In this document: positions 1-64,000 of the stretch, in pieces
Position numbering within the stretch: position 1 is the stretch's first letter
How the letters are laid out: every line of letters starts with the position of its first letter
IMG/VR virus record: IMGVR_UViG_3300030117_005706
Span: 1-64,000 of that record
Direction: 5' to 3' (one strand)
Length of the DNA: 64,000 nucleotides
From: a virus
Made by a program: the position numbers and the translations under genes
Notes under the pieces: generated by a model
The model's input: only the letters and a program-made list of their open reading frames with translations
Databases searched by the model: none
What the model was told of the DNA's origin: nothing

Positions 1-135
1 AACAAGGTGAGACAACTTGACCCGCAAGACGCAAACCAACTCCTCGTATGGGCTACCGTCATGCAACAGCATGACAAGCCTGAGCAACGTGACAGCATTT
101 ACTTGGGATATGACAACATCCCGCCTTTGGAGTGA
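1..135 (+). CDS. C-terminal end of an unknown protein (partial)
   Basis: The frame starting at base 1 is open through 44 codons to a TGA at 133-135, so the window begins inside a gene. The visible residues are polar and end in PPLE, with no motif I recognise. It lies just before a tape-measure-like short protein and the tail genes, so it probably belongs to the tail module. Its last codons (TTTGGAG) supply the Shine-Dalgarno sequence of the next gene. Function unknown. Confidence 0.6.
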   Translation, partial: NKVRQLDPQDANQLLVWATVMQQHDKPEQRDSIYLGYDNIPPLE

Positions 136-140
136 AAACA

Positions 141-611
141 ATGGTTGACGAAAAAATAGACACAGGTACGATGGAATCGATGAAACGATTCTCCGAGTTT
201 AGCGAGAAGTCACGCAACAACATGCGCTCGCTACGTGAGGAGATTCAAGAGTTCAATAAAGTGATGAACGCTGCTCATTCAACGACCGATACTTTACGAG
301 AATCTCTAAGACAAATGAGCAATATCCAGCCAGCGGAAACGTTGACTGAAACACTTGAAGCAAACAGAACGAATGCTACGACAAATGCACGGATTGCAAA
401 TACCCCTACCCCCGCACAATCTCAGCCAGCCGAGTCTGTTGGAATGAGTCAGAATGTCACCATCAACACGCTTCGCATCGACGTTAGCGGAGTGACTGAC
501 CGCAGCGATAAGCGTGCATTGGCACGTGAAATCAGCGAGATGGTTACAAAAGAATTGCGAGCAAAAATGGGCGGTCCACTGTCCACGTCAGGATTAAATC
601 GAGGTGTCTGA
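141..611 (+). CDS. small tape-measure-like tail protein
   Basis: A 156-residue protein. The N-terminal half is charged and predicted helical (residues about 5-80). A Thr/Pro/Gln-rich linker follows, then a C-terminal segment with the pattern NTLRIDVSGVTD and a helical REISEMV..ELRAKMGG end. That C-terminal arrangement is common at the end of phage tape-measure proteins, so a tail assembly or tape-measure-related role is inferred. The ATG at 141 is preferred over the GTG at 132 because TTTGGAG at 126-132 lies at normal Shine-Dalgarno distance. The gene overlaps the next by 8 bases. It could be a separate tail-tip protein. Confidence 0.6.
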   Translation: MVDEKIDTGTMESMKRFSEFSEKSRNNMRSLREEIQEFNKVMNAAHSTTDTLRESLRQMSNIQPAETLTETLEANRTNATTNARIANTPTPAQSQPAESVGMSQNVTINTLRIDVSGVTDRSDKRALAREISEMVTKELRAKMGGPLSTSGLNRGV

Positions 612-2355
612 TTTGACACAGCGTGTTCCTATTCGTCTTGTACAGGAGAATGGGAACCGTATCGACCTTGATGTTCAAACAATGGATTTGAAAATACACC
701 GTATATTCCAAGCATTCCCCATACCGTTTACAGGTGGCTTCAACGCAGGTGTTGATTTGAATATGGCAACCGTCGAAATCGAACTACAAGGTGTGTTTGC
801 CGATGAACCCGGACAGGAAGAGAGCGCCAAAGCGTCGGCTACAATTGAGTTTGGAGGCGATACGCCTCCTTTTTCTCCTCCCGATTCGGGTAGTGGTCAA
901 GGCGGCGCACCTGAGGCTTTTCCTCCAACTCCAAACGCTGCATCGAGTGGCTTTCGCATCGGCGGCTCAGCGTTCAACCCTTTTGGTCAGCGACCAGTAA
1001 TACCGACGACTCCGCCGACAACAGACGCAGACCAAGCGCAAGCAAATTTCTTGGCAAGGCTTCACAATCGTTATTTCATTCTACCTAACGCTTATCGCAT
1101 ATCATTGGGGAATGCAACTCCTCCGGGTGGTAATTATGTCAAATTCATCTTTGATACAAAGCGAAGTGGTTCAGTCAAAGAACCATTTGCATATCCACGC
1201 ATGGTGACACGCAACACTGACTTGACAACTGCGAGTAGCAGTGCAATCAGTGCGAACAGCGATGGTACACTCACTATTTCAATTGCATCGGGTGACCCAC
1301 GCACATGGTTTGAGACCCCTGATGACTTAGACGATACGGCGTTTGGGCTTGCTGTTGATGATAGCACACTCTTGGGCTACGTTCGCTCGGTTACATCAAA
1401 TAGCATTAAGTTCACACCGTTCGCAGGCGTTTCAGCATCAACCAACATCAACAGCAAAACAATACAAATTTTGACACGTACTGGGCGAGGCATTTACAAC
1501 AAAGCAACTGACCCTCCTACCATCGCTATACCAATCAAGCACATGTTTGACGAGAACCCACCAAACTTTGCCGATGGTTCGGCTCGTTCTGTTGGTACAG
1601 CCTCGTCACCGGGTGAGGTCTTGGCACACATTGTTTCTCAGGCTATAGAAAGCACAACTGCTGCTACAGTAGGCAGAATCAGTGACATTGATTTGGTTGC
1701 AGGTAGTGGTCAGTTGTCAGACGTATTCTCAACTGAACTTGTGACAGCGGGTAGCGGGTTTGACACCACTGTCAAAATCACACAAAAATTTGCTTTTGAC
1801 TTAGGAGCATTAGGAGAAATACCTACTGATATACCTGCAAACATTCGACCTGTCATCAATCCCTTCACGGGCGGTAAGACAGGGAACAAAGTCAAGTCCG
1901 CAGGGGACAAAGTACAGGACATTCTTGGTGTCGTTACTAACAGTCAAAACTTTCAGCAAAATGAAACAAATACAACGATAGGAGATGCGCTTGATTTTAT
2001 CAATCGCCTTACTACAAAATATCTTGACCAAAGGCCCGAAGACATTACTGACTCAGGCGATTACATAACTGGTATTCAAATACCGTATGATAGTTTAGCG
2101 ACGTTCGGCCTTGACTTACTTGACGGCGATACAGCGCAACGCAACTTTTTTACAACGTATGGAGAGAAAGATACGGAGAGCAAAGTTGCTGCTGCAAATC
2201 GCATTCATGCATCCCGCCCATTCAACCCAAGTGCACGAACGCATCGCACGAACGGAATCAAAGCAGTGGTCACAGATTTTGTTACCATGCACGACGCACA
2301 AGAGCGTTTGTATAACTTTACGATGAAACTGATTGCAGTCGACTCGTTACTATGA
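604..2355 (+). CDS. tail/baseplate structural protein, paralog 1
   Basis: A 583-residue protein of the tail module. Its ends match those of the next gene's product: an N-terminal block (VPIRL, then HRIFQAFPIPFT, then DLNMAT) and a later block (GIQIPYDSL followed by RNFFTTYG). The middle carries a Pro/Gly/Ser-rich insert at about residues 80-130 and beta-rich sequence. The paired ends suggest two related baseplate or tail-tip subunits that diverged in their central domains. The exact role is unknown. GTG at 604 overlaps the previous stop. However, GAGGTG at 601-606 is itself a Shine-Dalgarno sequence, so TTG at 613 could be the true start. Confidence 0.7.
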   Translation: MSDLTQRVPIRLVQENGNRIDLDVQTMDLKIHRIFQAFPIPFTGGFNAGVDLNMATVEIELQGVFADEPGQEESAKASATIEFGGDTPPFSPPDSGSGQGGAPEAFPPTPNAASSGFRIGGSAFNPFGQRPVIPTTPPTTDADQAQANFLARLHNRYFILPNAYRISLGNATPPGGNYVKFIFDTKRSGSVKEPFAYPRMVTRNTDLTTASSSAISANSDGTLTISIASGDPRTWFETPDDLDDTAFGLAVDDSTLLGYVRSVTSNSIKFTPFAGVSASTNINSKTIQILTRTGRGIYNKATDPPTIAIPIKHMFDENPPNFADGSARSVGTASSPGEVLAHIVSQAIESTTAATVGRISDIDLVAGSGQLSDVFSTELVTAGSGFDTTVKITQKFAFDLGALGEIPTDIPANIRPVINPFTGGKTGNKVKSAGDKVQDILGVVTNSQNFQQNETNTTIGDALDFINRLTTKYLDQRPEDITDSGDYITGIQIPYDSLATFGLDLLDGDTAQRNFFTTYGEKDTESKVAAANRIHASRPFNPSARTHRTNGIKAVVTDFVTMHDAQERLYNFTMKLIAVDSLL

Positions 2356-2364
2356 GGTGAAAGG

Positions 2365-3960
2365 ATGTCGTTACCAGTTCGTTTGATGTTTGGCGATAAT
2401 CGCTTCACCATACCTGTTCAGGCTGAGGAGATTACTATGGCAGTGCATCGTAAGTTACACGCTTTTCCAGTGCCGTTTACGAACTCTCAGCGAATAGGCA
2501 TTGATACTAACATGGCTACTTTACAGATGAACATGTCACTCATATTGGAGGATGACAGGGGCACCTTTGATTCGACTGGGCGCCCTCTTCAAAGCATTCT
2601 CTCGTTTGCATCATATCCTACAGACAAGGTTGTTCATCATTATGAGCCGTCTGATTTGCGATTTACCTCTTTTGGAAATTATGCAGCGGGTGCTACAAGT
2701 ATATCGATTGCTATTCCAAGAAGCAATGTGTTGCAAGCGATGATTGATGCAGGTTCCGCTACAGCGATTTTTGATAACTTTGGTCAGGTTGCAACAAAGG
2801 CAGCGAGTGAAAACATAAAAACGAGCACGGTTGGTAGCGTGTACAGGTTTGACCTGACACTCACTGGGGGTGGGCTTACACGTGCACTCAAGACAGGTGA
2901 TTTGATTGTCGTCAAATCGACACCATTTGCAAGCAAGATTGTATTCATCCCTGTTGCATCGGCAACAAACGACACTGGGCACATTATCAAATTAGTTATG
3001 GATGGCTCGACTACTTCAAACCGTGCAGGCGGTTCAGGTACTGCAAGCGTACGGTCAGGTCATAATTTGATAGAGAACGGAGATGTCATTATTGACGTGC
3101 CAGTTGGAGGCATCGACACAAACCCTGACAATGGTAACCCTGCTCAGACCATCGCACTCGTTGTAAAAGATGCTTTGGAACTGACGACGAACATCACGAA
3201 TCTTTCAGAAGGGGTCGATACCGTCGGGGGTAAGCGTGTGACCGACGTCGCTGACGTCGCTGTTTCTCCAAACAATGATGCCGTGCTTCTCGTTACGCAA
3301 AAGTTTACTAATCAAGATTTTACTTTTGCTTACAACGTGATAGGTCGTCACGACACACTAACTGACACGAGAACGGCCATTGCCAATACGAAGGCAAGAA
3401 GCAATTTGATGAGTGCAGGTGACAAAGCACAAACACTCATGGGGCTTTTTGCAAACGCTGACAACTCAGGTGATTTACTGAGAGGTATTCAAATCCCGTA
3501 TGATTCCCTCATCCAGTCGGATGCAGTCACACCCGAAGTTCGCAATTTCTTTACGACCTACGGGCGCAAAGCCAAGGCATCTCAAAAGACATCCGAAGCA
3601 AATATACTACCTTCTTCACAGCCCATGTTATCACCATCAGCCACTTCAAAAACTGGTTCAGACGTTTTAGGTGAGGCCGAAGAGTCAGGCGATACGAACT
3701 TACTTGACGAGGCGTTAGGGGCAGCGGAGGATGCTGTTGAGTTCGTACTCGATACTATTGGTTTGGGCAACTTGTATGACGGCTTCAAAGAAATTGCAAC
3801 GGGCATTGGAGATGCACTGACAGGAGAAGCATCTGACCGAGCGGGAATAAATGGTATTTACGTGTTGCCTGAAAACTTTCATTTACGCAAGGAGGCTGCC
3901 TTGAACTACTACGTGGCCGACCTTGATTTGATTATGGTTCACAAAGTGGCAGGTGTTTGA
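2365..3960 (+). CDS. tail/baseplate structural protein, paralog 2
   Basis: A 531-residue protein with a clear ATG start and GAGGTG just upstream. It shares with the previous protein an N-terminal block (LPVRLMF, then HRKLHAFPVPFT and DTNMAT) and a later block (GIQIPYDSL, then RNFFTTYG). The centre differs and is rich in Thr, Asp and beta-strand pattern. A C-terminal acidic, helical region (about residues 430-500) precedes a short hydrophobic end. Two adjacent paralogs before a giant adhesin-like protein fit a baseplate or distal-tail role. No enzymatic motif is seen. It overlaps the giant gene by 8 bases. Confidence 0.7.
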   Translation: MSLPVRLMFGDNRFTIPVQAEEITMAVHRKLHAFPVPFTNSQRIGIDTNMATLQMNMSLILEDDRGTFDSTGRPLQSILSFASYPTDKVVHHYEPSDLRFTSFGNYAAGATSISIAIPRSNVLQAMIDAGSATAIFDNFGQVATKAASENIKTSTVGSVYRFDLTLTGGGLTRALKTGDLIVVKSTPFASKIVFIPVASATNDTGHIIKLVMDGSTTSNRAGGSGTASVRSGHNLIENGDVIIDVPVGGIDTNPDNGNPAQTIALVVKDALELTTNITNLSEGVDTVGGKRVTDVADVAVSPNNDAVLLVTQKFTNQDFTFAYNVIGRHDTLTDTRTAIANTKARSNLMSAGDKAQTLMGLFANADNSGDLLRGIQIPYDSLIQSDAVTPEVRNFFTTYGRKAKASQKTSEANILPSSQPMLSPSATSKTGSDVLGEAEESGDTNLLDEALGAAEDAVEFVLDTIGLGNLYDGFKEIATGIGDALTGEASDRAGINGIYVLPENFHLRKEAALNYYVADLDLIMVHKVAGV

Positions 3961-6900
3961 TTTGGTTGTATCAGCGGATTCCACACATGCTATGCGATTC
4001 AATGGGATTTCCGATGCGGTCATCATCCCAATGCAAAGTTTCTCACAGAACGCAGGTAATTTACAATCAGGGGTACCAACAAGTGAGATGAGTATACCAA
4101 CCATACTCGACTCATTTACATTTGAATCGTGGATTATTCCCGACTCAGGTGGTATTGTTTGGGAATATGAACACGTTATGCGACTTGTAGTGGGCGCTCC
4201 ATCAAGTAGTGCACCTGCAAGTTTCCAAGTGAAATTGCGAAGCAAAAGCACAGGGAACGAAAATACTTTCACACTTAGTAGCGCAACCGCTGTGACGAAG
4301 CCTGACGGGACAGTTTCTCATTACGACGGAGTGCTTTACCCTCGTGCAGCACTTGATTTGCACAACTCTTATGATGCACTGGATGGCAGTAAGTCTGACA
4401 ATGCTGCCGTGCATGATGGGCACCGAGAACTGTTGCAGGTAGCCATTGTTTTCGACAAGCGTCATCTTTCATTACGAATAAACGGAGACGTCGTCGCTAC
4501 CAAAACATTGGACTCGGACCACGAACTTGTTCTTTATCCCACACAAATTTTCGTCGGAGGACAAGGAGGCGAATTCCGTGGCACTATTGAGACCATACAC
4601 TGGGCACGAGGTGCACTTGATAGCAGCATCGACCCACACGCACCAGTGTCCACAGATTCAACTCTCGGCCTTTGGCGGTTTGAAGAACCAGTCGAGCCAA
4701 TTTCGACGATTCTTACATTGCCTTCACTTTCGGCATCCACATCGGCTAACTCAGCCATCACAATCGGAACGACAGAAGCCCAATCCCTCATCGATACACT
4801 AACAGGTAAGAGTGGGATTACTTCGCTTGATTTAACATCTACGACTTATTCAGCAGGTAACTATACAGTGACAAAGAACGCAGCCAACTCAGAAAGTACA
4901 ATTACGATTCCACAAGTATCTTTTAACTTACTTATCAATCCACTCGGCTACAATCGCACCACAGGTGTTGCGAATAGAGAGGCACCTGAACGTGTGCGCC
5001 TTACAAACGTCGATGCAAGTGCAGGTACAATCACAGTTGAGAGTATACATCTTGACTTTGTCTCAAATACAACAAACGGGCGACGTGGGCTGCTCATGGC
5101 ACACAGTGCGAGTGATGCAGTGATTGTCATCGGTGACTGTCTTGTTGATAGCGGAACTGGCAACCAAGGTGTGGGTACAGGCACTCAGTTTTCAAACAGG
5201 CAAGGCCAAGTCGTTATTGACGAAAGTAGTTTTGAAAACCACGGAATTGTATTTTCGACACGCATGGCAATAGCCGATGACCCATACATGAAGTTTTCAG
5301 CAACAACAAACATGGGCACTGCATTCACAGCAGGTCACACAGGTCGACACATACTCAATCATGTCAAGAGTCACCCTTACATCGGTATGCTACCACGCCC
5401 AATTAATTCAGAAGTCGAGCAAAACATAGACGGCTCAGCGTCTGTTATGACGGCTACGTTTGGCCCACAGTATGCAAACGTGCGTGATGCTGCGCCTGCA
5501 AACTCGGTTGTTTCATTCTATGATGTTACAGGTCCATTTTCGGTTATGTCCACGCGCTTCACTGATACGCCTACACAAGTCGTTGAAAACGGAATGGCGG
5601 GTATATCCGATACCAAGCGAGGGTTGTTAGCAATTGGTGGACTGTTTGATGTGTCTCCATTTTTGTTGCGTTCAGGGCCTGATTCGATTCCCGAAGACAA
5701 TAGCGACGAACACATTCGTCACATGACTCCCTCAAAAGAAACGAGGACGGCTATACTAGAAGTTCCGTCTCTTGCTACATACAATCGACCTACACTCGTT
5801 CAAGTCAAATACAACGCAGTTGACATTACTGGGCGTGGCATCAAACACGCTGCGACTGCACGACTAACGACAGGGATTGGCGGTAGCGGAACTGTGTTGA
5901 CGTTTCCTTCGGTCAAGCAATTTGGTGCTAACGGTCAAAAAATACCTGCTGACTTTATTTCTATAGACGGAGAGGTTGCGGGGGTGAACTCAATTGTTGC
6001 AACAATCAACCACAGTGCGAACACTCTTACATTCGGGTCCGCAGCCACATCAGCATTCCAAACAGCAGCAACTGCCAATGCTATCGTCAATGTACATCTC
6101 AATGGAGGGGCTTTACTTGTTGAAAGCACATATCCTGATGTAGCCGAAGAAGTTACCTCAGGTACACGAATCATTGATTTGATTCATACAGACGTGGAAG
6201 CAGGCACTGCTCAACTTCACTCGGCAGGTGGGGTAATTCGTATGGTCAGCAACAGTCAGATGTTGTTCAAAGAAGGCGAATTGAACGGCGATGATGAAGA
6301 GGGCTATCAAACAGAACGTGCCCTTGACTTTTCGATGTGTCCTGACAATTATCTTCCTCTTCACAGTACAGACTCGGCGCAACTCAACCCACGTCGTATT
6401 TTTTCGCCTCGTGCAAGTGATACTACTCGTGATTCTGTATTCAATCGAATTGTCATTACACCGTCAGGTAACACCAGTGATAACTTTGATGTCGATACAG
6501 ATGGTTATCTTGTGCAAGGTAAACAAGGTGCTGTACGCAAAAGCACAGGCGTCTTTGTCAACAATGGTAGCGGTCACGCAGCGGGGACAACGACGATTAC
6601 TGTGGATGGTGCCAACGCTACAAATTTCTTTGCAGCAGGTACAAATGTGTACAGCCTTGACGGTGTTTTGCTCGGTGCAGTAAACAGTTCAACAAGCACG
6701 TCAATTACATTAGCAGCAGGTAGCACACAGGCTGTTGTTGACAACGAAGAGTTGTTTTACCAACCACGCAAGAGTGCAATTGGTACAGTTTCACAAAGTA
6801 GTGCTGTTCACGAGGTGTTTGACATTATATCGCACCGAACCGACAGGAACTTTGTTGAATTTGTTGTACAACCGTCAGACCGTAATCGATTCACACAACT

Positions 6901-9900
6901 GGCTAAGTTGTTTACAACTGGTGATGGAACACTCGTGCGAGCCAACCAGTTTGAGATTCACTATCTCATGGGACGAGGACGTGCGCTCACAATGTCTGAC
7001 GGTGACGCAGGTACGTCTATTCTCCGAGCACACGGGCTTGGGGCTGACATGGCTGCGAACTCAATTAGCGTCAAGGGCGACGGAGCACCTGATTCATTCG
7101 TCGTCAAAGAAACAATGCCCGGTTCGCCCGTTGTTACGGTAACACTCGGAGGTGCAGGTCAGGGTGCTATTAACACAAAGCCAACCTACAACCCTTCACC
7201 AACTGCTCGTCTCGGTTGGTCGACACGAAGAGACTGTTCAGTCAGAGTGTCGGCAACTACCAGTACGAAGGTTACGGTTGTGCCTCTCAATAACAAATCA
7301 TCAGCCCTTGCATCTTGGGGAACGTATTGCTTCCCGAAAGTTGGCCGAATATATTTTGCAGTTCCTGTGGAGTCAGGTGATAGTGCGACGAAGTATGCCT
7401 CAGCCGAATACACCAGCAAAGACGGAACGCAGTTCACGTTCTCTTCGGGAACGGGTCATACTGGTAGTGGTAAGTTTGTACTTACTGATGGGTCTGAAAG
7501 CGATTCTCTCAGTGCTTGGCTAACCGCAACTGGACTGAAAGTTGGGTCAACCGTTGAGGTGGACGACCAGTTCAACGAAGGCTCAATGTGCAACGATGGG
7601 ACAACCATCAATGACCGACTGTTCCAAACACTTGACACAGTTCAACACGATTACCAACTAGGCACTCAATACGCAAGTACACGAGCGATGGTTGAGATTC
7701 CCCTCTTTGACGATTTTTTCTTTGAAAACGAGGACGAGGGAATCTTCCCCGGACCTGACAACAGTATGAAGTTGCATCTTGACCCAACGTATGCTGCTCC
7801 GACATGGGCACCTAATCCTGTCGGACGGCGGGCACCGTCTATTGCGCCGGAAGACCCGACAGTCAACAGCGCATTTTCGACATCAATCAAGACAAATTCA
7901 CATCGTCGAGGCACTGTGATTAGTCAGCCATATGACTCGGCTAACCGACGCATTTATGTTCAAGATTACAAAGTCTTCCCGATTGCTACGGCTGCACCTG
8001 CTACAGTTGCATCAATTGATGGTGCACTCCGTTTCCGTCGGGCGTTTCTACCATCAGGTGAATGGGTGCTGTATGACGTCCGTAACACAAGTGGCTATCT
8101 TGAAGTAGCGGGTAGCACGACGGCTGACGACAACTGGGCGTTCAGCAAGAACTTCTTGCAAGAACTGTCAGTCGGTGTTTCAATCATTCCCGCATCGGGC
8201 TTCCAAGATATGAATTATCCTTCGATTGCTGACAACCCGTTGGTAGATAGTGCAGGGTTTGAATCTCGGCGACCTTACTATTTTGACCGTGCTAACGTCA
8301 TGACACAGGGGGGTAACGTAGACTATGGTATGAAGCAATATGTTAGTGCTGTCGAGTTCCGTGCAGGTCCTCGTGCAAATCCGCATCTTAAGCGTATCAA
8401 GAATAAACGTGCTCGTTCTACGAACAATCAGGCGTATCTTTCCAGTACACTGTTTTTGACTGACATAAGCGACTTTCCAAAGAGCAATGCACATGCATCG
8501 AATTACAAATACAGAATCGCTTGGTGGAATGGGACAGTGTACAAATTTGCTCACTACGATACAATCAACACTACAACAGGTGCGATGGTATTGAACAACA
8601 TTGACTCAGGTTTCACTCCACAAATTGGAGATGAAATTATCCTATGGGACATGCATGCGCCTTCGGGCATTTATCCTGAGGTTAAGGAAGATGCGTTTTT
8701 GAATACGACTTGGGCAAACCCATACTGTAACGGCGGACTGCGAGCAGGTGATACAATTTGGATGAACATGCACTACACAAACCCTCACGCAGTCGAGGGG
8801 CTGTTCTGTAAAAGTCGAGGGACGCTCAACGAGGCTGAGGTTTGGAGTGGATTCTTAGAGGGTGAAGGTGACTTTGCTACGACGCCACGTGAAAGTATAG
8901 CCATGGAGAACTTCTTGATTGGTAATTCGTGTATCGAAACCGCACGTAACTTCGTTCAGCACGTCAACAAAACGATTGAACTAAACTACGAAGCGCTGGG
9001 ATTGAGTGCGACGAATGCACCTACTGTTGCATACATAGACCCCTATCAATCGACTGAGGAACATGCACGTGTATTGTTGTACGACGTGGCGCACGACCGT
9101 GAATTTATTGCGTTCCAAGACCTTTGGATGCAAGTACAATCGAGTCCGCAGGCTGCGACCATCGGTAATGAACCAACATCAGCGGGCACAATCAACAATC
9201 AATCGACGGGAGCAGGTACAGGGCTTGATGTTGCTAACGGCTTCCCTTCACAGAATAAATCGCTTGCATCAACCACGCCATCCGAGTTTATGGAAGCAGC
9301 CATGGCACACAAGTCGACATGGAATTTGAATGTGGCACTTGGTACGCATGCAACTGGCTATCACGGACACACACCTAGTGACCCTGACCTCGTAGGAATA
9401 CAAATTCGCACAAACCCTGCCGTATCGTCAACCAAAGATGATTTAGCCAATGATGAACATCAGCAAATCAATGTATCAACGACTGAAAACTCGACGTTCT
9501 TTGACACACCTGATGGGACACGATGCATTCCAGTATTCTTAGCACTCAAAGGTATTCGTACAACGTCACTTGATTTGTCGACGCACGAAGAATCTCGCTT
9601 GCAGCATTTGCCTCACTGGTCTGACATGGACTTTGTTCGACGGCTTACGATTGACTTTGGCGAGATTGGAATGAAGGACGGCATTCGCAATATCGAGGCT
9701 GCTGCTCGTGAGATTGTTCGTCTGATAAATCAAGCAGGCGCACCCAATGGGCGAACACATGCACGAAAGCCTGCTGACCAATACTTTGGTGAAAGTGAAC
9801 GGTTTGCTTTGTCACGCGTAGCAAATCAGGCTGACGTGACAAATGGTATCATTGACCCTACGGCTGCTCATCTCAACGCAGGTTTTGCTGCTACTGGAAG

Positions 9901-12900
9901 TACACACGACCCTTCGCCATTTTGGGACAGGGAGAGAGCGTTTGCATCTCATGACCGTGGTACACATATGGGTTACATGCGTGCTCACCTTGGTCGAGTT
10001 GTAGCAGACTCAGGAGGTAAGCCCGGATTCAGTATCATTATTCACAGCACGATACCCGGTGCGTCAGGACGTAACTTCTGTGTATGGCTCGACAATGCAC
10101 GTGGTCAGTTATCTTATCGACCGCAGTTTTTGATTGGTCATGGTGGACGATTCCGTAACTATTGGTGTCAGCCTGACGAAATGACGGGCGAAAACATGCA
10201 CCCTGCGCCTATGCCAATCAATAGATTCGGTCGTCCCTTTGCACCAATCACCACGCTCAAAGAATATCTTCCACCCGATGAAGTAAATGAGCCATTCCGA
10301 AACAACCTTGAGTTCGGACCTGAGACTACAGGTACATCAAGTAACATGGCTTCATCAACTAGCGAAATCGCATCAGGTCGCAACTCTAACACAATCATTG
10401 ACGAATCGTTTGAGGCGAAAAGCCCCGCCTCTCAACTCATCGACGGATTGCGTATTGGCACACCTGCACGTGCTCGCATTAACTTCGGCGGTTTGACACA
10501 GGCAGGCATACCCGGTTGGGCACCTGACGCAGGCAACTGGGGCTTTGGCCGTGACCAACAAGATACTCGATTTGAGCACATTTACGGTAACAACGTCGCT
10601 GCATTTGCACAGCATGGAACAGTTGATGCGACATCGACTGGCGGTTACATACCTGATGAGCAATTGAGAACAGACAACATAGGCGACGGTCAACTGTATG
10701 GTATTCGATTCATCGACCATCGTGGTAAAAATCACACCATCCGTATGGTATATCGACAGCATGGTCAACCATTTGCAAACGATTTGACTGTACTACCGTC
10801 AACGCTTGACGATGAAACTGTCATACACTTTGATGACCGTGATGTAGGGCAAGGCGGATTCACGATTGGTAAGCACATGTTTGGCGAGGGTGATGTGTGT
10901 GGAGAGTTTACAGCAGGCACGAAAAAGAAATTTAAGGGTAATCTATGGAACAATTATCCGTCACCTGCGAGTGGTATATCAGCGACTGTTCAGGTAGTCA
11001 CAGTAAGTGGTGCTGATGCTCTTAAGATTACATTTACAGCCCCATACGATACAAGTAGTACGCTGAATCACCCTGACATCTTGGGTTATCTTGGATTCCC
11101 TGAAAAAGGTGTGATTCAACTGAATGACGTTGCGGGTACAGGTAATAGCGGTGAGCCACTCTATTATCAAAGTCGCTCACATCATGGCAAAGCAGGCTCG
11201 TCAGGAGTACACTACTTGTACAATGTTGAAGGTAACACGTCAGCGTATGGTTCAGGTGTCACACGAATCATCTGTCCACGCATGACGTTTACATCAGTAT
11301 TGACGGACGAGGTCATGGCTGCCGCAGTTGAGTTTGCTTTGACCATGGACGACCCAAATAGCGAAAACGTGGACAAGACTACGTTTGACTGTACACACAT
11401 GCTTGCACCTGACGGTCGCACGCTCGGTGAATGGGGTGTATCTCCTACAGCCATTCGTGTCAAATCACATTCAGCATCCAAGCGCATCATTCCACTACGA
11501 AAATTGTTTGAGGTCAGTCGTGAGAAAGACTGGGGATTCCAAGCGGGAGCATCTGTTCAAGCAACAGGTACTGACCACTTGGGCGGCTTGTCGTCTACCG
11601 AGATTGAAGATGGAACACGACTCGATGTTGGCTACATTCCAAAGACTGTGCTTCACATTACTACCAAATATCGAGGTACAAATGCAAACACGGCAACACC
11701 TGTTCTTGTCGATAGTGCGAACAATGTTGTTGATACAATCGATTGGAAACAAAACCTACGAGGCAACACGTTCTATAGAACAGAAGGCGACCGTGTTATA
11801 CCATGCGTCAACAGCCCTATGGTTAATGTCAATTCTAAAACAAGCACGACTATCACATTACCTTCAAGCCAATATCTGTATCTCATTACTACACCTGCGT
11901 CGACTGATACAGACAGTTGGGCTGAGAAAATTACGGTATGGCTTGGTAGCGAAGAATCAGGTATTGTATCAAGTAAACCCGGCGCAACATCAACATCTGT
12001 TCTTGAGTATGTTGCTGATTCAGCGCAGTGGAGTGGTACAATCGCAGCCAATAACATCCTCGTGAGGCAAGGTTCTATAGAGTATTCTTCGGAAGTTGGA
12101 GGTATACGCCGAGCAGGTAGTCATCACGGCGAGCCGTTCTTGCACTTCCGAGGCGCACACGATAGCCCTGACCACTGGGTGCCGCTGTACTTTGGTGGTG
12201 GATTTTCAGGTGTAACGCTCGATGTCAATGACGGTACACAAAACGACTACAGTGAGTTTTATGAACACCCATACTCAGGCGGACCGACAGGTTCGGCTGG
12301 ATTACAAAACGTTGGTGAGATAGCAGGCTCATACGCTTTGCTTGATGCAAACGCTATGCTTGCTATGTTCCCCGGAACACCGTATCTTGACCAACATGAA
12401 GGTCGCAACAGTATGCCATTCTTCAATCAAGATGCCATGCTGTCATTTGATTTAGATGCTGGTAATAGCACAAACGCTTCAAGCACTGGTGTGACGTACA
12501 CGGACAGTTCAACCACTGTTCGCTGTCAGCGACCAAGTCCAATTGTTCTCCGATTTTCACACCCACACGCTCGTTACACTGCGACGGGTGACGCTACTGA
12601 CCACACAACATACATGATTTTTGGACCCGGTCAAAGCGTACCTCACAACTTTGCAGCACACGAACCGCAACTATCCAGCATCGTTACCGGTGGTAACGGC
12701 TACAGCGGTGTGCCAACTGGCAAGAATTTACCTAATGAGATTGCACACGGTGCAGCCAGTCGCAATGGATTTAGTGCTCACTTGCCACCCACTGCTGAAT
12801 ATCAGAAAGGTAACGTACAAGGCTACAATTACGTCATGAATTGGGAGCCGTCAAAAGGCCATCCAAACAGCACTGGATTTGCTCAGACAGCAGGGCAAGG

Positions 12901-15900
12901 GTTGTTTTACGACACTCAGTTCACTGCAACGAATCCACCTGCTCATGCACACCCGATGTCGTATGTGTTTACCGACTTTGCAGGCGTCTCGATGGGTGCA
13001 GCAGGTCTTGCTACCACACTTGCACGTTCGTGTGTATGGCACATGGACGGTGGCTATCACCCCGGCGGTCACTTCCTTGACAATCACATCGAGCGTAACC
13101 CAAAGCATCCAATATCAAATAGTCGCATTGCAGGCGGCTCAGATGCTCAACAAAACCCAACAGTATTCCGTGTGTCGTCTTTGTTAGGAACTGCTTACTT
13201 AGGTACGTTTGGAGGCGAAACAGACATGACAAGCAACTCAGACTACGTTGTCATTGATGCTACACGCGCACAAAACGCTGAGGAACTTGCTGCCATTGTT
13301 TCAGCGGGTGTTAATACATTCCCCGGAACGGACCCATTGAAAGCCATAGGCGGAACATTTTTGCCTTCGTTCCAAACCGCAGCCAAGCAAGATAGGTATG
13401 GGTGGGTTGAACTTGTCATGAATGCAAATGGGTACACAGAACAGGGTGGTGCAGCCGCTACACTACAAGCAACTGCTGCTATACCTACGACGTTACCGCA
13501 GTATGGTTGGCTGCGAGTGACTGACGGTGCCGCTATCAATGGGTTTGCTTCCTATTCATCTTACACAAGTTCGACGTTCACGCTGGCTAAGAATCTGACA
13601 ACGACGACAAACATTGTCGACCCAACAACAAAGACTGCAATTGTGGCTGCACCTCTTAACTCGCTTCCCGGTGGCGCTGTCAAGATTTACGTATGGACTA
13701 AAGCGGGTGCACATCGCTACAACAACACAAGCCAATCTCGTGACCATATGACACAAGTTCACTACAGTGGTTACATCGATGCTGTTGACCGAACTAAGCC
13801 AATTGGAGCAGTCGGCTGGTCAGGAGAAGCGTATTCGTATCTAAACTCGTACAATGGCACTCAAATTGGTAGCACCAAATTCCCTGCGGGCAAAGGTGCA
13901 TGGCATCCGTTCCTTGGATTCAATCCATACGGAGCAGCCGAATCCTGTTTGTCAGGTAGTTCACCCGTTGGTGCTGATTCAATGCCTGCCAGTGTGTATC
14001 AACAGTCGTGCGAAGTTGGCTTAGCCTCACGTCACTTGATTGCTATCACGCACGAAAGTGAGATGCCTTTGATTGCAAAGGCTGACCGTGATGGTATTTT
14101 GTGTGCAGGTGATTGGCTTGACCTCAAGCGAAGCGGCACTCTCGCTAATGCAGGTACAACGCAATGGGACACTGCAAAGGTACACAACCGTGACCGATAC
14201 GTTGGTCCCGCTACAGCAGGCCCGCACGTTGAAGCGATGATGTTGGCCGATGTAAGTTCTTACCCACAAACAGCCTCGTACCCTGCTGTTGGCACGGAAA
14301 CGTACTGGCACAGTCGTGTTACATCAGCAGCACACATTGAGCGTGCTGACCCGTGTCAAAGCCCTACTGGTGATTTGTTTTGGGACGAGTCAAAGGTTAC
14401 TGCGAGTCAGTTCCACGAAGATACTGCCACATACGGCGTGACTTGTCAAGGTATTACATCACTGACACAATACAGTGCTACAGGCACTGGCATTTACAAA
14501 TTCTACAAAACACAACACCCTGCTCGTAACTTCAACGAAGAACACGTTGTATGGAAGCGTATGGACGGCGGTAACCTTACCATGCCTGCGGTCAACGCAC
14601 GGGGTCTTGGTATGGTACCGTGGGTCTATAGAAAGGATGGCGGAGCCTACAAGAAGGTCGGTGAGAAGATACTTGGAAACAATCGATTTTCGTTTGAAAC
14701 AACGAATGGTGCAATGTTCCCAATCATTCAGGCACAGGAGTTATCACACCCGCAACTGGCTGAACAGAATCAATTTGCTACAAAGGTAGAAGATGCACTG
14801 CTCATTCCAAACGAAGAGATTCAGTTCCAAAGCCTACAGGTCGTTGACGATACTGGGCAAGAGCACAGAATTGCAGGTGGCAGTCCACTCGGAACAGTCA
14901 TTCTCGATTTTAGGCATCTAAGCGATAGAGAAATAGAAGGCTTATCACCTGCACTTGCAGGCTCAGGCATCTCGCCTAATTTGAAAATCCGACTTCCTGA
15001 CCCTGATGACATTCCGGGTAACATCATTGTACGACCAAGTTTTGACCGCATACAAGGCTATCAGAACGAAACGATGGGTAGCGGCGGTATGCAACATCCA
15101 TCACAACCTCAACAAGCGATTACGGATATGTTCAGTAATGCAAAGCCCGGACCACGTGCTTGGCCTACGTGGGAGAATAACGGATGGGAGCACCTAAGCC
15201 AAGATGGTACCGACATCTCTACAACAAAGAGTGCAACACGACTCGGCTCTCCTGACTCTTCTGTCGAGGGTTGGTCTGACCACACAAACAACAATCCGCT
15301 TGAGACAGCATACGAGCCACATGACCGTTCATTGCAATTCCACATCACACGCATGGGCGTAACAATGACGCATCGTGACGACGTCGATGAACTGACATTC
15401 ACTTCCTTGTCAGGCACTGACATCAATGTAGGTTCGACGCCTGAGGACGCTGTATGGAAGGTCACCAGTGAACAAAGCGGTGGTCGTTGGTTCTTGCGAG
15501 TCTACGACCCGACGACAAACAAAGGTGTTATTGCATCCTATACTAATACGGGGTCAAGTAAATTTACTGGTGTGGTTGTATCTCCTGACTTTGTATCGTT
15601 TGTCACAGGTAAGACTGGTCTCAAAGTTGTACCTTCTTACTACATGCCTGCGGGTAGCACTCGTTTCTTTGCATCACGTCGATTGCGTGACCATAGCGAG
15701 TACAGTGGCTCAAGCCCTGACATGCCAAACATCGACTGGTCAAGCATTACTACGACTCCTTACACACAATTGACTGCACCAAAGATGACGCCTATGCCAA
15801 TCCCTCGTATGGGCCATCATTACGTCACTCCAACAATGGCATTACTACCCGGTCATTACGCTCACCCTGCCTATCAACGAATGTATGATTTACACCTTGC

Positions 15901-18900
15901 TTGTCGAAGCGCATCAAATAAGCCGTTTGAAGATGCTTACTTGGGCGATAGCGAAGTAGTCAGCAACGCACCGGGGCGTGACCCGCTTGTATGGTTCAGC
16001 GGACCAACGGCTGCGTTTGCACCATCTGATATTCACGGTGGTGCGTTTACGCTCATGACCGAGACGAAGGTCAAGTACGATGGTTATGGTATCGCTGCAT
16101 CGAACGGTTCGGCAGGGACAACCAATTCACAAGGCGGACATTCAATTGTGTTGGAAGCAGCGGGAACGTACACGCTTGACAACCACTTCCCTGACCCAAT
16201 GGAAGTCGGGGCGTATCAGATTATCATTCAGCCGAACGTGTTCTCACAACAGATTACTGGTTACCATCTCAATCACAGTGATGCAACCAAAGCCCCATCC
16301 GAGTCAGGTACGAAGGTAACTGAATTAACAGGGCAACAAGTCAACACTGTCATCGCCATAGAGCATGACAAATCTAACCTTGGTGCAATGACGCTTGTCC
16401 TTGCCGAAGCAACGATGGCCGATGTAAGAGGTTGTGAAATCATCATCAACGAAGTCATACTTGACTTGGAACCTGATGCGGGAAGTCAATTCACCAACAT
16501 ACCTACACTGGGATTGTATAATCCGCTTGGCGTTGATGAAACTGCTTCACCTGCGTTCACACGCCGTAGTCTACCATACCGACCGAACATGTTCATTCAA
16601 ACAACACCGGGTATGACTACAACAGTACCATGGTGGGCGCAGTTGCACAAAGATGGTGCACGTAACAGTGCGGCTGACGAGTTCAAGTTCCTTGAGTGGC
16701 ACACACCGGACCATTACTATCAACTCAATCGACCTGCTTTTGGTGCGGTTGGTGCACAGATTACTCTTGCAGGTTTCTCAACAATCTACCCTGACATCTA
16801 CGGCGAGCACTACCGAGCACGTAGCCTGAACCCAAGTTGTGTTGTGATTTCTTCTGACGCAAGCGCACAGACTGTCACAGTCGACAGCAACGAGTTGTTC
16901 CCTGTCGAGCCGTACTACGGTGAAGTGTTGGAGTATATCGATGCCGATGGTGAGCGCCGTACGGCTACTTACACAAATCGCACAGGCACACTGGCACACG
17001 CTACATTGGCTGCTGCTACGATATTTGAAGGCGTATCGACAGCCAACTTGTTCTTCACCAACCTTACAGCAGGTACAATCCTACGGCTTAGTGGGCCATA
17101 CGATAACAGAAAGGCAGGCGAGGTGTTCAAGGATTCTGAATCAAGCATTGCTACACGCACCCTTGCTCAGACGTTTGCAGGCACACGAGATACCAACTCG
17201 TTGCATACACCTGATGCATTCCTGTGCATGTGGCATCCGAATCTCGGTCGCCCGTATACATACTACTCAGATGACAGCAGTCGTTCGTTCTATAGCGCCA
17301 CAGGTGCAGCCGACTCACCTGTCAACAAGGCATCGCTCAACAACATCCCTGAGCATTTTGAGACAATTCACTACCACGACTTCTTCTATGCAGCGTCAAA
17401 GGGTCCGTTTGCTCTTGGCATGAAGTGGGTTGCTCCACCACATGATGCTGATAACGATGGGGCTACGGCTGACTTCCACGACGGAACGGTATATACCGCT
17501 GCACAAATGGATGCACTTGTTGATGCTTCGGGTACACTCGACCACCAAGGTGGTACGGATGGCTCAGACAAATACAACTTTGCAGGCTACTGGCCGAGTG
17601 GTTCTCGTGGAGGCGCAGGTTCAAGTCGCCTCGACGGATTCCTTGAGGCTGTCATTGGATGGGGCGGTAAGTTGTTTGGTATAGATTGCGTTGGATTCCG
17701 TGACGATAGCGGTATTGAAGAACGCACCTATGCACAGATGACAACCGATTCAGACTATGCACGGAACACATGCTTCGGTTACCGCTTCTCGGTAAGACAG
17801 CCGTACAATCGACCACGATGGTCGCCATACGTGCGGGGTTGGATTGAGGGCACAGGTACAACGAATGCGTTGCTCGGCTACTACCACGGTCCGTTTGTTC
17901 AACAAGATAACAAAACAAACGGCTGGGATTACGTTGGTGCTGACAGCAGTCAATCGGATGCGGACTTCCCTGCTACCTACACTGGTATACTGGAGCGACT
18001 GACGCAAATCAGCGCTATGCTCAACCAAGACCAAATCGGTCGACAGGTACGATACAGCGACGGTCGTCGGATGACGCAGCCGTTTGGTTGCCCTGTCCGA
18101 ACGGTGCGTAATGCGTCGACAGTACGACGCATGTACCCAAACGACCACGCAGGCTTGGGCATTGCTGAACTTGCTCAGGCTCATCGCTTCTACTTAATTG
18201 ACTGGTGGGGCAACACACGTGGTGAAGACGTGCGTCGATTCCCAGTGCGTGGATTCGGTATTCGGCCTGCGTGGGACCCTGAGGATGCTTACGCCGACAC
18301 GAACGTCGCACATCGACCTGCTGCGAACAGCCTGTTTGGTGGTGACGGCACTGACCGCTACAGTGGTAACGCCAACAACGACAACAACGCATCTTCAAAC
18401 ATGGGCACTGCGGACTGGTTTAACCCTGTCAGTGCTATGCGAGTGGGTGACCGTGGTGACGGGCGTGGTGTCCGTTGGCCTACACACTTCAACGAGAGTC
18501 TGTTGGCCGATGTATCTGAAACAGTTGAGCCATCAGGTTTGGTTGTTTCACAACCTACCGCTGAGCCAACTGTAGGAAAGGGATTGATTCGTCCACGAAA
18601 CGACGTACTGCAAACAGACGAAGTCGAACGTGGTATCAGCAATCGACTTGGTCTTGCCGACGAAGATGGATTGCTCAAGCCGACCGCTATGGTCAGCGAA
18701 GGAGTTGAGTCAGTAACTGCTAACTCGCTGTTGGCCGAGCCTGTTGGTGGTGACGGTGTGCGTGCAGGGCTTGACGTTGATACTCTTGGCGAACTGAATG
18801 ATGGTATCAGCCGTGAGTACGTCATCATGAGCACAGAAGCACACAGCCTGCACACTGACCGTGAGGTCGGACAACGTACGACACTGCGTGGAGCACTCAA

Positions 18901-19876
18901 CATTGGTAGTCAGACACTTGGACATCTTGACATGACATCGCTCTCTTGGAGTGGACAGCCTGTCAAGGGTGTGCTGCGTGTATCGAACGCTCACGCATTT
19001 TGGGCGCTCGGTGGCACATACGTGATGGATTGGTCGGTGCGAGAAGGTGTGCTGTCCGACTTCGGCTGGGGCGCAACTGCTGCGGCTGACTCGACCAACC
19101 CGTATCAGGATGCGAACCATTCGCCAAAGGTTGACCGTACGAACAACACGGACAGTACAATTGAGTTCTTACTGCGTCCGGTCATGACACTTGACAAGTC
19201 ACACATCCAAATGTTCCGACACAACCCTGTCGTGACAGGCAGTACACCGCAGGCCAGTCCGAACTTTTATGCAGCCACAGGTGGCTGTAAGTATGGCTTC
19301 TATGTCAGTGACGCACCGTCAGCCCGTACAGGTACGCCTTCGTCGCCTCCGTACAAGCCAGTGCACGGAATTAACCCAGCGATTACTTCAAGCGGTGTGC
19401 TTATCAACAATGGAGGAGGCTATTCCGCAGGCACTACAGGTGCCATGACAGTAGACACGGTAAGCGCTACGGTACACTTTGCTGTGGGCGACCGTGTATA
19501 CAATAGTTCCAGTGTACTGATAGGCACGGTCACAGCAGTAGCGACTACGTCCGTTACCATAGGAGCAGGTACTATCGTTTCTGTTGCTAACAATGATGCT
19601 CTTTACAAGAGCGACATCAAGACATCATCAAGTGACGGTCCGAAGATTCTCGGTGTCGACGTCACAGGATATACGAAGACCGATGTAACACAGCCAGTCG
19701 CCCGTATCGTCATGAGTGAGAACACGCTTGAGCACTTCCGTAGTGATGCGCCTCGTCGATTGGCTGAGGACGGTGAGTCTGACTTCTCAGTCCAGCCACG
19801 TCACAGCCAAACCCTGCACCCGAAGGGCAGTTCGGGCGATACGTCTTTTAACACGGGCGACCACAGTGGAGAGTGA
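3953..19876 (+). CDS. giant LamG-containing tail fibre/adhesin-like protein (5,307 aa)
   Basis: One uninterrupted frame of 15.9 kb, a quarter of the window. Residues about 20-245 look like a concanavalin/LamG-type beta-sandwich: ESWIIPDSGG and WEYEH early, VGGQGG and FRGTIE..HWARGALD late. The remainder is rich in Gly, Ser, Thr, Asn and aromatic residues, has few Cys and no obvious transmembrane segment. A domain of about 75 residues occurs near residue 865 and again near residue 5,145, with the pattern NGG.GY.AGTT then VY then G.V. The position among tail genes suggests a receptor-binding or tail-fibre role, or a very large baseplate protein; this is inference. The GTG start overlaps the upstream gene. 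TTG at 3962, placed after GGTG, is an alternative. Confidence 0.85.
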   Translation: MFDLVVSADSTHAMRFNGISDAVIIPMQSFSQNAGNLQSGVPTSEMSIPTILDSFTFESWIIPDSGGIVWEYEHVMRLVVGAPSSSAPASFQVKLRSKSTGNENTFTLSSATAVTKPDGTVSHYDGVLYPRAALDLHNSYDALDGSKSDNAAVHDGHRELLQVAIVFDKRHLSLRINGDVVATKTLDSDHELVLYPTQIFVGGQGGEFRGTIETIHWARGALDSSIDPHAPVSTDSTLGLWRFEEPVEPISTILTLPSLSASTSANSAITIGTTEAQSLIDTLTGKSGITSLDLTSTTYSAGNYTVTKNAANSESTITIPQVSFNLLINPLGYNRTTGVANREAPERVRLTNVDASAGTITVESIHLDFVSNTTNGRRGLLMAHSASDAVIVIGDCLVDSGTGNQGVGTGTQFSNRQGQVVIDESSFENHGIVFSTRMAIADDPYMKFSATTNMGTAFTAGHTGRHILNHVKSHPYIGMLPRPINSEVEQNIDGSASVMTATFGPQYANVRDAAPANSVVSFYDVTGPFSVMSTRFTDTPTQVVENGMAGISDTKRGLLAIGGLFDVSPFLLRSGPDSIPEDNSDEHIRHMTPSKETRTAILEVPSLATYNRPTLVQVKYNAVDITGRGIKHAATARLTTGIGGSGTVLTFPSVKQFGANGQKIPADFISIDGEVAGVNSIVATINHSANTLTFGSAATSAFQTAATANAIVNVHLNGGALLVESTYPDVAEEVTSGTRIIDLIHTDVEAGTAQLHSAGGVIRMVSNSQMLFKEGELNGDDEEGYQTERALDFSMCPDNYLPLHSTDSAQLNPRRIFSPRASDTTRDSVFNRIVITPSGNTSDNFDVDTDGYLVQGKQGAVRKSTGVFVNNGSGHAAGTTTITVDGANATNFFAAGTNVYSLDGVLLGAVNSSTSTSITLAAGSTQAVVDNEELFYQPRKSAIGTVSQSSAVHEVFDIISHRTDRNFVEFVVQPSDRNRFTQLAKLFTTGDGTLVRANQFEIHYLMGRGRALTMSDGDAGTSILRAHGLGADMAANSISVKGDGAPDSFVVKETMPGSPVVTVTLGGAGQGAINTKPTYNPSPTARLGWSTRRDCSVRVSATTSTKVTVVPLNNKSSALASWGTYCFPKVGRIYFAVPVESGDSATKYASAEYTSKDGTQFTFSSGTGHTGSGKFVLTDGSESDSLSAWLTATGLKVGSTVEVDDQFNEGSMCNDGTTINDRLFQTLDTVQHDYQLGTQYASTRAMVEIPLFDDFFFENEDEGIFPGPDNSMKLHLDPTYAAPTWAPNPVGRRAPSIAPEDPTVNSAFSTSIKTNSHRRGTVISQPYDSANRRIYVQDYKVFPIATAAPATVASIDGALRFRRAFLPSGEWVLYDVRNTSGYLEVAGSTTADDNWAFSKNFLQELSVGVSIIPASGFQDMNYPSIADNPLVDSAGFESRRPYYFDRANVMTQGGNVDYGMKQYVSAVEFRAGPRANPHLKRIKNKRARSTNNQAYLSSTLFLTDISDFPKSNAHASNYKYRIAWWNGTVYKFAHYDTINTTTGAMVLNNIDSGFTPQIGDEIILWDMHAPSGIYPEVKEDAFLNTTWANPYCNGGLRAGDTIWMNMHYTNPHAVEGLFCKSRGTLNEAEVWSGFLEGEGDFATTPRESIAMENFLIGNSCIETARNFVQHVNKTIELNYEALGLSATNAPTVAYIDPYQSTEEHARVLLYDVAHDREFIAFQDLWMQVQSSPQAATIGNEPTSAGTINNQSTGAGTGLDVANGFPSQNKSLASTTPSEFMEAAMAHKSTWNLNVALGTHATGYHGHTPSDPDLVGIQIRTNPAVSSTKDDLANDEHQQINVSTTENSTFFDTPDGTRCIPVFLALKGIRTTSLDLSTHEESRLQHLPHWSDMDFVRRLTIDFGEIGMKDGIRNIEAAAREIVRLINQAGAPNGRTHARKPADQYFGESERFALSRVANQADVTNGIIDPTAAHLNAGFAATGSTHDPSPFWDRERAFASHDRGTHMGYMRAHLGRVVADSGGKPGFSIIIHSTIPGASGRNFCVWLDNARGQLSYRPQFLIGHGGRFRNYWCQPDEMTGENMHPAPMPINRFGRPFAPITTLKEYLPPDEVNEPFRNNLEFGPETTGTSSNMASSTSEIASGRNSNTIIDESFEAKSPASQLIDGLRIGTPARARINFGGLTQAGIPGWAPDAGNWGFGRDQQDTRFEHIYGNNVAAFAQHGTVDATSTGGYIPDEQLRTDNIGDGQLYGIRFIDHRGKNHTIRMVYRQHGQPFANDLTVLPSTLDDETVIHFDDRDVGQGGFTIGKHMFGEGDVCGEFTAGTKKKFKGNLWNNYPSPASGISATVQVVTVSGADALKITFTAPYDTSSTLNHPDILGYLGFPEKGVIQLNDVAGTGNSGEPLYYQSRSHHGKAGSSGVHYLYNVEGNTSAYGSGVTRIICPRMTFTSVLTDEVMAAAVEFALTMDDPNSENVDKTTFDCTHMLAPDGRTLGEWGVSPTAIRVKSHSASKRIIPLRKLFEVSREKDWGFQAGASVQATGTDHLGGLSSTEIEDGTRLDVGYIPKTVLHITTKYRGTNANTATPVLVDSANNVVDTIDWKQNLRGNTFYRTEGDRVIPCVNSPMVNVNSKTSTTITLPSSQYLYLITTPASTDTDSWAEKITVWLGSEESGIVSSKPGATSTSVLEYVADSAQWSGTIAANNILVRQGSIEYSSEVGGIRRAGSHHGEPFLHFRGAHDSPDHWVPLYFGGGFSGVTLDVNDGTQNDYSEFYEHPYSGGPTGSAGLQNVGEIAGSYALLDANAMLAMFPGTPYLDQHEGRNSMPFFNQDAMLSFDLDAGNSTNASSTGVTYTDSSTTVRCQRPSPIVLRFSHPHARYTATGDATDHTTYMIFGPGQSVPHNFAAHEPQLSSIVTGGNGYSGVPTGKNLPNEIAHGAASRNGFSAHLPPTAEYQKGNVQGYNYVMNWEPSKGHPNSTGFAQTAGQGLFYDTQFTATNPPAHAHPMSYVFTDFAGVSMGAAGLATTLARSCVWHMDGGYHPGGHFLDNHIERNPKHPISNSRIAGGSDAQQNPTVFRVSSLLGTAYLGTFGGETDMTSNSDYVVIDATRAQNAEELAAIVSAGVNTFPGTDPLKAIGGTFLPSFQTAAKQDRYGWVELVMNANGYTEQGGAAATLQATAAIPTTLPQYGWLRVTDGAAINGFASYSSYTSSTFTLAKNLTTTTNIVDPTTKTAIVAAPLNSLPGGAVKIYVWTKAGAHRYNNTSQSRDHMTQVHYSGYIDAVDRTKPIGAVGWSGEAYSYLNSYNGTQIGSTKFPAGKGAWHPFLGFNPYGAAESCLSGSSPVGADSMPASVYQQSCEVGLASRHLIAITHESEMPLIAKADRDGILCAGDWLDLKRSGTLANAGTTQWDTAKVHNRDRYVGPATAGPHVEAMMLADVSSYPQTASYPAVGTETYWHSRVTSAAHIERADPCQSPTGDLFWDESKVTASQFHEDTATYGVTCQGITSLTQYSATGTGIYKFYKTQHPARNFNEEHVVWKRMDGGNLTMPAVNARGLGMVPWVYRKDGGAYKKVGEKILGNNRFSFETTNGAMFPIIQAQELSHPQLAEQNQFATKVEDALLIPNEEIQFQSLQVVDDTGQEHRIAGGSPLGTVILDFRHLSDREIEGLSPALAGSGISPNLKIRLPDPDDIPGNIIVRPSFDRIQGYQNETMGSGGMQHPSQPQQAITDMFSNAKPGPRAWPTWENNGWEHLSQDGTDISTTKSATRLGSPDSSVEGWSDHTNNNPLETAYEPHDRSLQFHITRMGVTMTHRDDVDELTFTSLSGTDINVGSTPEDAVWKVTSEQSGGRWFLRVYDPTTNKGVIASYTNTGSSKFTGVVVSPDFVSFVTGKTGLKVVPSYYMPAGSTRFFASRRLRDHSEYSGSSPDMPNIDWSSITTTPYTQLTAPKMTPMPIPRMGHHYVTPTMALLPGHYAHPAYQRMYDLHLACRSASNKPFEDAYLGDSEVVSNAPGRDPLVWFSGPTAAFAPSDIHGGAFTLMTETKVKYDGYGIAASNGSAGTTNSQGGHSIVLEAAGTYTLDNHFPDPMEVGAYQIIIQPNVFSQQITGYHLNHSDATKAPSESGTKVTELTGQQVNTVIAIEHDKSNLGAMTLVLAEATMADVRGCEIIINEVILDLEPDAGSQFTNIPTLGLYNPLGVDETASPAFTRRSLPYRPNMFIQTTPGMTTTVPWWAQLHKDGARNSAADEFKFLEWHTPDHYYQLNRPAFGAVGAQITLAGFSTIYPDIYGEHYRARSLNPSCVVISSDASAQTVTVDSNELFPVEPYYGEVLEYIDADGERRTATYTNRTGTLAHATLAAATIFEGVSTANLFFTNLTAGTILRLSGPYDNRKAGEVFKDSESSIATRTLAQTFAGTRDTNSLHTPDAFLCMWHPNLGRPYTYYSDDSSRSFYSATGAADSPVNKASLNNIPEHFETIHYHDFFYAASKGPFALGMKWVAPPHDADNDGATADFHDGTVYTAAQMDALVDASGTLDHQGGTDGSDKYNFAGYWPSGSRGGAGSSRLDGFLEAVIGWGGKLFGIDCVGFRDDSGIEERTYAQMTTDSDYARNTCFGYRFSVRQPYNRPRWSPYVRGWIEGTGTTNALLGYYHGPFVQQDNKTNGWDYVGADSSQSDADFPATYTGILERLTQISAMLNQDQIGRQVRYSDGRRMTQPFGCPVRTVRNASTVRRMYPNDHAGLGIAELAQAHRFYLIDWWGNTRGEDVRRFPVRGFGIRPAWDPEDAYADTNVAHRPAANSLFGGDGTDRYSGNANNDNNASSNMGTADWFNPVSAMRVGDRGDGRGVRWPTHFNESLLADVSETVEPSGLVVSQPTAEPTVGKGLIRPRNDVLQTDEVERGISNRLGLADEDGLLKPTAMVSEGVESVTANSLLAEPVGGDGVRAGLDVDTLGELNDGISREYVIMSTEAHSLHTDREVGQRTTLRGALNIGSQTLGHLDMTSLSWSGQPVKGVLRVSNAHAFWALGGTYVMDWSVREGVLSDFGWGATAAADSTNPYQDANHSPKVDRTNNTDSTIEFLLRPVMTLDKSHIQMFRHNPVVTGSTPQASPNFYAATGGCKYGFYVSDAPSARTGTPSSPPYKPVHGINPAITSSGVLINNGGGYSAGTTGAMTVDTVSATVHFAVGDRVYNSSSVLIGTVTAVATTSVTIGAGTIVSVANNDALYKSDIKTSSSDGPKILGVDVTGYTKTDVTQPVARIVMSENTLEHFRSDAPRRLAEDGESDFSVQPRHSQTLHPKGSSGDTSFNTGDHSGE

Positions 19877-19880
19877 TAGC

Positions 19881-20450
19881 ATGACACCGATGGATGAGGC
19901 TTGGCTTATTCTCAAAACCAGTCGGCAAATGAAGTTGTACAATTACATAGAAGACTATCCCGGTATGGCTCCAGTGACCGCCTATCGAGGAGTTCCTTTT
20001 TTGAGTACACGACCGCGTGACATATCCACACACAGTCAAAAGCGTAATAACCCTGTAGATATGAATACTATGGGTACGTTTTGGGCTGAACAAGGTACGA
20101 ACGAACCTCATGCGACTGCGTCAACCTTTGGTATTAGGGGGGCGGAAGAAGGGCGACCTGCGCTTTCACGTGTTCGTGTGCTTGGACACAGAGGTCCGTT
20201 AGAAAGTAGTGGTAAAGTTCAGCGAAGAACGGGAGTATGGAACCCTACAAATGATGCGTTTTTGGACGAGGCAATTCTTTCTCATAACAAACCACTTGAT
20301 TTAGAAAACTTAGTCATCTCTTTGCCATCAGAAAGTGAAACATTTGGCATGACTGGGGATGAATATGTAAATTGGGTTACTGAGCAAAAAAAGTTACGTC
20401 CGGGTTCTTATACTGATGTTGAACCTGATTTGTTATTGGAGGACAATTAG
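19881..20450 (+). CDS. DxAWxxLK-tagged protein, possibly ADP-ribosyltransferase-like
   Basis: A 189-residue protein beginning MTPMDEAWLILK, the same short N-terminal motif found in the proteins at 62,110, 62,918 and 63,183. After the tag come AYRGVPF and GTFWAEQ..... ATASTFG. A YRG strand followed by a GxFW..(x)n..A..F segment is loosely like R-S-E type ADP-ribosyltransferase folds, but the catalytic Glu motif is not certain, so this is a weak guess. The start at 19,881 has GGAGAGTGATAGC directly before it and follows the giant gene's stop by 4 bases. The longer frame back to 19,716 lies inside the giant gene and is rejected. It is probably a virion protein. Confidence 0.7.
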   Translation: MTPMDEAWLILKTSRQMKLYNYIEDYPGMAPVTAYRGVPFLSTRPRDISTHSQKRNNPVDMNTMGTFWAEQGTNEPHATASTFGIRGAEEGRPALSRVRVLGHRGPLESSGKVQRRTGVWNPTNDAFLDEAILSHNKPLDLENLVISLPSESETFGMTGDEYVNWVTEQKKLRPGSYTDVEPDLLLEDN

Positions 20451-21851
20451 ATGGCTGACGCATACAACAGAACGACAGGGCGATTTAGCGAAGCCCAATC
20501 AACTGTCATGAAGCGTGTTCGCAAGCCATCGTTTGTCGACAACGCTGTGCGCCACGCTACATACGTGTCGTCGGCTACCAAGCGTGTAGCAGGTTCACCT
20601 GTGCGTACAGACTTTGAGTCGTCGACCGACAAGACCTACACACTATCAGAAGAGGACGACACCATCCGAATCGAACACACCTCATCGGGTGGGAACAGAT
20701 TTAGGGGCGGTGTCTTTCATGGAGACGACCAGTTCGACGCTTCGTCGACTGTTCCATCGCTGTTCGTTAATGTTGACGACAGTAAACAACGCCTCGCACC
20801 ACATTCTATAGAAACAGCAACGAAAGGCACACGCATTCGCCTCAACAATCTCAAGGGTCGCAGCCTGATTGACATGGGATTCGACGGCAAGCGTTTGCAA
20901 ATCGCACAACCAGTAGCCGTCGGCCTTCGGACGAGTGATTTGGCTGAACGAATCGTCACTGAGGGTAGGAAAACACTCTCAGGTTTCCGTATTTCGGCAC
21001 CAAGCAACGTGTTTGTGGCAAAGAATATCAACAATGTGGATGCTTTGACTGCTTTGCGGTACTTAGCAAGGCACGATGGGTTCATGACAAAGGCTGATTC
21101 GCACGGAATGGTCAGTTATGTGCACCAATTACGTGGCAATCGGTCAGTTTACATCCATCAAGACATGGTCTCTGACGGTATTACAGAAGAAAACATGGAT
21201 GCAGCCCCGAATAGAGTCACTGTACGAGGAAAACGACGTGCAAACAACGATGATAACATCATTCAGGTCGACGATATTGAGTCTCAGAAGGATGGAGTGC
21301 GTGAAGTGCAGGGTGGTATCTTCGCACCGACAGCAAACAACCGCAATGCGACGAAAAACATCGGTCGAAAGTTCTTGGCTACCGCAAAACGTGCGAAAGG
21401 TGCCAAAATGCTGACGGGAACCATCAATTCGATGGCTGTGCGTGCTGGTGACATCGTTTCGTTCCAAGATATTGGCGAAAAGACTCAAGATATTGTTCTA
21501 CGAGTGCGTCACAACCTCACTGAGCGTCGTTCTGACATCAAAGTGTCATCGATTGAGGGTAGTTTGGAAGATTTGATACAACGAGCGCAAGAAGGTGACA
21601 TTTCTTCGATGTTTGACGACGGTCAAGAGGAAAAGCAGCAGGTCAAAGAGAAAAATTACGCTGTCAGCGCTACAATGACCGTCAAAACCACTTGGGTCAT
21701 CGCTGCAAGGCAAGTTCGACCCGAAGGGATGATAATTGGGCACCCTACAAGGGGATTGATTAAAGGAGATGGCTCAGTAGCCGAAGCAGACAACGCATTG
21801 TTGACGTTAGGGACATCTCAGTCGAAATGGATAGTAAAGGGGAATGGTTGA
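20451..21851 (+). CDS. probable baseplate hub / tail late-control-like protein
   Basis: A 466-residue protein. The middle has features usual in tail hub proteins of the gp27/gpD type: ALRYLARHDGF, then NRVTVRGKRR, then AGDIVSF and VLRVRHNL with an alternating SDIKVSS strand. In those families these mark a hub domain that forms the tail-tip ring. The C-terminus (about residues 375-466) is more variable. The gene starts one base after the previous stop with GGAGG upstream, and it is followed directly by two fibre-like genes, which supports a baseplate position. The family assignment is by pattern only. Another baseplate component is the main alternative. Confidence 0.55.
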   Translation: MADAYNRTTGRFSEAQSTVMKRVRKPSFVDNAVRHATYVSSATKRVAGSPVRTDFESSTDKTYTLSEEDDTIRIEHTSSGGNRFRGGVFHGDDQFDASSTVPSLFVNVDDSKQRLAPHSIETATKGTRIRLNNLKGRSLIDMGFDGKRLQIAQPVAVGLRTSDLAERIVTEGRKTLSGFRISAPSNVFVAKNINNVDALTALRYLARHDGFMTKADSHGMVSYVHQLRGNRSVYIHQDMVSDGITEENMDAAPNRVTVRGKRRANNDDNIIQVDDIESQKDGVREVQGGIFAPTANNRNATKNIGRKFLATAKRAKGAKMLTGTINSMAVRAGDIVSFQDIGEKTQDIVLRVRHNLTERRSDIKVSSIEGSLEDLIQRAQEGDISSMFDDGQEEKQQVKEKNYAVSATMTVKTTWVIAARQVRPEGMIIGHPTRGLIKGDGSVAEADNALLTLGTSQSKWIVKGNG

Positions 21852-22184
21852 ATGCCGTTATTAACATCAGGACATCGATTTGTAGTGGACAAGTTGGCTG
21901 AGGAGATTACACAGGTGGTCTTTGGCTTTGACGGAGGTATTGCCACCAGTGAAGATGGTGGAGCAGGTCGCCCAGCCGTAACAGTCACGCCAGTTGTCCG
22001 TATTGTCGACGACAACACCATATCGGTTGAGGCTAAACTCACAACCACTGATTCATTCGCCTTACCTCTCCGAGAGGTATGTATTCGCTCGGCTGACCGA
22101 GCATTGTTTCGATACACGTACGACGCAATTACCAAGTCAACCGACACGGAACTAATATTCTCAACAATCATCGAGGTGAACTAA
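21852..22184 (+). CDS. small tail-fibre-associated protein
   Basis: A 110-residue protein directly following the hub-like gene (TGA then ATG) with GGGG upstream. Beta-rich and non-repetitive, with the phrases LTSGHRFVVDKL and FALPLREVCIRS..RALFRYTYD. Short proteins of this type often sit just before the fibre gene in tailed phages and describe a baseplate-fibre connector; that role is inferred. No catalytic motif is seen. Confidence 0.6.
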   Translation: MPLLTSGHRFVVDKLAEEITQVVFGFDGGIATSEDGGAGRPAVTVTPVVRIVDDNTISVEAKLTTTDSFALPLREVCIRSADRALFRYTYDAITKSTDTELIFSTIIEVN

Positions 22185-22185
22185 C

Positions 22186-23334
22186 ATGGTCAACCCACTA
22201 TCAGGACACACAACTGGACAAACTGTATCATCTGAGTCGTTGAAAGACGGAGCAGGGCTAACGAGCACATCACTTACCAATCTGTACGAAGGGTTGCACG
22301 GCAACGGTATCGTTCGACTCGATGACCGTGCCTACAACGACAGTAACCGTCAGAACACAGGTGCCAACACTGCTGGGCGTGTAGACGTAGCAGGTAGTGG
22401 AGCAGTGACCGTGTACGGTGGGTACGCAGTGCTTGGTGGCGTTTTGTACACCTTTGCCAACGGTCCAAACTCATCGAAGACCTACACCGCAGGTGACACT
22501 GCTTGGCATCTTGGTTCACTACCATCTGTGCCTTCAAACAATTCCGATGTGATTGTCACTGTTTACGTCGTCGCCGACAATAACACTGGCGTTGCAAACG
22601 TCAAACATCACTTCGGTACGCCTGTTGTAACATCGACGGGTACGCCTCTTACATCGACTACGTTCTTATCGGCACCCGGACCCACGAACAACCAAGAGGT
22701 CACGGTTCTCGCTGTCTTGCGATATACCATGACAGGTGGCGCAGCAAACGTTACTGCTTCGCTCAACACACCTACGGTCAGTGACAAGCGATGTTTGCTT
22801 AGCAACAGCCCGATGTACCTGACACCACTAACTTCGGGTGCTACGGGTGGCTACGCCAGTTCAGAAGCCATTGACCATGTCAACGGTTCTCTCGACACCA
22901 TGGACTCACGAATAAGTGGGTCTGAATCAGGAGCGTTCAACGCCTCGCCATTGGGTGCGGTGTGGCAAAGCCACAGCCCTGACGGGCACGCAGTCTTGTA
23001 CTACAGCGCTCGGCGAGACCAAGGAGGCTCGCCTGCTCGTAACACGTGGAGACTCGCACCGAACGAGGTCAAGGTTATTTCAACTGCATCAAATCAGACG
23101 TTTACGTTTGATGGACCCAACATTTGGATAATTACGACCTCAGGTAACATCACACTCAACCCGTCAGGTACATTCCCTCACGGTCATACAATTGAAGTGT
23201 ATCATGCTGCGGGAAGCAACAACTTGAATTTTGATGCCACTGGAATCAACGTCAACGTAACAATCAACCTGTATGGTAAGTTCGTTTACACTGGTTCAGC
23301 ATGGGCAAAACTCGACTTGCATACGGTGAGTTGA
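22186..23334 (+). CDS. tail fibre-like protein
   Basis: A 382-residue Gly/Ser/Thr/Asn-rich, beta-dominated protein. The N-terminus (NPLSGHTTGQTV.SESLKDGAGL) and repeated short strands resemble phage fibre or appendage proteins. The C-terminal part (about 290-382) has the strand pattern TFDGPNIWIITTSGNITL followed by GHTIEVYH, typical of a globular fibre tip or a beta-helix end. It follows GAGGTGAACTAAC, a good Shine-Dalgarno sequence. It is the last long plus-strand gene before the converging point, consistent with a receptor-binding function. Specific receptor unknown. Confidence 0.6.
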   Translation: MVNPLSGHTTGQTVSSESLKDGAGLTSTSLTNLYEGLHGNGIVRLDDRAYNDSNRQNTGANTAGRVDVAGSGAVTVYGGYAVLGGVLYTFANGPNSSKTYTAGDTAWHLGSLPSVPSNNSDVIVTVYVVADNNTGVANVKHHFGTPVVTSTGTPLTSTTFLSAPGPTNNQEVTVLAVLRYTMTGGAANVTASLNTPTVSDKRCLLSNSPMYLTPLTSGATGGYASSEAIDHVNGSLDTMDSRISGSESGAFNASPLGAVWQSHSPDGHAVLYYSARRDQGGSPARNTWRLAPNEVKVISTASNQTFTFDGPNIWIITTSGNITLNPSGTFPHGHTIEVYHAAGSNNLNFDATGINVNVTINLYGKFVYTGSAWAKLDLHTVS

Positions 23335-23615
23335 TGGGTGAACTGATTGACCAACTAATGCAGACGTGTGAAGTCTGTAAGACGACAGCGTTACCATTGT
23401 CTATATCAGGCAAATACACCACAGGCTCAGCGATAGTGTTGCATGAGTGTCCCAACTGTGGCTATATCCGTAAGCACGGTGGCTTGGGTCCGATAGCCGA
23501 GCGAGCGTCTCTTTCCAACATACGCAAACGGCTGAAAAAGTCAGGGCATGGACAAATGTCATTGCTGCTACTGCGCCATGCACAGGACACTATCATCAAT
23601 CAGCGGACGCATTAG
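23334..23615 (+). CDS. small zinc-ribbon protein
   Basis: A 93-residue protein from ATG 23334, whose first base is the last base of the preceding stop (TGATG). It has CEVC near residue 12 and CPNCGY near residue 42, forming a likely zinc ribbon, followed by a basic C-terminal half. An in-frame ATG at 23301 lies within the fibre gene and is less likely. Its stop overlaps that of the minus-strand gene at 23,612 (shared TTAG), so the two operons converge here without a gap. Possibly a DNA- or RNA-binding regulator. Function unknown. Confidence 0.6.
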   Translation: MGELIDQLMQTCEVCKTTALPLSISGKYTTGSAIVLHECPNCGYIRKHGGLGPIAERASLSNIRKRLKKSGHGQMSLLLLRHAQDTIINQRTH

Positions 23616-23872
23616 TATCGCTTGAGGTTCGGGTAGTTGGCCGTAAAGCAATCTTCGCACAGCGGAAAATGAAGACCACCCTCATTGTTTCTCAGTGACC
23701 CTATTCTCCACAATTTTATTTTTGCTCTTTTCTCGCAACCTGACATATAACAGGCGTATTCTGCTGGACCTGCACCGTCCCATAGTATTCTCACATACGA
23801 TGCCCCGTCATCGCTTTTGTAAATGTGCCTGCCCGTTTTATCTTTCTGACCTGTACGTAATTTTTGTTTCAC
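23612..23872 (-). CDS. small cysteine-containing protein
   Basis: An 86-residue protein starting at GTG 23872 with GGTGATT upstream. It contains CYMSGC near the middle and CEDC toward the end, a candidate four-Cys zinc site, and a basic N-terminus. Last gene of the long minus-strand replication unit. It begins 8 bases after the chaperonin stop and ends on top of the convergent plus-strand gene. Function unknown. Confidence 0.55.
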   Translation of the reverse strand: MKQKLRTGQKDKTGRHIYKSDDGASYVRILWDGAGPAEYACYMSGCEKRAKIKLWRIGSLRNNEGGLHFPLCEDCFTANYPNLKRY

Positions 23873-23880
23873 GCAATCAC

Positions 23881-25374
23881 CTATTCGTCAGACTTTTTGC
23901 CGATGATGTCATCAATACGAAGAATGCTGATGCTAACTTCGCTTGCGGACAGGATTGCCTGCCTTACCAAGCCGACTGGCTCCCATACGTTTGCCTCAAT
24001 CATAGAGCAAGTGCCACCGTTCTCGATGTCAGGACCTGCGTCTTGATTACCTTGTTGGTGCTCATTGCGTAGAGCAAGGATGGTGTCCAAAGGCACGAAC
24101 CCTGCGTTCTCAGCGATGGTAGCAGGGATGGTCTCTAAGGCGTCAGCAAACGCTTCGATAGCCATCTGTGCTCGGCCACCAATCTCAGCAGCACGGCTGC
24201 GGAGGTTGAGCGCTGCGCCGACGTAGGATGAGCCACCACCAGTGACGACCCTGCCACTGTTGTAGGCAAGGCATACTACGCCGAGAGCATCATCGAACCC
24301 ACGTTCCGTCTCGTCGAGAGTCTGACGCGTAGCACCACGCAATACGAGCGTAGTCACGTTGCCATCACCCTTGACGATGATGTAGTCCATGTCACCAACA
24401 GTCGTTTGTACGACTGAGGCATCTGAGGCTGTCAGAACACCATCAACCGAATGGCTGACTGTCGTGCCCAGTAATGTAGCCATGGCATCGAGGTCGCTTG
24501 GTGGAACACGATGGGCTACGCTGATGTTGTTCTTAGCGAGTAGGGCTGCTACGAGTTCACTGACGCTGTCACGACAGAACACGGCGCCACCTTTTGGCAA
24601 CTGCTCGACGATTGCATCGACCTTACCTTGCCAAAGGTCCTTGTCAGCATACTGCTTGTAGGACTTGATGTCGCTGACGCTTTGTAGGTTGACCTGCACG
24701 CCTTCTTCTTTCTTGGCTGACAAGCCAGTGTTGATGAGAAGTACTCGCCCCTCAGGTTCGGTTGGCATGTTCGGCGTCAAGAATGTCTGATTGAGCATGA
24801 CACCACCAAAGCAATGCGAATCATCGAGTGAACCACCCGGTTGCCCAATGACACGAATGCGCTTGATGTCACCCTTCGCTTGTTCCGCTGCCTCAACACA
24901 CAGCGCTGATACATGTTCCATGCTTGTCTCAAGTGACTTGCCAGTGATGGCTGTCTTTGCTACGTGATTGAGATATTCCTTTGCATCAACCGCAGTGCTT
25001 TCGATGTGGTCAACTGCCCACTTTGCTGCCTGACGATACCCCTTACAGATAATGTTAGAGTGTAGCCCTTTGTCGAACAGAGGTTCACTGTTGCCGAGCA
25101 AAGAACCCGCCAATACGGTTGTTGTTGTTGTACCGTCATAGCACATGCTTTCTTGCGTGTTTGCTGCTTCAACAATCATCTTTGCACCGGGATGTCCGAT
25201 GTCAAGTTGCTGTAGGATAGTCGCACCATCGTTTGTTACGATGACGTTCCCACCTCCATCAACCATCATTTTGTCCATACCCGCTGGACCCAACGTCGAC
25301 CGAACGGTGTCGGCGATAAGTTTGGCTGCTCGGATGTTGTTGCTTTGTGCTGTTTGTTTCTTTTCTCCAGTCAT
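23881..25374 (-). CDS. group II chaperonin (thermosome-like subunit)
   Basis: A 497-residue protein with clear thermosome/CCT signatures. GPAGMDKM and NDGATIL lie near the N-terminus, and YDGTTTTTVLAGSLL is the nucleotide site, in which the Asp is kept but the usual preceding Gly is Tyr. The apical domain has TFLTPNMP, followed by TLVLRGAT, DDALGVV with the second catalytic Asp, and ALETIPATIAENAG near the C-terminus. Such proteins form double-ring ATP-driven folding chambers. Cellular thermosomes are usually about 540-550 residues, so this one is shorter, and it lacks a Gly/Met-rich tail. AGAGGGACAAAC before ATG 25374 favours this start over 25392. Chaperonin genes of this type are known in magroviruses. 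It may fold the giant tail proteins. Confidence 0.93.
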   Translation of the reverse strand: MTGEKKQTAQSNNIRAAKLIADTVRSTLGPAGMDKMMVDGGGNVIVTNDGATILQQLDIGHPGAKMIVEAANTQESMCYDGTTTTTVLAGSLLGNSEPLFDKGLHSNIICKGYRQAAKWAVDHIESTAVDAKEYLNHVAKTAITGKSLETSMEHVSALCVEAAEQAKGDIKRIRVIGQPGGSLDDSHCFGGVMLNQTFLTPNMPTEPEGRVLLINTGLSAKKEEGVQVNLQSVSDIKSYKQYADKDLWQGKVDAIVEQLPKGGAVFCRDSVSELVAALLAKNNISVAHRVPPSDLDAMATLLGTTVSHSVDGVLTASDASVVQTTVGDMDYIIVKGDGNVTTLVLRGATRQTLDETERGFDDALGVVCLAYNSGRVVTGGGSSYVGAALNLRSRAAEIGGRAQMAIEAFADALETIPATIAENAGFVPLDTILALRNEHQQGNQDAGPDIENGGTCSMIEANVWEPVGLVRQAILSASEVSISILRIDDIIGKKSDE

Positions 25375-25385
25375 GTTTGTCCCTC

Positions 25386-25997
25386 TTACCATGTCACCTC
25401 ATATTCAGTGACGGCTCCTGACTCTCGGCATCTTGCCTTGACGAAGCCTTCTTGGTGACCGTGATTCCACAACTCATAGGACAGTTGTGCGTCCTTCAAG
25501 CAATACTCGGCTACTTTGCCGTAGTTGCCTTTGCGCCATTCGATTGGCGCTTCTTCGCTTCGCATGATTTTGTCACTCCCTAAGGTGTGACGACATGCAT
25601 CGGATAGTGGTATGCGTTGCCTTGCTGCGCTTCGCAACAAGACAGACGTGTCAATAATGTGTTCCTTTGATTTAGAAAGAGCATCGCCTGCTGCCCAACA
25701 GTCGAGGCTATCCCGTAAAACGGGAAGGTCGAAGTTCATTAGGTTGTGACCGACGATACGACCCCCTTTGGCGATGTGGTTCGACAAGTCCTTACCCAAT
25801 GTCTCAGGGTGCAGTTCTTTGAGCACCACGCCATCGGGTAAGAACTTCTTAGCCTCAGACTTGTTGCAGTACACAACACCCTCAGAACCGTTCCACGTCG
25901 CTACGACGGTTGGCTCAAACATGTGCGTGTTGTTCCACCCGCCAATCTCATGAGAATAGTTCTCAGTCTCGATGTCGAGTGCCATTACGTCGCTCAT
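25386..25997 (-). CDS. DEDDy-type 3'-5' exonuclease (DnaQ/RNase H-like)
   Basis: A 203-residue protein with all three exonuclease motifs: D8-I-E10 (Exo I), GHNLMNFDLPVL around D90 (Exo II) and Y165-C-L-K-D169 (Exo III, the DEDDy form). The four acidic residues bind two metal ions for 3'-5' removal of nucleotides. It could serve proofreading, repair or degradation of host DNA. The linked polymerase carries its own exonuclease domain, so a separate role is likely. It overlaps the next gene upstream by 4 bases and lies 11 bases before the chaperonin start. Confidence 0.85.
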   Translation of the reverse strand: MSDVMALDIETENYSHEIGGWNNTHMFEPTVVATWNGSEGVVYCNKSEAKKFLPDGVVLKELHPETLGKDLSNHIAKGGRIVGHNLMNFDLPVLRDSLDCWAAGDALSKSKEHIIDTSVLLRSAARQRIPLSDACRHTLGSDKIMRSEEAPIEWRKGNYGKVAEYCLKDAQLSYELWNHGHQEGFVKARCRESGAVTEYEVTW

Positions 25998-26149
25998 GCT
26001 ATCAGTTCCTTTATCTCGATTATCTGTTGGATGGTCTCTTGCAAGACGCCCCTACATGGCTCACAGACACAGACTTCTTTGTTCCTTCGGTAGCCGAGCA
26101 ACAGGAGTGCTGACTCGTCAGGGTCATGACACACGAAACATTCACGCAT
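25994..26149 (-). CDS. zinc-finger microprotein
   Basis: A 51-residue protein from ATG 26149, whose first bases overlap the end of the helicase-like gene by 8 bases. CFVC near the start and CVCEPC 20 or so residues later make a plausible four-Cys zinc site, and the C-terminus is an amphipathic helix. A longer frame back to 26,236 lies within the helicase gene and is rejected. GGAGG lies at good spacing. Function unknown. Confidence 0.6.
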   Translation of the reverse strand: MRECFVCHDPDESALLLLGYRRNKEVCVCEPCRGVLQETIQQIIEIKELIA

Positions 26150-27560
26150 CGTCTCCCTCCTTGAACTTGAGATGCTCTTTACGTAGTCGGACATACTTGC
26201 GTCGACTCTCGCTCGTCTCTTCAAATAGTTTCGCACCGAATTGATTGTACTTGGTGTTGATTGAGTTATCGCTGCTGAGGTTCATATCCTGACCGAACAT
26301 GTTGAAGAGGTCACGCTTCTTGACCCATCCTTCACCACGGTTGTCATCGAAGTCGAATCGCTCCGAACGCTTGTAGGCCATCTTCCATGCTTGCTCGACG
26401 TTCTTACGGTCTTTGTGAGCCATACCCACCTTAACCTCAGATTCAAGCCACTGAATCAGATTGCTGTATAGGTCATACAGAATCTCTTTTGCCATATCGA
26501 TATGGTCACCACGAACGACCCACGTTCCCTCAAGCATCGCCATGTGGTGTGCCAAGACATTCGTATAGTTCTGTAGCCCCATAATGAACGATGCACAGAC
26601 AGATTGCTTATGCGGGTCCATGTTCTCGACAAGGTAGTAGTACTCGTCGATGGCCCCAATCAGTGCAGGTACGTAACCGTCATCAATTGTGAACAGTTCG
26701 TCCATGACCTCCATCGCCCATCCCTCTTGCGTATCATCGTCGGCATCGTCCCATTGCATGGGTTGTATACCCACAAGTTCGCATACTCTTCGCTTGAGTG
26801 AAAGTTGTAAGTCATTGAAGTAGTCAACAATCTCCCTGTACTTGATGTCGTGCTTCGTCCTATTGTGCACGCTTGCAGCGAGTTCGTGTGCTACTCTGCG
26901 TTTCATGTCCAGTGTCCACTCACGCCAATACAGCAAAACACGTTGAAAGATACCCTTGTCGAGAACGTGCTCTTTGATACCCTTCGGTGGGAATGTCGTA
27001 ATCCATAGACTGACCTCCGACTTGATTGTGATTGTTCCGTCACGCAGGTGCTTGGTCAGTATGTTCCGACCTGTACCTGCGGAGTTGAGTGCTGATTGAA
27101 GGAACAAGACAGTTCCTTCCGAATGCTGATTGGGCTTGAGTAGGATTGAACCTTCATCGAAGTTCATGCCCTTCCGACCCGCAAGCACACCCGGTCGTTG
27201 GACAGGTGGCTCGCCTTGTTCTTCTTGAACAAACGACCCCACGAGTGCTGCATCTGTACCCGTCGAATAGTCGACGACATCTAACCCTGAGTCTTTCATT
27301 ACTTTTTGAATGACCTCAAAGGCTACAGATTTACCAGTACGTGTGTCTTGAATCCAAAACACACTCACTCTCGGACATAAGTTGCTTCCTCCGACTGGAA
27401 TGCGAACGTATGGTAACGCTGCTTGTCCCAGTATGAAAAAGAACGACAGTAGTCCGGGGATTTCGTTGTTCTTACTTACTTCTTTGAAGTGGCTCAAGTA
27501 CCCCTTTAGTATGGGATAGCGTGAAACCGCCTCATATTTGTCTGCTCGGTGTTCTATCAT
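26142..27560 (-). CDS. AAA+ ATPase, divergent MCM-like replicative helicase
   Basis: A 472-residue protein from ATG 27560 (AGAGGGAAC upstream). QDTRTGKS at about residues 71-78 is a Walker A variant lacking the first Gly. GMNFDEG near 133-137 is a Walker B candidate, and SLWITTFPP a sensor 1 candidate. A conserved GIFQRVLLYW follows, where MCM proteins have the arginine-bearing strand. This order matches MCM AAA+ domains, although DUF3987-type primase-helicases are an alternative. The C-terminal 150 residues are helical with a winged-helix look. Between a nuclease and an exonuclease in the replication unit, it is the best candidate for the replicative helicase. Confidence 0.6.
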   Translation of the reverse strand: MIEHRADKYEAVSRYPILKGYLSHFKEVSKNNEIPGLLSFFFILGQAALPYVRIPVGGSNLCPRVSVFWIQDTRTGKSVAFEVIQKVMKDSGLDVVDYSTGTDAALVGSFVQEEQGEPPVQRPGVLAGRKGMNFDEGSILLKPNQHSEGTVLFLQSALNSAGTGRNILTKHLRDGTITIKSEVSLWITTFPPKGIKEHVLDKGIFQRVLLYWREWTLDMKRRVAHELAASVHNRTKHDIKYREIVDYFNDLQLSLKRRVCELVGIQPMQWDDADDDTQEGWAMEVMDELFTIDDGYVPALIGAIDEYYYLVENMDPHKQSVCASFIMGLQNYTNVLAHHMAMLEGTWVVRGDHIDMAKEILYDLYSNLIQWLESEVKVGMAHKDRKNVEQAWKMAYKRSERFDFDDNRGEGWVKKRDLFNMFGQDMNLSSDNSINTKYNQFGAKLFEETSESRRKYVRLRKEHLKFKEGDDA

Positions 27561-28272
27561 TTTGTTCCCTCTTCTTCTTTGTTGTCCGTTCAACACGGAC
27601 GGGTTCCTCGCTCGTTAGAACGTCTATTAAACGCTTTCGTAGGGTAGGCCCCATACCCTTCACTGTTTTCAGTGATTCTTGGAAAAGCATCTCTTCGATG
27701 CTCCCACATTTTTCTAACAGTTTCACGACCAAATCAGGTCCGAAACCCGGAATTGCATTGAGCATGTCAGCACGAACATCGTTGGTGCTAACTCTCGTAA
27801 CAGCACGTGCACCGTGCCGTGAGGCAGGCTTGTGTGCTTTCTTGTGTAATTTGACGATGAACATCGCCGCTTCGACATGGTCTTTGGCCTTGTAAATGTG
27901 GCAATCAAAGTCAGCCATGATGCGAGCAAACGTGCCCATCAGTTCGTTCGTAACTCGTGAGTAGTTGGCTTTCGCTCCTCGATTCTGAGCCATTTTGACG
28001 TATTTTGCTATGTCGCCATGGACAACCAAAAACACTCGGTCGCAGTTCGCATCGAGGTTGTCGAGTTGTCGCCATAGATGACCACTGTGGCTCGATTGAA
28101 AGAAATCGCTGAGGCTTTTGCACTCAACGTGCCCCGCACCTACTTTGTAGTCTCCCATACCGTTAAGGAACTGGGACTTGACGAGCACACCCTCCTTACT
28201 TGCCATACGATGTATGGCTTCGCACAGCGAGCCTCGTTCGTTACTATCAACTATCAGTGGCGGTACGCTCAT
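27532..28272 (-). CDS. ERCC4/XPF-Hef-type nuclease with HhH domain
   Basis: A 246-residue protein. The N-terminal nuclease domain shows D9-SNERG, G40-DYKVG and VECKSLSDF, matching the GDxx(n)ERKxxxD active site of XPF/Hef enzymes with Cys in place of Arg in ERK. A C-terminal tandem helix-hairpin-helix (about residues 170-220: IPGFGPDLVVKLL, VKGMGPTLRKRL) binds DNA. Such proteins cut branched or forked DNA. The absence of a helicase domain is like the archaeal short XPF or viral homologues. The start at 28272 overlaps the winged-helix gene by 26 bases. Confidence 0.85.
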   Translation of the reverse strand: MSVPPLIVDSNERGSLCEAIHRMASKEGVLVKSQFLNGMGDYKVGAGHVECKSLSDFFQSSHSGHLWRQLDNLDANCDRVFLVVHGDIAKYVKMAQNRGAKANYSRVTNELMGTFARIMADFDCHIYKAKDHVEAAMFIVKLHKKAHKPASRHGARAVTRVSTNDVRADMLNAIPGFGPDLVVKLLEKCGSIEEMLFQESLKTVKGMGPTLRKRLIDVLTSEEPVRVERTTKKKREQNDRTPSRQI

Positions 28273-28510
28273 CCTTATCCCTCACTTTGTACAAATTGAC
28301 TTTACTACTGTTGCCCCCTATAGAGAATGAGCCACACACTTCAATCTCGTTTTTCAGACGTTTATTGATGAGTTGACTGACCGATGCCGAAGTCAAACCT
28401 GACTGACGTGGAGCCAATGAAACTATTTCATTAGCACTGATGGGTCTGCTCTGTTCTCTGATAATTTTCATGACAATATCCATCTTCGTTTTCTGTCCAC
28501 CTTTACGCAT
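28247..28510 (-). CDS. winged-helix DNA-binding protein
   Basis: An 87-residue protein from ATG 28510, chosen because AAGGAGG stands 9 bases upstream. The sequence runs basic N-terminus, two helices (KMDIVMKIIREQ and SANEIV), recognition-helix-like SASVSQLINKRLKN, then a beta wing, a classic winged-helix layout. It lies between the primase and ERCC4 nuclease genes. It may regulate the replication genes or help the primase. Not assigned to a family. Confidence 0.6.
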   Translation of the reverse strand: MRKGGQKTKMDIVMKIIREQSRPISANEIVSLAPRQSGLTSASVSQLINKRLKNEIEVCGSFSIGGNSSKVNLYKVRDKDERTATDS

Positions 28511-29612
28511 CCGTCGTCGCCTCCTTGATAGCGCCGGTCTTATCCCAGTACCGGCATTTTCCAATACACAGTCCTTTCTGCCATAAGGATTTACACGTTT
28601 GTGGATAGTCCTTACCGACGATTGTGCTCACTTGGTATCGCGTTACACCCAAGTCTTGGTCAGCCCATTGCAGGCTCATCAGGAACTCGACAATTTCTTC
28701 GGCGTGTCCTTGTAGTTGGTCAGGTGAAAAGCGATGCACTGGGAAGAAGTTTCTCTTTCGTGCAGCCAAATACTTCACCAGTTGAACACGGGCGTCATGA
28801 CTTGGGTTTCCTCCCACTTGGCAGGCTGCCTGATTCAGACAAGGCAAGATGATAACGTCGTTCATACGAACAGTCGCTACATCCAATGGCTTGGCATTAG
28901 GGTCGAATACTTGGAGTGATTCAGTCACCTTTCTGACCTTCAACTCAATACCTTTCTCCCCATAGGAGATGGTGCCGTGAGACGGTTCCATGGCCTTCTG
29001 TAAGATGTGGTGATACCCGCCCTCCAAATCTTCGGTGGTCAATGGTATGCTCCAGTACCCACGCTTAGCGTTGTATGAGTTCGGTATTCTGATTAAGCCA
29101 CTTGTGTCAAATGGCACAGCAGGGTCACAACAATACAAGTCAAATCGCTTTACCCAGTCGTTGACCAACTGCATACCTGATTCTCGCAAGGCGGACAGTT
29201 GCCCACCAGTGCTTGGCATGTGGCGGTTGGCTAAGTGAACCCACACGTGATAGCCTCCACCGCTAAACCACACGGCGTGTGATATGTTTTCCTCAATCAG
29301 AAACCGATGCAGTCGTAGTGTTTGCTCAAGGGGTATGTGTGGCTGAACCTCAGCCCCCTTGTCCTTGAAGTTCTTCGGGTCGAAGTCGAGAACGAAGTGT
29401 CGAACGATTGGTGTCTGTAAGTCGACACGCCGATGGTGTGGGGCTTGTGTACCCCGATAGCCATAGACTGTCATGTATGCGTTCGACACGCCATTCTTAC
29501 CACGCCAGTATCGTTCAAACGAACCCTTACTGTCGACCAACTTACGATAGCCCCGACCTTGTTCTGTGCTTAGTTCAAGTACCTCTCTTGGAAAGTCGAA
29601 GTGTATTTTCAT
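28503..29612 (-). CDS. archaeo-eukaryotic primase: PriS-type catalytic domain fused to PriL Fe-S domain
   Basis: A 369-residue fusion. Residues 1-240 carry the archaeo-eukaryotic primase core: LDFD (75-78), SGGGYH (117-122) and FDTSGLIRIPNS (third motif). Residues 250-356 match the C-terminal domain of the large primase subunit: LPCLNQAAC, SHDARVQLVKYL, TRYQV, then three further cysteines. Cysteines near 258, 340, 349 and 353 fit the 4Fe-4S ligands. In archaea these domains belong to two separate proteins that together start primers. Here they are one chain, presumably making the virus independent of the host primase. PolB and clamp-loader genes lie nearby. Confidence 0.88.
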   Translation of the reverse strand: MKIHFDFPREVLELSTEQGRGYRKLVDSKGSFERYWRGKNGVSNAYMTVYGYRGTQAPHHRRVDLQTPIVRHFVLDFDPKNFKDKGAEVQPHIPLEQTLRLHRFLIEENISHAVWFSGGGYHVWVHLANRHMPSTGGQLSALRESGMQLVNDWVKRFDLYCCDPAVPFDTSGLIRIPNSYNAKRGYWSIPLTTEDLEGGYHHILQKAMEPSHGTISYGEKGIELKVRKVTESLQVFDPNAKPLDVATVRMNDVIILPCLNQAACQVGGNPSHDARVQLVKYLAARKRNFFPVHRFSPDQLQGHAEEIVEFLMSLQWADQDLGVTRYQVSTIVGKDYPQTCKSLWQKGLCIGKCRYWDKTGAIKEATTDA

Positions 29613-29869
29613 ACCGTTCCTCTCCTCTTCTTCATGTACATGTAAATGTCCCTCATTGCATCGTGCATGTCCGCAGGGTCGATAAGTACACGGTTGTTGA
29701 GACTGACCAATGCTATCGCTGGAAAGCGTTCGCCGTTGATGACCATCTCATCCTGAGTCATGATGGTCATGACCTTCTCTTGCATCGCAAAAGCGACTGA
29801 GCACTCCACGCCAAATACAGCCGATACCCAATACTCAACACAGCGTTTGACTGATTCAGCCGCTTGCAT
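29609..29869 (-). CDS. hypothetical small protein
   Basis: An 86-residue protein from ATG 29869 with GGAGGCAAGAGA upstream; the longer frame overlaps the Cas4-like gene and is rejected. It has a helical N-terminus, a central MTIMTQDEMVINGERFPAI strand pair, and ends in a basic KKRRGTV. It overlaps the primase gene by 4 bases and so is translated together with it. No family recognised. Confidence 0.55.
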   Translation of the reverse strand: MQAAESVKRCVEYWVSAVFGVECSVAFAMQEKVMTIMTQDEMVINGERFPAIALVSLNNRVLIDPADMHDAMRDIYMYMKKRRGTV

Positions 29870-30812
29870 TCTCTTGCCTCCGAATGCGTGGCTTAGGTCT
29901 TCTCCAATAAATGTCTCCACCCTCTTGCCATGCTGGACATTCAGTTACGAATTCACACCATGCACACTTGCCTTCACTTGGCTGTGGCACGAAGTTGTTC
30001 GTTAGATATGCTTCAACAAGATTGCGAAGATGTTTCTTGAGTGTGCCGTTGATGTATCGTTTGTTGATTTTCTCATAGGCCACGTGGTTCTCGCTTCTTG
30101 GCACTCCTTCACGCTGCCCGTATGGATAAAACCAACCCCAGTGTGACACATCCTTCAATGGGTGGTCAGCCTTGTGGAGCAGGTCGGTATAGAAAGCCAT
30201 CTCAGTCCGCATCGAGCGAACCTTGAAGTCTGTCCCGACCCACTTACCGGTCTTCAATTCCATGAGTGTATACGTCCCATCCTCGTTCTCATAGCCTCGG
30301 TCGATACTCCCAGCGAAGTGAATCGGCACAGTCACCGTCTCACCATCAAACTCAAAATCAATCTCCTCAAAGGCGTGAACCTCCAACTCATTGATGACAG
30401 GTAAGAACCTGTCAGGGTCCTGTTCAAGTCGAATCAAGTCCCATTCGATGCGCTGACGAATGATGGGTTCCTCACCCAGCGTGTACGGTTTATCCGGTTG
30501 AGGGACGCAGTCAAGGAGCATCTGTAGTGCCTCTTCCCTGTGACCCTTCTTGAGAGCCTCGTACGCTTTACGATACACTGGTCGAGCCAGTACATAGAAC
30601 TCCTCAACAGCATTGTGAACATTTGTACCACGCAACATGTCATCCGTCTCAGGACTCTTACGACCGTCGATGCGCTTGTACTCATACTGCTTCTGACAGA
30701 ATGTAAAATCAGACGTGAGGCTTGATTTGGTAACACGAAGATATTTGTCGTGCCCTACGCGCCACTTGTAGGTGGACTTACCGTATGCTTCCCAATTGCG
30801 CTCCGACATCAA
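29856..30812 (-). CDS. Cas4-like PD-(D/E)XK nuclease with Fe-S cluster
   Basis: A 318-residue protein. The RecB/Cas4 nuclease core shows LTSDFTFCQKQY (C39), RGTNVHNAVE, D171 in GSIDRGY, and the E185-L-K187 pair of MELKTGKW. C283, C286 and C292 (CAWC....C) together with C39 are the likely ligands of an Fe-S cluster. Cas4-family enzymes trim DNA ends. No cas1, cas2 or CRISPR array is present, so a role in viral DNA recombination, replication or packaging is more likely than CRISPR adaptation. MM at the start leaves two possible ATGs. Confidence 0.85.
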   Translation of the reverse strand: MMSERNWEAYGKSTYKWRVGHDKYLRVTKSSLTSDFTFCQKQYEYKRIDGRKSPETDDMLRGTNVHNAVEEFYVLARPVYRKAYEALKKGHREEALQMLLDCVPQPDKPYTLGEEPIIRQRIEWDLIRLEQDPDRFLPVINELEVHAFEEIDFEFDGETVTVPIHFAGSIDRGYENEDGTYTLMELKTGKWVGTDFKVRSMRTEMAFYTDLLHKADHPLKDVSHWGWFYPYGQREGVPRSENHVAYEKINKRYINGTLKKHLRNLVEAYLTNNFVPQPSEGKCAWCEFVTECPAWQEGGDIYWRRPKPRIRRQENASG

Positions 30813-30813
30813 A

Positions 30814-31341
30814 TCACTGCGGTTGCATCATTTGCGCTGCGATATAAACATATTCGCTGATGAGTTCGGCTCCTTCTTTTGGGTTATCCGCCTTTGATAG
30901 AAGCGTGTCTTCGATTTTCTTCTGTAGCATAATCATCTGAACTGATAGGCTCGTAAGTCCTGTAAGCAACCCCTTCTGTGGAGAAGTCTTGTCAAGTGGG
31001 ACTACTACTGGAGGTTTGTACGTCTTGTATGGCTTGCCTTTGGCTATCATTTTTCTCACCTTTTTTTGTTCCAATCGATGCATGCGCTTCTTCTGTTTGG
31101 CCTCAGCGGACAATTTGTACATACTCCTTCTCTTATTACCAGTTCGCTCTAAGACCCCTTCTCTAACTAGCGTAACCAGTGCATTTGTCACCAACTGCTT
31201 GTTGTCCTTTGTTCCCTTAAACAGCGAATTGTTCTTTACTATATTGTAAAGAGCCACACGAGTAAATATCGTGTCTGCTCCGAACTGGTTCGCTATTACT
31301 GCTTTTCGTGCTTCTTTCTTGCTTGTTTTTTTGGCTACCAT
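30814..31341 (-). CDS. basic winged-helix-like protein
   Basis: A 175-residue protein from ATG 31341 (AGGTGAG upstream; the GTG at 31350 overlaps that signal). The N-terminus is Lys-rich. Residues about 35-75 have a helix-turn-helix-like pattern ending LVREGVLERTGNKRRSMY, typical of a winged helix. A Lys-rich linker (about 80-120) and a C-terminal helical domain follow. Possibly a chromatin- or promoter-binding regulator of the replication genes. It starts a short sub-operon downstream of an AT-rich gap behind polB. Confidence 0.6.
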   Translation of the reverse strand: MVAKKTSKKEARKAVIANQFGADTIFTRVALYNIVKNNSLFKGTKDNKQLVTNALVTLVREGVLERTGNKRRSMYKLSAEAKQKKRMHRLEQKKVRKMIAKGKPYKTYKPPVVVPLDKTSPQKGLLTGLTSLSVQMIMLQKKIEDTLLSKADNPKEGAELISEYVYIAAQMMQPQ

Positions 31342-31350
31342 TTTTCTCAC

Positions 31351-31386
31351 CTTTTTTTCGGACTACATCCTATTATATTAAATGAA
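31351..31386 (-). promoter_or_regulatory. putative AT-rich promoter
   Basis: The 36-base gap between polB and the basic winged-helix gene reads on the minus strand as an AT-rich run including TTTAATATAATAGG, a possible archaeal TATA element placed about 30 bases before the start codon. This would allow transcription of the Cas4, primase and nuclease genes separately from polB. It differs from the four CTATTTAAAG promoter copies elsewhere, so support is limited. Confidence 0.35.
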
Positions 31387-33777
31387 TCACCAATAAGACT
31401 TAGGCTTTGCTTTACCCGAAGCGTAATCTATATTCCACTCCAGTGCCTTGTATATAGGCTCAATCTTTTTGGTTATCAATTTCAATACCATAGTATCATA
31501 GTCGAGTATAAATTCATCGAGTTCACTCTCTTCATGAAATGATACGATGTCTGTTTTAGGCAGGCCGTCAGGTACGTCTTTTACATATACCCACTTGGCA
31601 CTGTCGCCTTCGTCAAATCTTGACCCGTTATATCGCTCGGCCAAGTGAGCGTTGTAATATCTTGCACCCTTTACACCCGGTACTCCGACACTCGGAGCAT
31701 AGTTGTTCAAGGGCTTTTGAATACGTGTTACACCACATAAATCTTTTAGTGGTATCTCACCATTTTGAATGCGTTTTGCCAGTGGGCGGACTAATGAAGT
31801 TGCATCATTCTCCGTCCCACCATTACAGACAATAGTGAGTAAGTCTCGCTCCAAAGTTCTCGACACTGGGGCGAGCGTTGATATTTTACCGAATCGTGCT
31901 GACTTGGATTTACCCTCATCCTCAGGAGGCCAAGAGCATATACCGTAGTACAGGTTCTTGCCTGCTACAATCCAATACGGCATGTATGCCTCAAATTCAA
32001 CGAACAAATGACTGGCATCGAGTTGTCGCTGTACCTCGTCGGTCAAGTGTTTGGCGAGAGCCTCAGCCTCGTCAAATGGAATCTGAACAAATGCGGAGTC
32101 GGTGTGACCATACAAGGCTGAATAGCCTTGAGCCTCAGACTCCTCCATCAAGAACCGAATAGACTCTCGACCTCTTGATGTGATAGCGCTTGCGATGGCA
32201 GGTGCTGCCCAACCCCAGTGGGTACTGGCACACATACCGTATAGTGACGCCATGACGCGCTTTACTGCGAGTTGCATGGTGTTCCACCCTGAGCGTTCTG
32301 ACTTGGTCTCAGCAGCACGCATGTTCTTCTTGTAGGCATCACGTACCTCAAACAACTCCTCGACGATTGTGGGCAGCAGTCCGCGCTTTGACTGGTCCCA
32401 GCACGTACCGTCCTTGAGTTCCTTGATGTTCTCCTCACCACGTCGTGCGTTGTCGACTTGCGTCTCCCACGACAGGTTATCACTCAGGATAATTGAGGGG
32501 TACAGCCCCTTGTAGTCAACACAGGCAACTCCCTTGTATCGACCCGGCTTGGGTGGAGGGATAAACGCCCCTTCGTAGTCCACCTTCTCAGCACCCGACG
32601 ATGTCGGGGCTTTGTTGCCAGTGCGACGACTAAGCAGGCCACGTGCGAACCGTGTGACGTTGTGACACGATTCAAACATGACACCACAGAAACGCTGTAG
32701 TGCTAAGTAAAAGTTGAGAATGTGGTTGTCCTCGTCGATACGCTTGAGCAAGAGAACGTCTTGCATACAGTAGTCGACGTATTCGTCGAATCGTTCGTAC
32801 CATCCTGTGAACACGTCCATATCGAACTTGTTGGCATAGCCTAACTCCTCAGCAATGGTCGCCAACTTGAGGTTCGATAACTGCGGTCGACCACTGTCTT
32901 TCCATACACGCTCAAAGCCTGTGCCACTCTTGAGAGGAGCAGCAGTGTCGAAGCACAGACGCCCTGCTACGGGTTGGTCTGTGTAGTCGTAGCCACCACG
33001 CTTGTCTTTGCGTGGACGCAACACCCGACCCAGTGGACTGAGCCGTCGATAGGCGTCCCTGCCAAGCAACTTCTTCTGAGTCAATCGACCCACCATGTGT
33101 GGCAGGTCAGCCCACATCAGTGCGTGAGCAACGAAGACGTCAGGATTAGCCTCCTCAAGATGGTCGAGGAAGCGAGTATAGATTGCACGCTCGGAGTTAC
33201 AAATCACTCGTCTGTATGAAAAGTCGGCGGTAGTGCCATCCTCATACTCGTGCTTTACATGACGCACCTCGTCGATGCACTCGTCGTCGCCCAACTCTCT
33301 CGCTGAGCGTTCCGACCAACAGTAGGCTACACTCTCATTGGTGTGGCTGTCTGTGAAAGCAATGACGGTAGTGAAGCCCTTGACCGGGTCCCACTCAAGG
33401 TCGAGGTGCCATACACGTGGTGTCCAGTCAGGCATCTCACTGACTTCGTCAATGAGGTATCTGTCGGGCAACCGTAGGTCAGCCTCCCATGTCTCAATCT
33501 CACGACGCACGCCGTGCAAGTCGTTGGGTCGCATCACGTTGACACGAATCAAGTCCTCACCATACAGACCAGTAGCCTTCGTAGAACGGTCGATGGTCAG
33601 CCCATAGTACCGTTCACTCAGCCGAGTCAAAAGGCGGGGAGGGGTGTCGGCTCTTACCCATGTGTAGGGTTGGAAGTCCGTCACCGTCTCTTCAATCAGT
33701 TCACCTTCGGGTGAGCGCCATCGCTTGTACAGCGCAGCCATGCCCTCAGGGTCAGGATAGTATTGTTCGATAATCAT
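31387..33777 (-). CDS. polB: family B DNA polymerase
   Basis: A 796-residue replicative polymerase. Proofreading exonuclease motifs: DLEWD (125-129), HALMWADLPHM (Exo II; Asp kept, usual Asn replaced by His) and YCMQD (336-340). Polymerase motifs: DYKGLYPSI (motif A, 421-429), KRVMASLYG (motif B, 506-514) and YGHTDS (motif C, 556-561). Length is normal for archaeal and viral PolB. It lies in one strand-run with the clamp loader, clamp, primase and helicase-like genes, forming a near-complete viral replisome. The gene overlaps the small upstream gene by 4 bases. Confidence 0.96.
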   Translation of the reverse strand: MIIEQYYPDPEGMAALYKRWRSPEGELIEETVTDFQPYTWVRADTPPRLLTRLSERYYGLTIDRSTKATGLYGEDLIRVNVMRPNDLHGVRREIETWEADLRLPDRYLIDEVSEMPDWTPRVWHLDLEWDPVKGFTTVIAFTDSHTNESVAYCWSERSARELGDDECIDEVRHVKHEYEDGTTADFSYRRVICNSERAIYTRFLDHLEEANPDVFVAHALMWADLPHMVGRLTQKKLLGRDAYRRLSPLGRVLRPRKDKRGGYDYTDQPVAGRLCFDTAAPLKSGTGFERVWKDSGRPQLSNLKLATIAEELGYANKFDMDVFTGWYERFDEYVDYCMQDVLLLKRIDEDNHILNFYLALQRFCGVMFESCHNVTRFARGLLSRRTGNKAPTSSGAEKVDYEGAFIPPPKPGRYKGVACVDYKGLYPSIILSDNLSWETQVDNARRGEENIKELKDGTCWDQSKRGLLPTIVEELFEVRDAYKKNMRAAETKSERSGWNTMQLAVKRVMASLYGMCASTHWGWAAPAIASAITSRGRESIRFLMEESEAQGYSALYGHTDSAFVQIPFDEAEALAKHLTDEVQRQLDASHLFVEFEAYMPYWIVAGKNLYYGICSWPPEDEGKSKSARFGKISTLAPVSRTLERDLLTIVCNGGTENDATSLVRPLAKRIQNGEIPLKDLCGVTRIQKPLNNYAPSVGVPGVKGARYYNAHLAERYNGSRFDEGDSAKWVYVKDVPDGLPKTDIVSFHEESELDEFILDYDTMVLKLITKKIEPIYKALEWNIDYASGKAKPKSYW

Positions 33778-34022
33778 TCATCTTCACCCATGCAAAGCAC
33801 ATCGGTGTTGACTGATTTGTATCGGCGTATCAACTCTTTCAAGTGTCTCCGTGAAGTTCGTCGGTTGAAGTATTGCCCGTGTCCACGTAGGTAAAACCGT
33901 ACACTGATGACTCGGTTGTCGTCCAACTCGTCAGGTATGACAATCCACTGTATGGATGCCACTTCTTTCAAGTCGATAATCAGACTATTTGCTGATGCAT
34001 ATTGTTTTTGTATTTCATTCAT
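33774..34022 (-). CDS. hypothetical small protein before polB
   Basis: An 82-residue protein from ATG 34022 with GGAGAGAGAAAA upstream; longer frames run into other genes. The sequence is mixed alpha/beta with a basic segment YFNRRTSRRHLKELIRRYK and an acidic end GEDE encoded by the polB Shine-Dalgarno region. Its stop overlaps polB's start, so the two are translated together. Possibly a polymerase accessory protein. Function unknown. Confidence 0.55.
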   Translation of the reverse strand: MNEIQKQYASANSLIIDLKEVASIQWIVIPDELDDNRVISVRFYLRGHGQYFNRRTSRRHLKELIRRYKSVNTDVLCMGEDE

Positions 34023-34137
34023 TTTTCTCTCTCCTTTGTTCTTCTCTTCTGAGCCTTGCACATGTAGCACATCGCTTGCAGTGCTTCCAATACCTCGTGA
34101 TTGGTCGCTTGTTGCAGTCAATGCACATTTGCGTCAT
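34015..34137 (-). CDS. zinc-ribbon microprotein
   Basis: A 40-residue frame with CIDC near the start and CKRCATC later, giving a four- or five-Cys zinc site, and a very basic end (RLRREEQRREKNE). It fits exactly between neighbours, its TGA overlapping the next ATG and its ATG overlapping the previous gene's end by 20 bases. The Shine-Dalgarno sequence is weaker than usual here. It resembles the several other CxxC microproteins of this genome. Confidence 0.5.
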   Translation of the reverse strand: MTQMCIDCNKRPITRYWKHCKRCATCARLRREEQRREKNE

Positions 34138-34258
34138 GTGTGTACCTACTCCCGCAACTTTGACAAACCCACGTTTCAACGGCCTTCGATTCTTTGACTA
34201 TCCAAAAGTCGCCAAAGGTATCGCACATCTTACATTCATGACCTGTGATGAGTGTCAT
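34118..34258 (-). CDS. zinc-ribbon microprotein
   Basis: A 46-residue protein from ATG 34258 with GAGGAAGAGGA upstream. CKMC near residue 10 and CQSCG near residue 33 make a compact zinc ribbon, and the sequence ends in a His-containing tail. The GAGGAATGA that serves as its ribosome-binding context also encodes the Glu-rich end of the preceding gene. Function unknown; nucleic-acid binding is possible. Confidence 0.55.
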   Translation of the reverse strand: MTLITGHECKMCDTFGDFWIVKESKAVETWVCQSCGSRYTHDANVH

Positions 34259-34362
34259 TCCTCTTCCTCCTTCTTCCACAGTTCGGAGCATCGAGGTCCC
34301 GCACAAAAGCGGAAGCCTCGTCGAGCCGGTAGTGTGCACTTACGCTTGGAACATTTTCTCAT
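34255..34362 (-). CDS. cysteine-rich basic microprotein
   Basis: A 35-residue frame, starting inside the last codons of the sliding-clamp-like gene (GACGAATGAG), with GAGGTG upstream. Four cysteines (CSKRKC, then FCAGPRC) sit in a strongly basic context, and the end KKEEEE is encoded by the next gene's Shine-Dalgarno sequence. It fills the space between two genes exactly, which supports translation. A nucleic-acid-binding zinc knuckle is possible. Confidence 0.45.
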   Translation of the reverse strand: MRKCSKRKCTLPARRGFRFCAGPRCSELWKKEEEE

Positions 34363-35117
34363 TCGTCCACCTCTTGGTCAAACACAATGAGTAGAAAGTC
34401 ACCATTGCCTCCTCGTATGACGAGGGGTGCGTTCTCACCCATGTGAATCGAAACGTTCTGATTCGGCACCGTGCCCAACAGGTCAGGCAGCCAGTGGGCG
34501 AAGTGCGATACATACGACTCCTTGTCGCCTGACACTTGCTCAGCCTCAGCGTTAACGAACATCTTGCCCTTGCTGGACTTGGACGCCATGACCGTGAAGT
34601 CACTGTCCTTCGGTCGCAACTCGGCCTTACAGGTAAACAGATTACCTATCACCTTCGTTGCCTTCGCCAGTGGGTACAGGTCAGACCCGTCGACCACAGC
34701 CTCGGCAGGCAGGGGTGCGTTCCCAAAGGATGTCCACATGCTCTCCTCGCTTTTCTTGACTATCTTTTCAATCAGGCTGACGTCACTGTCCGATGCAATG
34801 TATGTGCTGGTCGGCAACTCAAGGTTGCTGTTGCCACCCTTGACGTGCAAGGGTCGACCTCGACCTCGTTGGTTGACTGTGACGTCGGCTGATGTCACCG
34901 ACTTGAGGAAGGCCAAGAGGCGAGCGACATCGCTCACGTATATGTGGCCCTCATCATCACTGGTGCAAGGCATACCCTTTCGCAAGTAGTGCGTCAATTG
35001 ACCCACGGCAGCGATGATAGTGCCCGACGATACCCGAAGCACGAGGTCGTCGACACCCTTAGCAAAAGTGTCAACGAAGCCAATCAGTGCTTTTCTGTCC
35101 GCTTCAAAGGTAGGCAT
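34359..35117 (-). CDS. probable sliding clamp (PCNA-like)
   Basis: A 252-residue protein, close to the usual 245-260 for PCNA. I chose ATG 35117 since the longer frame overlaps the upstream gene. The sequence has two halves of alternating strands and short helices, with a linker region near 110-130. The C-terminal IRGGNGDFLLIVFDQE resembles the last clamp strands, although the consensus signatures are weak. The call rests on length, fold-like pattern and position directly after the clamp loader, SSB-like and RecA-like genes. Magroviruses are known to carry a clamp. A different DNA-binding protein remains possible. Confidence 0.5.
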   Translation of the reverse strand: MPTFEADRKALIGFVDTFAKGVDDLVLRVSSGTIIAAVGQLTHYLRKGMPCTSDDEGHIYVSDVARLLAFLKSVTSADVTVNQRGRGRPLHVKGGNSNLELPTSTYIASDSDVSLIEKIVKKSEESMWTSFGNAPLPAEAVVDGSDLYPLAKATKVIGNLFTCKAELRPKDSDFTVMASKSSKGKMFVNAEAEQVSGDKESYVSHFAHWLPDLLGTVPNQNVSIHMGENAPLVIRGGNGDFLLIVFDQEVDE

Positions 35118-35122
35118 ACGCC

Positions 35123-36154
35123 TCACAGGGTCCTGTCTCGTAGTTCCGGCAAGCCGTACCACTCAGCGTTCTGCCCCTTCTTCGTCACGAAGAACGTGCG
35201 TTCCTGACCCTGCAAGTTCGGGTTGGTCTTGACCTTGACGAACTCAGCGGAGTAGCGAGTCTCACCCGTCTCCTTACCGTCTTCGTCACGAACCTTGGTG
35301 TCCTTGCACCATAGAATCTGTGTGAGGTCGTTGTTGGCCTGCTTCTCCCATACGAACTTCCAACCGTCATGGCTGTACTCATCGTCGGCTGACTTGATGT
35401 GCGTCTCCCAATAGACGTCCACGCCAAGCATGTTCATCTGTCGGCACAACGCAGTCAGTTGCTTGAATCGGGTCGAACGGATGTTCCAGTTCCAACCAAT
35501 CTCCTTGTTGAGTTTGGAGGCGGCTGCTTCAATCGCATCCTTTGCATCCATTTCAAGGTCGTAAATCTTCATGTTGTTGATACACACTTGGTCGAACTGG
35601 TCAACCGCAGTGACAAGGAACGCCTTCAATCGAGGCTTGTCCCACTCAGGGTCACGCTGGTTGCGAGCATACTCCAGTGCGAACTTACAGATGTCCATCA
35701 CACGCTGGTGTGTCTTCTGATAGTCGAACGCTGTTCGGTTGCCGACCTGTGTCGACCATGGGTTCCAAAGACGGAAGCGGTCGTCGTCAGGGTAATGCGT
35801 CTCTTTGCAATCGAGAGCACCACTGTCAAAGTCCATACACCACATCATCTCATTGTCCTCAGCATAGTGTGCAAAGGCATCCATGATGGCACCAGTCTTG
35901 CCTCGACCACTGTGACCTCCAATGCCACAGAAGATGGTCGACGGCTTGAACTTCGACTGAACCGTCTGTTGGTCGAACTCGTTCATCAGTTCGGGGTAGT
36001 TCGTCGTAGCACCACTCTTCGGAGCAGGTGCTTCCTCCTTCTTGGCAACTGGCTCAACTGGCTCAGATTGCACGGGGGGTTCGGTCTTCTTCTCTTCTTT
36101 GTTTTCTTCAACAGCCTTGTTCAGTGCTGCCTTCAATGCGTCTAATCCACTCAT
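35123..36154 (-). CDS. Sak4/RadA-like P-loop ATPase (recombination)
   Basis: A 343-residue protein. An N-terminal low-complexity region (residues 1-55, rich in Glu, Lys, Pro) precedes a RecA-like core with Walker A GHSGRGKT (80-87), MDFDSGAL and a Walker B-type strand AFLVTAVDQFDQ. VDVYWETHIK follows, in place of the usual sensor strand. Phage proteins with this layout (Sak4-like, AAA_24-type) promote single-strand annealing or strand exchange in replication-linked recombination. The long disordered N-terminus may bind partners. It lies between the SSB-like and clamp-like genes. RadA itself is longer and has an N-terminal HhH domain, which is absent here. Confidence 0.75.
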   Translation of the reverse strand: MSGLDALKAALNKAVEENKEEKKTEPPVQSEPVEPVAKKEEAPAPKSGATTNYPELMNEFDQQTVQSKFKPSTIFCGIGGHSGRGKTGAIMDAFAHYAEDNEMMWCMDFDSGALDCKETHYPDDDRFRLWNPWSTQVGNRTAFDYQKTHQRVMDICKFALEYARNQRDPEWDKPRLKAFLVTAVDQFDQVCINNMKIYDLEMDAKDAIEAAASKLNKEIGWNWNIRSTRFKQLTALCRQMNMLGVDVYWETHIKSADDEYSHDGWKFVWEKQANNDLTQILWCKDTKVRDEDGKETGETRYSAEFVKVKTNPNLQGQERTFFVTKKGQNAEWYGLPELRDRTL

Positions 36155-36165
36155 TTTTCTTCACC

Positions 36166-37416
36166 TCAAAATTGGTCGATGTCTGTGTTTCCACCCGTTG
36201 CTCCCGGTCGTGCTGTTCGTGGAGGAACATAGATACCGTAAGCCGTGAGGCTCGGCACCATGTCATCTCGGAACATCCGTGTCTTGAGTTGCCCACAGAT
36301 GAGCACTGGTGTGCGCTCAGCATAAGGTACCCATTCACCACCCTTCTTGAACTCAAACGGATTGTTCTCGTCGTTCAGGGTGCCCGGAATCCATACGGTA
36401 ATCTCGGACAGTGGGGACTCTCGACCATACTTCGACTGAGCGCTCAGGCTTGTGATGCTCAGACGGAAGTTGCGTCCCGTTCTGTCGTACTGGTTGTCGT
36501 TCGCCTCTTTGTTGAGTCGACTGACATACCCCTTTGTGATAACTGTCGGCGAAAGGAAGCCGTCGTTGTAGGCAATCTTTCGGTCGTCGTACGCTTCAAG
36601 GAGTTCGGCCATGTCGACGTAAGTGTCGTGCTTGTCGCTGACCCAAAAGCGTGCTGCATCCGAGAAGTCCGTCATGGAACCATCGTTCTCGATGTATGTG
36701 ATTGTGTCACAGAAGTCACGGTTCGTATACACTGTGTCTCGTGTCGGGTCATTCGGAGGAATGACTTGGACTTGGCACAGTTGACCAATATCGTATTGTG
36801 CTGACATGCTGTTGCCACTCAGTGCGATACGCCACAGACGTGGGTTCTCGATGAGGCTGTTGACCTCGTTGCCGAGGAAGTGCATGTAGCGCACTTCGCT
36901 TGTTGGTGCAATCGGCTTGCCGAAGGTGGCTGTGCCCTCACGATTGTTAAGAAGGGCGACCATGGTGTTGTCAACTTCAAGTGCGAACCACGGTAGGTTG
37001 TCACCATCAACACGTTCATTGGTCGGCTCGCCGTTGACGTGCCATACTCCCTCTTTCGCCTTGATTATACCAATCATACCTTGCTCGATAGCACGGTTAC
37101 TGTCACGCTTGAAGAGGTTCACGGCCTCTTCTCGCTGTCGTCGACGTAGGTCGGTCGGGGCGTCGTTCAATCCAAGAACGTGGCCTACGAATTGAATCGT
37201 ATCACGGTTACCACCGCTGCCACTTCGTCCAAGGTTTCGTGTGTCGATGACAAACATCTCAGCCCATTCTGTCAACAGATAGGGGTCTTCACTTTGCCAG
37301 TCAGTCACACCGAACTCATCGCTGAGCCACTGCTCAAACTCCTTCGTTGCTTCTTCTTCTTCTTTTCCAGTTCTTTCTGCGTATGCTTTTATACGTTCCA
37401 TTACTTCATCATTCAT
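36166..37416 (-). CDS. putative single-stranded DNA-binding (RPA-like) protein
   Basis: A 416-residue protein. An acidic helical N-terminus (residues 1-45) is followed by beta-rich segments that could be OB folds: the strand run around FVIDTRNLG, QVQVIPP, and FRLSITSLSAQS with ITVWIPGT. The end is acidic (NTDIDQF), reminiscent of the acidic tip by which SSB proteins recruit partners. Position between clamp loader and Sak4-like genes supports the role. No zinc finger typical of some archaeal RPAs is seen. Assignment is tentative. Confidence 0.45.
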   Translation of the reverse strand: MNDEVMERIKAYAERTGKEEEEATKEFEQWLSDEFGVTDWQSEDPYLLTEWAEMFVIDTRNLGRSGSGGNRDTIQFVGHVLGLNDAPTDLRRRQREEAVNLFKRDSNRAIEQGMIGIIKAKEGVWHVNGEPTNERVDGDNLPWFALEVDNTMVALLNNREGTATFGKPIAPTSEVRYMHFLGNEVNSLIENPRLWRIALSGNSMSAQYDIGQLCQVQVIPPNDPTRDTVYTNRDFCDTITYIENDGSMTDFSDAARFWVSDKHDTYVDMAELLEAYDDRKIAYNDGFLSPTVITKGYVSRLNKEANDNQYDRTGRNFRLSITSLSAQSKYGRESPLSEITVWIPGTLNDENNPFEFKKGGEWVPYAERTPVLICGQLKTRMFRDDMVPSLTAYGIYVPPRTARPGATGGNTDIDQF

Positions 37417-38360
37417 TGTTTCACTTCCATGTTTTGTTTTAGGGTTGCTACGAAATACTCAAAGAATGCTATATCGTCATCAGGCCATTCGTTCGTCATT
37501 ATAATAAAACGACCGTATGTTCTCATAAACGCATACCACTCTTCTCCCTCTTCCAGCAGGGGTCGTGCTCGGAACCTCAACTTCTTTAATGTTCCGAAGC
37601 GGTTGTTGCCTTCTTCAAGTTCTCGTAGAATATATGCAGCAAGCGACTTATAGTCGCCGCCTGCTAAATTAAGCGCAGCCTTTGCCATGTTGTTACCACG
37701 ACCACGTATATGTTCCATTAGTGCGTCGTCAGTCTTTGACAAAGACTGCAATGTATCAACTACTTTTCTTGCACTGCCGGAGTAATAAGAACCCAAGTTT
37801 CTGTAATACTCTTTCCATGCATCAGGTAATTGCTCTTGCTCGTGAATGTTCAATGCCACCTGTTCTATTTCATCAGATGTCATGGGCTTGAAATGATATA
37901 CTCGGCATCTGTCAATTATTGCTGAGTGGAAACCACCTATATCGTTGGCTGTAAGAATAAATCGTACAGTCCTGTGACTTGTCTCCATGATTTGACGCAA
38001 TGCCTTTTGTGCATCTTTCGTTAGTGAATCCGCTTCATCCAAGATGATGTATCGGTGTGAAGCCATCAGTGCTTTCTGTGAGACAATGTGCTTGAGTTCA
38101 TCTCGGATATACCCAATCCCCCTGTCATCACTGGCGTTGGTGACGACGACGTTGGCAGGGTCAAACGCACTCCCCAATGCTCCCCTCGCCAACGCCATCG
38201 CCGCCGTTGTTTTACCCACACCTGACGGTCCTATGAAGAGAAGGCACGGCGGTGTTGTTTCCGCCGACCATTCTCGTGAATCTCGTTTCAACTCTTGACA
38301 GCCGACCATTTGGTCGACAAGAGTTGGTCTGTATTTTTCCCTCCAAACTTCGGTCATCAT
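37413..38360 (-). CDS. rfcS: clamp loader small subunit (RFC-S)
   Basis: A 315-residue AAA+ protein. The N-terminal WREKYRPT box of RFC is followed by Walker A GPSGVGKT (44-51), Walker B IILDEADS (D108-EAD) and TANDIGG with IIDRC, where RFC has the SRC arginine-finger motif. The Ser of SRC is Asp here. The C-terminal collar domain is present. RFC loads PCNA-type clamps on DNA. Only the small subunit is found in the window, so the complex may be a homomer or use a host large subunit. A strong promoter-like block stands directly upstream. Confidence 0.93.
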   Translation of the reverse strand: MMTEVWREKYRPTLVDQMVGCQELKRDSREWSAETTPPCLLFIGPSGVGKTTAAMALARGALGSAFDPANVVVTNASDDRGIGYIRDELKHIVSQKALMASHRYIILDEADSLTKDAQKALRQIMETSHRTVRFILTANDIGGFHSAIIDRCRVYHFKPMTSDEIEQVALNIHEQEQLPDAWKEYYRNLGSYYSGSARKVVDTLQSLSKTDDALMEHIRGRGNNMAKAALNLAGGDYKSLAAYILRELEEGNNRFGTLKKLRFRARPLLEEGEEWYAFMRTYGRFIIMTNEWPDDDIAFFEYFVATLKQNMEVKQ

Positions 38361-38365
38361 ATCTC

Positions 38366-38400
38366 CTCTTTCTTATTTCTTTAAATAGGGTCATCAAAAT
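38366..38400 (-). promoter_or_regulatory. conserved promoter block, copy 1 (replication operon)
   Basis: On the minus strand the core CCCTATTTAAAG is followed by AAATAAGAAAGAG and preceded by ATTTTGATGA. The same block recurs at 47.8, 56.4 and 61.4 kb. ATTTAAA is a good archaeal TATA box. The start codon of rfcS is only about 20-25 bases further on, so the transcript would be nearly leaderless, although GAGGAG is also present. It probably drives rfcS, the SSB-like, Sak4-like and clamp genes and polB. Confidence 0.65.
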
Positions 38401-39857
38401 TACACCATTTCGATGAGGTCCGTTAGTTGACTTGTATCACTGAATCCGAGGTTGTCGTCAACATACATTACCTCGCCCACCATCGACATGGTTGACAGGT
38501 TCATATCCTTGACCTGACCAACCAATACAATGGCTTGTTCTTCAATCGGCATCCAGTGATTGCCGACGAGGACTCCGTTCTTCGCCAACCTTGTCCTCAA
38601 GTGGTTGGCAACTGAGGCGTTTAATTTAACCTCAAGCACTTGGTATGGGTCGAAGCCATCCAAGACTCCGAGCCTCAAGTGCGTTTCATACTCCGCATCC
38701 TTCTTTACAGAAAGACCGAGCAAGTGAATCTGATATGCTCCGTCCATCACAACGTAGCCACCATGCCCTCCGATGTCGAGAGGACCGCCGTCTTTGAGAC
38801 GCAGTCGTTCGTTATCGTTGATGGCTATTAGTGCGTTCGTCAAGTTCTCGCCTTCCTCAAGAAGCCTACCCACCTTGATGGGTACTTTGAAGGTTGCTGT
38901 GTTGAGAACCTCGATGCGTTCTCGATAGGGTCGCTTGTACACTTCCCAGTCTTGACCCATCGACAATACATCACTGACTGATACAATCGAATTACCTGAC
39001 ACCTCAACCTCATAGACACCAACAGTCTGAGTCGGCAAGAAGAACGTGTCAATCTTGCCAACAGGTTGCTTGTCCTGATTGTACAGTGTGCCTCGCAGTG
39101 TCCCCGCAGGGAACTCCACGACGTGCAGGTATCGACGCTGTGCTTTGATGACCTCAAGATAACTACTACTTGGTGCAGTTGTCTGTGTCCACGACTTGTA
39201 CACTGGTCCACGAAACGGCTGACCCGGTTGGATGTGGTCGAGGGGTTTGACCTCCTCGCTCTCATCCTTGAGTGTCCTTACAAGATACTCAGCGGGTGAC
39301 ATCGTGTCGAGTATGCGCCTCACTGCCTTGAGGCTCAGCGCCCTACTACCAGTGAGATGTGAACAGCGCTGAATGAAACGGTCGATTGGATAGGGCGGGG
39401 CTTCGCCCAGTGCCCTTGACCAAAACGCCTCAGCCTCAAGTTGACTGAGTTGCTTGGCTACATCCAACACGGGTGTTTCGTTCAGTCGGTGCATGAGCAT
39501 CATCGCTTGCTTGACTGTCAAGTTGCTCGGTTCCTCATTGCTCTCCGATGCAAGGGTCGGCACGATGGGTTGCCCCGCCAATGCCTCGTCCCACACCAAG
39601 CCTGAGATACCAAGTTCTCGACAGACAGACTCTCTGATGTGGCTGTCTGAAATGAACTGGCGAGGATGTCGTGAATACTTCGGGAAGAAGATGTCAATGA
39701 TGTCCTCGTAGTCTTCGGCTGATTGCTCAACCATATCAGACACGGCACGCATGGACTCACGAAAGTCAGCCGCACTGTCGTCGCTGTTGCGTCGATAGTA
39801 CAACCTACGGAGTGTGCGTGCTGCCTCAGCAGCAGTCGATAGTAGCAAGGTAATCAC
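38400..39857 (-). CDS. unknown replication-module protein (possible degenerate ligase-like fold)
   Basis: A 485-residue protein starting at a GTG that overlaps the previous stop (GTGA). The N-terminal 190 residues are helical, while the C-terminal 290 are beta-rich, with HIQPGQPFRGPVY, YLEVIKAQRRYLHVVEF and LSVKKDAEY segments. This layout loosely recalls ATP-dependent DNA ligase (helical DNA-binding domain, nucleotidyltransferase, OB fold), but the KxDG lysine motif is absent, so I do not call it a ligase. It ends inside the promoter block of the rfcS operon. Function unknown. Confidence 0.65.
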   Translation of the reverse strand: MITLLLSTAAEAARTLRRLYYRRNSDDSAADFRESMRAVSDMVEQSAEDYEDIIDIFFPKYSRHPRQFISDSHIRESVCRELGISGLVWDEALAGQPIVPTLASESNEEPSNLTVKQAMMLMHRLNETPVLDVAKQLSQLEAEAFWSRALGEAPPYPIDRFIQRCSHLTGSRALSLKAVRRILDTMSPAEYLVRTLKDESEEVKPLDHIQPGQPFRGPVYKSWTQTTAPSSSYLEVIKAQRRYLHVVEFPAGTLRGTLYNQDKQPVGKIDTFFLPTQTVGVYEVEVSGNSIVSVSDVLSMGQDWEVYKRPYRERIEVLNTATFKVPIKVGRLLEEGENLTNALIAINDNERLRLKDGGPLDIGGHGGYVVMDGAYQIHLLGLSVKKDAEYETHLRLGVLDGFDPYQVLEVKLNASVANHLRTRLAKNGVLVGNHWMPIEEQAIVLVGQVKDMNLSTMSMVGEVMYVDDNLGFSDTSQLTDLIEMV

Positions 39858-40057
39858 TCAATCGGATATGTAAATTCCCAAGTGTTTGCAGTCAACTCTT
39901 GCAACTCTTTGACAGCGCCCAGTAACATGGTCACTGTCTTGTTGTCACGTTCATACAAATCATTCACCTCGTGGAGTAAGTCCTTGACCTGCTCACGTAG
40001 CGATTCGTTGTCTCGTTCCAATTGTTCAATTCTGTCTTCAATGTATTCTTTGCTCAT
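39854..40057 (-). CDS. coiled-coil small protein
   Basis: A 67-residue protein from ATG 40057 with GGAGAG upstream. Most of it is a heptad-patterned coiled coil (IEQLERDNESLREQVKDLL), probably a dimer. Its end overlaps the GTG of the 485-residue gene. A structural or regulatory partner is possible. Function unknown. Confidence 0.55.
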   Translation of the reverse strand: MSKEYIEDRIEQLERDNESLREQVKDLLHEVNDLYERDNKTVTMLLGAVKELQELTANTWEFTYPIE

Positions 40058-40061
40058 GCTT

Positions 40062-40289
40062 TCACTCTCCTTCTTTATTCCATTCATCAAAGCACATCGT
40101 TCTGAAATCGATGCCCCACCGACTACCTAGATAGTCGGCGAGGTCGAGTATATTTAAAAAGTTGAATTGACAGTCACTGTCAAATTTGGCTTGCTCGACC
40201 AACAACCTCATATTATTCTCAGTATCGTTTGCTAACATGCTCAATAGCATTTCTCTCTCATTTGTTTTCATCCGTTTAAACAGTTTCAT
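40062..40289 (-). CDS. hypothetical small protein
   Basis: A 75-residue protein from ATG 40289 (GGAGATGAAAGA upstream). Basic N-terminal helix, middle NILDLADYLGSRWGIDF, and an acidic end KEGE encoded by the next gene's Shine-Dalgarno sequence. No family recognised. Confidence 0.5.
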   Translation of the reverse strand: MKLFKRMKTNEREMLLSMLANDTENNMRLLVEQAKFDSDCQFNFLNILDLADYLGSRWGIDFRTMCFDEWNKEGE

Positions 40290-40522
40290 TCTTTCATCTC
40301 CTTTTGAAATACGATGGCACACGGTGTGGGCCATCCCTTCTTGGCAGTGACCATCAGGCCAATCTCCCTGTTATTATTCTTGCCCCATTCAAGGAGCATC
40401 TTATGCATCTTTCGTGCAGTCGATTGTTTGCCGTCGTCGGGAATGAACTGCATTAGTCCGCCGTCGACGATGTCCTTGTGGACGATGATTGAGCCGTGCT
40501 CGCTAAAGTCAACGATGCTCAC
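40286..40522 (-). CDS. hypothetical small protein
   Basis: A 78-residue protein, most likely starting at GTG 40522 which overlaps the upstream stop (GTGA) and has GGAGGTGAC before it. Alpha/beta pattern with MVTAKKGWPTPCAIVF near the end, similar to a small edge-strand domain. Ends in KEMKE over the next start. No family recognised. Confidence 0.5.
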   Translation of the reverse strand: MSIVDFSEHGSIIVHKDIVDGGLMQFIPDDGKQSTARKMHKMLLEWGKNNNREIGLMVTAKKGWPTPCAIVFQKEMKE

Positions 40523-41103
40523 GCTGTCACCTCCACGCCTCGCCACCAGTCGGGAGCAGGTGTACCTTTCTCCCACTTAGCGAACTGCTTGGAATGGTAG
40601 TAGCGACGGTAGGCTTCAACTGCTATTTGATGTGAAGCATGAGTGAGTCTTTTGTCGGCATAGTCGTCAGGGTACATGATACCTCTATGCTCGCTAAACC
40701 ACATGGGTCTGAACTCATCAGGCATAGCCAATGCGAATGGTGTAGGGTCACCCGGAGGTATGAGGGCGATAATCATTCCACGCATACGACCTATTGCATC
40801 ATGGCAAGCGTGTACTTTACCGAACCGCTTGCTGTACTCACGACACAACTCGTCGCCGTACTGGGCGAGCCAAGAGTAATTGCTACGAGTGTCGCCCGCC
40901 CATACTGTACATGGGTGGTGAGCGTAGCCACCTTTGTAGGGTGTGCCACTCTTGGTCAGTGGCATTTGCTGGTCAGTCGCACCGTGTCGGCGCAGGGCTG
41001 ATGCCATCATTTGTGCTGCTTCGACACACATCTTAGGAACGTGCTTGTCGCAGTGCATTCGTGCTGCTTCTCTTGCGCTTCTGTCTAATACAAATATGTT
41101 CAT
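40519..41103 (-). CDS. conserved viral protein with MNIFVLDxD...HCDKHVxKM signature
   Basis: A 194-residue protein whose N-terminus MNIFVLDRSAREAARMHC followed by DKHVPKMCVEAAQMM matches a family widespread in tailed viruses. Later features are HHPCTVWAGDTRSNYSWL and YPDDYADKRLTHASH. Conserved His, Asp, Lys and Trp residues suggest an enzyme, but the activity is not established to my knowledge. Such genes usually sit among early or metabolic genes. It overlaps both neighbours by 4 bases. Confidence 0.7.
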   Translation of the reverse strand: MNIFVLDRSAREAARMHCDKHVPKMCVEAAQMMASALRRHGATDQQMPLTKSGTPYKGGYAHHPCTVWAGDTRSNYSWLAQYGDELCREYSKRFGKVHACHDAIGRMRGMIIALIPPGDPTPFALAMPDEFRPMWFSEHRGIMYPDDYADKRLTHASHQIAVEAYRRYYHSKQFAKWEKGTPAPDWWRGVEVTA

Positions 41104-41465
41104 TCGTCCACTTCCATGCGTTCAGCGATGTATTCATCAATGTAAGACTGAGGAGCCTTCGGCTTACCGCTACAGTGAGTGCACCAAAGATTCCTCATCT
41201 GAACACTCTCCCACATATCGGAGCCGATGTTACCCTTGCTGTCAAAGCAAACGAGGAGTCCTTCTTGTCCCTCTTTGTCCAACGACCAGTAAGGGTCACC
41301 GCAACCGCAGTCAGGTTCTAAGAATGAAGACCAACTGTCAGGCTTGAACCACTCGGAGTCGTAAGCCTCAATCGCTTCCAGCCTCAATTCCTCACGGCGA
41401 ATGGCCGTCGCTTGTTCTTGGTCACTCAATGCTGCAAATTTTTTCATGTCTTCCAGTTTCATCAT
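41100..41465 (-). CDS. small zinc-site protein
   Basis: A 121-residue protein from ATG 41465 (GGGATGAG upstream); the longer frame lies over the neighbour. Helical N-terminus rich in Glu and Lys, then CGCGDPYW, a single CFDSKG, and CTHC: a probable multi-Cys zinc site built late in the chain. The end ERMEVDE is encoded over the next gene's start. Function unknown. Confidence 0.55.
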   Translation of the reverse strand: MMKLEDMKKFAALSDQEQATAIRREELRLEAIEAYDSEWFKPDSWSSFLEPDCGCGDPYWSLDKEGQEGLLVCFDSKGNIGSDMWESVQMRNLWCTHCSGKPKAPQSYIDEYIAERMEVDE

Positions 41466-41469
41466 TTTC

Positions 41470-41733
41470 TCATCCCTTTCGTTCAGTTTCCTCAGCGTGT
41501 GCTGTCCACATTGCTTGTAGTATTTCCCAAAAATTGTCATAGCGATGAGCCTGCCAATCTGTTACAATGTCCACGACACCTTGTCGATGGTTCGGGTCAA
41601 GCGCTGACAGTGCGTTCAATGCCTTGCGAAGAAGGGGTAAGCCCTCCCACGCTGCGTGTTCACCTGACGATGCGTTCTTTCCAAATCGTGCTACGTGTAG
41701 GGCTTTGTCCGCCCATTGTTCTTTTGTTATCAT
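41470..41733 (-). CDS. tandem paralog A (HVARxG...DIVxxW family)
   Basis: An 87-residue protein from ATG 41733 (AGGAGTG upstream). It shares with the neighbour encoded just upstream the pattern KE.W.D.A.HVAR.G.N, GLP.L...L..L..LD...R..V.DIV..W, clear evidence of tandem duplication. The predicted fold is two or three helices. Function unknown. The end in this copy is shorter than in its partner. Confidence 0.6.
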   Translation of the reverse strand: MITKEQWADKALHVARFGKNASSGEHAAWEGLPLLRKALNALSALDPNHRQGVVDIVTDWQAHRYDNFWEILQAMWTAHAEETERKG

Positions 41734-41734
41734 T

Positions 41735-42088
41735 TTATTCACTCCTGTCTTTTCGTAATGTGTCTGCATACTGTAATGACCAACCACACGGGAAGTCCTT
41801 ACGGTATGAATCACCTTGTATGGCTTTCTTCTCCTCGTAATATGCTCGAAATATCGCTCCGTTTGTTTCCCATAATCTCTTTGGAAGGCCCGAACCATTC
41901 GCCCATTCAATTACGATGTCAGAAACAGCCGCCCGACCTTCTGAGTCGAGGTCATTGAGTTGTGCAAGTGAGTCATATAACATGGGTAGTCCGAAGAACG
42001 ATGCGCGATGCCCATCTGATTTGTTCGTATTCACTCCATGTCGTGCTACGTGTCGGGCGTCGTCCATCCATTTTTCTTTCATTGTCAT
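41735..42088 (-). CDS. tandem paralog B (HVARxG...DIVxxW family)
   Basis: A 117-residue protein from ATG 42088 (AGGAAGTGAATAGA upstream). Residues 1-75 match paralog A (KEKWMDDARHVARHG and DIVIEWANG), followed by an extra 40 residues (KAIQGDSYRKDFPCGW) absent from A. One duplicate therefore gained or lost a tail. Function unknown. Confidence 0.6.
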   Translation of the reverse strand: MTMKEKWMDDARHVARHGVNTNKSDGHRASFFGLPMLYDSLAQLNDLDSEGRAAVSDIVIEWANGSGLPKRLWETNGAIFRAYYEEKKAIQGDSYRKDFPCGWSLQYADTLRKDRSE

Positions 42089-42089
42089 T

Positions 42090-42350
42090 CTATTCACTTC
42101 CTGTAACAACCATCACAATCTTTCCTTTGTTGTGTTGGTCAATCGTCCACATGCTCAGTTCAGTGTCTGTCATGTGCGCTCGGTTCTGTTCGTCGTTGCA
42201 GTTCATGCACCAGTCAACATCCTCTTTGGCAAGGTCCTCGTGTTGCCACATCGGTTTGCCACAGTTCTCACAGGGCTGACTCTCGTCGCCCTCTTCGATA
42301 ATCAATGCTCGTAGTTTCAATCCCCACATCGGGACAACTTCAACTCTCAT
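42090..42350 (-). CDS. zinc-ribbon small protein
   Basis: An 86-residue protein with a beta-strand N-terminus (RVEVVPMWGLKLRAL), CENCG near residue 27 and CMNC near residue 48, then a beta C-terminus. A zinc ribbon inserted in a small beta domain. It overlaps the next gene upstream by 4 bases. Function unknown. Confidence 0.6.
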   Translation of the reverse strand: MRVEVVPMWGLKLRALIIEEGDESQPCENCGKPMWQHEDLAKEDVDWCMNCNDEQNRAHMTDTELSMWTIDQHNKGKIVMVVTGSE

Positions 42351-42595
42351 TCTTTCACCTCGTCAATCGAGTTCATGATAGCCTGAGCCAACGAGTACGC
42401 ATCCTCTTTGCTCATCCGAACACCTTGCTTTGTCCAACCTGCTCCCGAAGGATGGTCGGCAATGCGACGTACACGGATGTCCATGCGATAGTCGTCAGGC
42501 TCGTGTTCATTGGTCACCGTGCTGAGTACAACCTCAGCCTGACCTTTCCATTTTCGTTCTGTACATGGCCTTCGCCATTGAATCGTTTGTGTCAT
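42347..42595 (-). CDS. hypothetical small protein
   Basis: An 82-residue protein, ATG 42595 with GAGGTATGAAGA upstream. Beta-rich first part (AEVVLSTVT and YRMDIRVRRI), then a helix SKEDAYSLAQAIMNSI. The layout suggests a small alpha/beta domain. No family recognised. Confidence 0.55.
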   Translation of the reverse strand: MTQTIQWRRPCTERKWKGQAEVVLSTVTNEHEPDDYRMDIRVRRIADHPSGAGWTKQGVRMSKEDAYSLAQAIMNSIDEVKE

Positions 42596-42606
42596 TCTTC
42601 ATACCT

Positions 42607-43359
42607 CTAAATCCAACTTGCTTTGAACATGACCAAGTTTTTCGATTGATGATAATTGTAAATCTTCGTAAGCATCTTACCATAATTTGATGGGTTGCTT
42701 GATGTAATGACTGATACCCCATGCTCCTGTCCTAACTTCTTCATCATCCGAGCGTGGTCGTAATCATCATGAAAGGCCACATCAGTGTAGGCATGAATAA
42801 ACCTCGCACTATGTGCGTAAGGTAAGTATTGAACTATTTCATCCAAATACGAAACGAACTTGTCGCCTCTTTCCATGTCAGTTGGTCGCCATTTACCTTT
42901 CTTGAAAGCATCTCCACCATACGGTTTACCGTATATCTTAGCAAGCGAAGAGTAAGTCAATTTTTTGCCGTGAGTTACCTTTCTGTCACGTAGTTTACTG
43001 TACGCATTACTGATGACAGGGTCTGAATGTGATGCAAAGAAGTCAACGAAGTTTTCCATGGTCCAATTGACTTGAATAGTATTCAACTCGACTATCGCAT
43101 TCATTGCATCCCAACTGATACTTATCGCTGGCATGTCCAAACCTAACTCACACGCAGCAGTCCACCGGTGTTGTCCGTCTATCAGTAGACACTCGTTTTC
43201 AGTTTCGTAGACGGTCAATGCTGAAAGCACCCCATAATTGCTCATGCTCTCTTTCAATTTGTTCACAAGTGATTTGTTTACTGGTCTGTTGTATTCCAAC
43301 AATTTCACTTTCTTCTTGTCTTTGTTTTTCAATGTTACAATTTTTACTTTCTTGTTCAT
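42607..43359 (-). CDS. ParB/Srx-like domain protein
   Basis: A 250-residue protein. The N-terminal 110 residues have the ParB/sulfiredoxin-like pattern: YNRPVNKSLVNKLKESM..YGVLSALTV, then LLIDGQHRWTAACELGL with the diagnostic DGQHR. In plasmid and phage relatives this fold binds or hydrolyses nucleotides and often acts in partition or as a nuclease. The C-terminal region has helices (YSSLAKIYGKPYGG) and basic residues, perhaps DNA-binding. No ParA-type ATPase is adjacent, so a partition role is not supported here. Confidence 0.75.
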   Translation of the reverse strand: MNKKVKIVTLKNKDKKKVKLLEYNRPVNKSLVNKLKESMSNYGVLSALTVYETENECLLIDGQHRWTAACELGLDMPAISISWDAMNAIVELNTIQVNWTMENFVDFFASHSDPVISNAYSKLRDRKVTHGKKLTYSSLAKIYGKPYGGDAFKKGKWRPTDMERGDKFVSYLDEIVQYLPYAHSARFIHAYTDVAFHDDYDHARMMKKLGQEHGVSVITSSNPSNYGKMLTKIYNYHQSKNLVMFKASWI

Positions 43360-43372
43360 TCTTCATTCCTCC

Positions 43373-43639
43373 TCAGAAATGCTCACTCTTGAGCGTCTCG
43401 ATAGCACACGCTCGACAGTATCGGTTGCCTGCATACATGCCCTCCAATTGAATGTAGAGTCGAGTTCGTTCTGCACCACAGTCGGTACAGCACTCGACAT
43501 TGAACAAGCCCTTGTCAATCGCTTGGTTGAATGTCAAAGCCTTGCGCTTGTTCCACGCTGCGATGCGTCGTTCCTCAGCCTTTGCCTTTCGTTCCTTTGA
43601 CTCTCTTGCAATCTTTTGCCTGAATGTTTCTTCTGTCAT
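43373..43639 (-). CDS. zinc-site small protein with basic helix
   Basis: An 88-residue protein from the second ATG (43639), 7 bases after GGAGG. A long basic/acidic helix (ARESKERKAKAEERRIAAWNK) precedes CCTDCG and, 25 residues later, CRAC, a probable zinc ribbon. Nucleic-acid binding is plausible. Function unknown. Confidence 0.55.
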   Translation of the reverse strand: MTEETFRQKIARESKERKAKAEERRIAAWNKRKALTFNQAIDKGLFNVECCTDCGAERTRLYIQLEGMYAGNRYCRACAIETLKSEHF

Positions 43640-43641
43640 GT

Positions 43642-43881
43642 TCATTCCTCCATTCCGTAAGGTCTGTAGTCAAAGTACAAGTAAGCAATTGCTTCCGCTA
43701 CGCTTTCGGGTGACATCCAATGATGACCGCCGAAACCAACACGTACATTGCATCCACTCGTGTCTTCCCATGCCTTCTCCAATCCTAAACCACAAGCGTG
43801 CTTACACGCTTTGTCGGCTTCTTCAAAACTACTTTGTTTCTTCCATACTGCTATATTCCATTCACCATTTCTACTTGTCAT
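43642..43881 (-). CDS. hypothetical small protein
   Basis: A 79-residue protein from ATG 43881 after GGAGGAATGAAT. Contains ACKHACGLGLEKAWE, then GCNVRVGFGGHHWMSPESVAEAIAYLYF. The end GMEE is written by the next gene's Shine-Dalgarno sequence. No family recognised. Confidence 0.5.
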   Translation of the reverse strand: MTSRNGEWNIAVWKKQSSFEEADKACKHACGLGLEKAWEDTSGCNVRVGFGGHHWMSPESVAEAIAYLYFDYRPYGMEE

Positions 43882-43883
43882 AT

Positions 43884-44048
43884 TCATTCCTCCTCTCGTA
43901 GTGCAAAGCAATGTGAGCAAGCCATCGTGCCGTCCACATCATACTCCTCGACGCTGTCGACAATCTTGCCACACACGTCGCATTCGTACGCTGCGTTCGC
44001 TCGGTCTTCCCACACCTGTGCGTCCATCTTTTCGTACCAGTCGTACAT
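43884..44048 (-). CDS. zinc-ribbon microprotein
   Basis: A 54-residue protein from ATG 44048 after GGAGGAATGAAC. CDVCG near residue 23 and CSHC near residue 44 form a classic two-knuckle ribbon. It ends REEE through the shared Shine-Dalgarno sequence. Function unknown. Confidence 0.55.
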   Translation of the reverse strand: MYDWYEKMDAQVWEDRANAAYECDVCGKIVDSVEEYDVDGTMACSHCFALREEE

Positions 44049-44050
44049 GT

Positions 44051-44269
44051 TCATTCCTCCTCGTCTATTAGTGTGCATCGGTTCGGCAGTATGACACGTG
44101 GACCTGCGTCAGTCAGTTTGTGAAAGACCTCGTAGCCACGCGTCGTCTTGCGTACCATGTAACCTACATGTGCACCCGGAACTCGGTGAGCAAATGTGAC
44201 TTGCCACCAGTGTTCGTTGACGTATTCTAAATCCAAGTATGAGTTCTGACCTACAGTCAGTCGAGTCAT
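44051..44269 (-). CDS. hypothetical small beta protein
   Basis: A 72-residue protein overlapping the upstream gene by 4 bases (ATGA). Predominantly beta (YLDLEYVNEHWWQVTF, GYMVRKTTRGYEVFHKL), like a small SH3-type barrel. It ends DEEE. No family recognised. Confidence 0.5.
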   Translation of the reverse strand: MTRLTVGQNSYLDLEYVNEHWWQVTFAHRVPGAHVGYMVRKTTRGYEVFHKLTDAGPRVILPNRCTLIDEEE

Positions 44270-44517
44270 TCCAACTCGCCTCCGTTCTCGATGATGTCAA
44301 ACTCGCCCGGTGCGTCAGGGTAGTGCTCGTCCAAGAACTGAAACACTCGCAAGGACAATCCTTGAAAGTGCTTCTTCTGATTCTCCAGTTGTTCAACTTT
44401 TGATTTGACATACTCAAGTATGCTCGTCAAGTTTGTCAGTTCATTGACATGTGCTATGCGGTTGGCTGAGTCAACCAACTCTTGTACTGTCTGATATTGC
44501 AATGGTCGTTCGTTCAT
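44266..44517 (-). CDS. helical small protein
   Basis: An 83-residue protein from ATG 44517. Largely one long helix with coiled-coil heptads (SILEYVKSKVEQLENQKKHF), followed by FQFLDEHYPDAPGEFDI. Overlaps both neighbours by 4 bases. Function unknown. Confidence 0.5.
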   Translation of the reverse strand: MNERPLQYQTVQELVDSANRIAHVNELTNLTSILEYVKSKVEQLENQKKHFQGLSLRVFQFLDEHYPDAPGEFDIIENGGELE

Positions 44518-44753
44518 TCGTTCAACTCCTCGTATCGGTTCTCGCACCATTCGATGATAGCGTCGGCCATCGTGAACTCTATCTCGCACCACACCTCTTG
44601 GATGACCTCGTTCGCAACAGAGTTCAAATCCTCAATCGACAAGTACAGCGCCAATTTGTTTTTCAATTTCTTGACGCCACTGTCGTGGTTCAGCCAGTCG
44701 CTCACCCAGTCGAGTGTCTCTTCTTGTATCTTTTCTAATCCTTCTTCGTTCAT
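44514..44753 (-). CDS. acidic helical small protein
   Basis: A 79-residue acidic protein (EETLDWVSDWLNHD, EVWCEIEFTMADAIIEWCENR). ATG 44753 follows GGAGGAATAAACA, whose bases are also the end of the 49-residue gene just upstream. No family recognised. Confidence 0.5.
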   Translation of the reverse strand: MNEEGLEKIQEETLDWVSDWLNHDSGVKKLKNKLALYLSIEDLNSVANEVIQEVWCEIEFTMADAIIEWCENRYEELNE

Positions 44754-44756
44754 TGT

Positions 44757-44906
44757 TTATTCCTCCCAGTTGATGTAGTCATCCCAATCATCCCTGATGA
44801 TTGACCACATGTTCAGTTGTACCTTTCCCTCCACCCCGTCGCTTCGACGTAGCGTGAAGTATACTTCTTGGCCTTGCCAATCAATGTCTTGTATTCTAAA
44901 ATCCAT
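44757..44906 (-). CDS. 49-residue microprotein
   Basis: A short frame filling the space between two accepted genes. ATG 44906 stands 7 bases after GGAGGAATGA, the standard start context of this operon, and its own end NWEE is encoded by the next gene's Shine-Dalgarno sequence. Contents: VYFTLRRSDGVEGKVQL, a beta pair, then WSIIRDDWDDYI. The tight fit supports a real gene. Function unknown. Confidence 0.55.
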   Translation of the reverse strand: MDFRIQDIDWQGQEVYFTLRRSDGVEGKVQLNMWSIIRDDWDDYINWEE

Positions 44907-44908
44907 CT

Positions 44909-45121
44909 TCATTCCTCCTGTTCTGCTAATTCGTTAATCCATATTCGCTGTTGAGCGCAACTGGCACCATACGTAATCTCGTATCGTTCGTAGAAATCAT
45001 CAGCCACTTCCCAACCACAGACATCAACCAGCATTTCTACTGACTGCCTGTCCCATTCATCCATACCTGCCTGTGCTACAAAGCACGCAAGTCTTGTCAT
45101 TTTCTTGTAATCCCAACTCAT
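44909..45121 (-). CDS. hypothetical small protein
   Basis: A 70-residue protein from ATG 45121 after GGAGGAATGAAC. Mostly helical, with AQAGMDEWDRQSVEMLVDVC and FYERYEITYGASC. It ends EQEE through the shared signal. No family recognised. Confidence 0.5.
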   Translation of the reverse strand: MSWDYKKMTRLACFVAQAGMDEWDRQSVEMLVDVCGWEVADDFYERYEITYGASCAQQRIWINELAEQEE

Positions 45122-45123
45122 GT

Positions 45124-45810
45124 TCATTCCTCCTCTTCGTTCCATTCGTAAATCGCAGGCCGACCACGCAAGTGAATCGGCAGTCGCTCACCGCTGATAC
45201 CACAGACGGAACCAAGGACAACCATGCGCCCTAGTTCTTCGTCTCGTGCATCAACAATCTCAGCCGCCTCAGGTGGATGCACCACCCGATAGGTCACAAC
45301 CTCAGTGCGATAGTTTTCCAAGAAGTCTGTGCCAACAAGCAACTCAAAGTCACGTGGTGGCAACAGAATCTGATGCTCGCACACTGAGCATGGTACCTCG
45401 ACGCCCCAGTCCTCGTAGGACAACACCTTCCCTTCATCGTCCGTGCCCTCTTGCTCACCCAAGAACCGCCAAGATGCTTGGTCAAATCCGTAGGCTGCAA
45501 TCGGTAGCGAACACTCAGGGTTCGGGCATTGCATTGACTCCAGTTGTTGTTGCTTGAGTCCCAGTGAGAACTCAAATTGTTCATCAGGGTCGCCAATCAC
45601 ACGGGCTTCTGATTCGTCAAGGACCCATCCCCTCTTTTCAACCTCACCCTTGATGACGCCGTGCACCTTCGCAGCATCCATTGAATTGAATGTCGCAAGC
45701 AGTTTCAGTTCGTCACCTTCACCTTTCATGTAAACAAGACCTTGTCCGGTCAAGTCCCACACTTGGTATGGCTGTAGTTTATTCAAAATCTCGTTCAGTT
45801 CGTTCTCCAT
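45124..45810 (-). CDS. hypothetical zinc-binding protein
   Basis: A 228-residue protein. The N-terminal 90 residues are alpha/beta (YQVWDLTGQGLVYMKGEG); a zinc ribbon follows with CPNPEC near residue 95 and CSVC near residue 142. The C-terminal part has VVLGSVCGISGERLPI. It overlaps the 3' end of its upstream neighbour by 32 bases, unusually long for this genome. The end is NEEEE. Function unknown. Confidence 0.55.
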   Translation of the reverse strand: MENELNEILNKLQPYQVWDLTGQGLVYMKGEGDELKLLATFNSMDAAKVHGVIKGEVEKRGWVLDESEARVIGDPDEQFEFSLGLKQQQLESMQCPNPECSLPIAAYGFDQASWRFLGEQEGTDDEGKVLSYEDWGVEVPCSVCEHQILLPPRDFELLVGTDFLENYRTEVVTYRVVHPPEAAEIVDARDEELGRMVVLGSVCGISGERLPIHLRGRPAIYEWNEEEE

Positions 45811-46120
45811 TTTCTTCCCTCTTCTCCTTCAAAAATTCCTCAGTCGTCCAAATGACTCTGTCGCAGCAGCACAATACGAGCAACCTGTATTGGTTCGTTG
45901 CAAAGATGAGTGTGTCACCGACGGTTCGCTCACCGCACCGTGGGCAGTCACCGATGGGAACATGGGCACTGAGGATAATCTCCTCGTGCTCAGTCTTCCC
46001 GCTGTAGGTAACCATCGCAGGTATGGCAATCGGGTGTCCAAGCAGTGAGTATCTCGCCTCACCGTCAGGACAGAAGTAACCGTCGCTGTCAAAGTCTTGT
46101 GCTCGCATTCTGTCTGCCAT
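45779..46120 (-). CDS. zinc-site small protein
   Basis: A 113-residue protein. Possible zinc ligands: CPDG near residue 17, CPRCG near residue 59 and LCCCD near residue 83, an unusual three-Cys run. A beta-rich centre, then a charged helical tail KEKREENGERTERDFE. ATG 46120 overlaps the DUF932-like gene's stop (ATGA). Function unknown. Confidence 0.55.
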   Translation of the reverse strand: MADRMRAQDFDSDGYFCPDGEARYSLLGHPIAIPAMVTYSGKTEHEEIILSAHVPIGDCPRCGERTVGDTLIFATNQYRLLVLCCCDRVIWTTEEFLKEKREENGERTERDFE

Positions 46121-47679
46121 CAGTAAATGACCTCCGAAATCATAGGGGTTGCTGCAAGCACACCCTCAATGAGTTCGGATGATGTGCCTCGCAGGTTGTC
46201 AGGCGCAATCACGCTGTTACCGCTGTCGACCATCCACGCCGATTGGACTTGGTCAGCAACACCACGTAGCATCTTGTGTGCTGCGTGCAGTCGCTTGTCC
46301 ATTTGATTGAATCCAAGTTTCTTGCCCTCAAGTGGCTTGTTCTTGTACTGGTCATTGTCTTGATACACAGGCTTGTGTGTAATCGCACCAGTCATCACAT
46401 TGTAAACGTGGTACAGGGTGTTCTTGTCCTCTTCTTGGACACGCACCCAGTGGTTCGCAGGCTTCGTCCATCCGTCCATGGCGACTCGCCACATGTGACC
46501 ACCAGTGAGGTGGCTGATGTTGGCATTGTCGTCACGGTGAACACGTGGCTTGGTGATGAGGTCATGCTTCTCACACAGGGTGAGGAGTTTCTCAAACGAC
46601 TCAGCGCTGACTTCGATGTTTCGCATCGCTTCAACCTCAGCCAGTTCCATCATCGCTTCACGGATGACTGCATCAATCTTGGATGCAAGACCTTGGAAGT
46701 CGAAGTTGCCCATCACACCCTCAGTGTGTTTGAGACTGAACAGCGTCTGTTGCTTGCCCAAGACCATACCGTTGGTGCAGGCAAGTCGCATGGCAATCGC
46801 ATTGACCTTGTAGGCCGATGACCCGTCAAGGCTGTTGTGCACTGAGAAGCCGATGCGGTAATCACCTTGCTTCAAGAAGCCGTGGTTTTGCCACTTTTGC
46901 CCAAGGTGAGTTTTGCCGTAGTCGTCCCAGTTGACACTGCTCGATACGTCACAGTCAAGCCGTGCCTTCTTGCCCTCTTCGTAAGCGAAGACCTTGGCAT
47001 TCCATCCGTTCTTCGCAGCCAGTTCCAAGATAGGGCGGAAGCCCTTGGCGTATGGCATGGCGTAGTACGACGGACTGAATGTCCCAAGGTGAGCACCCGC
47101 AGGGCGAGCCTCAGACTTGTAGTTCGGGTTGAAGACGTGCTTGACCACTGGCTTGCCATCAAGGTTGTTGATGCGTGCCACTCGACCCATGTTGGACTCG
47201 ACATCGTCAAAGACAATGTGACCCATCTTCTCGACTGGGATGAAGTCCCAGTCAGCCGTAGCCTTGTTCTTGCGTCCACCGCTGTACAGCATGTCGTCGA
47301 AGGGACCGACCTCAGCGACGAGAACCTCGCCGTTGTCTGAGACAGACACCTCAACTTCACCCGCTTCAAAGGCAGGTACTTCGTCTTGCACTTCTTCTTG
47401 TGGCTCGATGGTGATGGTGCTCATGTCCTCACCATGCTCAAGCGCACCGGCTATCGCAATGTCGTTCGCCGTTACAATGTACGGGGCGCCGTCGCCAGTC
47501 AGTTCACCTGCGCTGTCTGATACCATCAAGGCGACTCGTCCGTCGCCAAGTATCTCATAGCGCTCTAAGTCACCCATTGGGATGGTTACCGTTTTCAATC
47601 CAGCCACTGACGGGTACTCAATGGTAAACCCGTTCGGACCGCTTTCTGTCACTTTTCCTATTACAGTTGTTCCTGTCAT
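46120..47679 (-). CDS. DUF932-like (phage/plasmid-like) protein
   Basis: A 519-residue protein from ATG 47679 after GAGGAATGAAT. The N-terminal 140 residues are beta-rich and acidic. The C-terminal 370 residues match the pattern of DUF932 proteins, common on plasmids and phages: a YAMPY..GFRPILELA segment, YRIGFSVHNS, and the diagnostic RLACTNGMV. The biochemical role of DUF932 is not settled; a replication- or DNA-related function is often assumed. It is the first gene behind promoter copy 2, so it is presumably well expressed. Confidence 0.75.
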   Translation of the reverse strand: MTGTTVIGKVTESGPNGFTIEYPSVAGLKTVTIPMGDLERYEILGDGRVALMVSDSAGELTGDGAPYIVTANDIAIAGALEHGEDMSTITIEPQEEVQDEVPAFEAGEVEVSVSDNGEVLVAEVGPFDDMLYSGGRKNKATADWDFIPVEKMGHIVFDDVESNMGRVARINNLDGKPVVKHVFNPNYKSEARPAGAHLGTFSPSYYAMPYAKGFRPILELAAKNGWNAKVFAYEEGKKARLDCDVSSSVNWDDYGKTHLGQKWQNHGFLKQGDYRIGFSVHNSLDGSSAYKVNAIAMRLACTNGMVLGKQQTLFSLKHTEGVMGNFDFQGLASKIDAVIREAMMELAEVEAMRNIEVSAESFEKLLTLCEKHDLITKPRVHRDDNANISHLTGGHMWRVAMDGWTKPANHWVRVQEEDKNTLYHVYNVMTGAITHKPVYQDNDQYKNKPLEGKKLGFNQMDKRLHAAHKMLRGVADQVQSAWMVDSGNSVIAPDNLRGTSSELIEGVLAATPMISEVIY

Positions 47680-47735
47680 ATTCATTCCTCTTTTTTGTTC
47701 TATTTCAATTGTTTGTTTCAATCGCCTCGATTAGT

Positions 47736-47751
47736 CCCCTAAATTTTGGGG
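47736..47751. promoter_or_regulatory. palindrome between promoter and DUF932 gene
   Basis: CCCCTAAATTTTGGGG is a 16-base palindrome with a single mismatched pair. It lies about 30 bases downstream of the TATA element of promoter copy 2, close to the expected transcription start. It could be an operator or a hairpin in the leader; the sequence alone does not decide. Confidence 0.4.
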
Positions 47752-47766
47752 AAGTTGGCAGTCCTA

Positions 47767-47801
47767 TCTTTCTTACTTCTTTAAATAGGGCAGCCCAAAA
47801 T
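47767..47801 (-). promoter_or_regulatory. conserved promoter block, copy 2
   Basis: On the minus strand: ATTTTGGGCTG, then CCCTATTTAAAG, then AAGTAAGAAAGA. It matches copies 1 and 3 both upstream and downstream of the TATA core. It lies in a real intergenic gap and points at the DUF932-like gene, whose ATG is about 100 bases further on, leaving a leader of roughly 75 bases. Confidence 0.65.
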
Positions 47802-47814
47802 CGATGGACTCGTA

Positions 47815-48225
47815 TTATTCTTCTCCCACCTGCTTGAAGAGTTTGCTCTTGTCGTATTCCTCAAACGGCTTGAGCACATCCTTGTGGTTTACTGTGCTGT
47901 ATTCTGATTCGCTCGGCTGGGTGATTTCGTCAGGGGTATCGACCTTTTCTTCGTGTTCAAGGTCAGCCAAGTCGATGCCCAAGTTGTGAGCATCGTTGTG
48001 TACAATCTCTGCTGACAAATCCCTTGTGACCGTAAGCCACTCCGCACCACAGTTGGTACAGAACAGGCGAACCTTGTCCACTCTTGAGAACGTGTCCTCA
48101 ACTGTGAACTGCCATGTGTGCCCTTCTCTCATGCACTGCTTGAGGTCTGACATCAGTGTCAGTTTCTTCTCCAAGTCCCGTGCCTCTTGTGCTAATTCGT
48201 CAATGTGTTCGTCTATTGTTTTCAT
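47815..48225 (-). CDS. hypothetical protein with one CxxC
   Basis: A 136-residue protein. A long N-terminal helix (LAQEARDLEKKLTLMSDLKQC) leads into HTWQFTVEDTFSRVDKVRLFC followed by TNCGAEW, a partial zinc ribbon with C and H residues. The acidic C-terminal half may be disordered. Last gene of its operon, ending just before promoter copy 2. Function unknown. Confidence 0.55.
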   Translation of the reverse strand: MKTIDEHIDELAQEARDLEKKLTLMSDLKQCMREGHTWQFTVEDTFSRVDKVRLFCTNCGAEWLTVTRDLSAEIVHNDAHNLGIDLADLEHEEKVDTPDEITQPSESEYSTVNHKDVLKPFEEYDKSKLFKQVGEE

Positions 48226-48479
48226 TCAATCAACTCCTGTATGCGCTTTATGATACTCCACATATCTGTTTTCGTGGTTTCAAACTCATCAAGTATATCT
48301 TGCATTCCACTACGCAACCGCTTGACTTCTGCGAGCAGGAGTGGTGCGTCGGCTATGAGGTTTTTGTCGGCTTCTTGCCATTCAACTGATAAGTTCCCAA
48401 CAGTCCAACACCTATTACTTAGTTGAACAGGTTTCCACGGTGCGGGTGTGTGTCCTTTGTATTTTCTTGTGTCAATCAT
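48222..48479 (-). CDS. MIDTxKY-family coiled-coil protein A
   Basis: An 85-residue protein beginning MIDTRKYKGHTP with a central LLLAEVKRLRSGMQDIL coiled coil. The start MIDT.KY and the AEVKRLR segment are shared with the next gene upstream, including 24 identical bases. Probably duplicated in the virus. Function unknown. Confidence 0.5.
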   Translation of the reverse strand: MIDTRKYKGHTPAPWKPVQLSNRCWTVGNLSVEWQEADKNLIADAPLLLAEVKRLRSGMQDILDEFETTKTDMWSIIKRIQELIE

Positions 48480-48947
48480 CCAATCAACCCCAATATCTCA
48501 TCAAATCCCTTAAGTTGCTCAAGAATGTCATACTTGTCTTGTAAGAGCCAGTTCAGTTCTCGCAAGGACTCAAGTTCTTGCTGGTAGTTTCTCACCATTT
48601 CACGCTTCTCCTTGTTTTCTTCACGCAACCGCTTGACTTCTGCGAGTGCCCATAAACAATGTACTCGCTCAATTCTCCCTTCATTCATAGCATTCTCAAA
48701 CTCTTCGTATTTGTCTGTGTCAATCATTCTACTCACTCCTAAACAACCACAAACTGAACAAATCCTCGTCAAGTTTGCTGAACAAATCATCTCTACTGAG
48801 GTCGTGTTCACCAACATGGCGAACCGCAGTTATGAACGCTTCACGCAATCGCTTGACTTCTGCCTCAAGGTTCGCTATCGTTTGTCTTGATGCCCAATCA
48901 AATGTAGGGTGTTCTCCATCAATCACTTCACGCAACCGCTTGACTTC
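48312..48947. repeat. four copies of an EVKRLR-encoding DNA repeat
   Basis: The plus-strand sequence ACGCAACCGCTTGACTTC occurs at 48312, 48623 and 48930, and with one change at 48843. The first two copies extend to 24 identical bases (ending TGCGAG). All four lie in coding frames of three neighbouring genes and encode EVKRLR in a coiled coil. The identity at DNA level suggests recent duplication or recombination rather than amino-acid constraint alone. Confidence 0.7.
48476..48727 (-). CDS. MIDTxKY-family coiled-coil protein B
   Basis: An 83-residue protein from ATG 48727. It starts MIDTDKYEEFENAMNEG and continues through ALAEVKRLREENKEKRE, a long coiled coil, then LLQDKYDILEQL. Paralog of the neighbouring gene A. 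It overlaps that gene by 4 bases. Function unknown. Confidence 0.5.
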   Translation of the reverse strand: MIDTDKYEEFENAMNEGRIERVHCLWALAEVKRLREENKEKREMVRNYQQELESLRELNWLLQDKYDILEQLKGFDEILGLIG

Positions 48948-49019
48948 CTCTCGTTCCTTTTGCAATTTTTCATTGAAGCCTTTGATTATGTTTCCAACGC
49001 CTATTGTTTTTTCACTCAT
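48729..49019 (-). CDS. coiled-coil protein with two EVKRLRE repeats
   Basis: A 96-residue protein from ATG 49019, placed after GAGGAATAAAC. It contains EEVKRLREV and, 28 residues later, EAEVKRLREAF, both written by the repeated DNA motif. The end DDLFSKLDEDLFSLWLFRSE is amphipathic. It may pair with the two MIDTxKY proteins. Function unknown. Confidence 0.5.
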   Translation of the reverse strand: MSEKTIGVGNIIKGFNEKLQKEREEVKRLREVIDGEHPTFDWASRQTIANLEAEVKRLREAFITAVRHVGEHDLSRDDLFSKLDEDLFSLWLFRSE

Positions 49020-49021
49020 GT

Positions 49022-50998
49022 TTATTCCTCTGTGTAATTCCATCCGTTCTGTTGCTTCAATCGCTTGACCAATTCCTTGACCAAACTTTGTCGCTCTTGC
49101 ACGTCGCCGCCATCGAGCACTGCTCGGACGACTTCACGCTTGGCTTCGACAACCCTGTCGAAGTGCTCGTCGATGCTGTTCACAACGGATAGGTAAACAG
49201 CGCTGACGCTTTGGCTCTCCTGACCAATGCGATACACACGGTCTTCGGCCTGTTCTTCATCGGTCGGCACCCATTCTCGTTCAAGGAAGAGAACGGTGTC
49301 AGCCGCAGTGAGTGTGATACCTTCTTTCGCAGCCATGGTGTTACAGACGAGTACGTCAATGTCACCGGCTTGGAAGGCTTCGACTCGCAACTGTCGTTCG
49401 TTACTGTTGACATCACCACTGATGGTGGACACAGTGTAGTTCTTACCCATGCCATCGACAATGCCTTTGAGCACGTCACGGTGATGGGTAAAGACAACCA
49501 GTTGCTTGTCGGTCTGTTCCAAGTATTGCTTTATCCAATCAACAGCAAACGGAACTTTGATGCGACCACAGATGTGACGCAGTTCGTTCAGCATGTTGAG
49601 CATGTAGCCTTTGGGTAGTGGTACGCCACGAGCAGCGTGTGAGTCAATGACCTGCCAGTGTTCCTCTTGAGTCAGGTCATACTCTTGGCGTTCTGTCTTA
49701 GTGAGTTCCACTGGAATGAACTGACGAACCTTGTCGGGCAACTCGGTGAGTACCTCAGACTTGAGCCTGCGAATGCACAGGTCTCGTGTCCGTTCATTCA
49801 GTTCCTTGATGTTGCTCGCACCAGTGAAGTCCCATCCGAAGCCGTTGTGCCACGGGTCACAGTAGCGTTGCTTGTAGTCCCACTCAGAAGGGAACTGTTG
49901 CGGACGCAGTGTGTTCAGTGAGTTGAAGAACTCCGATGGTCGGCTTGAGATAGCCGTACCACTGAGTGCAATGACTTTGTCGATTGAGCGAGCCAAGTCA
50001 ATCGTTGCTTCGGTGCGTTTGGCTTTCTTGTTCTTGAGATAGTGAACCTCGTCGATGACCATTATCTTCGCCCACAGTGATTGCAGTGATTGACTTTGTT
50101 TGCCAACAAGGTCGTAGTTGATGATGACAATGTTGGTGTCCTCAATGGCTTGCTTACCAGTGTTGACAACAGACACAGTCTCGTCAGGCATCCAACGCTG
50201 AACTTCTTTGAGCCAGTTGTACTTGACGTTGGATGGTGCGACGATAATCATGGGTCGTTGAGTCGGGTGAAGTGCAGCGTATGCAATCGCTTGGATGGTC
50301 TTGCCAATCCCCATCTCGTCACCAATCAAACAACGTCCGTCGCTCGCCTCAGCGAACGCAACGCCAACCTCTTGGAATGGATAGAGTTCAAGACCGTCGG
50401 GCAACGCCTCCTTGAGTCGTCGTCGCAGGTCGTCGGCATCAACCTCCTTGAGTTCAGTTGCACCACTCATCTCGACACGTTCGATGCTGTCCTCAATCTC
50501 CTGTTGGATTTGTGGACAGTCGATGATTGCCTGAGCCAGTGGTTTGTAAATGTCCTCCAACAATCCATGCAATGTTCTCGCCTGTCCGATTGGGATGGTC
50601 CAACACTTCTTGTCAGGATTGAATCGTCTACCTGAGATGGCTCGCACCGTCAGTCGCACTGAGTCTCGCAAGCCCTCGTCAGGAATATACGGCCAGTGCA
50701 ATTCCAACTGACCACCATTCACTTCCACCCACACATCACTGGGCGAGCGCACATCAGCATCACCCACCAATGCATACAGGGCGGAGCAATCATACCCATG
50801 CCCTACCAGCACTTCACACGCCTTGATGATAGTGCCTCTTGCTTGCTGCACTGACCATGCCTTCTTATCCCCTTCCCACTTCACTTGGGGGAAAGGCAAA
50901 GCACTCTTGAGCGCATCCTTCGCATCAGCATTGTACGCAAAGCGCAAGGCAACGCGTGCACCAAACCTATCACTGTATTGTTCAACCTCAACTTTCAT
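49022..50998 (-). CDS. SNF2-family helicase with HARP-like repeats (SMARCAL1-like)
   Basis: A 658-residue protein. Residues 1-145 have two similar segments (VKWEGDKKAWSV and RRFNPDKKCWTIPI) as in HARP domains of annealing helicases. The ATPase follows: GDEMGIGKT (226-234), VIDEVHYLKN (D316-EVH), SGTAISSRPSEFFN, and the C-terminal lobe with EREWVPTDEEQAEDRVYRIGQ. SMARCAL1-type enzymes rewind DNA and remodel stalled forks. A role in fork protection or in handling recombination intermediates is likely. The end TEE is encoded by the next gene's Shine-Dalgarno sequence. Confidence 0.9.
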   Translation of the reverse strand: MKVEVEQYSDRFGARVALRFAYNADAKDALKSALPFPQVKWEGDKKAWSVQQARGTIIKACEVLVGHGYDCSALYALVGDADVRSPSDVWVEVNGGQLELHWPYIPDEGLRDSVRLTVRAISGRRFNPDKKCWTIPIGQARTLHGLLEDIYKPLAQAIIDCPQIQQEIEDSIERVEMSGATELKEVDADDLRRRLKEALPDGLELYPFQEVGVAFAEASDGRCLIGDEMGIGKTIQAIAYAALHPTQRPMIIVAPSNVKYNWLKEVQRWMPDETVSVVNTGKQAIEDTNIVIINYDLVGKQSQSLQSLWAKIMVIDEVHYLKNKKAKRTEATIDLARSIDKVIALSGTAISSRPSEFFNSLNTLRPQQFPSEWDYKQRYCDPWHNGFGWDFTGASNIKELNERTRDLCIRRLKSEVLTELPDKVRQFIPVELTKTERQEYDLTQEEHWQVIDSHAARGVPLPKGYMLNMLNELRHICGRIKVPFAVDWIKQYLEQTDKQLVVFTHHRDVLKGIVDGMGKNYTVSTISGDVNSNERQLRVEAFQAGDIDVLVCNTMAAKEGITLTAADTVLFLEREWVPTDEEQAEDRVYRIGQESQSVSAVYLSVVNSIDEHFDRVVEAKREVVRAVLDGGDVQERQSLVKELVKRLKQQNGWNYTEE

Positions 50999-51195
50999 TC
51001 AATTACCTCGTATCTCTTCGTCTCTTCATCGAAACGGATGAAACCGTACACCAACATCAAGTGCCTCACATCTTTACCGAATGCTTGATTGCATTGATTG
51101 GGCTTGCTCCATTCTTCGACTATCTTGTCTCGGAACTCACGCAGTTGCCTGAGTTCTTTCTGTGCTACTCGTAGTGCTATCATTGTTCCACTCAT
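50995..51195 (-). CDS. hypothetical small protein
   Basis: A 66-residue protein. Helical first half (VAQKELRQLREFRDKIVEEW), then HLMLVYGFIRFDEETKRYEVIE, a beta hairpin. It overlaps the helicase start by 4 bases, so the two are probably co-translated. No family recognised. Confidence 0.5.
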   Translation of the reverse strand: MSGTMIALRVAQKELRQLREFRDKIVEEWSKPNQCNQAFGKDVRHLMLVYGFIRFDEETKRYEVIE

Positions 51196-51416
51196 AGTGT
51201 CACGCCCAGTTGTTCAAGTGCGTTCTCAATCTCGCTGAGTTCATCCTCGATTCGACAAAGCACATCTTCGTACTCCATCTCTCCATGATGCGAACCTTCG
51301 ACACCAACTTGACTGCAATATCCCTCAACCTCCGAGATGTAATGCAGCACATATTCAACTGCGTCTTTCGCACGTTCCAGCGTCTTTATCTTGTCTTTCA
51401 AATCGTCAATGTTCAT
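51192..51416 (-). CDS. coiled-coil small protein
   Basis: A 74-residue acidic protein from the second ATG (51416). Two helices with heptad pattern (DKIKTLERAKDAVEYVLHYI and DVLCRIEDELSEIENALEQL). Likely a helical hairpin or dimer. Function unknown. Confidence 0.5.
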   Translation of the reverse strand: MNIDDLKDKIKTLERAKDAVEYVLHYISEVEGYCSQVGVEGSHHGEMEYEDVLCRIEDELSEIENALEQLGVTL

Positions 51417-51418
51417 GT

Positions 51419-51613
51419 TCATTCCTCCTCATCCCAAACGATGTCGTCGAGCAAGTCGCCGTTGCGATAGTTCTTGAGCATCGCAATCAGGTAGCCCTGC
51501 GTAATGGTGAGTACGCCCAACCTCGATAAGTGTGGATGGTCCTCTTGATGTTCTTGCACCAAGAGATGCACTGAGTTCTCAAAATGTTCTGCGTCAATTA
51601 TTTCGTGTATCAT
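51419..51613 (-). CDS. hypothetical small protein
   Basis: A 64-residue protein from ATG 51613 after GGAGGAATGAAT. Helical with HLLVQEHQEDHPHLSRLG, ending WDEEE by overlap with the next start signal. No family recognised. Confidence 0.5.
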   Translation of the reverse strand: MIHEIIDAEHFENSVHLLVQEHQEDHPHLSRLGVLTITQGYLIAMLKNYRNGDLLDDIVWDEEE

Positions 51614-51615
51614 AT

Positions 51616-52329
51616 TCATTCCTCCTGTGGTGTGTCCTTGAGTGACCACTCTTGGTGTGCATCATTCCAGTGAAAGTACATACCGTTGGACAGTGGCTTG
51701 CTCGTGTCGTAACTGAGATGTTCCTCAAAGTAGTGTTGGATAACATCGTCCGCATCAAGGTAAGTATCTTGATGTGGGTTGAGTTCACGAATGATGAATG
51801 TCTCAATGAACTCAGCATCCTTACAGATGCGTTTGTATGTGAGCGTCGGTGCTCCGACGAAGCAGTCGCTGTATCGCTTGTACCCTGCTTTGCGCCATGT
51901 GTCCTCAGCCACACACTTCATGATGGTGAACTGGAACTCCTCACGTGAGGTGTTGCCCACGTTGCACGACCATTCGTTGTCAGCCATGCGCTGTACGAAG
52001 TCTCGGTCTTTCAACACATCAAAGAGCAGTCGCTCCGATGCTTGAAGTTCCTGTTGCCATTCGGTCAACTCCTCATCTTCGTCAGGTTGGTATCGACCTG
52101 CTGCACATCGGACAAACTTGCAAGCGTGTATGGCTACAGCGAATCGTTCAGTCGCTTCATCCACACCGATGTTGTTGTATCGGTCAGGTGCGTTCTCGAT
52201 GTCAGGATTGATTCGACCAATCCCTGCGGTCATCGCAAGTGCTCCCATCTCCAATGAGTGGAGTAGTTCAATCTCGTTCGGGGCAAAGCCCTTTTCTGTT
52301 GCGTTCTTTATTCCTACCATTAGTGGCAT
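51616..52329 (-). CDS. hypothetical protein
   Basis: A 237-residue mostly helical protein from ATG 52329. It contains LLHSLEMGALAMTAGIGRINPDI, HACKFVRCAAGRY and CNVGNTSREEFQFTIMKC, with scattered Cys but no paired CxxC. The acidic C-terminal part ends PQEE through the shared signal. It is one of the longer unknown genes of the accessory block. Confidence 0.55.
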   Translation of the reverse strand: MPLMVGIKNATEKGFAPNEIELLHSLEMGALAMTAGIGRINPDIENAPDRYNNIGVDEATERFAVAIHACKFVRCAAGRYQPDEDEELTEWQQELQASERLLFDVLKDRDFVQRMADNEWSCNVGNTSREEFQFTIMKCVAEDTWRKAGYKRYSDCFVGAPTLTYKRICKDAEFIETFIIRELNPHQDTYLDADDVIQHYFEEHLSYDTSKPLSNGMYFHWNDAHQEWSLKDTPQEE

Positions 52330-52331
52330 GT

Positions 52332-52772
52332 TCATTCCTCCTCTGTGTATTCCTGTGCTTCGTATGGGTCAACCGTCTCAGGGTCGTAGGCCTCAGCGTA
52401 CAGACAGACAACCTCCATGCTCGGAGCCTTGCCTGCCAAGATGTTGGCTCGGCACTCATCGCCCTCCTCATCTGAGTTCGGTGGGATGAGTCCGGGCTTG
52501 ATGCCAACGTCCTCGCTGCGTACGAAGTTCCACGAACTGTTCATCCGTAGAACGACAGGCTGGTCAGGATGCCAGCCAGCCAGTTGTGCAATCAACTCTT
52601 TCACGGTCGTGCCGTAGTGGTTCTTCCACTTGTCTTGCGTCTGTTGGTCAACGAACATTTTGTTGTTGTTCGCATCAAAGATACGACGAAGCGTAAACGA
52701 ATTGTACGGTCGCTTGCTGTCTATCTCTCGTTCTTCTTCTGTCATGTCTTGCCAATGTTTTATCTCAATCAT
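52332..52772 (-). CDS. hypothetical protein with phage-type LxxLxxxPPxxxV segment
   Basis: A 146-residue protein. The middle TVKELIAQLAGWHPDQPVVL, followed by RMNSSWNFV and a GI.PG turn, resembles a small alpha/beta family seen in many phages where a helix is followed by a strand pair. Function unknown. It begins MIE within the GGAGATGATTGAATG junction and ends TEEE. Confidence 0.5.
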   Translation of the reverse strand: MIEIKHWQDMTEEEREIDSKRPYNSFTLRRIFDANNNKMFVDQQTQDKWKNHYGTTVKELIAQLAGWHPDQPVVLRMNSSWNFVRSEDVGIKPGLIPPNSDEEGDECRANILAGKAPSMEVVCLYAEAYDPETVDPYEAQEYTEEE

Positions 52773-52969
52773 TCAATCATCTCCTTTTGTATTTTCTTAA
52801 TGTCCTCAAGTGTGTTTCGCCACATGGCGATGATGTAACCAATCCATTCAACCAGTTCATCCACGTCATCCTCCATCCCGTACTCTTTCAAGTCACGATG
52901 TGTAATCTGTGCGTCACCGTTCCAGTGGTGGTTGTATGCTAATTCATCTAATGCTGCTGGGTCAATCAT
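52769..52969 (-). CDS. hypothetical small protein
   Basis: A 66-residue helical protein (ELAYNHHWNGDAQITHRDL, VDELVEWIGYIIAMWRNTL). Both junctions are GGAGATGATTGAATG, so it begins MID and ends EMIE, written by the next gene's Shine-Dalgarno sequence. No family recognised. Confidence 0.5.
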   Translation of the reverse strand: MIDPAALDELAYNHHWNGDAQITHRDLKEYGMEDDVDELVEWIGYIIAMWRNTLEDIKKIQKEMIE

Positions 52970-53871
52970 TCAATCATCTCCTTCATCTTGTTGTAAATGT
53001 CGTTCATCACTTCGTGCCAGTCCTTGCTCGCTTGGTACTGTACCTTCGTTGCAGCGACCAAGCGCTCAGCCAAAGCAGGTAACTGCACCACGAGTGTGCC
53101 GTCAATGATGCGAGCGTCGTCCTTAATCTCCCAAATCATTTTTTGGTAGTCAGGCTCATCCATGAGGTCGCCAGCCTTATACTCCTTGTCCAGTTCCCTG
53201 TACTCATAACGGTCAGGGTCATTCACGATGAACCGTGTGCTGTACGACAGGCCAAATGACCATGCACCATGTGAACTGCTTGTGCTGCCACACCGATACG
53301 CATCGAATGTCTTGAGTAGGCACTCACGAATCTTGTCTTTCGACAGCACTCCTTTAGCGTTCTTCTCCTCGTTTTCGACACGTAGCACAATGTTTCCAAG
53401 ATGTTGTCGCTGTACTCGCAATGCCTCTTCGTCCTTGAATGCAGTGCGCTTGTCCCAGTGTGCATCAACGATTGCTTGCCAATTCTCCATCCCTTTACGC
53501 TTGATGTTGAATTGGTTCCACACCACTGTCGATGTGATACCACGGTAGTTGCCTCCGTATCGTCGGTAGAGTGTGTACGGTACGTTGAGTCTTACGTACT
53601 GTACATCACGGCTGTAACCACGTGGGTTCTTCGATGAGAAAGCGTATTGCTTTCGGTGTTCTTCAAGCCAAGCCATGCTTGACTTGATTTCTTCCTCAGT
53701 CATTTGCTCACTAAGTTGTTTCATCGTCGTCTTCGTACGTTCCTCAGGGTCGGGCGTGTAGTACACATAACGACCTTTCAAAATCGTAAGTAGTTTGTTC
53801 ACGTTGGGTGGTACATTCGTCCACCCAATCTTGCTCGTCTGTTCTTTCCATTCTGTCTTTGTTCCTGTCAT
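52966..53871 (-). CDS. hypothetical 301-residue protein
   Basis: Mixed helical protein with segments PPNVNKLLTILKGRYVYYT, RYGGNYRGITSTVVWNQF and CGSTSSSHGAWSFGLSYS. The C-terminal region is helical with LVVQLPALAERLVAATK. No motif points to a function. It is one of the longest unknown proteins of the accessory block. Its end overlaps the next gene through the GATGATTGA junction. Confidence 0.55.
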   Translation of the reverse strand: MTGTKTEWKEQTSKIGWTNVPPNVNKLLTILKGRYVYYTPDPEERTKTTMKQLSEQMTEEEIKSSMAWLEEHRKQYAFSSKNPRGYSRDVQYVRLNVPYTLYRRYGGNYRGITSTVVWNQFNIKRKGMENWQAIVDAHWDKRTAFKDEEALRVQRQHLGNIVLRVENEEKNAKGVLSKDKIRECLLKTFDAYRCGSTSSSHGAWSFGLSYSTRFIVNDPDRYEYRELDKEYKAGDLMDEPDYQKMIWEIKDDARIIDGTLVVQLPALAERLVAATKVQYQASKDWHEVMNDIYNKMKEMIE

Positions 53872-54102
53872 TCAATCATCTCCCAGTACCATTTTGTTTG
53901 TTACCTCTCGGTCACCGAGTACCCAACGGAGTGCGTAGGTTGCACCCTGCAATCCCTTGTAGTTCCTCATGTGATGCGCTCGCTCCTTAGTTGAGAGGTC
54001 TCTGTCGAAGGACGCTTCCTTACGTCGTGCACGTTCATGCTCGACGCGTTCAAGCAGGGCTTCAATCTCAGCCCATGTTCGTTCGTATGTAAATTCAATC
54101 AT
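53872..54102 (-). CDS. helical small protein
   Basis: A 76-residue basic helical protein (EIEALLERVEHERARRKEA, RAHHMRNYKGLQGATYALRW). The start overlaps the previous stop (CTATGA). No family recognised. Confidence 0.5.
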   Translation of the reverse strand: MIEFTYERTWAEIEALLERVEHERARRKEASFDRDLSTKERAHHMRNYKGLQGATYALRWVLGDREVTNKMVLGDD

Positions 54103-54482
54103 AGTCTGTCACCGTTCCAGTCGTACTTCCACAGTCCGAAGTCGCCGTCTTCCCATGCCCAATTGAGATAGTACTCACGCTTGCCTTCGATGAAGGGTGG
54201 TCGTAGTGTGTTCTCGTTGAGCCAGTCCACTGCAAAGTTGGACAGATGTGCCAGTCGGTTGAACTGGTCGTCGGTCAGGTCTATAACCGTAGCCGTGAAG
54301 TCCACGTCAGCCAGTGCCCCCCAATCAGCCAGCATCTCGTGCTCGTGTGCAAGGTTAATCAGTCGCCAAGCATTGTATGCGAATCCGAATGCTCCATCAA
54401 AGTAACATCCGACATCGTCGTCTGTGTACTCAGCGATTCGGCTCGGCTTGTCTTCGTCGTGTTGTAGTTCTATCCATTTCAT
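54099..54482 (-). CDS. hypothetical acidic protein
   Basis: A 127-residue acidic, Trp-rich protein. FGFAYNAWRLINLAHEHEML and VIDLTDDQFNRLAHLSNFAVDWL are helical, and the end is rich in Trp and Asp (WAWEDGDFGLWKYDW). It overlaps its neighbours by 4 bases each. Function unknown. Confidence 0.5.
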   Translation of the reverse strand: MKWIELQHDEDKPSRIAEYTDDDVGCYFDGAFGFAYNAWRLINLAHEHEMLADWGALADVDFTATVIDLTDDQFNRLAHLSNFAVDWLNENTLRPPFIEGKREYYLNWAWEDGDFGLWKYDWNGDRL

Positions 54483-54622
54483 CTTAACAACTCCTCGTGT
54501 TCTTCCATCTTGCCTAAGAAAATGACGCAGGCAAGGTGTTGGTATTCAAGTGGGCGACTGCCCACTGGGACAGCGATGCCCCATATGTCTTCACCGCAGT
54601 GTGTACATTTGTATGCTGCCAT
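54479..54622 (-). CDS. 47-residue zinc-knuckle microprotein
   Basis: Starts at ATG 54622, one base after the upstream stop, with GGTGGCTTTGAG before it. MAAYKCTHCGEDIWG provides one CxxC, with His and Cys in EYQHLAC possibly completing the zinc site. A longer frame over the neighbouring gene is rejected. Function unknown. Confidence 0.5.
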   Translation of the reverse strand: MAAYKCTHCGEDIWGIAVPVGSRPLEYQHLACVIFLGKMEEHEELLR

Positions 54623-54623
54623 C

Positions 54624-54980
54624 TCAAAGCCACCTGTGATTGATTGCGTAGCCACCTGCTGAGTCAGGCTCGCCGTTGCGACGACCATGTGGTTCAGGTG
54701 TACCGTCAGGCCAAAGGACTTGACCAAGACTGTAAATGACATGGAAGCCCATGTCCATGCCACAGCCTCCAACCTTGATGGCATAGTATCGGTCACTGTA
54801 CTTCCAGTCCAGTGCCTTCGCCACAAGATAAGTGAAGTCGTAAGGATAGTCGTCTTTGATTTGACGCACCTTGATGAAGCGGGTCATGCCCGACTTCGTG
54901 ACGTGTTCCAGTTGTGTGTAAAGTGTGTCGTTGGGTTTGATTGCTTCTCTTAGTTTCTCTATTGCTTCTTCTCTGTTCAT
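54624..54980 (-). CDS. hypothetical protein
   Basis: A 118-residue protein from ATG 54980 after GGAGGAATGAAC. N-terminal helices, then TLYTQLEHVTKSGMTRFIKV, YYAIKVGGCGMDMGFHVIY and YAINHRWL. This combination looks like an alpha/beta domain seen in phage hypothetical proteins; I recall no assigned function. The conserved Gly-Cys-Gly and His could be functional. Confidence 0.55.
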   Translation of the reverse strand: MNREEAIEKLREAIKPNDTLYTQLEHVTKSGMTRFIKVRQIKDDYPYDFTYLVAKALDWKYSDRYYAIKVGGCGMDMGFHVIYSLGQVLWPDGTPEPHGRRNGEPDSAGGYAINHRWL

Positions 54981-54982
54981 GT

Positions 54983-55177
54983 TCATTCCTCCTGTAGTTT
55001 GTTGAGCATTTCTACGATGCGTGTTCCCCATCGGTCGTCGCACCATGTGGCGAGTTCAAAGATGAGTTCGTCATCGAATCCGTAGTATTCATCATTCATG
55101 GCGTCGATGAGGTTTGCACCCGTATCACCGTAGCCAATCATGTGCATCATCAAGTCAAACATTGCTTCGCTTACCAT
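54983..55177 (-). CDS. hypothetical small protein
   Basis: A 64-residue protein from ATG 55177 (GGGAGGC at good spacing). Helical with AMFDLMMHMIGYGDTGANLI and an acidic YYGFDDELIFELATWC. It ends LQEE over the next start. No family recognised. Confidence 0.5.
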   Translation of the reverse strand: MVSEAMFDLMMHMIGYGDTGANLIDAMNDEYYGFDDELIFELATWCDDRWGTRIVEMLNKLQEE

Positions 55178-55179
55178 TC

Positions 55180-55245
55180 TCATGCCTCCCAGTATTCTTC
55201 GTAGATGAATTCCTCAGTCTCGATTCTGATTTTCAGTTCGCTCAT
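55180..55245 (-). CDS. possible 21-residue microprotein
   Basis: A very short frame between two genes, MSELKIRIE followed by an acidic half ending EEYWEA. ATG 55245 follows GAGAGGAATGAAAC, and its stop codon sits in the next gene's start region (GGGAGGCATGAG). Position and spacing fit the operon's translation pattern exactly, but the length makes it uncertain. Confidence 0.35.
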   Translation of the reverse strand: MSELKIRIETEEFIYEEYWEA

Positions 55246-55248
55246 GTT

Positions 55249-55812
55249 TCATTCCTCTCGCTTGGTAAGGTTCTTGATAACACCGAAGCACTCGTCGAAG
55301 GCTCCGCAAATTCGTTCCATGCGACCATCTAATTCGATGATGGCATCGGCGAGGCTATCGTTGTCGATGACATACTTGTCGTAGTCGAACTCAAAGTTGT
55401 CCAGTGTGTAATCCATAATCTCACTCTCGTTGTTGTCCCACAAGAGTTCAGCAACTTTGCGATGTATGTTTTGTCCGAGCAACTTGTTGAGGAGTGCATC
55501 CTCGATGTTCTCAAATTCGATGCGCTCCTCAAGTTCGTAAGCGATGTCGCTAAGGTCAAGTTCTCCAGCGACGTCGCATGCATCCATGTTGTATGCAACG
55601 TCATGTGCATCAATGTATGTCGACAAGTCGTGGAAGCATATGTTCTCACTAACACGTCCAACCACTTCATGCATGTCGAAGTGTTCGCTCAACTCTTGTG
55701 CAAGGTCAGGCATCTCGCTCAACTTCACCGAGAGTTGGTCGTAGTCAATACCGTCCATCAGGCGGTCGTCAATCTGTGCGTCTACAATTTTCTTAATCCA
55801 TTTTCGTATCAT
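55249..55812 (-). CDS. acidic repetitive helical protein
   Basis: A 187-residue highly acidic protein from ATG 55812. Short repeated units run through residues about 50-100 (IDAHDVAYNMDACDVAGEL, then DLSDIAYELEE), suggesting a helical array; it could mimic DNA through its negative charge. The C-terminal helix contains LADAIIELDGRMERICGAF. Anti-restriction or regulator-binding mimicry is only a guess. Confidence 0.55.
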   Translation of the reverse strand: MIRKWIKKIVDAQIDDRLMDGIDYDQLSVKLSEMPDLAQELSEHFDMHEVVGRVSENICFHDLSTYIDAHDVAYNMDACDVAGELDLSDIAYELEERIEFENIEDALLNKLLGQNIHRKVAELLWDNNESEIMDYTLDNFEFDYDKYVIDNDSLADAIIELDGRMERICGAFDECFGVIKNLTKREE

Positions 55813-55814
55813 GT

Positions 55815-56249
55815 TCATTCCTCCTCAGTGTAACACTCAGGGAACTGTTCTTGTCGGGTTGCTTCGATGGCATCCCACTTGGATTGCAGTTCATCGCTTG
55901 GGGTCTTGTCGATACTGGCATACATCCACAGCGTACCGTAGCCCGTCAGGTAAAGTTCCATCGTCGGGATAGCCGAGACAAAGTTCCCACTATCAAGCGT
56001 ACGTGGTGCGTCGGCGTTCATTCGGTCCCACGTTCTCTTGATGAGTTCCTTTGCCTTCGTCATGCTGAGTTCAACACACGCAAGGTCACCGCTTGTACAA
56101 ACGGTAATCTTCACGGGGTCTCCTCGTCGCCACTTGGGAACTGATTCGTCGCTCACCCTGTCCTTGTGTAGTTGAACAAGGTAGGTCAGTCGGTTCAGCG
56201 TATCGGCTTTCGTTAGTTCTGTGTATCTGTCTTCGTTTTCTTGTGTCAT
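55815..56249 (-). CDS. hypothetical protein
   Basis: A 144-residue protein from ATG 56249 after GGAGGAATGAAT. Helical start (YTELTKADTLNRLTYLVQLH), a beta middle (PVKITVCTSGDLACVELSM) and MELYLTGYGTLWMYA. It ends TEEE. No family recognised. Confidence 0.5.
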   Translation of the reverse strand: MTQENEDRYTELTKADTLNRLTYLVQLHKDRVSDESVPKWRRGDPVKITVCTSGDLACVELSMTKAKELIKRTWDRMNADAPRTLDSGNFVSAIPTMELYLTGYGTLWMYASIDKTPSDELQSKWDAIEATRQEQFPECYTEEE

Positions 56250-56251
56250 AT

Positions 56252-56389
56252 TCATTCCTCCATTCGGTTGTCGTTCTCACGCATCACTTCTTCGATGATG
56301 GGTGTTAAGTCAGCACAAGGGTCTCCCCCTCGCATTAGATTTCGTATCATTGCTTTGTCAATTTCTTTTATTGTAGGTTTTCTGTACAT
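56252..56389 (-). CDS. 45-residue microprotein
   Basis: Starts at ATG 56389, 7 bases after GGAGG, in the standard ATGAxxATG context. MYRKPTIKEIDKAMIRNLM is an amphipathic helix, followed by GGDPCADLTPIIEEVM and the shared end RMEE. It is the first gene completely downstream of promoter copy 3. Function unknown. Confidence 0.5.
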   Translation of the reverse strand: MYRKPTIKEIDKAMIRNLMRGGDPCADLTPIIEEVMRENDNRMEE

Positions 56390-56391
56390 CG

Positions 56392-56592
56392 TCATTCCTC
56401 CTTTGGGTTGTTTCGTTCTTCTCTTTCTTGCTTCTTTAAATAGGGCAATCCATTTTCGTTGTTCTCATGTGTAGTCTTGTTTCTTCTCTCCCAAATAGGA
56501 CACATAGTCCAGTTCCAATTGGGCGAGGATGTGTCGAAATGTTGTCTCATGTTTTCGCATAATTCGCACATACAATTTTCTCTTGATGTCAT
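56392..56592 (-). CDS. zinc-site small protein overlapping a promoter
   Basis: A 66-residue protein from ATG 56592 (GGAGGAATCACA upstream). CMCELC near the start with a later single Cys (TMCPIW) gives a possible zinc site. Its C-terminal 20 residues are encoded by promoter copy 3 and the next Shine-Dalgarno sequence, so the tail sequence (GLPYLKKQEREE) is probably not selected as protein. Function unknown. Confidence 0.5.
   Translation of the reverse strand: MTSRENCMCELCENMRQHFDTSSPNWNWTMCPIWERRNKTTHENNENGLPYLKKQEREERNNPKEE
56421..56456 (-). promoter_or_regulatory. conserved promoter block, copy 3 (inside coding sequence)
   Basis: On the minus strand: AAAATGGATTG, then CCCTATTTAAAG, then AAGCAAGAAAGAG, matching copies 1 and 2. 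It lies within the 3' end of the 66-residue gene and about 45 bases before the ATG at 56389. It should restart transcription of the genes below 56.4 kb. Confidence 0.6.
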
Positions 56593-56699
56593 TGTGATTC
56601 CTCCTGTGTGTCCTCAAGAATGAGGACGAGTTCCATTGTGCCATCAGCAAATGTGATGAGCATGTGTGGCGTTGCTTCTCCGTGTCGTGTCTGTATCAT
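56589..56699 (-). CDS. 36-residue microprotein (MIQTRHGE family)
   Basis: Starts at ATG 56699, overlapping the previous stop (ATGA). It begins MIQTRHGE, as does the next gene upstream, then runs MLITFADGTMELVLILED, a beta hairpin, and ends TQEESQ. The identical eight-residue start suggests duplication of the 5' end. Function unknown. Confidence 0.45.
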   Translation of the reverse strand: MIQTRHGEATPHMLITFADGTMELVLILEDTQEESQ

Positions 56700-56851
56700 C
56701 TGTTCACCCCATAGCCCAAGCCGACTGGCTTTTCGTGTGTGATTCGACAGTGCTTGCAGGTGTAGTAACTCCAAACATTTGGAGGACTCAACGCTGTTGT
56801 GTATCGATGGCATCGACATTGGTCATCTTCTCCGTGTCGTGTTTGTATCAT
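56696..56851 (-). CDS. 51-residue zinc-site microprotein (MIQTRHGE family)
   Basis: Starts at ATG 56851 overlapping the upstream stop (ATGA) and ends by overlapping the next ATG. MIQTRHGEDD is followed by CRCH and later CKHC, a probable zinc ribbon. Its context and Cys spacing support a real gene despite the length. Confidence 0.5.
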   Translation of the reverse strand: MIQTRHGEDDQCRCHRYTTALSPPNVWSYYTCKHCRITHEKPVGLGYGVNR

Positions 56852-57060
56852 TCAACCAAACCTCCTGTCACCATGCAGCGATAGGTAGTGCGACCGTAGT
56901 AAGGTAGGTCTTCAATGGCATCCAACAAGTCCATTTGACTGTCGAGCAATCCGTGAATCCTCTCACGCATTTCAGGTATGTCATACATCATAGACCAAAG
57001 CGTATCTAAACGCTCGATGATGGGGCGACGATAGTAACTTCTTTTCAGTATGCTTGTCAT
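56848..57060 (-). CDS. hypothetical small helical protein
   Basis: A 70-residue protein with basic start (SILKRSYYRRPIIERL) and helical centre (IPEMRERIHGLLDSQMDLLD). Overlaps both neighbours by 4 bases. No family recognised. Confidence 0.5.
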   Translation of the reverse strand: MTSILKRSYYRRPIIERLDTLWSMMYDIPEMRERIHGLLDSQMDLLDAIEDLPYYGRTTYRCMVTGGLVE

Positions 57061-57164
57061 TGTCTCACTTCCTTTCCGTTGTCGTGCAAGTGCTTACCGC
57101 ACTCGCCACAGTTCTTGTAGTAACAGATGTAAAAGTGTACGCAGTCCTTGCAGTTCTCAATCAT
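57057..57164 (-). CDS. 35-residue cysteine-rich microprotein
   Basis: ATG 57164 follows GGAGATGAAACAAT, and the stop overlaps the next start (CAATGAC). Five cysteines (CKDC, CYYKNCGEC) with His form a likely zinc-binding knuckle in a 35-residue chain. It overlaps the previous gene's end by 8 bases. Function unknown. Confidence 0.45.
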   Translation of the reverse strand: MIENCKDCVHFYICYYKNCGECGKHLHDNGKEVRQ

Positions 57165-57360
57165 ATTGTTTCATCTCCTTTTCTATCTGTGCCCACGGGT
57201 CGTCGAACTCCAAGAAGTATTGTACCCATGAATCAATGTCATCGAGCATCACATCTCTTGGTGTTCCGCCGTGCTGACTGCACATCATGTACAGCATAAC
57301 ACTGGTCAGGAATTGTTTATCTTCAAGTGTATATCCATAAGGGTCAGGCTTGGGTTTCAT
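57157..57360 (-). CDS. hypothetical small protein
   Basis: A 67-residue protein from ATG 57360 (GGAGATGATACA upstream). Helical with LEDKQFLTSVMLYMMC and DIDSWVQYFLEFDDPW. The longer frame lies over the neighbour and is rejected. No family recognised. Confidence 0.5.
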   Translation of the reverse strand: MKPKPDPYGYTLEDKQFLTSVMLYMMCSQHGGTPRDVMLDDIDSWVQYFLEFDDPWAQIEKEMKQYD

Positions 57361-57364
57361 TGTA

Positions 57365-58087
57365 TCATCTCCATGTTGTGTATGTTCCATCATCGTTAGC
57401 AACGAATGAGGTGTAGCCGTTCTCGCCCATGTGTGTGGCGAGGTCTCGTTGTTCCTGAGCACGCTCAGCCTGCTCTTGTTTGTACTCGTCAGTCTTGGAG
57501 TACTCAAGCCAGCGCTTGTGTTCAGCCTCCTCCTCTTCTACGAGTAGTTGGTAGGGTGTCTTGTCAACAGCATCGAACTTGTCGTGTGTGAAGAAGTCGC
57601 CACTCATGTTGGTAATGATGTGGACAATGTGTTGTCTCTTTCGTGAGTAGTCGTACCATTTGAATCGAATGTCTTGCTTTACTTGTGCGGTTTTAATGTA
57701 CTCAAGGTTCTTGTTGAATCTTGCAAGTGTTGACTCGTGAACTTTGTGAGCGTACTCTTGTTGCTCACCACCATAGTCCGTTGCACGCCAGCCTTTCGTC
57801 GGCATACCGAAGTAGGAGTGTGGCAGGTTGTGGTAAGCCCTCATGAGTGGGTCTAATTCTGTTAGTATCTCGACAGTCATGCAAGCCTCAGCATAGCGAG
57901 GGGACACTTTCCACTCGTCTCCCATGTTGTTCCAGTCGTCAGGAGCCTCATTGTGTAGCATCTCGTTCGCCAACTCCTCTATCGCAGCGGCGATTGATTC
58001 AGTCGTGGTAAATAGAAACCGCTTGATGTCAGCAGGTTCGTCGTAGTCGTATGTTTCTCTCCGTTGTTTGTAAATCATTACTGGCAT
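57365..58087 (-). CDS. hypothetical helical protein
   Basis: A 240-residue protein. Helices include ESIAAAIEELANEML, YAEACMTVEILTELDPLM and the charged EEEEAEHKRWLEYSKTDEY. The C-terminus has GYTSFVANDDGTYTTW, which resembles a small beta hairpin. The start ATG overlaps the upstream stop (TAATG). Function unknown. Confidence 0.55.
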   Translation of the reverse strand: MPVMIYKQRRETYDYDEPADIKRFLFTTTESIAAAIEELANEMLHNEAPDDWNNMGDEWKVSPRYAEACMTVEILTELDPLMRAYHNLPHSYFGMPTKGWRATDYGGEQQEYAHKVHESTLARFNKNLEYIKTAQVKQDIRFKWYDYSRKRQHIVHIITNMSGDFFTHDKFDAVDKTPYQLLVEEEEAEHKRWLEYSKTDEYKQEQAERAQEQRDLATHMGENGYTSFVANDDGTYTTWR

Positions 58088-58566
58088 TACTGGTTCAACT
58101 CCCGTGCTAAGTCAGCAGCGTTCTCACGCTCGGTGATTGAATCGAGTGTGTCATATATCGATTCATTGACGGCATGCGAGATGTTGTATCGCTCAATGCG
58201 ACGAACCAACTGCTCGACTGTGCTTTCACTCACGTGGTTGCCACACTTTGTGCAAGTAAAGTTGCCTTCGTAGTTGCGAATAAGTTCGACAAGGTTGCCT
58301 TCTTTGTCACGTGTCCACTCAAGTGAATCACGACGGTCGAGAAGTATGTCAAGAGAACGCTCAAGCGTGTCAGGCATTTGCTTGAATCGCTTGTCCATGC
58401 GTGGCCCTTCGTGACCATTACACCATTTGATTGGTTCTTTGAACTGGCGACGAGCCTTGACTCGACGTGAAGGCTGTGGCTCAGTCGGCTCAGGAGCGTC
58501 AGCCCAGTGCCGCCAGTTGGTGTTCGATTGCGTGCTACGTGTTTGTTTGTTCTTGTGTTTTTTCAT
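58087..58566 (-). CDS. basic zinc-ribbon protein
   Basis: A 159-residue protein. The N-terminal 60 residues are basic and probably disordered (RRVKARRQFK). CTKCG near residue 105, preceded by a Cys-His pair (WCNGH) near 49, could bind zinc. The rest is helical (TVEQLVRRIERYNI). DNA or RNA binding is plausible. Function unknown. Confidence 0.55.
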   Translation of the reverse strand: MKKHKNKQTRSTQSNTNWRHWADAPEPTEPQPSRRVKARRQFKEPIKWCNGHEGPRMDKRFKQMPDTLERSLDILLDRRDSLEWTRDKEGNLVELIRNYEGNFTCTKCGNHVSESTVEQLVRRIERYNISHAVNESIYDTLDSITERENAADLARELNQ

Positions 58567-58568
58567 GT

Positions 58569-58784
58569 TTATTTCTCCATTGATATTGTGAATGCGATTG
58601 ACTTCTGTATCTCAGTCAGTTTTACTGCCTTGAAAGCGAGTTCTGATTGCTCGTCTTTGAACGATAGTTTACCCCACATCTCTTCAAATGTGTACAGGAA
58701 CTGAACTATGTTCTCCGTGATTTGTTCGGTTGAGAATGGTTCGTGTGATGATAAGAATGGGTCGGGGTCAAGTATTGGTGTCAT
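58569..58784 (-). CDS. hypothetical small protein
   Basis: A 71-residue protein from ATG 58784 (GGAGGAATAAAC upstream). It starts MTPILDPDPF and continues with helices TEQITENIVQFLYTFEEMW and ELAFKAVKLTEIQKSIAF. No family recognised. Confidence 0.5.
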   Translation of the reverse strand: MTPILDPDPFLSSHEPFSTEQITENIVQFLYTFEEMWGKLSFKDEQSELAFKAVKLTEIQKSIAFTISMEK

Positions 58785-58786
58785 GT

Positions 58787-59089
58787 TTATTCCTCCTCTT
58801 GTATTTGTGTGAGTAAGTGTTTGATTACTTGGATGTCTTCTTCCATCATGGCTTTGACTTGTGTGAGTTGTTCGCCTGTAAAGTTCCAAAGCAACGCTCG
58901 TGCATACCCTGCGTGAACAGGGCCGTTTTCGTATGTCCTGTCGGGGATGATGCTTTCGATGCCGTCGTCTATTGCTGGCTTGACTGTCGGGTGGGTTCGT
59001 GGTATCGGACGCTTGCCTACCCAGTTGTTGCGTGCTATCTTACCGATGAGTGTGTATGCATCGATGCGTCTAAATGGTTTGTCAGTCAT
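58787..59089 (-). CDS. hypothetical protein
   Basis: A 100-residue protein. It has ARNNWVGKRPIPRTHPTVKP followed by VHAGYARALLWNFTGEQLTQ, and ends QIQEEE via the shared start signal. Overlaps the upstream gene by 4 bases. No family recognised. Confidence 0.5.
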   Translation of the reverse strand: MTDKPFRRIDAYTLIGKIARNNWVGKRPIPRTHPTVKPAIDDGIESIIPDRTYENGPVHAGYARALLWNFTGEQLTQVKAMMEEDIQVIKHLLTQIQEEE

Positions 59090-59460
59090 TGGCGATGCCT
59101 CCTGTTGCGGTAGTTGTTGTATTCATCCACCATGTGGTCGATGGTTGTAGGAGTAGCGTGGCCTTCTTCATCAGCCAGTTCGCATCCGATGTGGTCAAGG
59201 GCATCGAGAATCACGAAGCCCCACCAGTCATCACTAACATCCTCACGGAAGGGTAACCGTGCTTTGAGTAGGCAGAATGCAGTACGTGCGTAGTTCTTGG
59301 CAGGTTCAAAGGGAAGAAAGGGCGGTGACTTCACAAGTTCATGGAGCAGTGTCATCATCTTCCGACGCTGTGTTTCCATGAGCACTGGGTCACGCTCACG
59401 TCGATGTTTGTTCAGCAGGCTGTAGGCTTCGTCTGTGGTTTCAGGGTATAGGTTTGGCAT
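59086..59460 (-). CDS. hypothetical helical protein
   Basis: A 124-residue helical protein (TDEAYSLLNKHRRERDPVLM, VSDDWWGFVILDALDHIGCE). The C-terminus is basic (YNNYRNRRHRQ). No family recognised. Confidence 0.5.
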   Translation of the reverse strand: MPNLYPETTDEAYSLLNKHRRERDPVLMETQRRKMMTLLHELVKSPPFLPFEPAKNYARTAFCLLKARLPFREDVSDDWWGFVILDALDHIGCELADEEGHATPTTIDHMVDEYNNYRNRRHRQ

Positions 59461-59462
59461 GG

Positions 59463-59909
59463 TTATTCCTCTCCAAGTGATTCAAGGTATTCCTTGTACG
59501 AGTCGTGTGGATGGTCAAGGCCCAAGACATTTCGTAGGCTCTTTTGCTGTAGCCAGTCACGTTTGCGCTGGAGTTCTTTGTATTTGGCACGGACTTCCTT
59601 GTACACACGGTGAAACATGTTGCGTAGTTGTTGTTCAGCAGTCGGTTCGTCTGAGGGAAACAGGGAGCCGAGTGATTCTTCTTGAAGGCTGATGTCATTG
59701 ACCTCGCACCACACGTAGTAGCAGTCAACGACAGACGGTTGGTTGGACTGTGGTGTCTTGCCCATGCATTGTTTGACAATCACTTCACACAGGTATTGTG
59801 TTTTGTCACCTGCTGAGATGCCACCGACTCGTGTGGCGAGATGTTTGTAGATGCTCAGGCGGCGTTCTCTTGTGCGTTCGTCTTCTTCTTGGGCTGTGTT
59901 TGGTATCAT
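59463..59909 (-). CDS. hypothetical protein, first gene of the accessory operon
   Basis: A 148-residue protein from ATG 59909 (GGAGGAACAAAC upstream). Basic helical N-terminus (RTRERRLSIYKHLATRV), a middle CYYVWCEVNDISL, then an Arg/Lys-rich coil (KEVRAKYKELQRKRDW). The last residues LGEE come from the next start signal. It faces the structured control region, so it is probably the first gene transcribed from there. Confidence 0.5.
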   Translation of the reverse strand: MIPNTAQEEDERTRERRLSIYKHLATRVGGISAGDKTQYLCEVIVKQCMGKTPQSNQPSVVDCYYVWCEVNDISLQEESLGSLFPSDEPTAEQQLRNMFHRVYKEVRAKYKELQRKRDWLQQKSLRNVLGLDHPHDSYKEYLESLGEE

Positions 59910-59948
59910 GTTTGTTCCTCCATTGGTTTGCAGTGTCCCGTTTAGAGT

Positions 59949-60128
59949 GGGACAAATCCTCTTTTACAATGTATACTTCGATGGTGTAGTAGTATTCTTG
60001 GCTCGTATACAACTTTACTACTATACCTTAGATTTTATTATAATATATATCTAAGAGTAAGGAGTATTGTAGGAATCGTCACGACTTATACATCAGCGAT
60101 GCATACTTCGGAAAAGTGGATTTGTCCC
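59949..60128. repeat. 11-bp inverted repeat flanking AT-rich nested dyads
   Basis: GGGACAAATCC (59949-59959) is matched by its exact complement GGATTTGTCCC (60118-60128). Between them lie TAGTAGTA/TACTACTA (59987/60016) and the AT-rich dyad below. Nested dyads around a meltable centre fit an origin or a bidirectional promoter. Confidence 0.55.
60027..60055. promoter_or_regulatory. AT-rich dyad, possible TATA region
   Basis: CTTAGAT (60027-60033) and ATCTAAG (60049-60055) enclose a pure AT stretch (tttattataatatat). It is a plausible TATA or melting element for the minus-strand operon beginning at 59,909, about 120 bases away, or for plus-strand transcription. Confidence 0.4.
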
Positions 60129-60306
60129 CTATGCGTATAGGGATAACGTGAATAAGATAAGTCGCCTCTCCCCCTATACTATACGTAGGGGGTCGACGGT
60201 GAAACGCTCAGCGTTGGCCGAGTGGTGGTGTGAGGTGTTAGGTTGTGTCGCTCTCTGCGATAGGGAGGACTGGGGATGTGGCGATTAGGATGATAATGTA
60301 AAGGGG

Positions 60307-60402
60307 ACATGGATGGTGAACGGCATTCCTTTAACTTGCCAAGTTAGTCCCTGTGTTCGCACGAATGCTACTGGCAGGTATTGGATTTATCACCATCCAT
60401 GT
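60307..60402. ncRNA. candidate structured RNA or cruciform with 13-bp closing stem
   Basis: ACATGGATGGTGA (60307-60319) pairs perfectly with TCACCATCCATGT (60390-60402). Inside, GCATTC/GAATGC (60323/60363) can form a second stem and TAACTT-GCC-AAGTTA (60332-60346) a hairpin. Together they fold into a stem with an inner branch. No tRNA signature fits. Direction of transcription is unknown. Confidence 0.4.
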
Positions 60403-60416
60403 TGAGTAGGAAGGCC

Positions 60417-60470
60417 ACCCACACCGTCACATCACACTGGTATCGCTCCAGTCGTGCGTGCGGTGTGGGT
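60417..60470. repeat. 10-bp inverted repeat with inner hairpin
   Basis: ACCCACACCG (60417-60426) is the exact complement of CGGTGTGGGT (60461-60470). An inner ACTGG/CCAGT hairpin (60436/60448) sits in the loop, so the element can fold as a two-tier stem-loop. Confidence 0.5.
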
Positions 60471-60623
60471 AGCGGGGAGTGTGTGCACGGTATACACCCC
60501 GTGCGGTGGGTCCCGAATCAGAATCCGTCTGTCCTTCGGTGTGGGTATCTGTGTGCGTTCGTGGCTGAGCGTACAGTCTGTTCGATGCTCGCATGGTGTC
60601 GTTGCACACAAGGGGAAAGGGTA

Positions 60624-60681
60624 GCCACCCACCCGACCTGAATCGAGTGGGTGGCGGACAACTGTGGTACGTGTACCACAG
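60624..60681 (-). terminator. two strong hairpins downstream of the 60.7-kb gene
   Basis: GCCACCCAC (60624) pairs with GTGGGTGGC (60647), and CTGTGGTAC (60662) pairs with GTACCACAG (60673) with a 2-base loop. Both lie just beyond the minus-strand stop at 60,713, where a terminator would be expected, though no T-run follows. They may instead be part of the control region. Confidence 0.35.
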
Positions 60682-60712
60682 GTTACGACGTGAGTGGGTC
60701 AGTCAGACCGAC

Positions 60713-61291
60713 TCAAGCGTTTTTCTGAGCGTCAAGGAATGCCTTGAAGTCGACGAGTTGCGCTTGGGTCATGTGGATGGGGGTCATCTCAGCGTCAGCC
60801 ATTGGCTCAGGTGCGGGTGCACCAGCCTTGAATGCGTCGAGGGCAGCAATGCTTTCGGCCTTGCGTACTGGGTCAGTCACGCCGTTGGCGCCGAACCAGT
60901 CGTTGCCGCAGTTGGCACGAAGCCATGCCTTGTCCTCGGCTGTGAGTTTGCGCTTGGTTTTGCGTGTGCTTGGGTCGTAGTCTTGGCTGTCGATGAGGTT
61001 CATCAACCATGCGAGGTTGGATGATTCGCCAATGCGACCTTGCTTGTCAGCCTTGCCTGTGTAAGTTGCTTCGATGGCGTCGGCCATGCCCTTGGTGTCA
61101 CCCTCGATGAAGGCTCCCTGTATGTGGGTCAGTGTTCGGTGCATGATGCCAAGACCTCGTGCGGTGGTCAAGATGGCTTGCAGGTCTTTGACTGCGGCCT
61201 TCGTGCCCTTGCGTAGTCGCTTCGCTAACTTGGCGACAAAGGTTTCGTTGTTCATGCGTGCTTGCTGTGCTTTGCTTGTCTGTGTACTCAT
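60713..61291 (-). CDS. hypothetical basic protein in the control region
   Basis: A 192-residue protein from ATG 61291 (GGAAGTGAATACA upstream). N-terminal basic helices (AKLAKRLRKGTKAAVKDLQAI), then a middle TYTGKADKQGRIGESSNLAWL and a KRKLTAEDKAWLRANCGNDW segment. The C-terminus is Ala/Pro-rich with a final helix. Isolated between two non-coding stretches and carrying its own copy of the conserved promoter, it may act on the origin or regulate transcription. No family recognised. Confidence 0.65.
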   Translation of the reverse strand: MSTQTSKAQQARMNNETFVAKLAKRLRKGTKAAVKDLQAILTTARGLGIMHRTLTHIQGAFIEGDTKGMADAIEATYTGKADKQGRIGESSNLAWLMNLIDSQDYDPSTRKTKRKLTAEDKAWLRANCGNDWFGANGVTDPVRKAESIAALDAFKAGAPAPEPMADAEMTPIHMTQAQLVDFKAFLDAQKNA

Positions 61292-61379
61292 TGTATTCAC
61301 TTCCGTATTGCAACCGCCCCCCTACGAATGCAGGGAAGCACCCCCACACCAACGGCGCTGATGCACCGAGGGGGAGGTG

Positions 61380-61397
61380 CCCCCCAAGTGAGGGGGG
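61380..61397. repeat. C6/G6 hairpin in a leader region
   Basis: CCCCCC (61380-61385) and GGGGGG (61392-61397) flank AAGTGA. It lies between promoter copy 4 and the 61,291 start, thus in the expected 5' leader. A regulatory hairpin is possible. Confidence 0.45.
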
Positions 61398-61410
61398 AAG
61401 CCGACCTATC

Positions 61411-61446
61411 ATTATCTTGCCACTTTAAATAGGGCCAGCCAAAAAA
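61411..61446 (-). promoter_or_regulatory. conserved promoter block, copy 4
   Basis: On the minus strand: TTTTTTGGCTGG, then CCCTATTTAAAG, then TGGCAAGATAAT. The TATA core and upstream GGCTG/GGATTG part match the other copies; the downstream part is less similar. It drives the 61,291 gene with a leader of about 100 bases. Confidence 0.6.
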
Positions 61447-61462
61447 GGGCAACTCACAGAGG

Positions 61463-61990
61463 GCTTTACTACCACTCGATAGCGACCACCAATCACACAT
61501 GGGGAGGGCTTTACGAGGGGGGCTTTACGCCGCTTACAGAAGCATCAACAATGACACACACCCATATGTGTGGGGCTTGCCCCCGACCAACCAACCGACT
61601 ACCCCACACAGCGAGGCCACTGACACACCACAGCGGCCTGACTCACACACCACAGCGAGGCGGCTCTCATGCGTGGCTGCTGATTCGCTTTCCCATGAGA
61701 GCAGTGACCCTTTCACGGGCGACGGCTGACCACGCCCCCTGTGCTGACTGACCCCTTTGCGTGTGTGGACTGAGGCGGCTAACCGTGACACTGCGAGGCT
61801 GCTTCACACGTGGGGCGGCGGCCTCTTCTCACACAGGCGGCTACCCTAAACGTGTGACTGCGAGCCGACACACACGTGTTGGTGTGTCCCGTACGTGTAG
61901 TCGCTTTACTACACATGAAAACGCCTTACTGCGAGGGCTTTACGAGGGGCTTTACTTAGGCGGAGGGATGGCTTTACGGGGGCGCTTTAC
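61463..61990 (+). repeat. eight direct GCTTTAC repeats (iteron-like), candidate origin
   Basis: GCTTTAC occurs in the same orientation at 61463, 61508, 61522, 61903, 61937, 61949, 61971 and 61984, mostly preceded by G or GGG. The pair GAGGGCTTTACGAGGGG occurs at both ends of the region (61504 and 61934). Between the two arrays are three AGGCGGCT copies (61658, 61773, 61835), two ACACACCACAGCG copies (61623, 61645), and a 9-bp inverted repeat GCTCTCATG/CATGAGAGC (61663/61694). No protein-coding frame here looks real. Clustered direct repeats between divergent operons fit an origin. Confidence 0.6.
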
Positions 61991-62035
61991 GGTGCTTAAG
62001 CCACACACGGCGCTCGACCAAAATTTTGAAAAATT

Positions 62036-62066
62036 TTAGTATACTAACGCCACCTTAGTGTACTAA
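62036..62066. promoter_or_regulatory. paired operator-like dyads
   Basis: TTAGTATACTAA (62036-62047) is a perfect palindrome. TTAGTGTACTAA (62055-62066) differs from it in one base. Their centres are 19 bp apart, about two helical turns. An AT-rich AAAATTTT pair lies just before them. This is a typical layout for cooperative repressor binding in front of the gene at 62,110. Confidence 0.6.
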
Positions 62067-62109
62067 AAGCCTGCGACACCGTTAAGCCGCAGGGCTACAT
62101 GGCTCGCTC

Positions 62110-62892
62110 ATGGACCCGTTTGACGCAGCGTGGTCAATTCTCAAAGGAGACTTTATTCTCGGCGGCCAAGACTATGATTTAGGTAACTTCGCTGCTGATT
62201 ACACTGGTCCCGAATACGAGGGCACTCCCTATGAAACAGCCCTTCCGCCCCTTCAACGATTTGAGCGATACGACCCAAGCAACATGCACCTCGGCACGAA
62301 ACGAATGATGGTGCCGCAATCCATGGCAAATATCTCGGAAGGTCAAATGTCTCCACGTGTGACTCGTGTAGTAGATAATGTTCCGACACAGCAGCCGTAC
62401 TTCCGTGGTTCGTCGGTGCCCAGTGTGAGAGATGGAGGCTTAGCAGCCGTCAACGTAGCAAGTGTGTTAGCCGACAAAAAGGTGAGCAACTTCGATGACT
62501 TTGCTCGTTTGGTAGGTAGCACGGCGGCGCATGAGGAAGTGCATCGGCTTATCGAACCTGAAATTCATGAATGGTCAGTGCAGCAGACAGGCGTGAAGAA
62601 TCACGACCCGGAAGACTTTGAGCACTCGCTGCCTGCCAATCGTGCATTTCTAACCCTTAATTCATTGGGTCACGAGAAAGGGGCGTTTGCTCTCACACCC
62701 GGCATGACTCAAAAAGAAAAAGACAAATTTTTGAGGCGACGTTATGCCTTTTCACCTTACCTCAACCCCATTGGTCGTGAAAGGCTCATAAATGAACTTC
62801 ACCTTGCACGAAGCCCTATGCCACCTGACTCGACTCTGACTTTGGACGAGTTGCGAGAGGCTATCGCCGCCCGAATGCGGCAGCAACAATAA
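62110..62892 (+). CDS. DxAWxxLK-tagged putative HExxH metallopeptidase
   Basis: A 260-residue protein starting MDPFDAAWSILK, the shared tag. H141-E-E-V-H145 in AAHEEVHRLIEPEIHEW has the zinc metallopeptidase (zincin) pattern, with Glu and His residues 6-25 positions later as possible third ligands. The rest is beta-poor with charged loops. No Shine-Dalgarno sequence precedes the ATG, unlike most genes here, suggesting a leaderless transcript. The operator-like dyads are 45-75 bases upstream. It may be a virion enzyme for maturation or entry. HExxH alone is a weak signature, so the activity is tentative. Confidence 0.65.
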   Translation: MDPFDAAWSILKGDFILGGQDYDLGNFAADYTGPEYEGTPYETALPPLQRFERYDPSNMHLGTKRMMVPQSMANISEGQMSPRVTRVVDNVPTQQPYFRGSSVPSVRDGGLAAVNVASVLADKKVSNFDDFARLVGSTAAHEEVHRLIEPEIHEWSVQQTGVKNHDPEDFEHSLPANRAFLTLNSLGHEKGAFALTPGMTQKEKDKFLRRRYAFSPYLNPIGRERLINELHLARSPMPPDSTLTLDELREAIAARMRQQQ

Positions 62893-62920
62893 TATCACAC
62901 GTCTTCCTCAGACTACCATG
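62892..62920 (+). promoter_or_regulatory. duplicated 29-bp start block, copy 1
   Basis: The bases from ATATCACACGTCT to ACCATG are repeated at 63157 with 2 changes in 29. There is no Shine-Dalgarno sequence. ATAATATCA lies about 28 bases before the ATG, the right place for a TATA box of a leaderless transcript. Confidence 0.6.
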
Positions 62921-63136
62921 TCCAGTCCTGACGAAGCCGCTTGGTTAGTGTTGAAACAACTCTCTTCCTTTCCAATAATCAGTACCGGTCAGCCTTGTCA
63001 GACCTGTGCGGGTACGGGTAAGATGATGACACCTGTTGGTGCTGCACCTTGCTTCGCTTGTCAAGGTACTGGTAACGAGACACCGCTGCCTTCGTCACCT
63101 ACCCCTGACCCTATGACTGGAAGCATTTACCAGTAA
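62918..63136 (+). CDS. DxAWxxLK-tagged DnaJ-like zinc-finger miniprotein
   Basis: A 72-residue protein starting MSSPDEAAWLVLK. Two CxxCxGxG units follow: C27-QTC-AGTG and C45-FAC-QGTG, the pattern of the central zinc domain of DnaJ/Hsp40. DnaJ has four such units; here there are two, enough for one zinc site. The C-terminus is Pro-rich. No J domain is present. It might help assembly of virion proteins or simply fold as a small zinc module carried by the tag. Confidence 0.65.
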   Translation: MSSPDEAAWLVLKQLSSFPIISTGQPCQTCAGTGKMMTPVGAAPCFACQGTGNETPLPSSPTPDPMTGSIYQ

Positions 63137-63156
63137 GCAAATCGTCGGATAATTTC

Positions 63157-63185
63157 ATATCACACGTCTGCCTCAGACCACCATG
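63157..63185 (+). promoter_or_regulatory. duplicated 29-bp start block, copy 2
   Basis: Second copy of the block found at 62892, differing at two positions. Followed directly by the ATG of the gene at 63,183. It lies in a 46-base gap after the zinc-finger gene, so it probably acts as a promoter rather than by chance read-through. Confidence 0.6.
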
Positions 63186-64000
63186 GTCAGCCCTCTTGAT
63201 GTCGCATGGGACGTTGCTAAGGGTGAACCCTTTCACCCAAGTGTAGCAGGCTACATGGCGGCAGGGCACGGCGGAGAACGTGACCGAGCGATTTTGGAAG
63301 AAATGCGCCGGATGGAAGAAATTTACGGCACCATGCCACTACACGGAATGGCGGCACTGGAGTTTCACAACAAGTACATGGAACTTCAAAATTCACTAAG
63401 TGACGACCCGCACGGCCTTCAAACCATGCGTGCTGCAAGGCCGAACGCCGAGCGTGAAAACAGACCTCATAGTTTTCGGCCCTACGACAGATTTGGTGAG
63501 TACGATATTAGTCGACAAAGCACAGACGATATGCCGCCAAGGACAATGCGTTCAGGTGAGCGTGATGCGTTAAGATTACGAATGTACAATGCAGGGCGAG
63601 GAAAACCAGTAGGTCCGACAGGTGAACTTGACACGCTTGCACATCTTTCGGATGAACCTCTTAGGGCTATCAGAACCGACACACAAATTCTTTCTGACGA
63701 ACTTGACCGTGAACACGAGACACGTTTGCCTGAAATGGGAGACACAGGTCGACTTAACCCTTCGATGTTACGCTCATCCGACTCTCCCATTGACACGGCT
63801 TGGTCAATCCTCAAGGAACTGTCACGTGAAGATTTAGAGATGGCTGCTCGCACAGGCGGTATTCCAATTACGGATGCTCGTCGACAGGCATTCGCTGATT
63901 CTCCCGAAGAACTTTCTCCGACTTTGTTACAAACTATGCGACCTGAATTTTTGCCAATGAACCAACCGATTACGGACGACTTCGGCAACATCATCGTCAA
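63183..64000 (+). CDS. DxAWxxLK-tagged protein with an internal second tag (partial)
   Basis: The frame is open from ATG 63183 for 272 codons to the window end. It begins MVSPLDVAWDVAK and contains a second copy SPIDTAWSILKELS at about residues 201-214, shortly after an in-frame ATG (codon 195). The region between is charged, with many Glu, Arg and Met residues (EERDRAILEEMRRMEEI-like helix). Either two tagged proteins are fused, or the chain is cut at the second tag, or the ATG at 63765 starts a separate product. A minus-strand frame over the same bases is a shadow. Confidence 0.7.
   Translation, partial: MVSPLDVAWDVAKGEPFHPSVAGYMAAGHGGERDRAILEEMRRMEEIYGTMPLHGMAALEFHNKYMELQNSLSDDPHGLQTMRAARPNAERENRPHSFRPYDRFGEYDISRQSTDDMPPRTMRSGERDALRLRMYNAGRGKPVGPTGELDTLAHLSDEPLRAIRTDTQILSDELDREHETRLPEMGDTGRLNPSMLRSSDSPIDTAWSILKELSREDLEMAARTGGIPITDARRQAFADSPEELSPTLLQTMRPEFLPMNQPITDDFGNIIV

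Follow-up and report, generated by a model that had tools for sequence, protein, structure and literature searches.

The window analysed here, a stretch of 64,000 nucleotides forming part of a 103,328-bp virus genome record, encodes on its plus strand a single protein of 5,307 residues (3953-19876; hereafter the giant) that is probably a structural protein of the distal virion tail, at the tip or baseplate, with a lectin-like N-terminus and exchangeable surface modules. We hold this reading with moderate confidence because of gene order, purifying selection, uniform size, the LamG domain and modules shared with neighbouring genes, and we class the giant as a tail protein that is unusual in both size and architecture. 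The virus belongs with the magroviruses, which are abundant in the ocean. They have, to our knowledge, no cultured member, and we know of no virion proteomics or image for any of them.

The giant frame starts with GTG, ends in its only stop and encodes a 572-kDa protein of pI 5.4 in which G, T, A and S are abundant; a scan for strongly hydrophobic segments found none. An earlier reading of the letters and frames (the sequence-only reading) had put it at a quarter of the window, and it occupies 24.9%. The five remaining frames across this stretch contain 147-396 stops each, and the longest run without a stop in 100 Markov-randomised windows was 292 codons. At its start the gene overlaps the preceding gene, g531, by 8 bases, a similar overlap being common among relatives. 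Comparison of length with related genomes, as had been proposed, gave 46 full-length loci with unbroken frames of 4,959-5,471 aa, which are minimum lengths for the 22 that reach the end of the fetched stretch. The dN/dS of the giant was 0.06 against two related contigs (5,210 and 5,228 codons), the value for the more distant pair being rough as dS there is near saturation. The sequence-only reading had named one thing that would undo it, an assembly artefact fusing separate genes. Split frames do occur in a few relatives (L024, L073, G017, G028), and the ends of the virus record are imperfect repeats. However, the 46 unbroken frames lie on other contigs, and with a dN/dS of 0.06 they refute an artefact, which we regard as practically out of the question. 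Thus, the single 5,307-residue protein stands as described. Its length had been called exceptional; the stop-free frame is real, but such a size is the norm among magroviruses.

The gene content of the record agrees with published accounts of magroviruses, the tailed viruses that infect marine group II archaea (PMC10768690, PMC12999244). The window includes genes for a family B polymerase (PolB) and a Cpn60/TCP-1 chaperonin of the thermosome type, and the remainder of the record encodes a terminase, a portal, an S78 protease and an SU10-type capsid protein. All of these are found in Magrovirales (Aoguangviridae, Apasviridae), whose genomes of about 100 kb (~90-110 kb) are likewise arranged in two modules transcribed in opposite directions (PMC10768690, PMC12999244). 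That the virus is tailed, as the sequence-only reading had it, is supported, its head genes being those of a tailed virus. Two further observations concern the record itself. Positions 1-645 of the window recur imperfectly, with 26 mismatches, in the final 645 bases of the virus record (L083:19356-20000), pointing to a genome that is circular or terminally redundant and was assembled from a mixture of strains. Between the portal and protease genes lies a frame for a 1,803-aa protein (L083:3061-8472) whose conservation is low, at 35-51% against 84-96% for the capsid protein, and which has a weak DNA-ligase-domain match (E 0.00025).

The giant lies inside a tail gene block, all on the plus strand, in the order tape measure, g583, g531, giant, a gene of about 189 aa, g466, g110 and fibre. 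The tape-measure homolog (132-611) has 159 aa in the window, and its homologs in related viruses reach 344-598 aa; several of these carry the tape-measure motif (GGIVTGPTLALIGEAGPEAVIPL-type), and tape-measure PHROGs were matched by all five longer homologs tested. It is followed by the paralogous structural genes g583 (604-2355) and g531 (2365-3960). Directly 3' of the giant is the gene of about 189 aa (19881-20450), a frame called from the sequence that has homologs, then the structural gene g466 (20451-21851) and g110 (21852-22184), which encodes a small protein conserved in relatives. Last in this order comes g382 (22186-23334), a probable tail fibre whose relatives span about 380-1,405 aa; among the longer of these, two have matches in tail-fibre PHROGs. 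Two genes thus lie between the tape measure and the giant and three between the giant and the fibre, which places the giant in the distal-tail block. g583 homologs share a match to a "virion structural protein" PHROG with the giant frames of two relatives (5,557 and 5,684 aa). Sequence searches gave no identity for g583, g531 or g466. By eye, g466 had looked like a tail hub; this idea was dropped for want of profile support, as g466 matched nothing in PHROGs or PDB. The giant itself does not qualify as a tape measure (a long helical protein with a GGxVTGPT..GExGPEAV motif): its helix propensity is low and its N-terminal 1,130 residues are beta-rich.

Homologs of the giant occur at hundreds of viral loci. 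A scan of viral contigs with its first 2,000 residues returned 115 related loci, and a profile of its last 1,808 residues returned 357. The 46 full-length relatives align with it across about 4,300-5,230 residues at 44-92% identity. In addition, 18 long contigs were picked by the capsid gene alone. The giant was present in 15, which are all the informative magrovirus contigs; the remaining three end within a few kb of their capsid gene, short of the expected giant start. Giant frames in this set reached 6,362 aa, and two records had split frames. By contrast, tblastn against isolate phages gave no match, and a GTDB scan found no more than three short contigs, all in bacterial MAGs and probably viral sequence that was binned wrongly.

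The dN/dS values point to strong purifying selection on the giant. The capsid protein, compared with the first of the two contigs, gave the same value of 0.06, whereas g531, compared with the second, gave a higher one (0.20). Conservation is uneven along the chain. Residues 1-1000 are the least conserved, 501-1000 especially, and conservation peaks at residues about 2001-2100, 3501-3750 and 4001-4250; the first of these blocks (9953-10252) has the lowest column entropy (0.52 bits). From residue 1001 to the end, about four fifths of the protein, the giant equals or exceeds most structural proteins of the block in conservation. Identity profile, entropy and dN/dS revealed no hypervariable or fast-evolving distal tip.

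The N-terminus (residues about 1-245; 3953-4687) has a LamG/ConA-like lectin fold, as the sequence-only reading had recognised. Laminin_G_3 of Pfam was matched in 6 of 13 relatives (best 48.1 bits, cut-off 27.6); Pfam gave no score for this family in the window's own copy, whose fold comes from structure prediction. AlphaFold2 modelled residues 1-1130 with a pLDDT of 81.8 as almost all-beta, and Foldseek matched the model to LamG/ConA-like folds in the PDB. Residues about 246-1000 (4688-6952), which include the most variable stretch, are also beta-rich. The entire 1,130-residue model aligned with the unnamed viral protein A0A1B1IU10 in BFVD (E 1.3e-83, TM 0.73, 29% identity). Foldseek also listed botulinum neurotoxin binding domains, at about 10% identity and large rmsd; these are explained by the ConA-like jelly roll common to both, and we dismissed them and claim no link to toxins. 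Prediction by segments, which had been proposed as a check, was thus informative at the N-terminus but not further along: the model of residues 1860-2990 was mostly of low confidence, with only about 2170-2732 confident and matching no known fold, and the PDB matches of this second segment were set aside as noise. Searched against Pfam and PHROGs, the window's copy gave nothing below E 0.01, and profiles of its three overlapping thirds found no PDB match at E<=1. Beyond the LamG domain and the inserted modules, sequence searches of Pfam, PHROGs, PDB and isolate phages yielded no known tail protein, nor did they relate the giant to any known protein of the Dit, Tal/J or baseplate kind.

A module of ~75 aa occurs twice in the giant, at residues 865-935 (6545-6757) and 5147-5218 (19391-19606), as located by profile search. 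Of the 46 full-length relatives, 32 share the first copy, which the more distant ones lack. The second is missing even in relatives at 86-92% identity, and it is most similar to copies in other structural genes, the best matches being in one g552 homolog and one g382 homolog. In relatives, six neighbouring structural genes carry the module as well as the giant: it occurs in homolog frames of g466 (36, in many near the C-terminus), g531 (31) and g552 (11), and more rarely of g583 (2), g678 (2) and g382 (1). Within giants, module inserts occupy more than 15 positions across relatives, as placed by a single MAFFT alignment. Further insert families are a ~80-aa GSGY-type, a ~70-aa GMxVSGxGIP-type and a ~140-aa NGHNGKI-type, and in seven loci a lectin-like cassette of ~320 aa sits close to the C-terminus of the giant. 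The profile of the LamG cassette matches g583 homologs as well, in which a LamG domain is inserted. A separate ~320-aa insert at residue about 4493-4512 is present in only some relatives (L012, L025, L030, L048, L068) and is dissimilar to the other insert families. An origin of the giant by tandem duplication was ruled out, the two module copies being its only internal repeats.

Gene order and module sharing suggest that the giant is part of the virion. There, a conserved scaffold, beta-rich for the most part and roughly 4,400-5,000 residues long, would build the tail organelle, and the N-terminal ~1,000 residues, with LamG first and the most variable, would probably face outward and bind archaeal surface glycans; glycan binding by the LamG domain is plausible. 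The small beta-modules and lectin cassettes, common to neighbouring structural genes and inserted at positions of the scaffold, would probably tune weak surface contacts, and primary host specificity would probably reside mainly in the separate fibre gene (22186-23334).

The sequence-only reading had gone further and given the giant a key role in host recognition. As a single adhesin or tail fibre deciding host range, the giant would suit its carbohydrate-binding type of domain, its more variable N-terminal ~1,000 residues and its gain and loss of modules. Yet the whole frame evolves as slowly as the capsid protein, no hypervariable tip is present, and a separate fibre gene of variable length lies nearby. 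Because the core evolves slowly and that fibre gene exists, we consider it unlikely that the giant is the main determinant of specificity, and g382 is the better candidate. Contact with the host remains plausible for the giant and may be part of its role.

Two other accounts take the size of the protein as their starting point. The giant might be a precursor cleaved into several virion proteins, which would fit the uniform conservation of unlike regions and the S78 prohead protease encoded in the genome; prohead-type proteases, however, are known mainly from head proteins, and the frame is unbroken in 46 relatives rather than split into genes. We think this improbable. It is more improbable still that the giant is an internal virion enzyme ejected into the host, in the style of the virion RNA polymerase of ~3,500 residues described for N4-type phages (PMC12633501). 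Some blocks are indeed strongly conserved, but scans for polymerase DxDGD, HExxH and Walker motifs found none, the N-terminus has a lectin fold, and surface-type modules are inserted throughout.

Within the distal-tail reading, the tape-measure lengths raise a more tentative idea. Among the homologs (those of L004, L026, L056, L063 and L081 included), the protein has 136-172 aa in the clade of the window, versus 344-598 aa in more distant relatives. At about 1.5 angstrom of tail length per residue, the shorter proteins predict a tail of about 20-26 nm. The tail tube in this clade might then be very short and the tail dominated by a giant modular tip or baseplate of 5,100-6,400-residue chains, a possibility on which we would not rely. 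If true, it is a virion design without description in the magrovirus literature searched.

The giant protein itself is not described in that literature, in which PMC5332604, PMC10160649 and PMC8651126 were covered by keyword. PMC10160649 places Laminin_G_3 among the auxiliary metabolic genes, with occurrences in four magrovirus groups. This may be the N-terminus of the giant or the LamG domain of g583 homologs, and Laminin_G_3 in magroviruses is probably a virion structural domain rather than a metabolic gene, so that the giant offers a possible correction of the published reading. Should the distal-tail assignment hold, one conserved protein, about 15% of the genome, sets much of the tail and of the first contact with the host. 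The gene can serve as a marker for magroviruses, and it provides a natural system for following surface modules as they jump among virion genes.

Among known systems, the giant resembles siphophage tail-tip and hub proteins of the lambda J and Tal type in lying downstream of the tape-measure gene; it differs from them in its N-terminal LamG domain and in having no sequence match to them, and it is several times larger. With phage tail fibres and receptor-binding proteins it shares a lectin-like domain and module exchange, whereas its conserved core, the absence of a hypervariable tip and the presence of a separate fibre gene set it apart. Finally, although its ~75-aa module matched none of the Pfam Ig families Big_1, Big_2, FN3 and I-set, it recalls the Ig-like domains on phage virion proteins (PMC9022992), which are likewise small modules found in several structural genes at variable positions.
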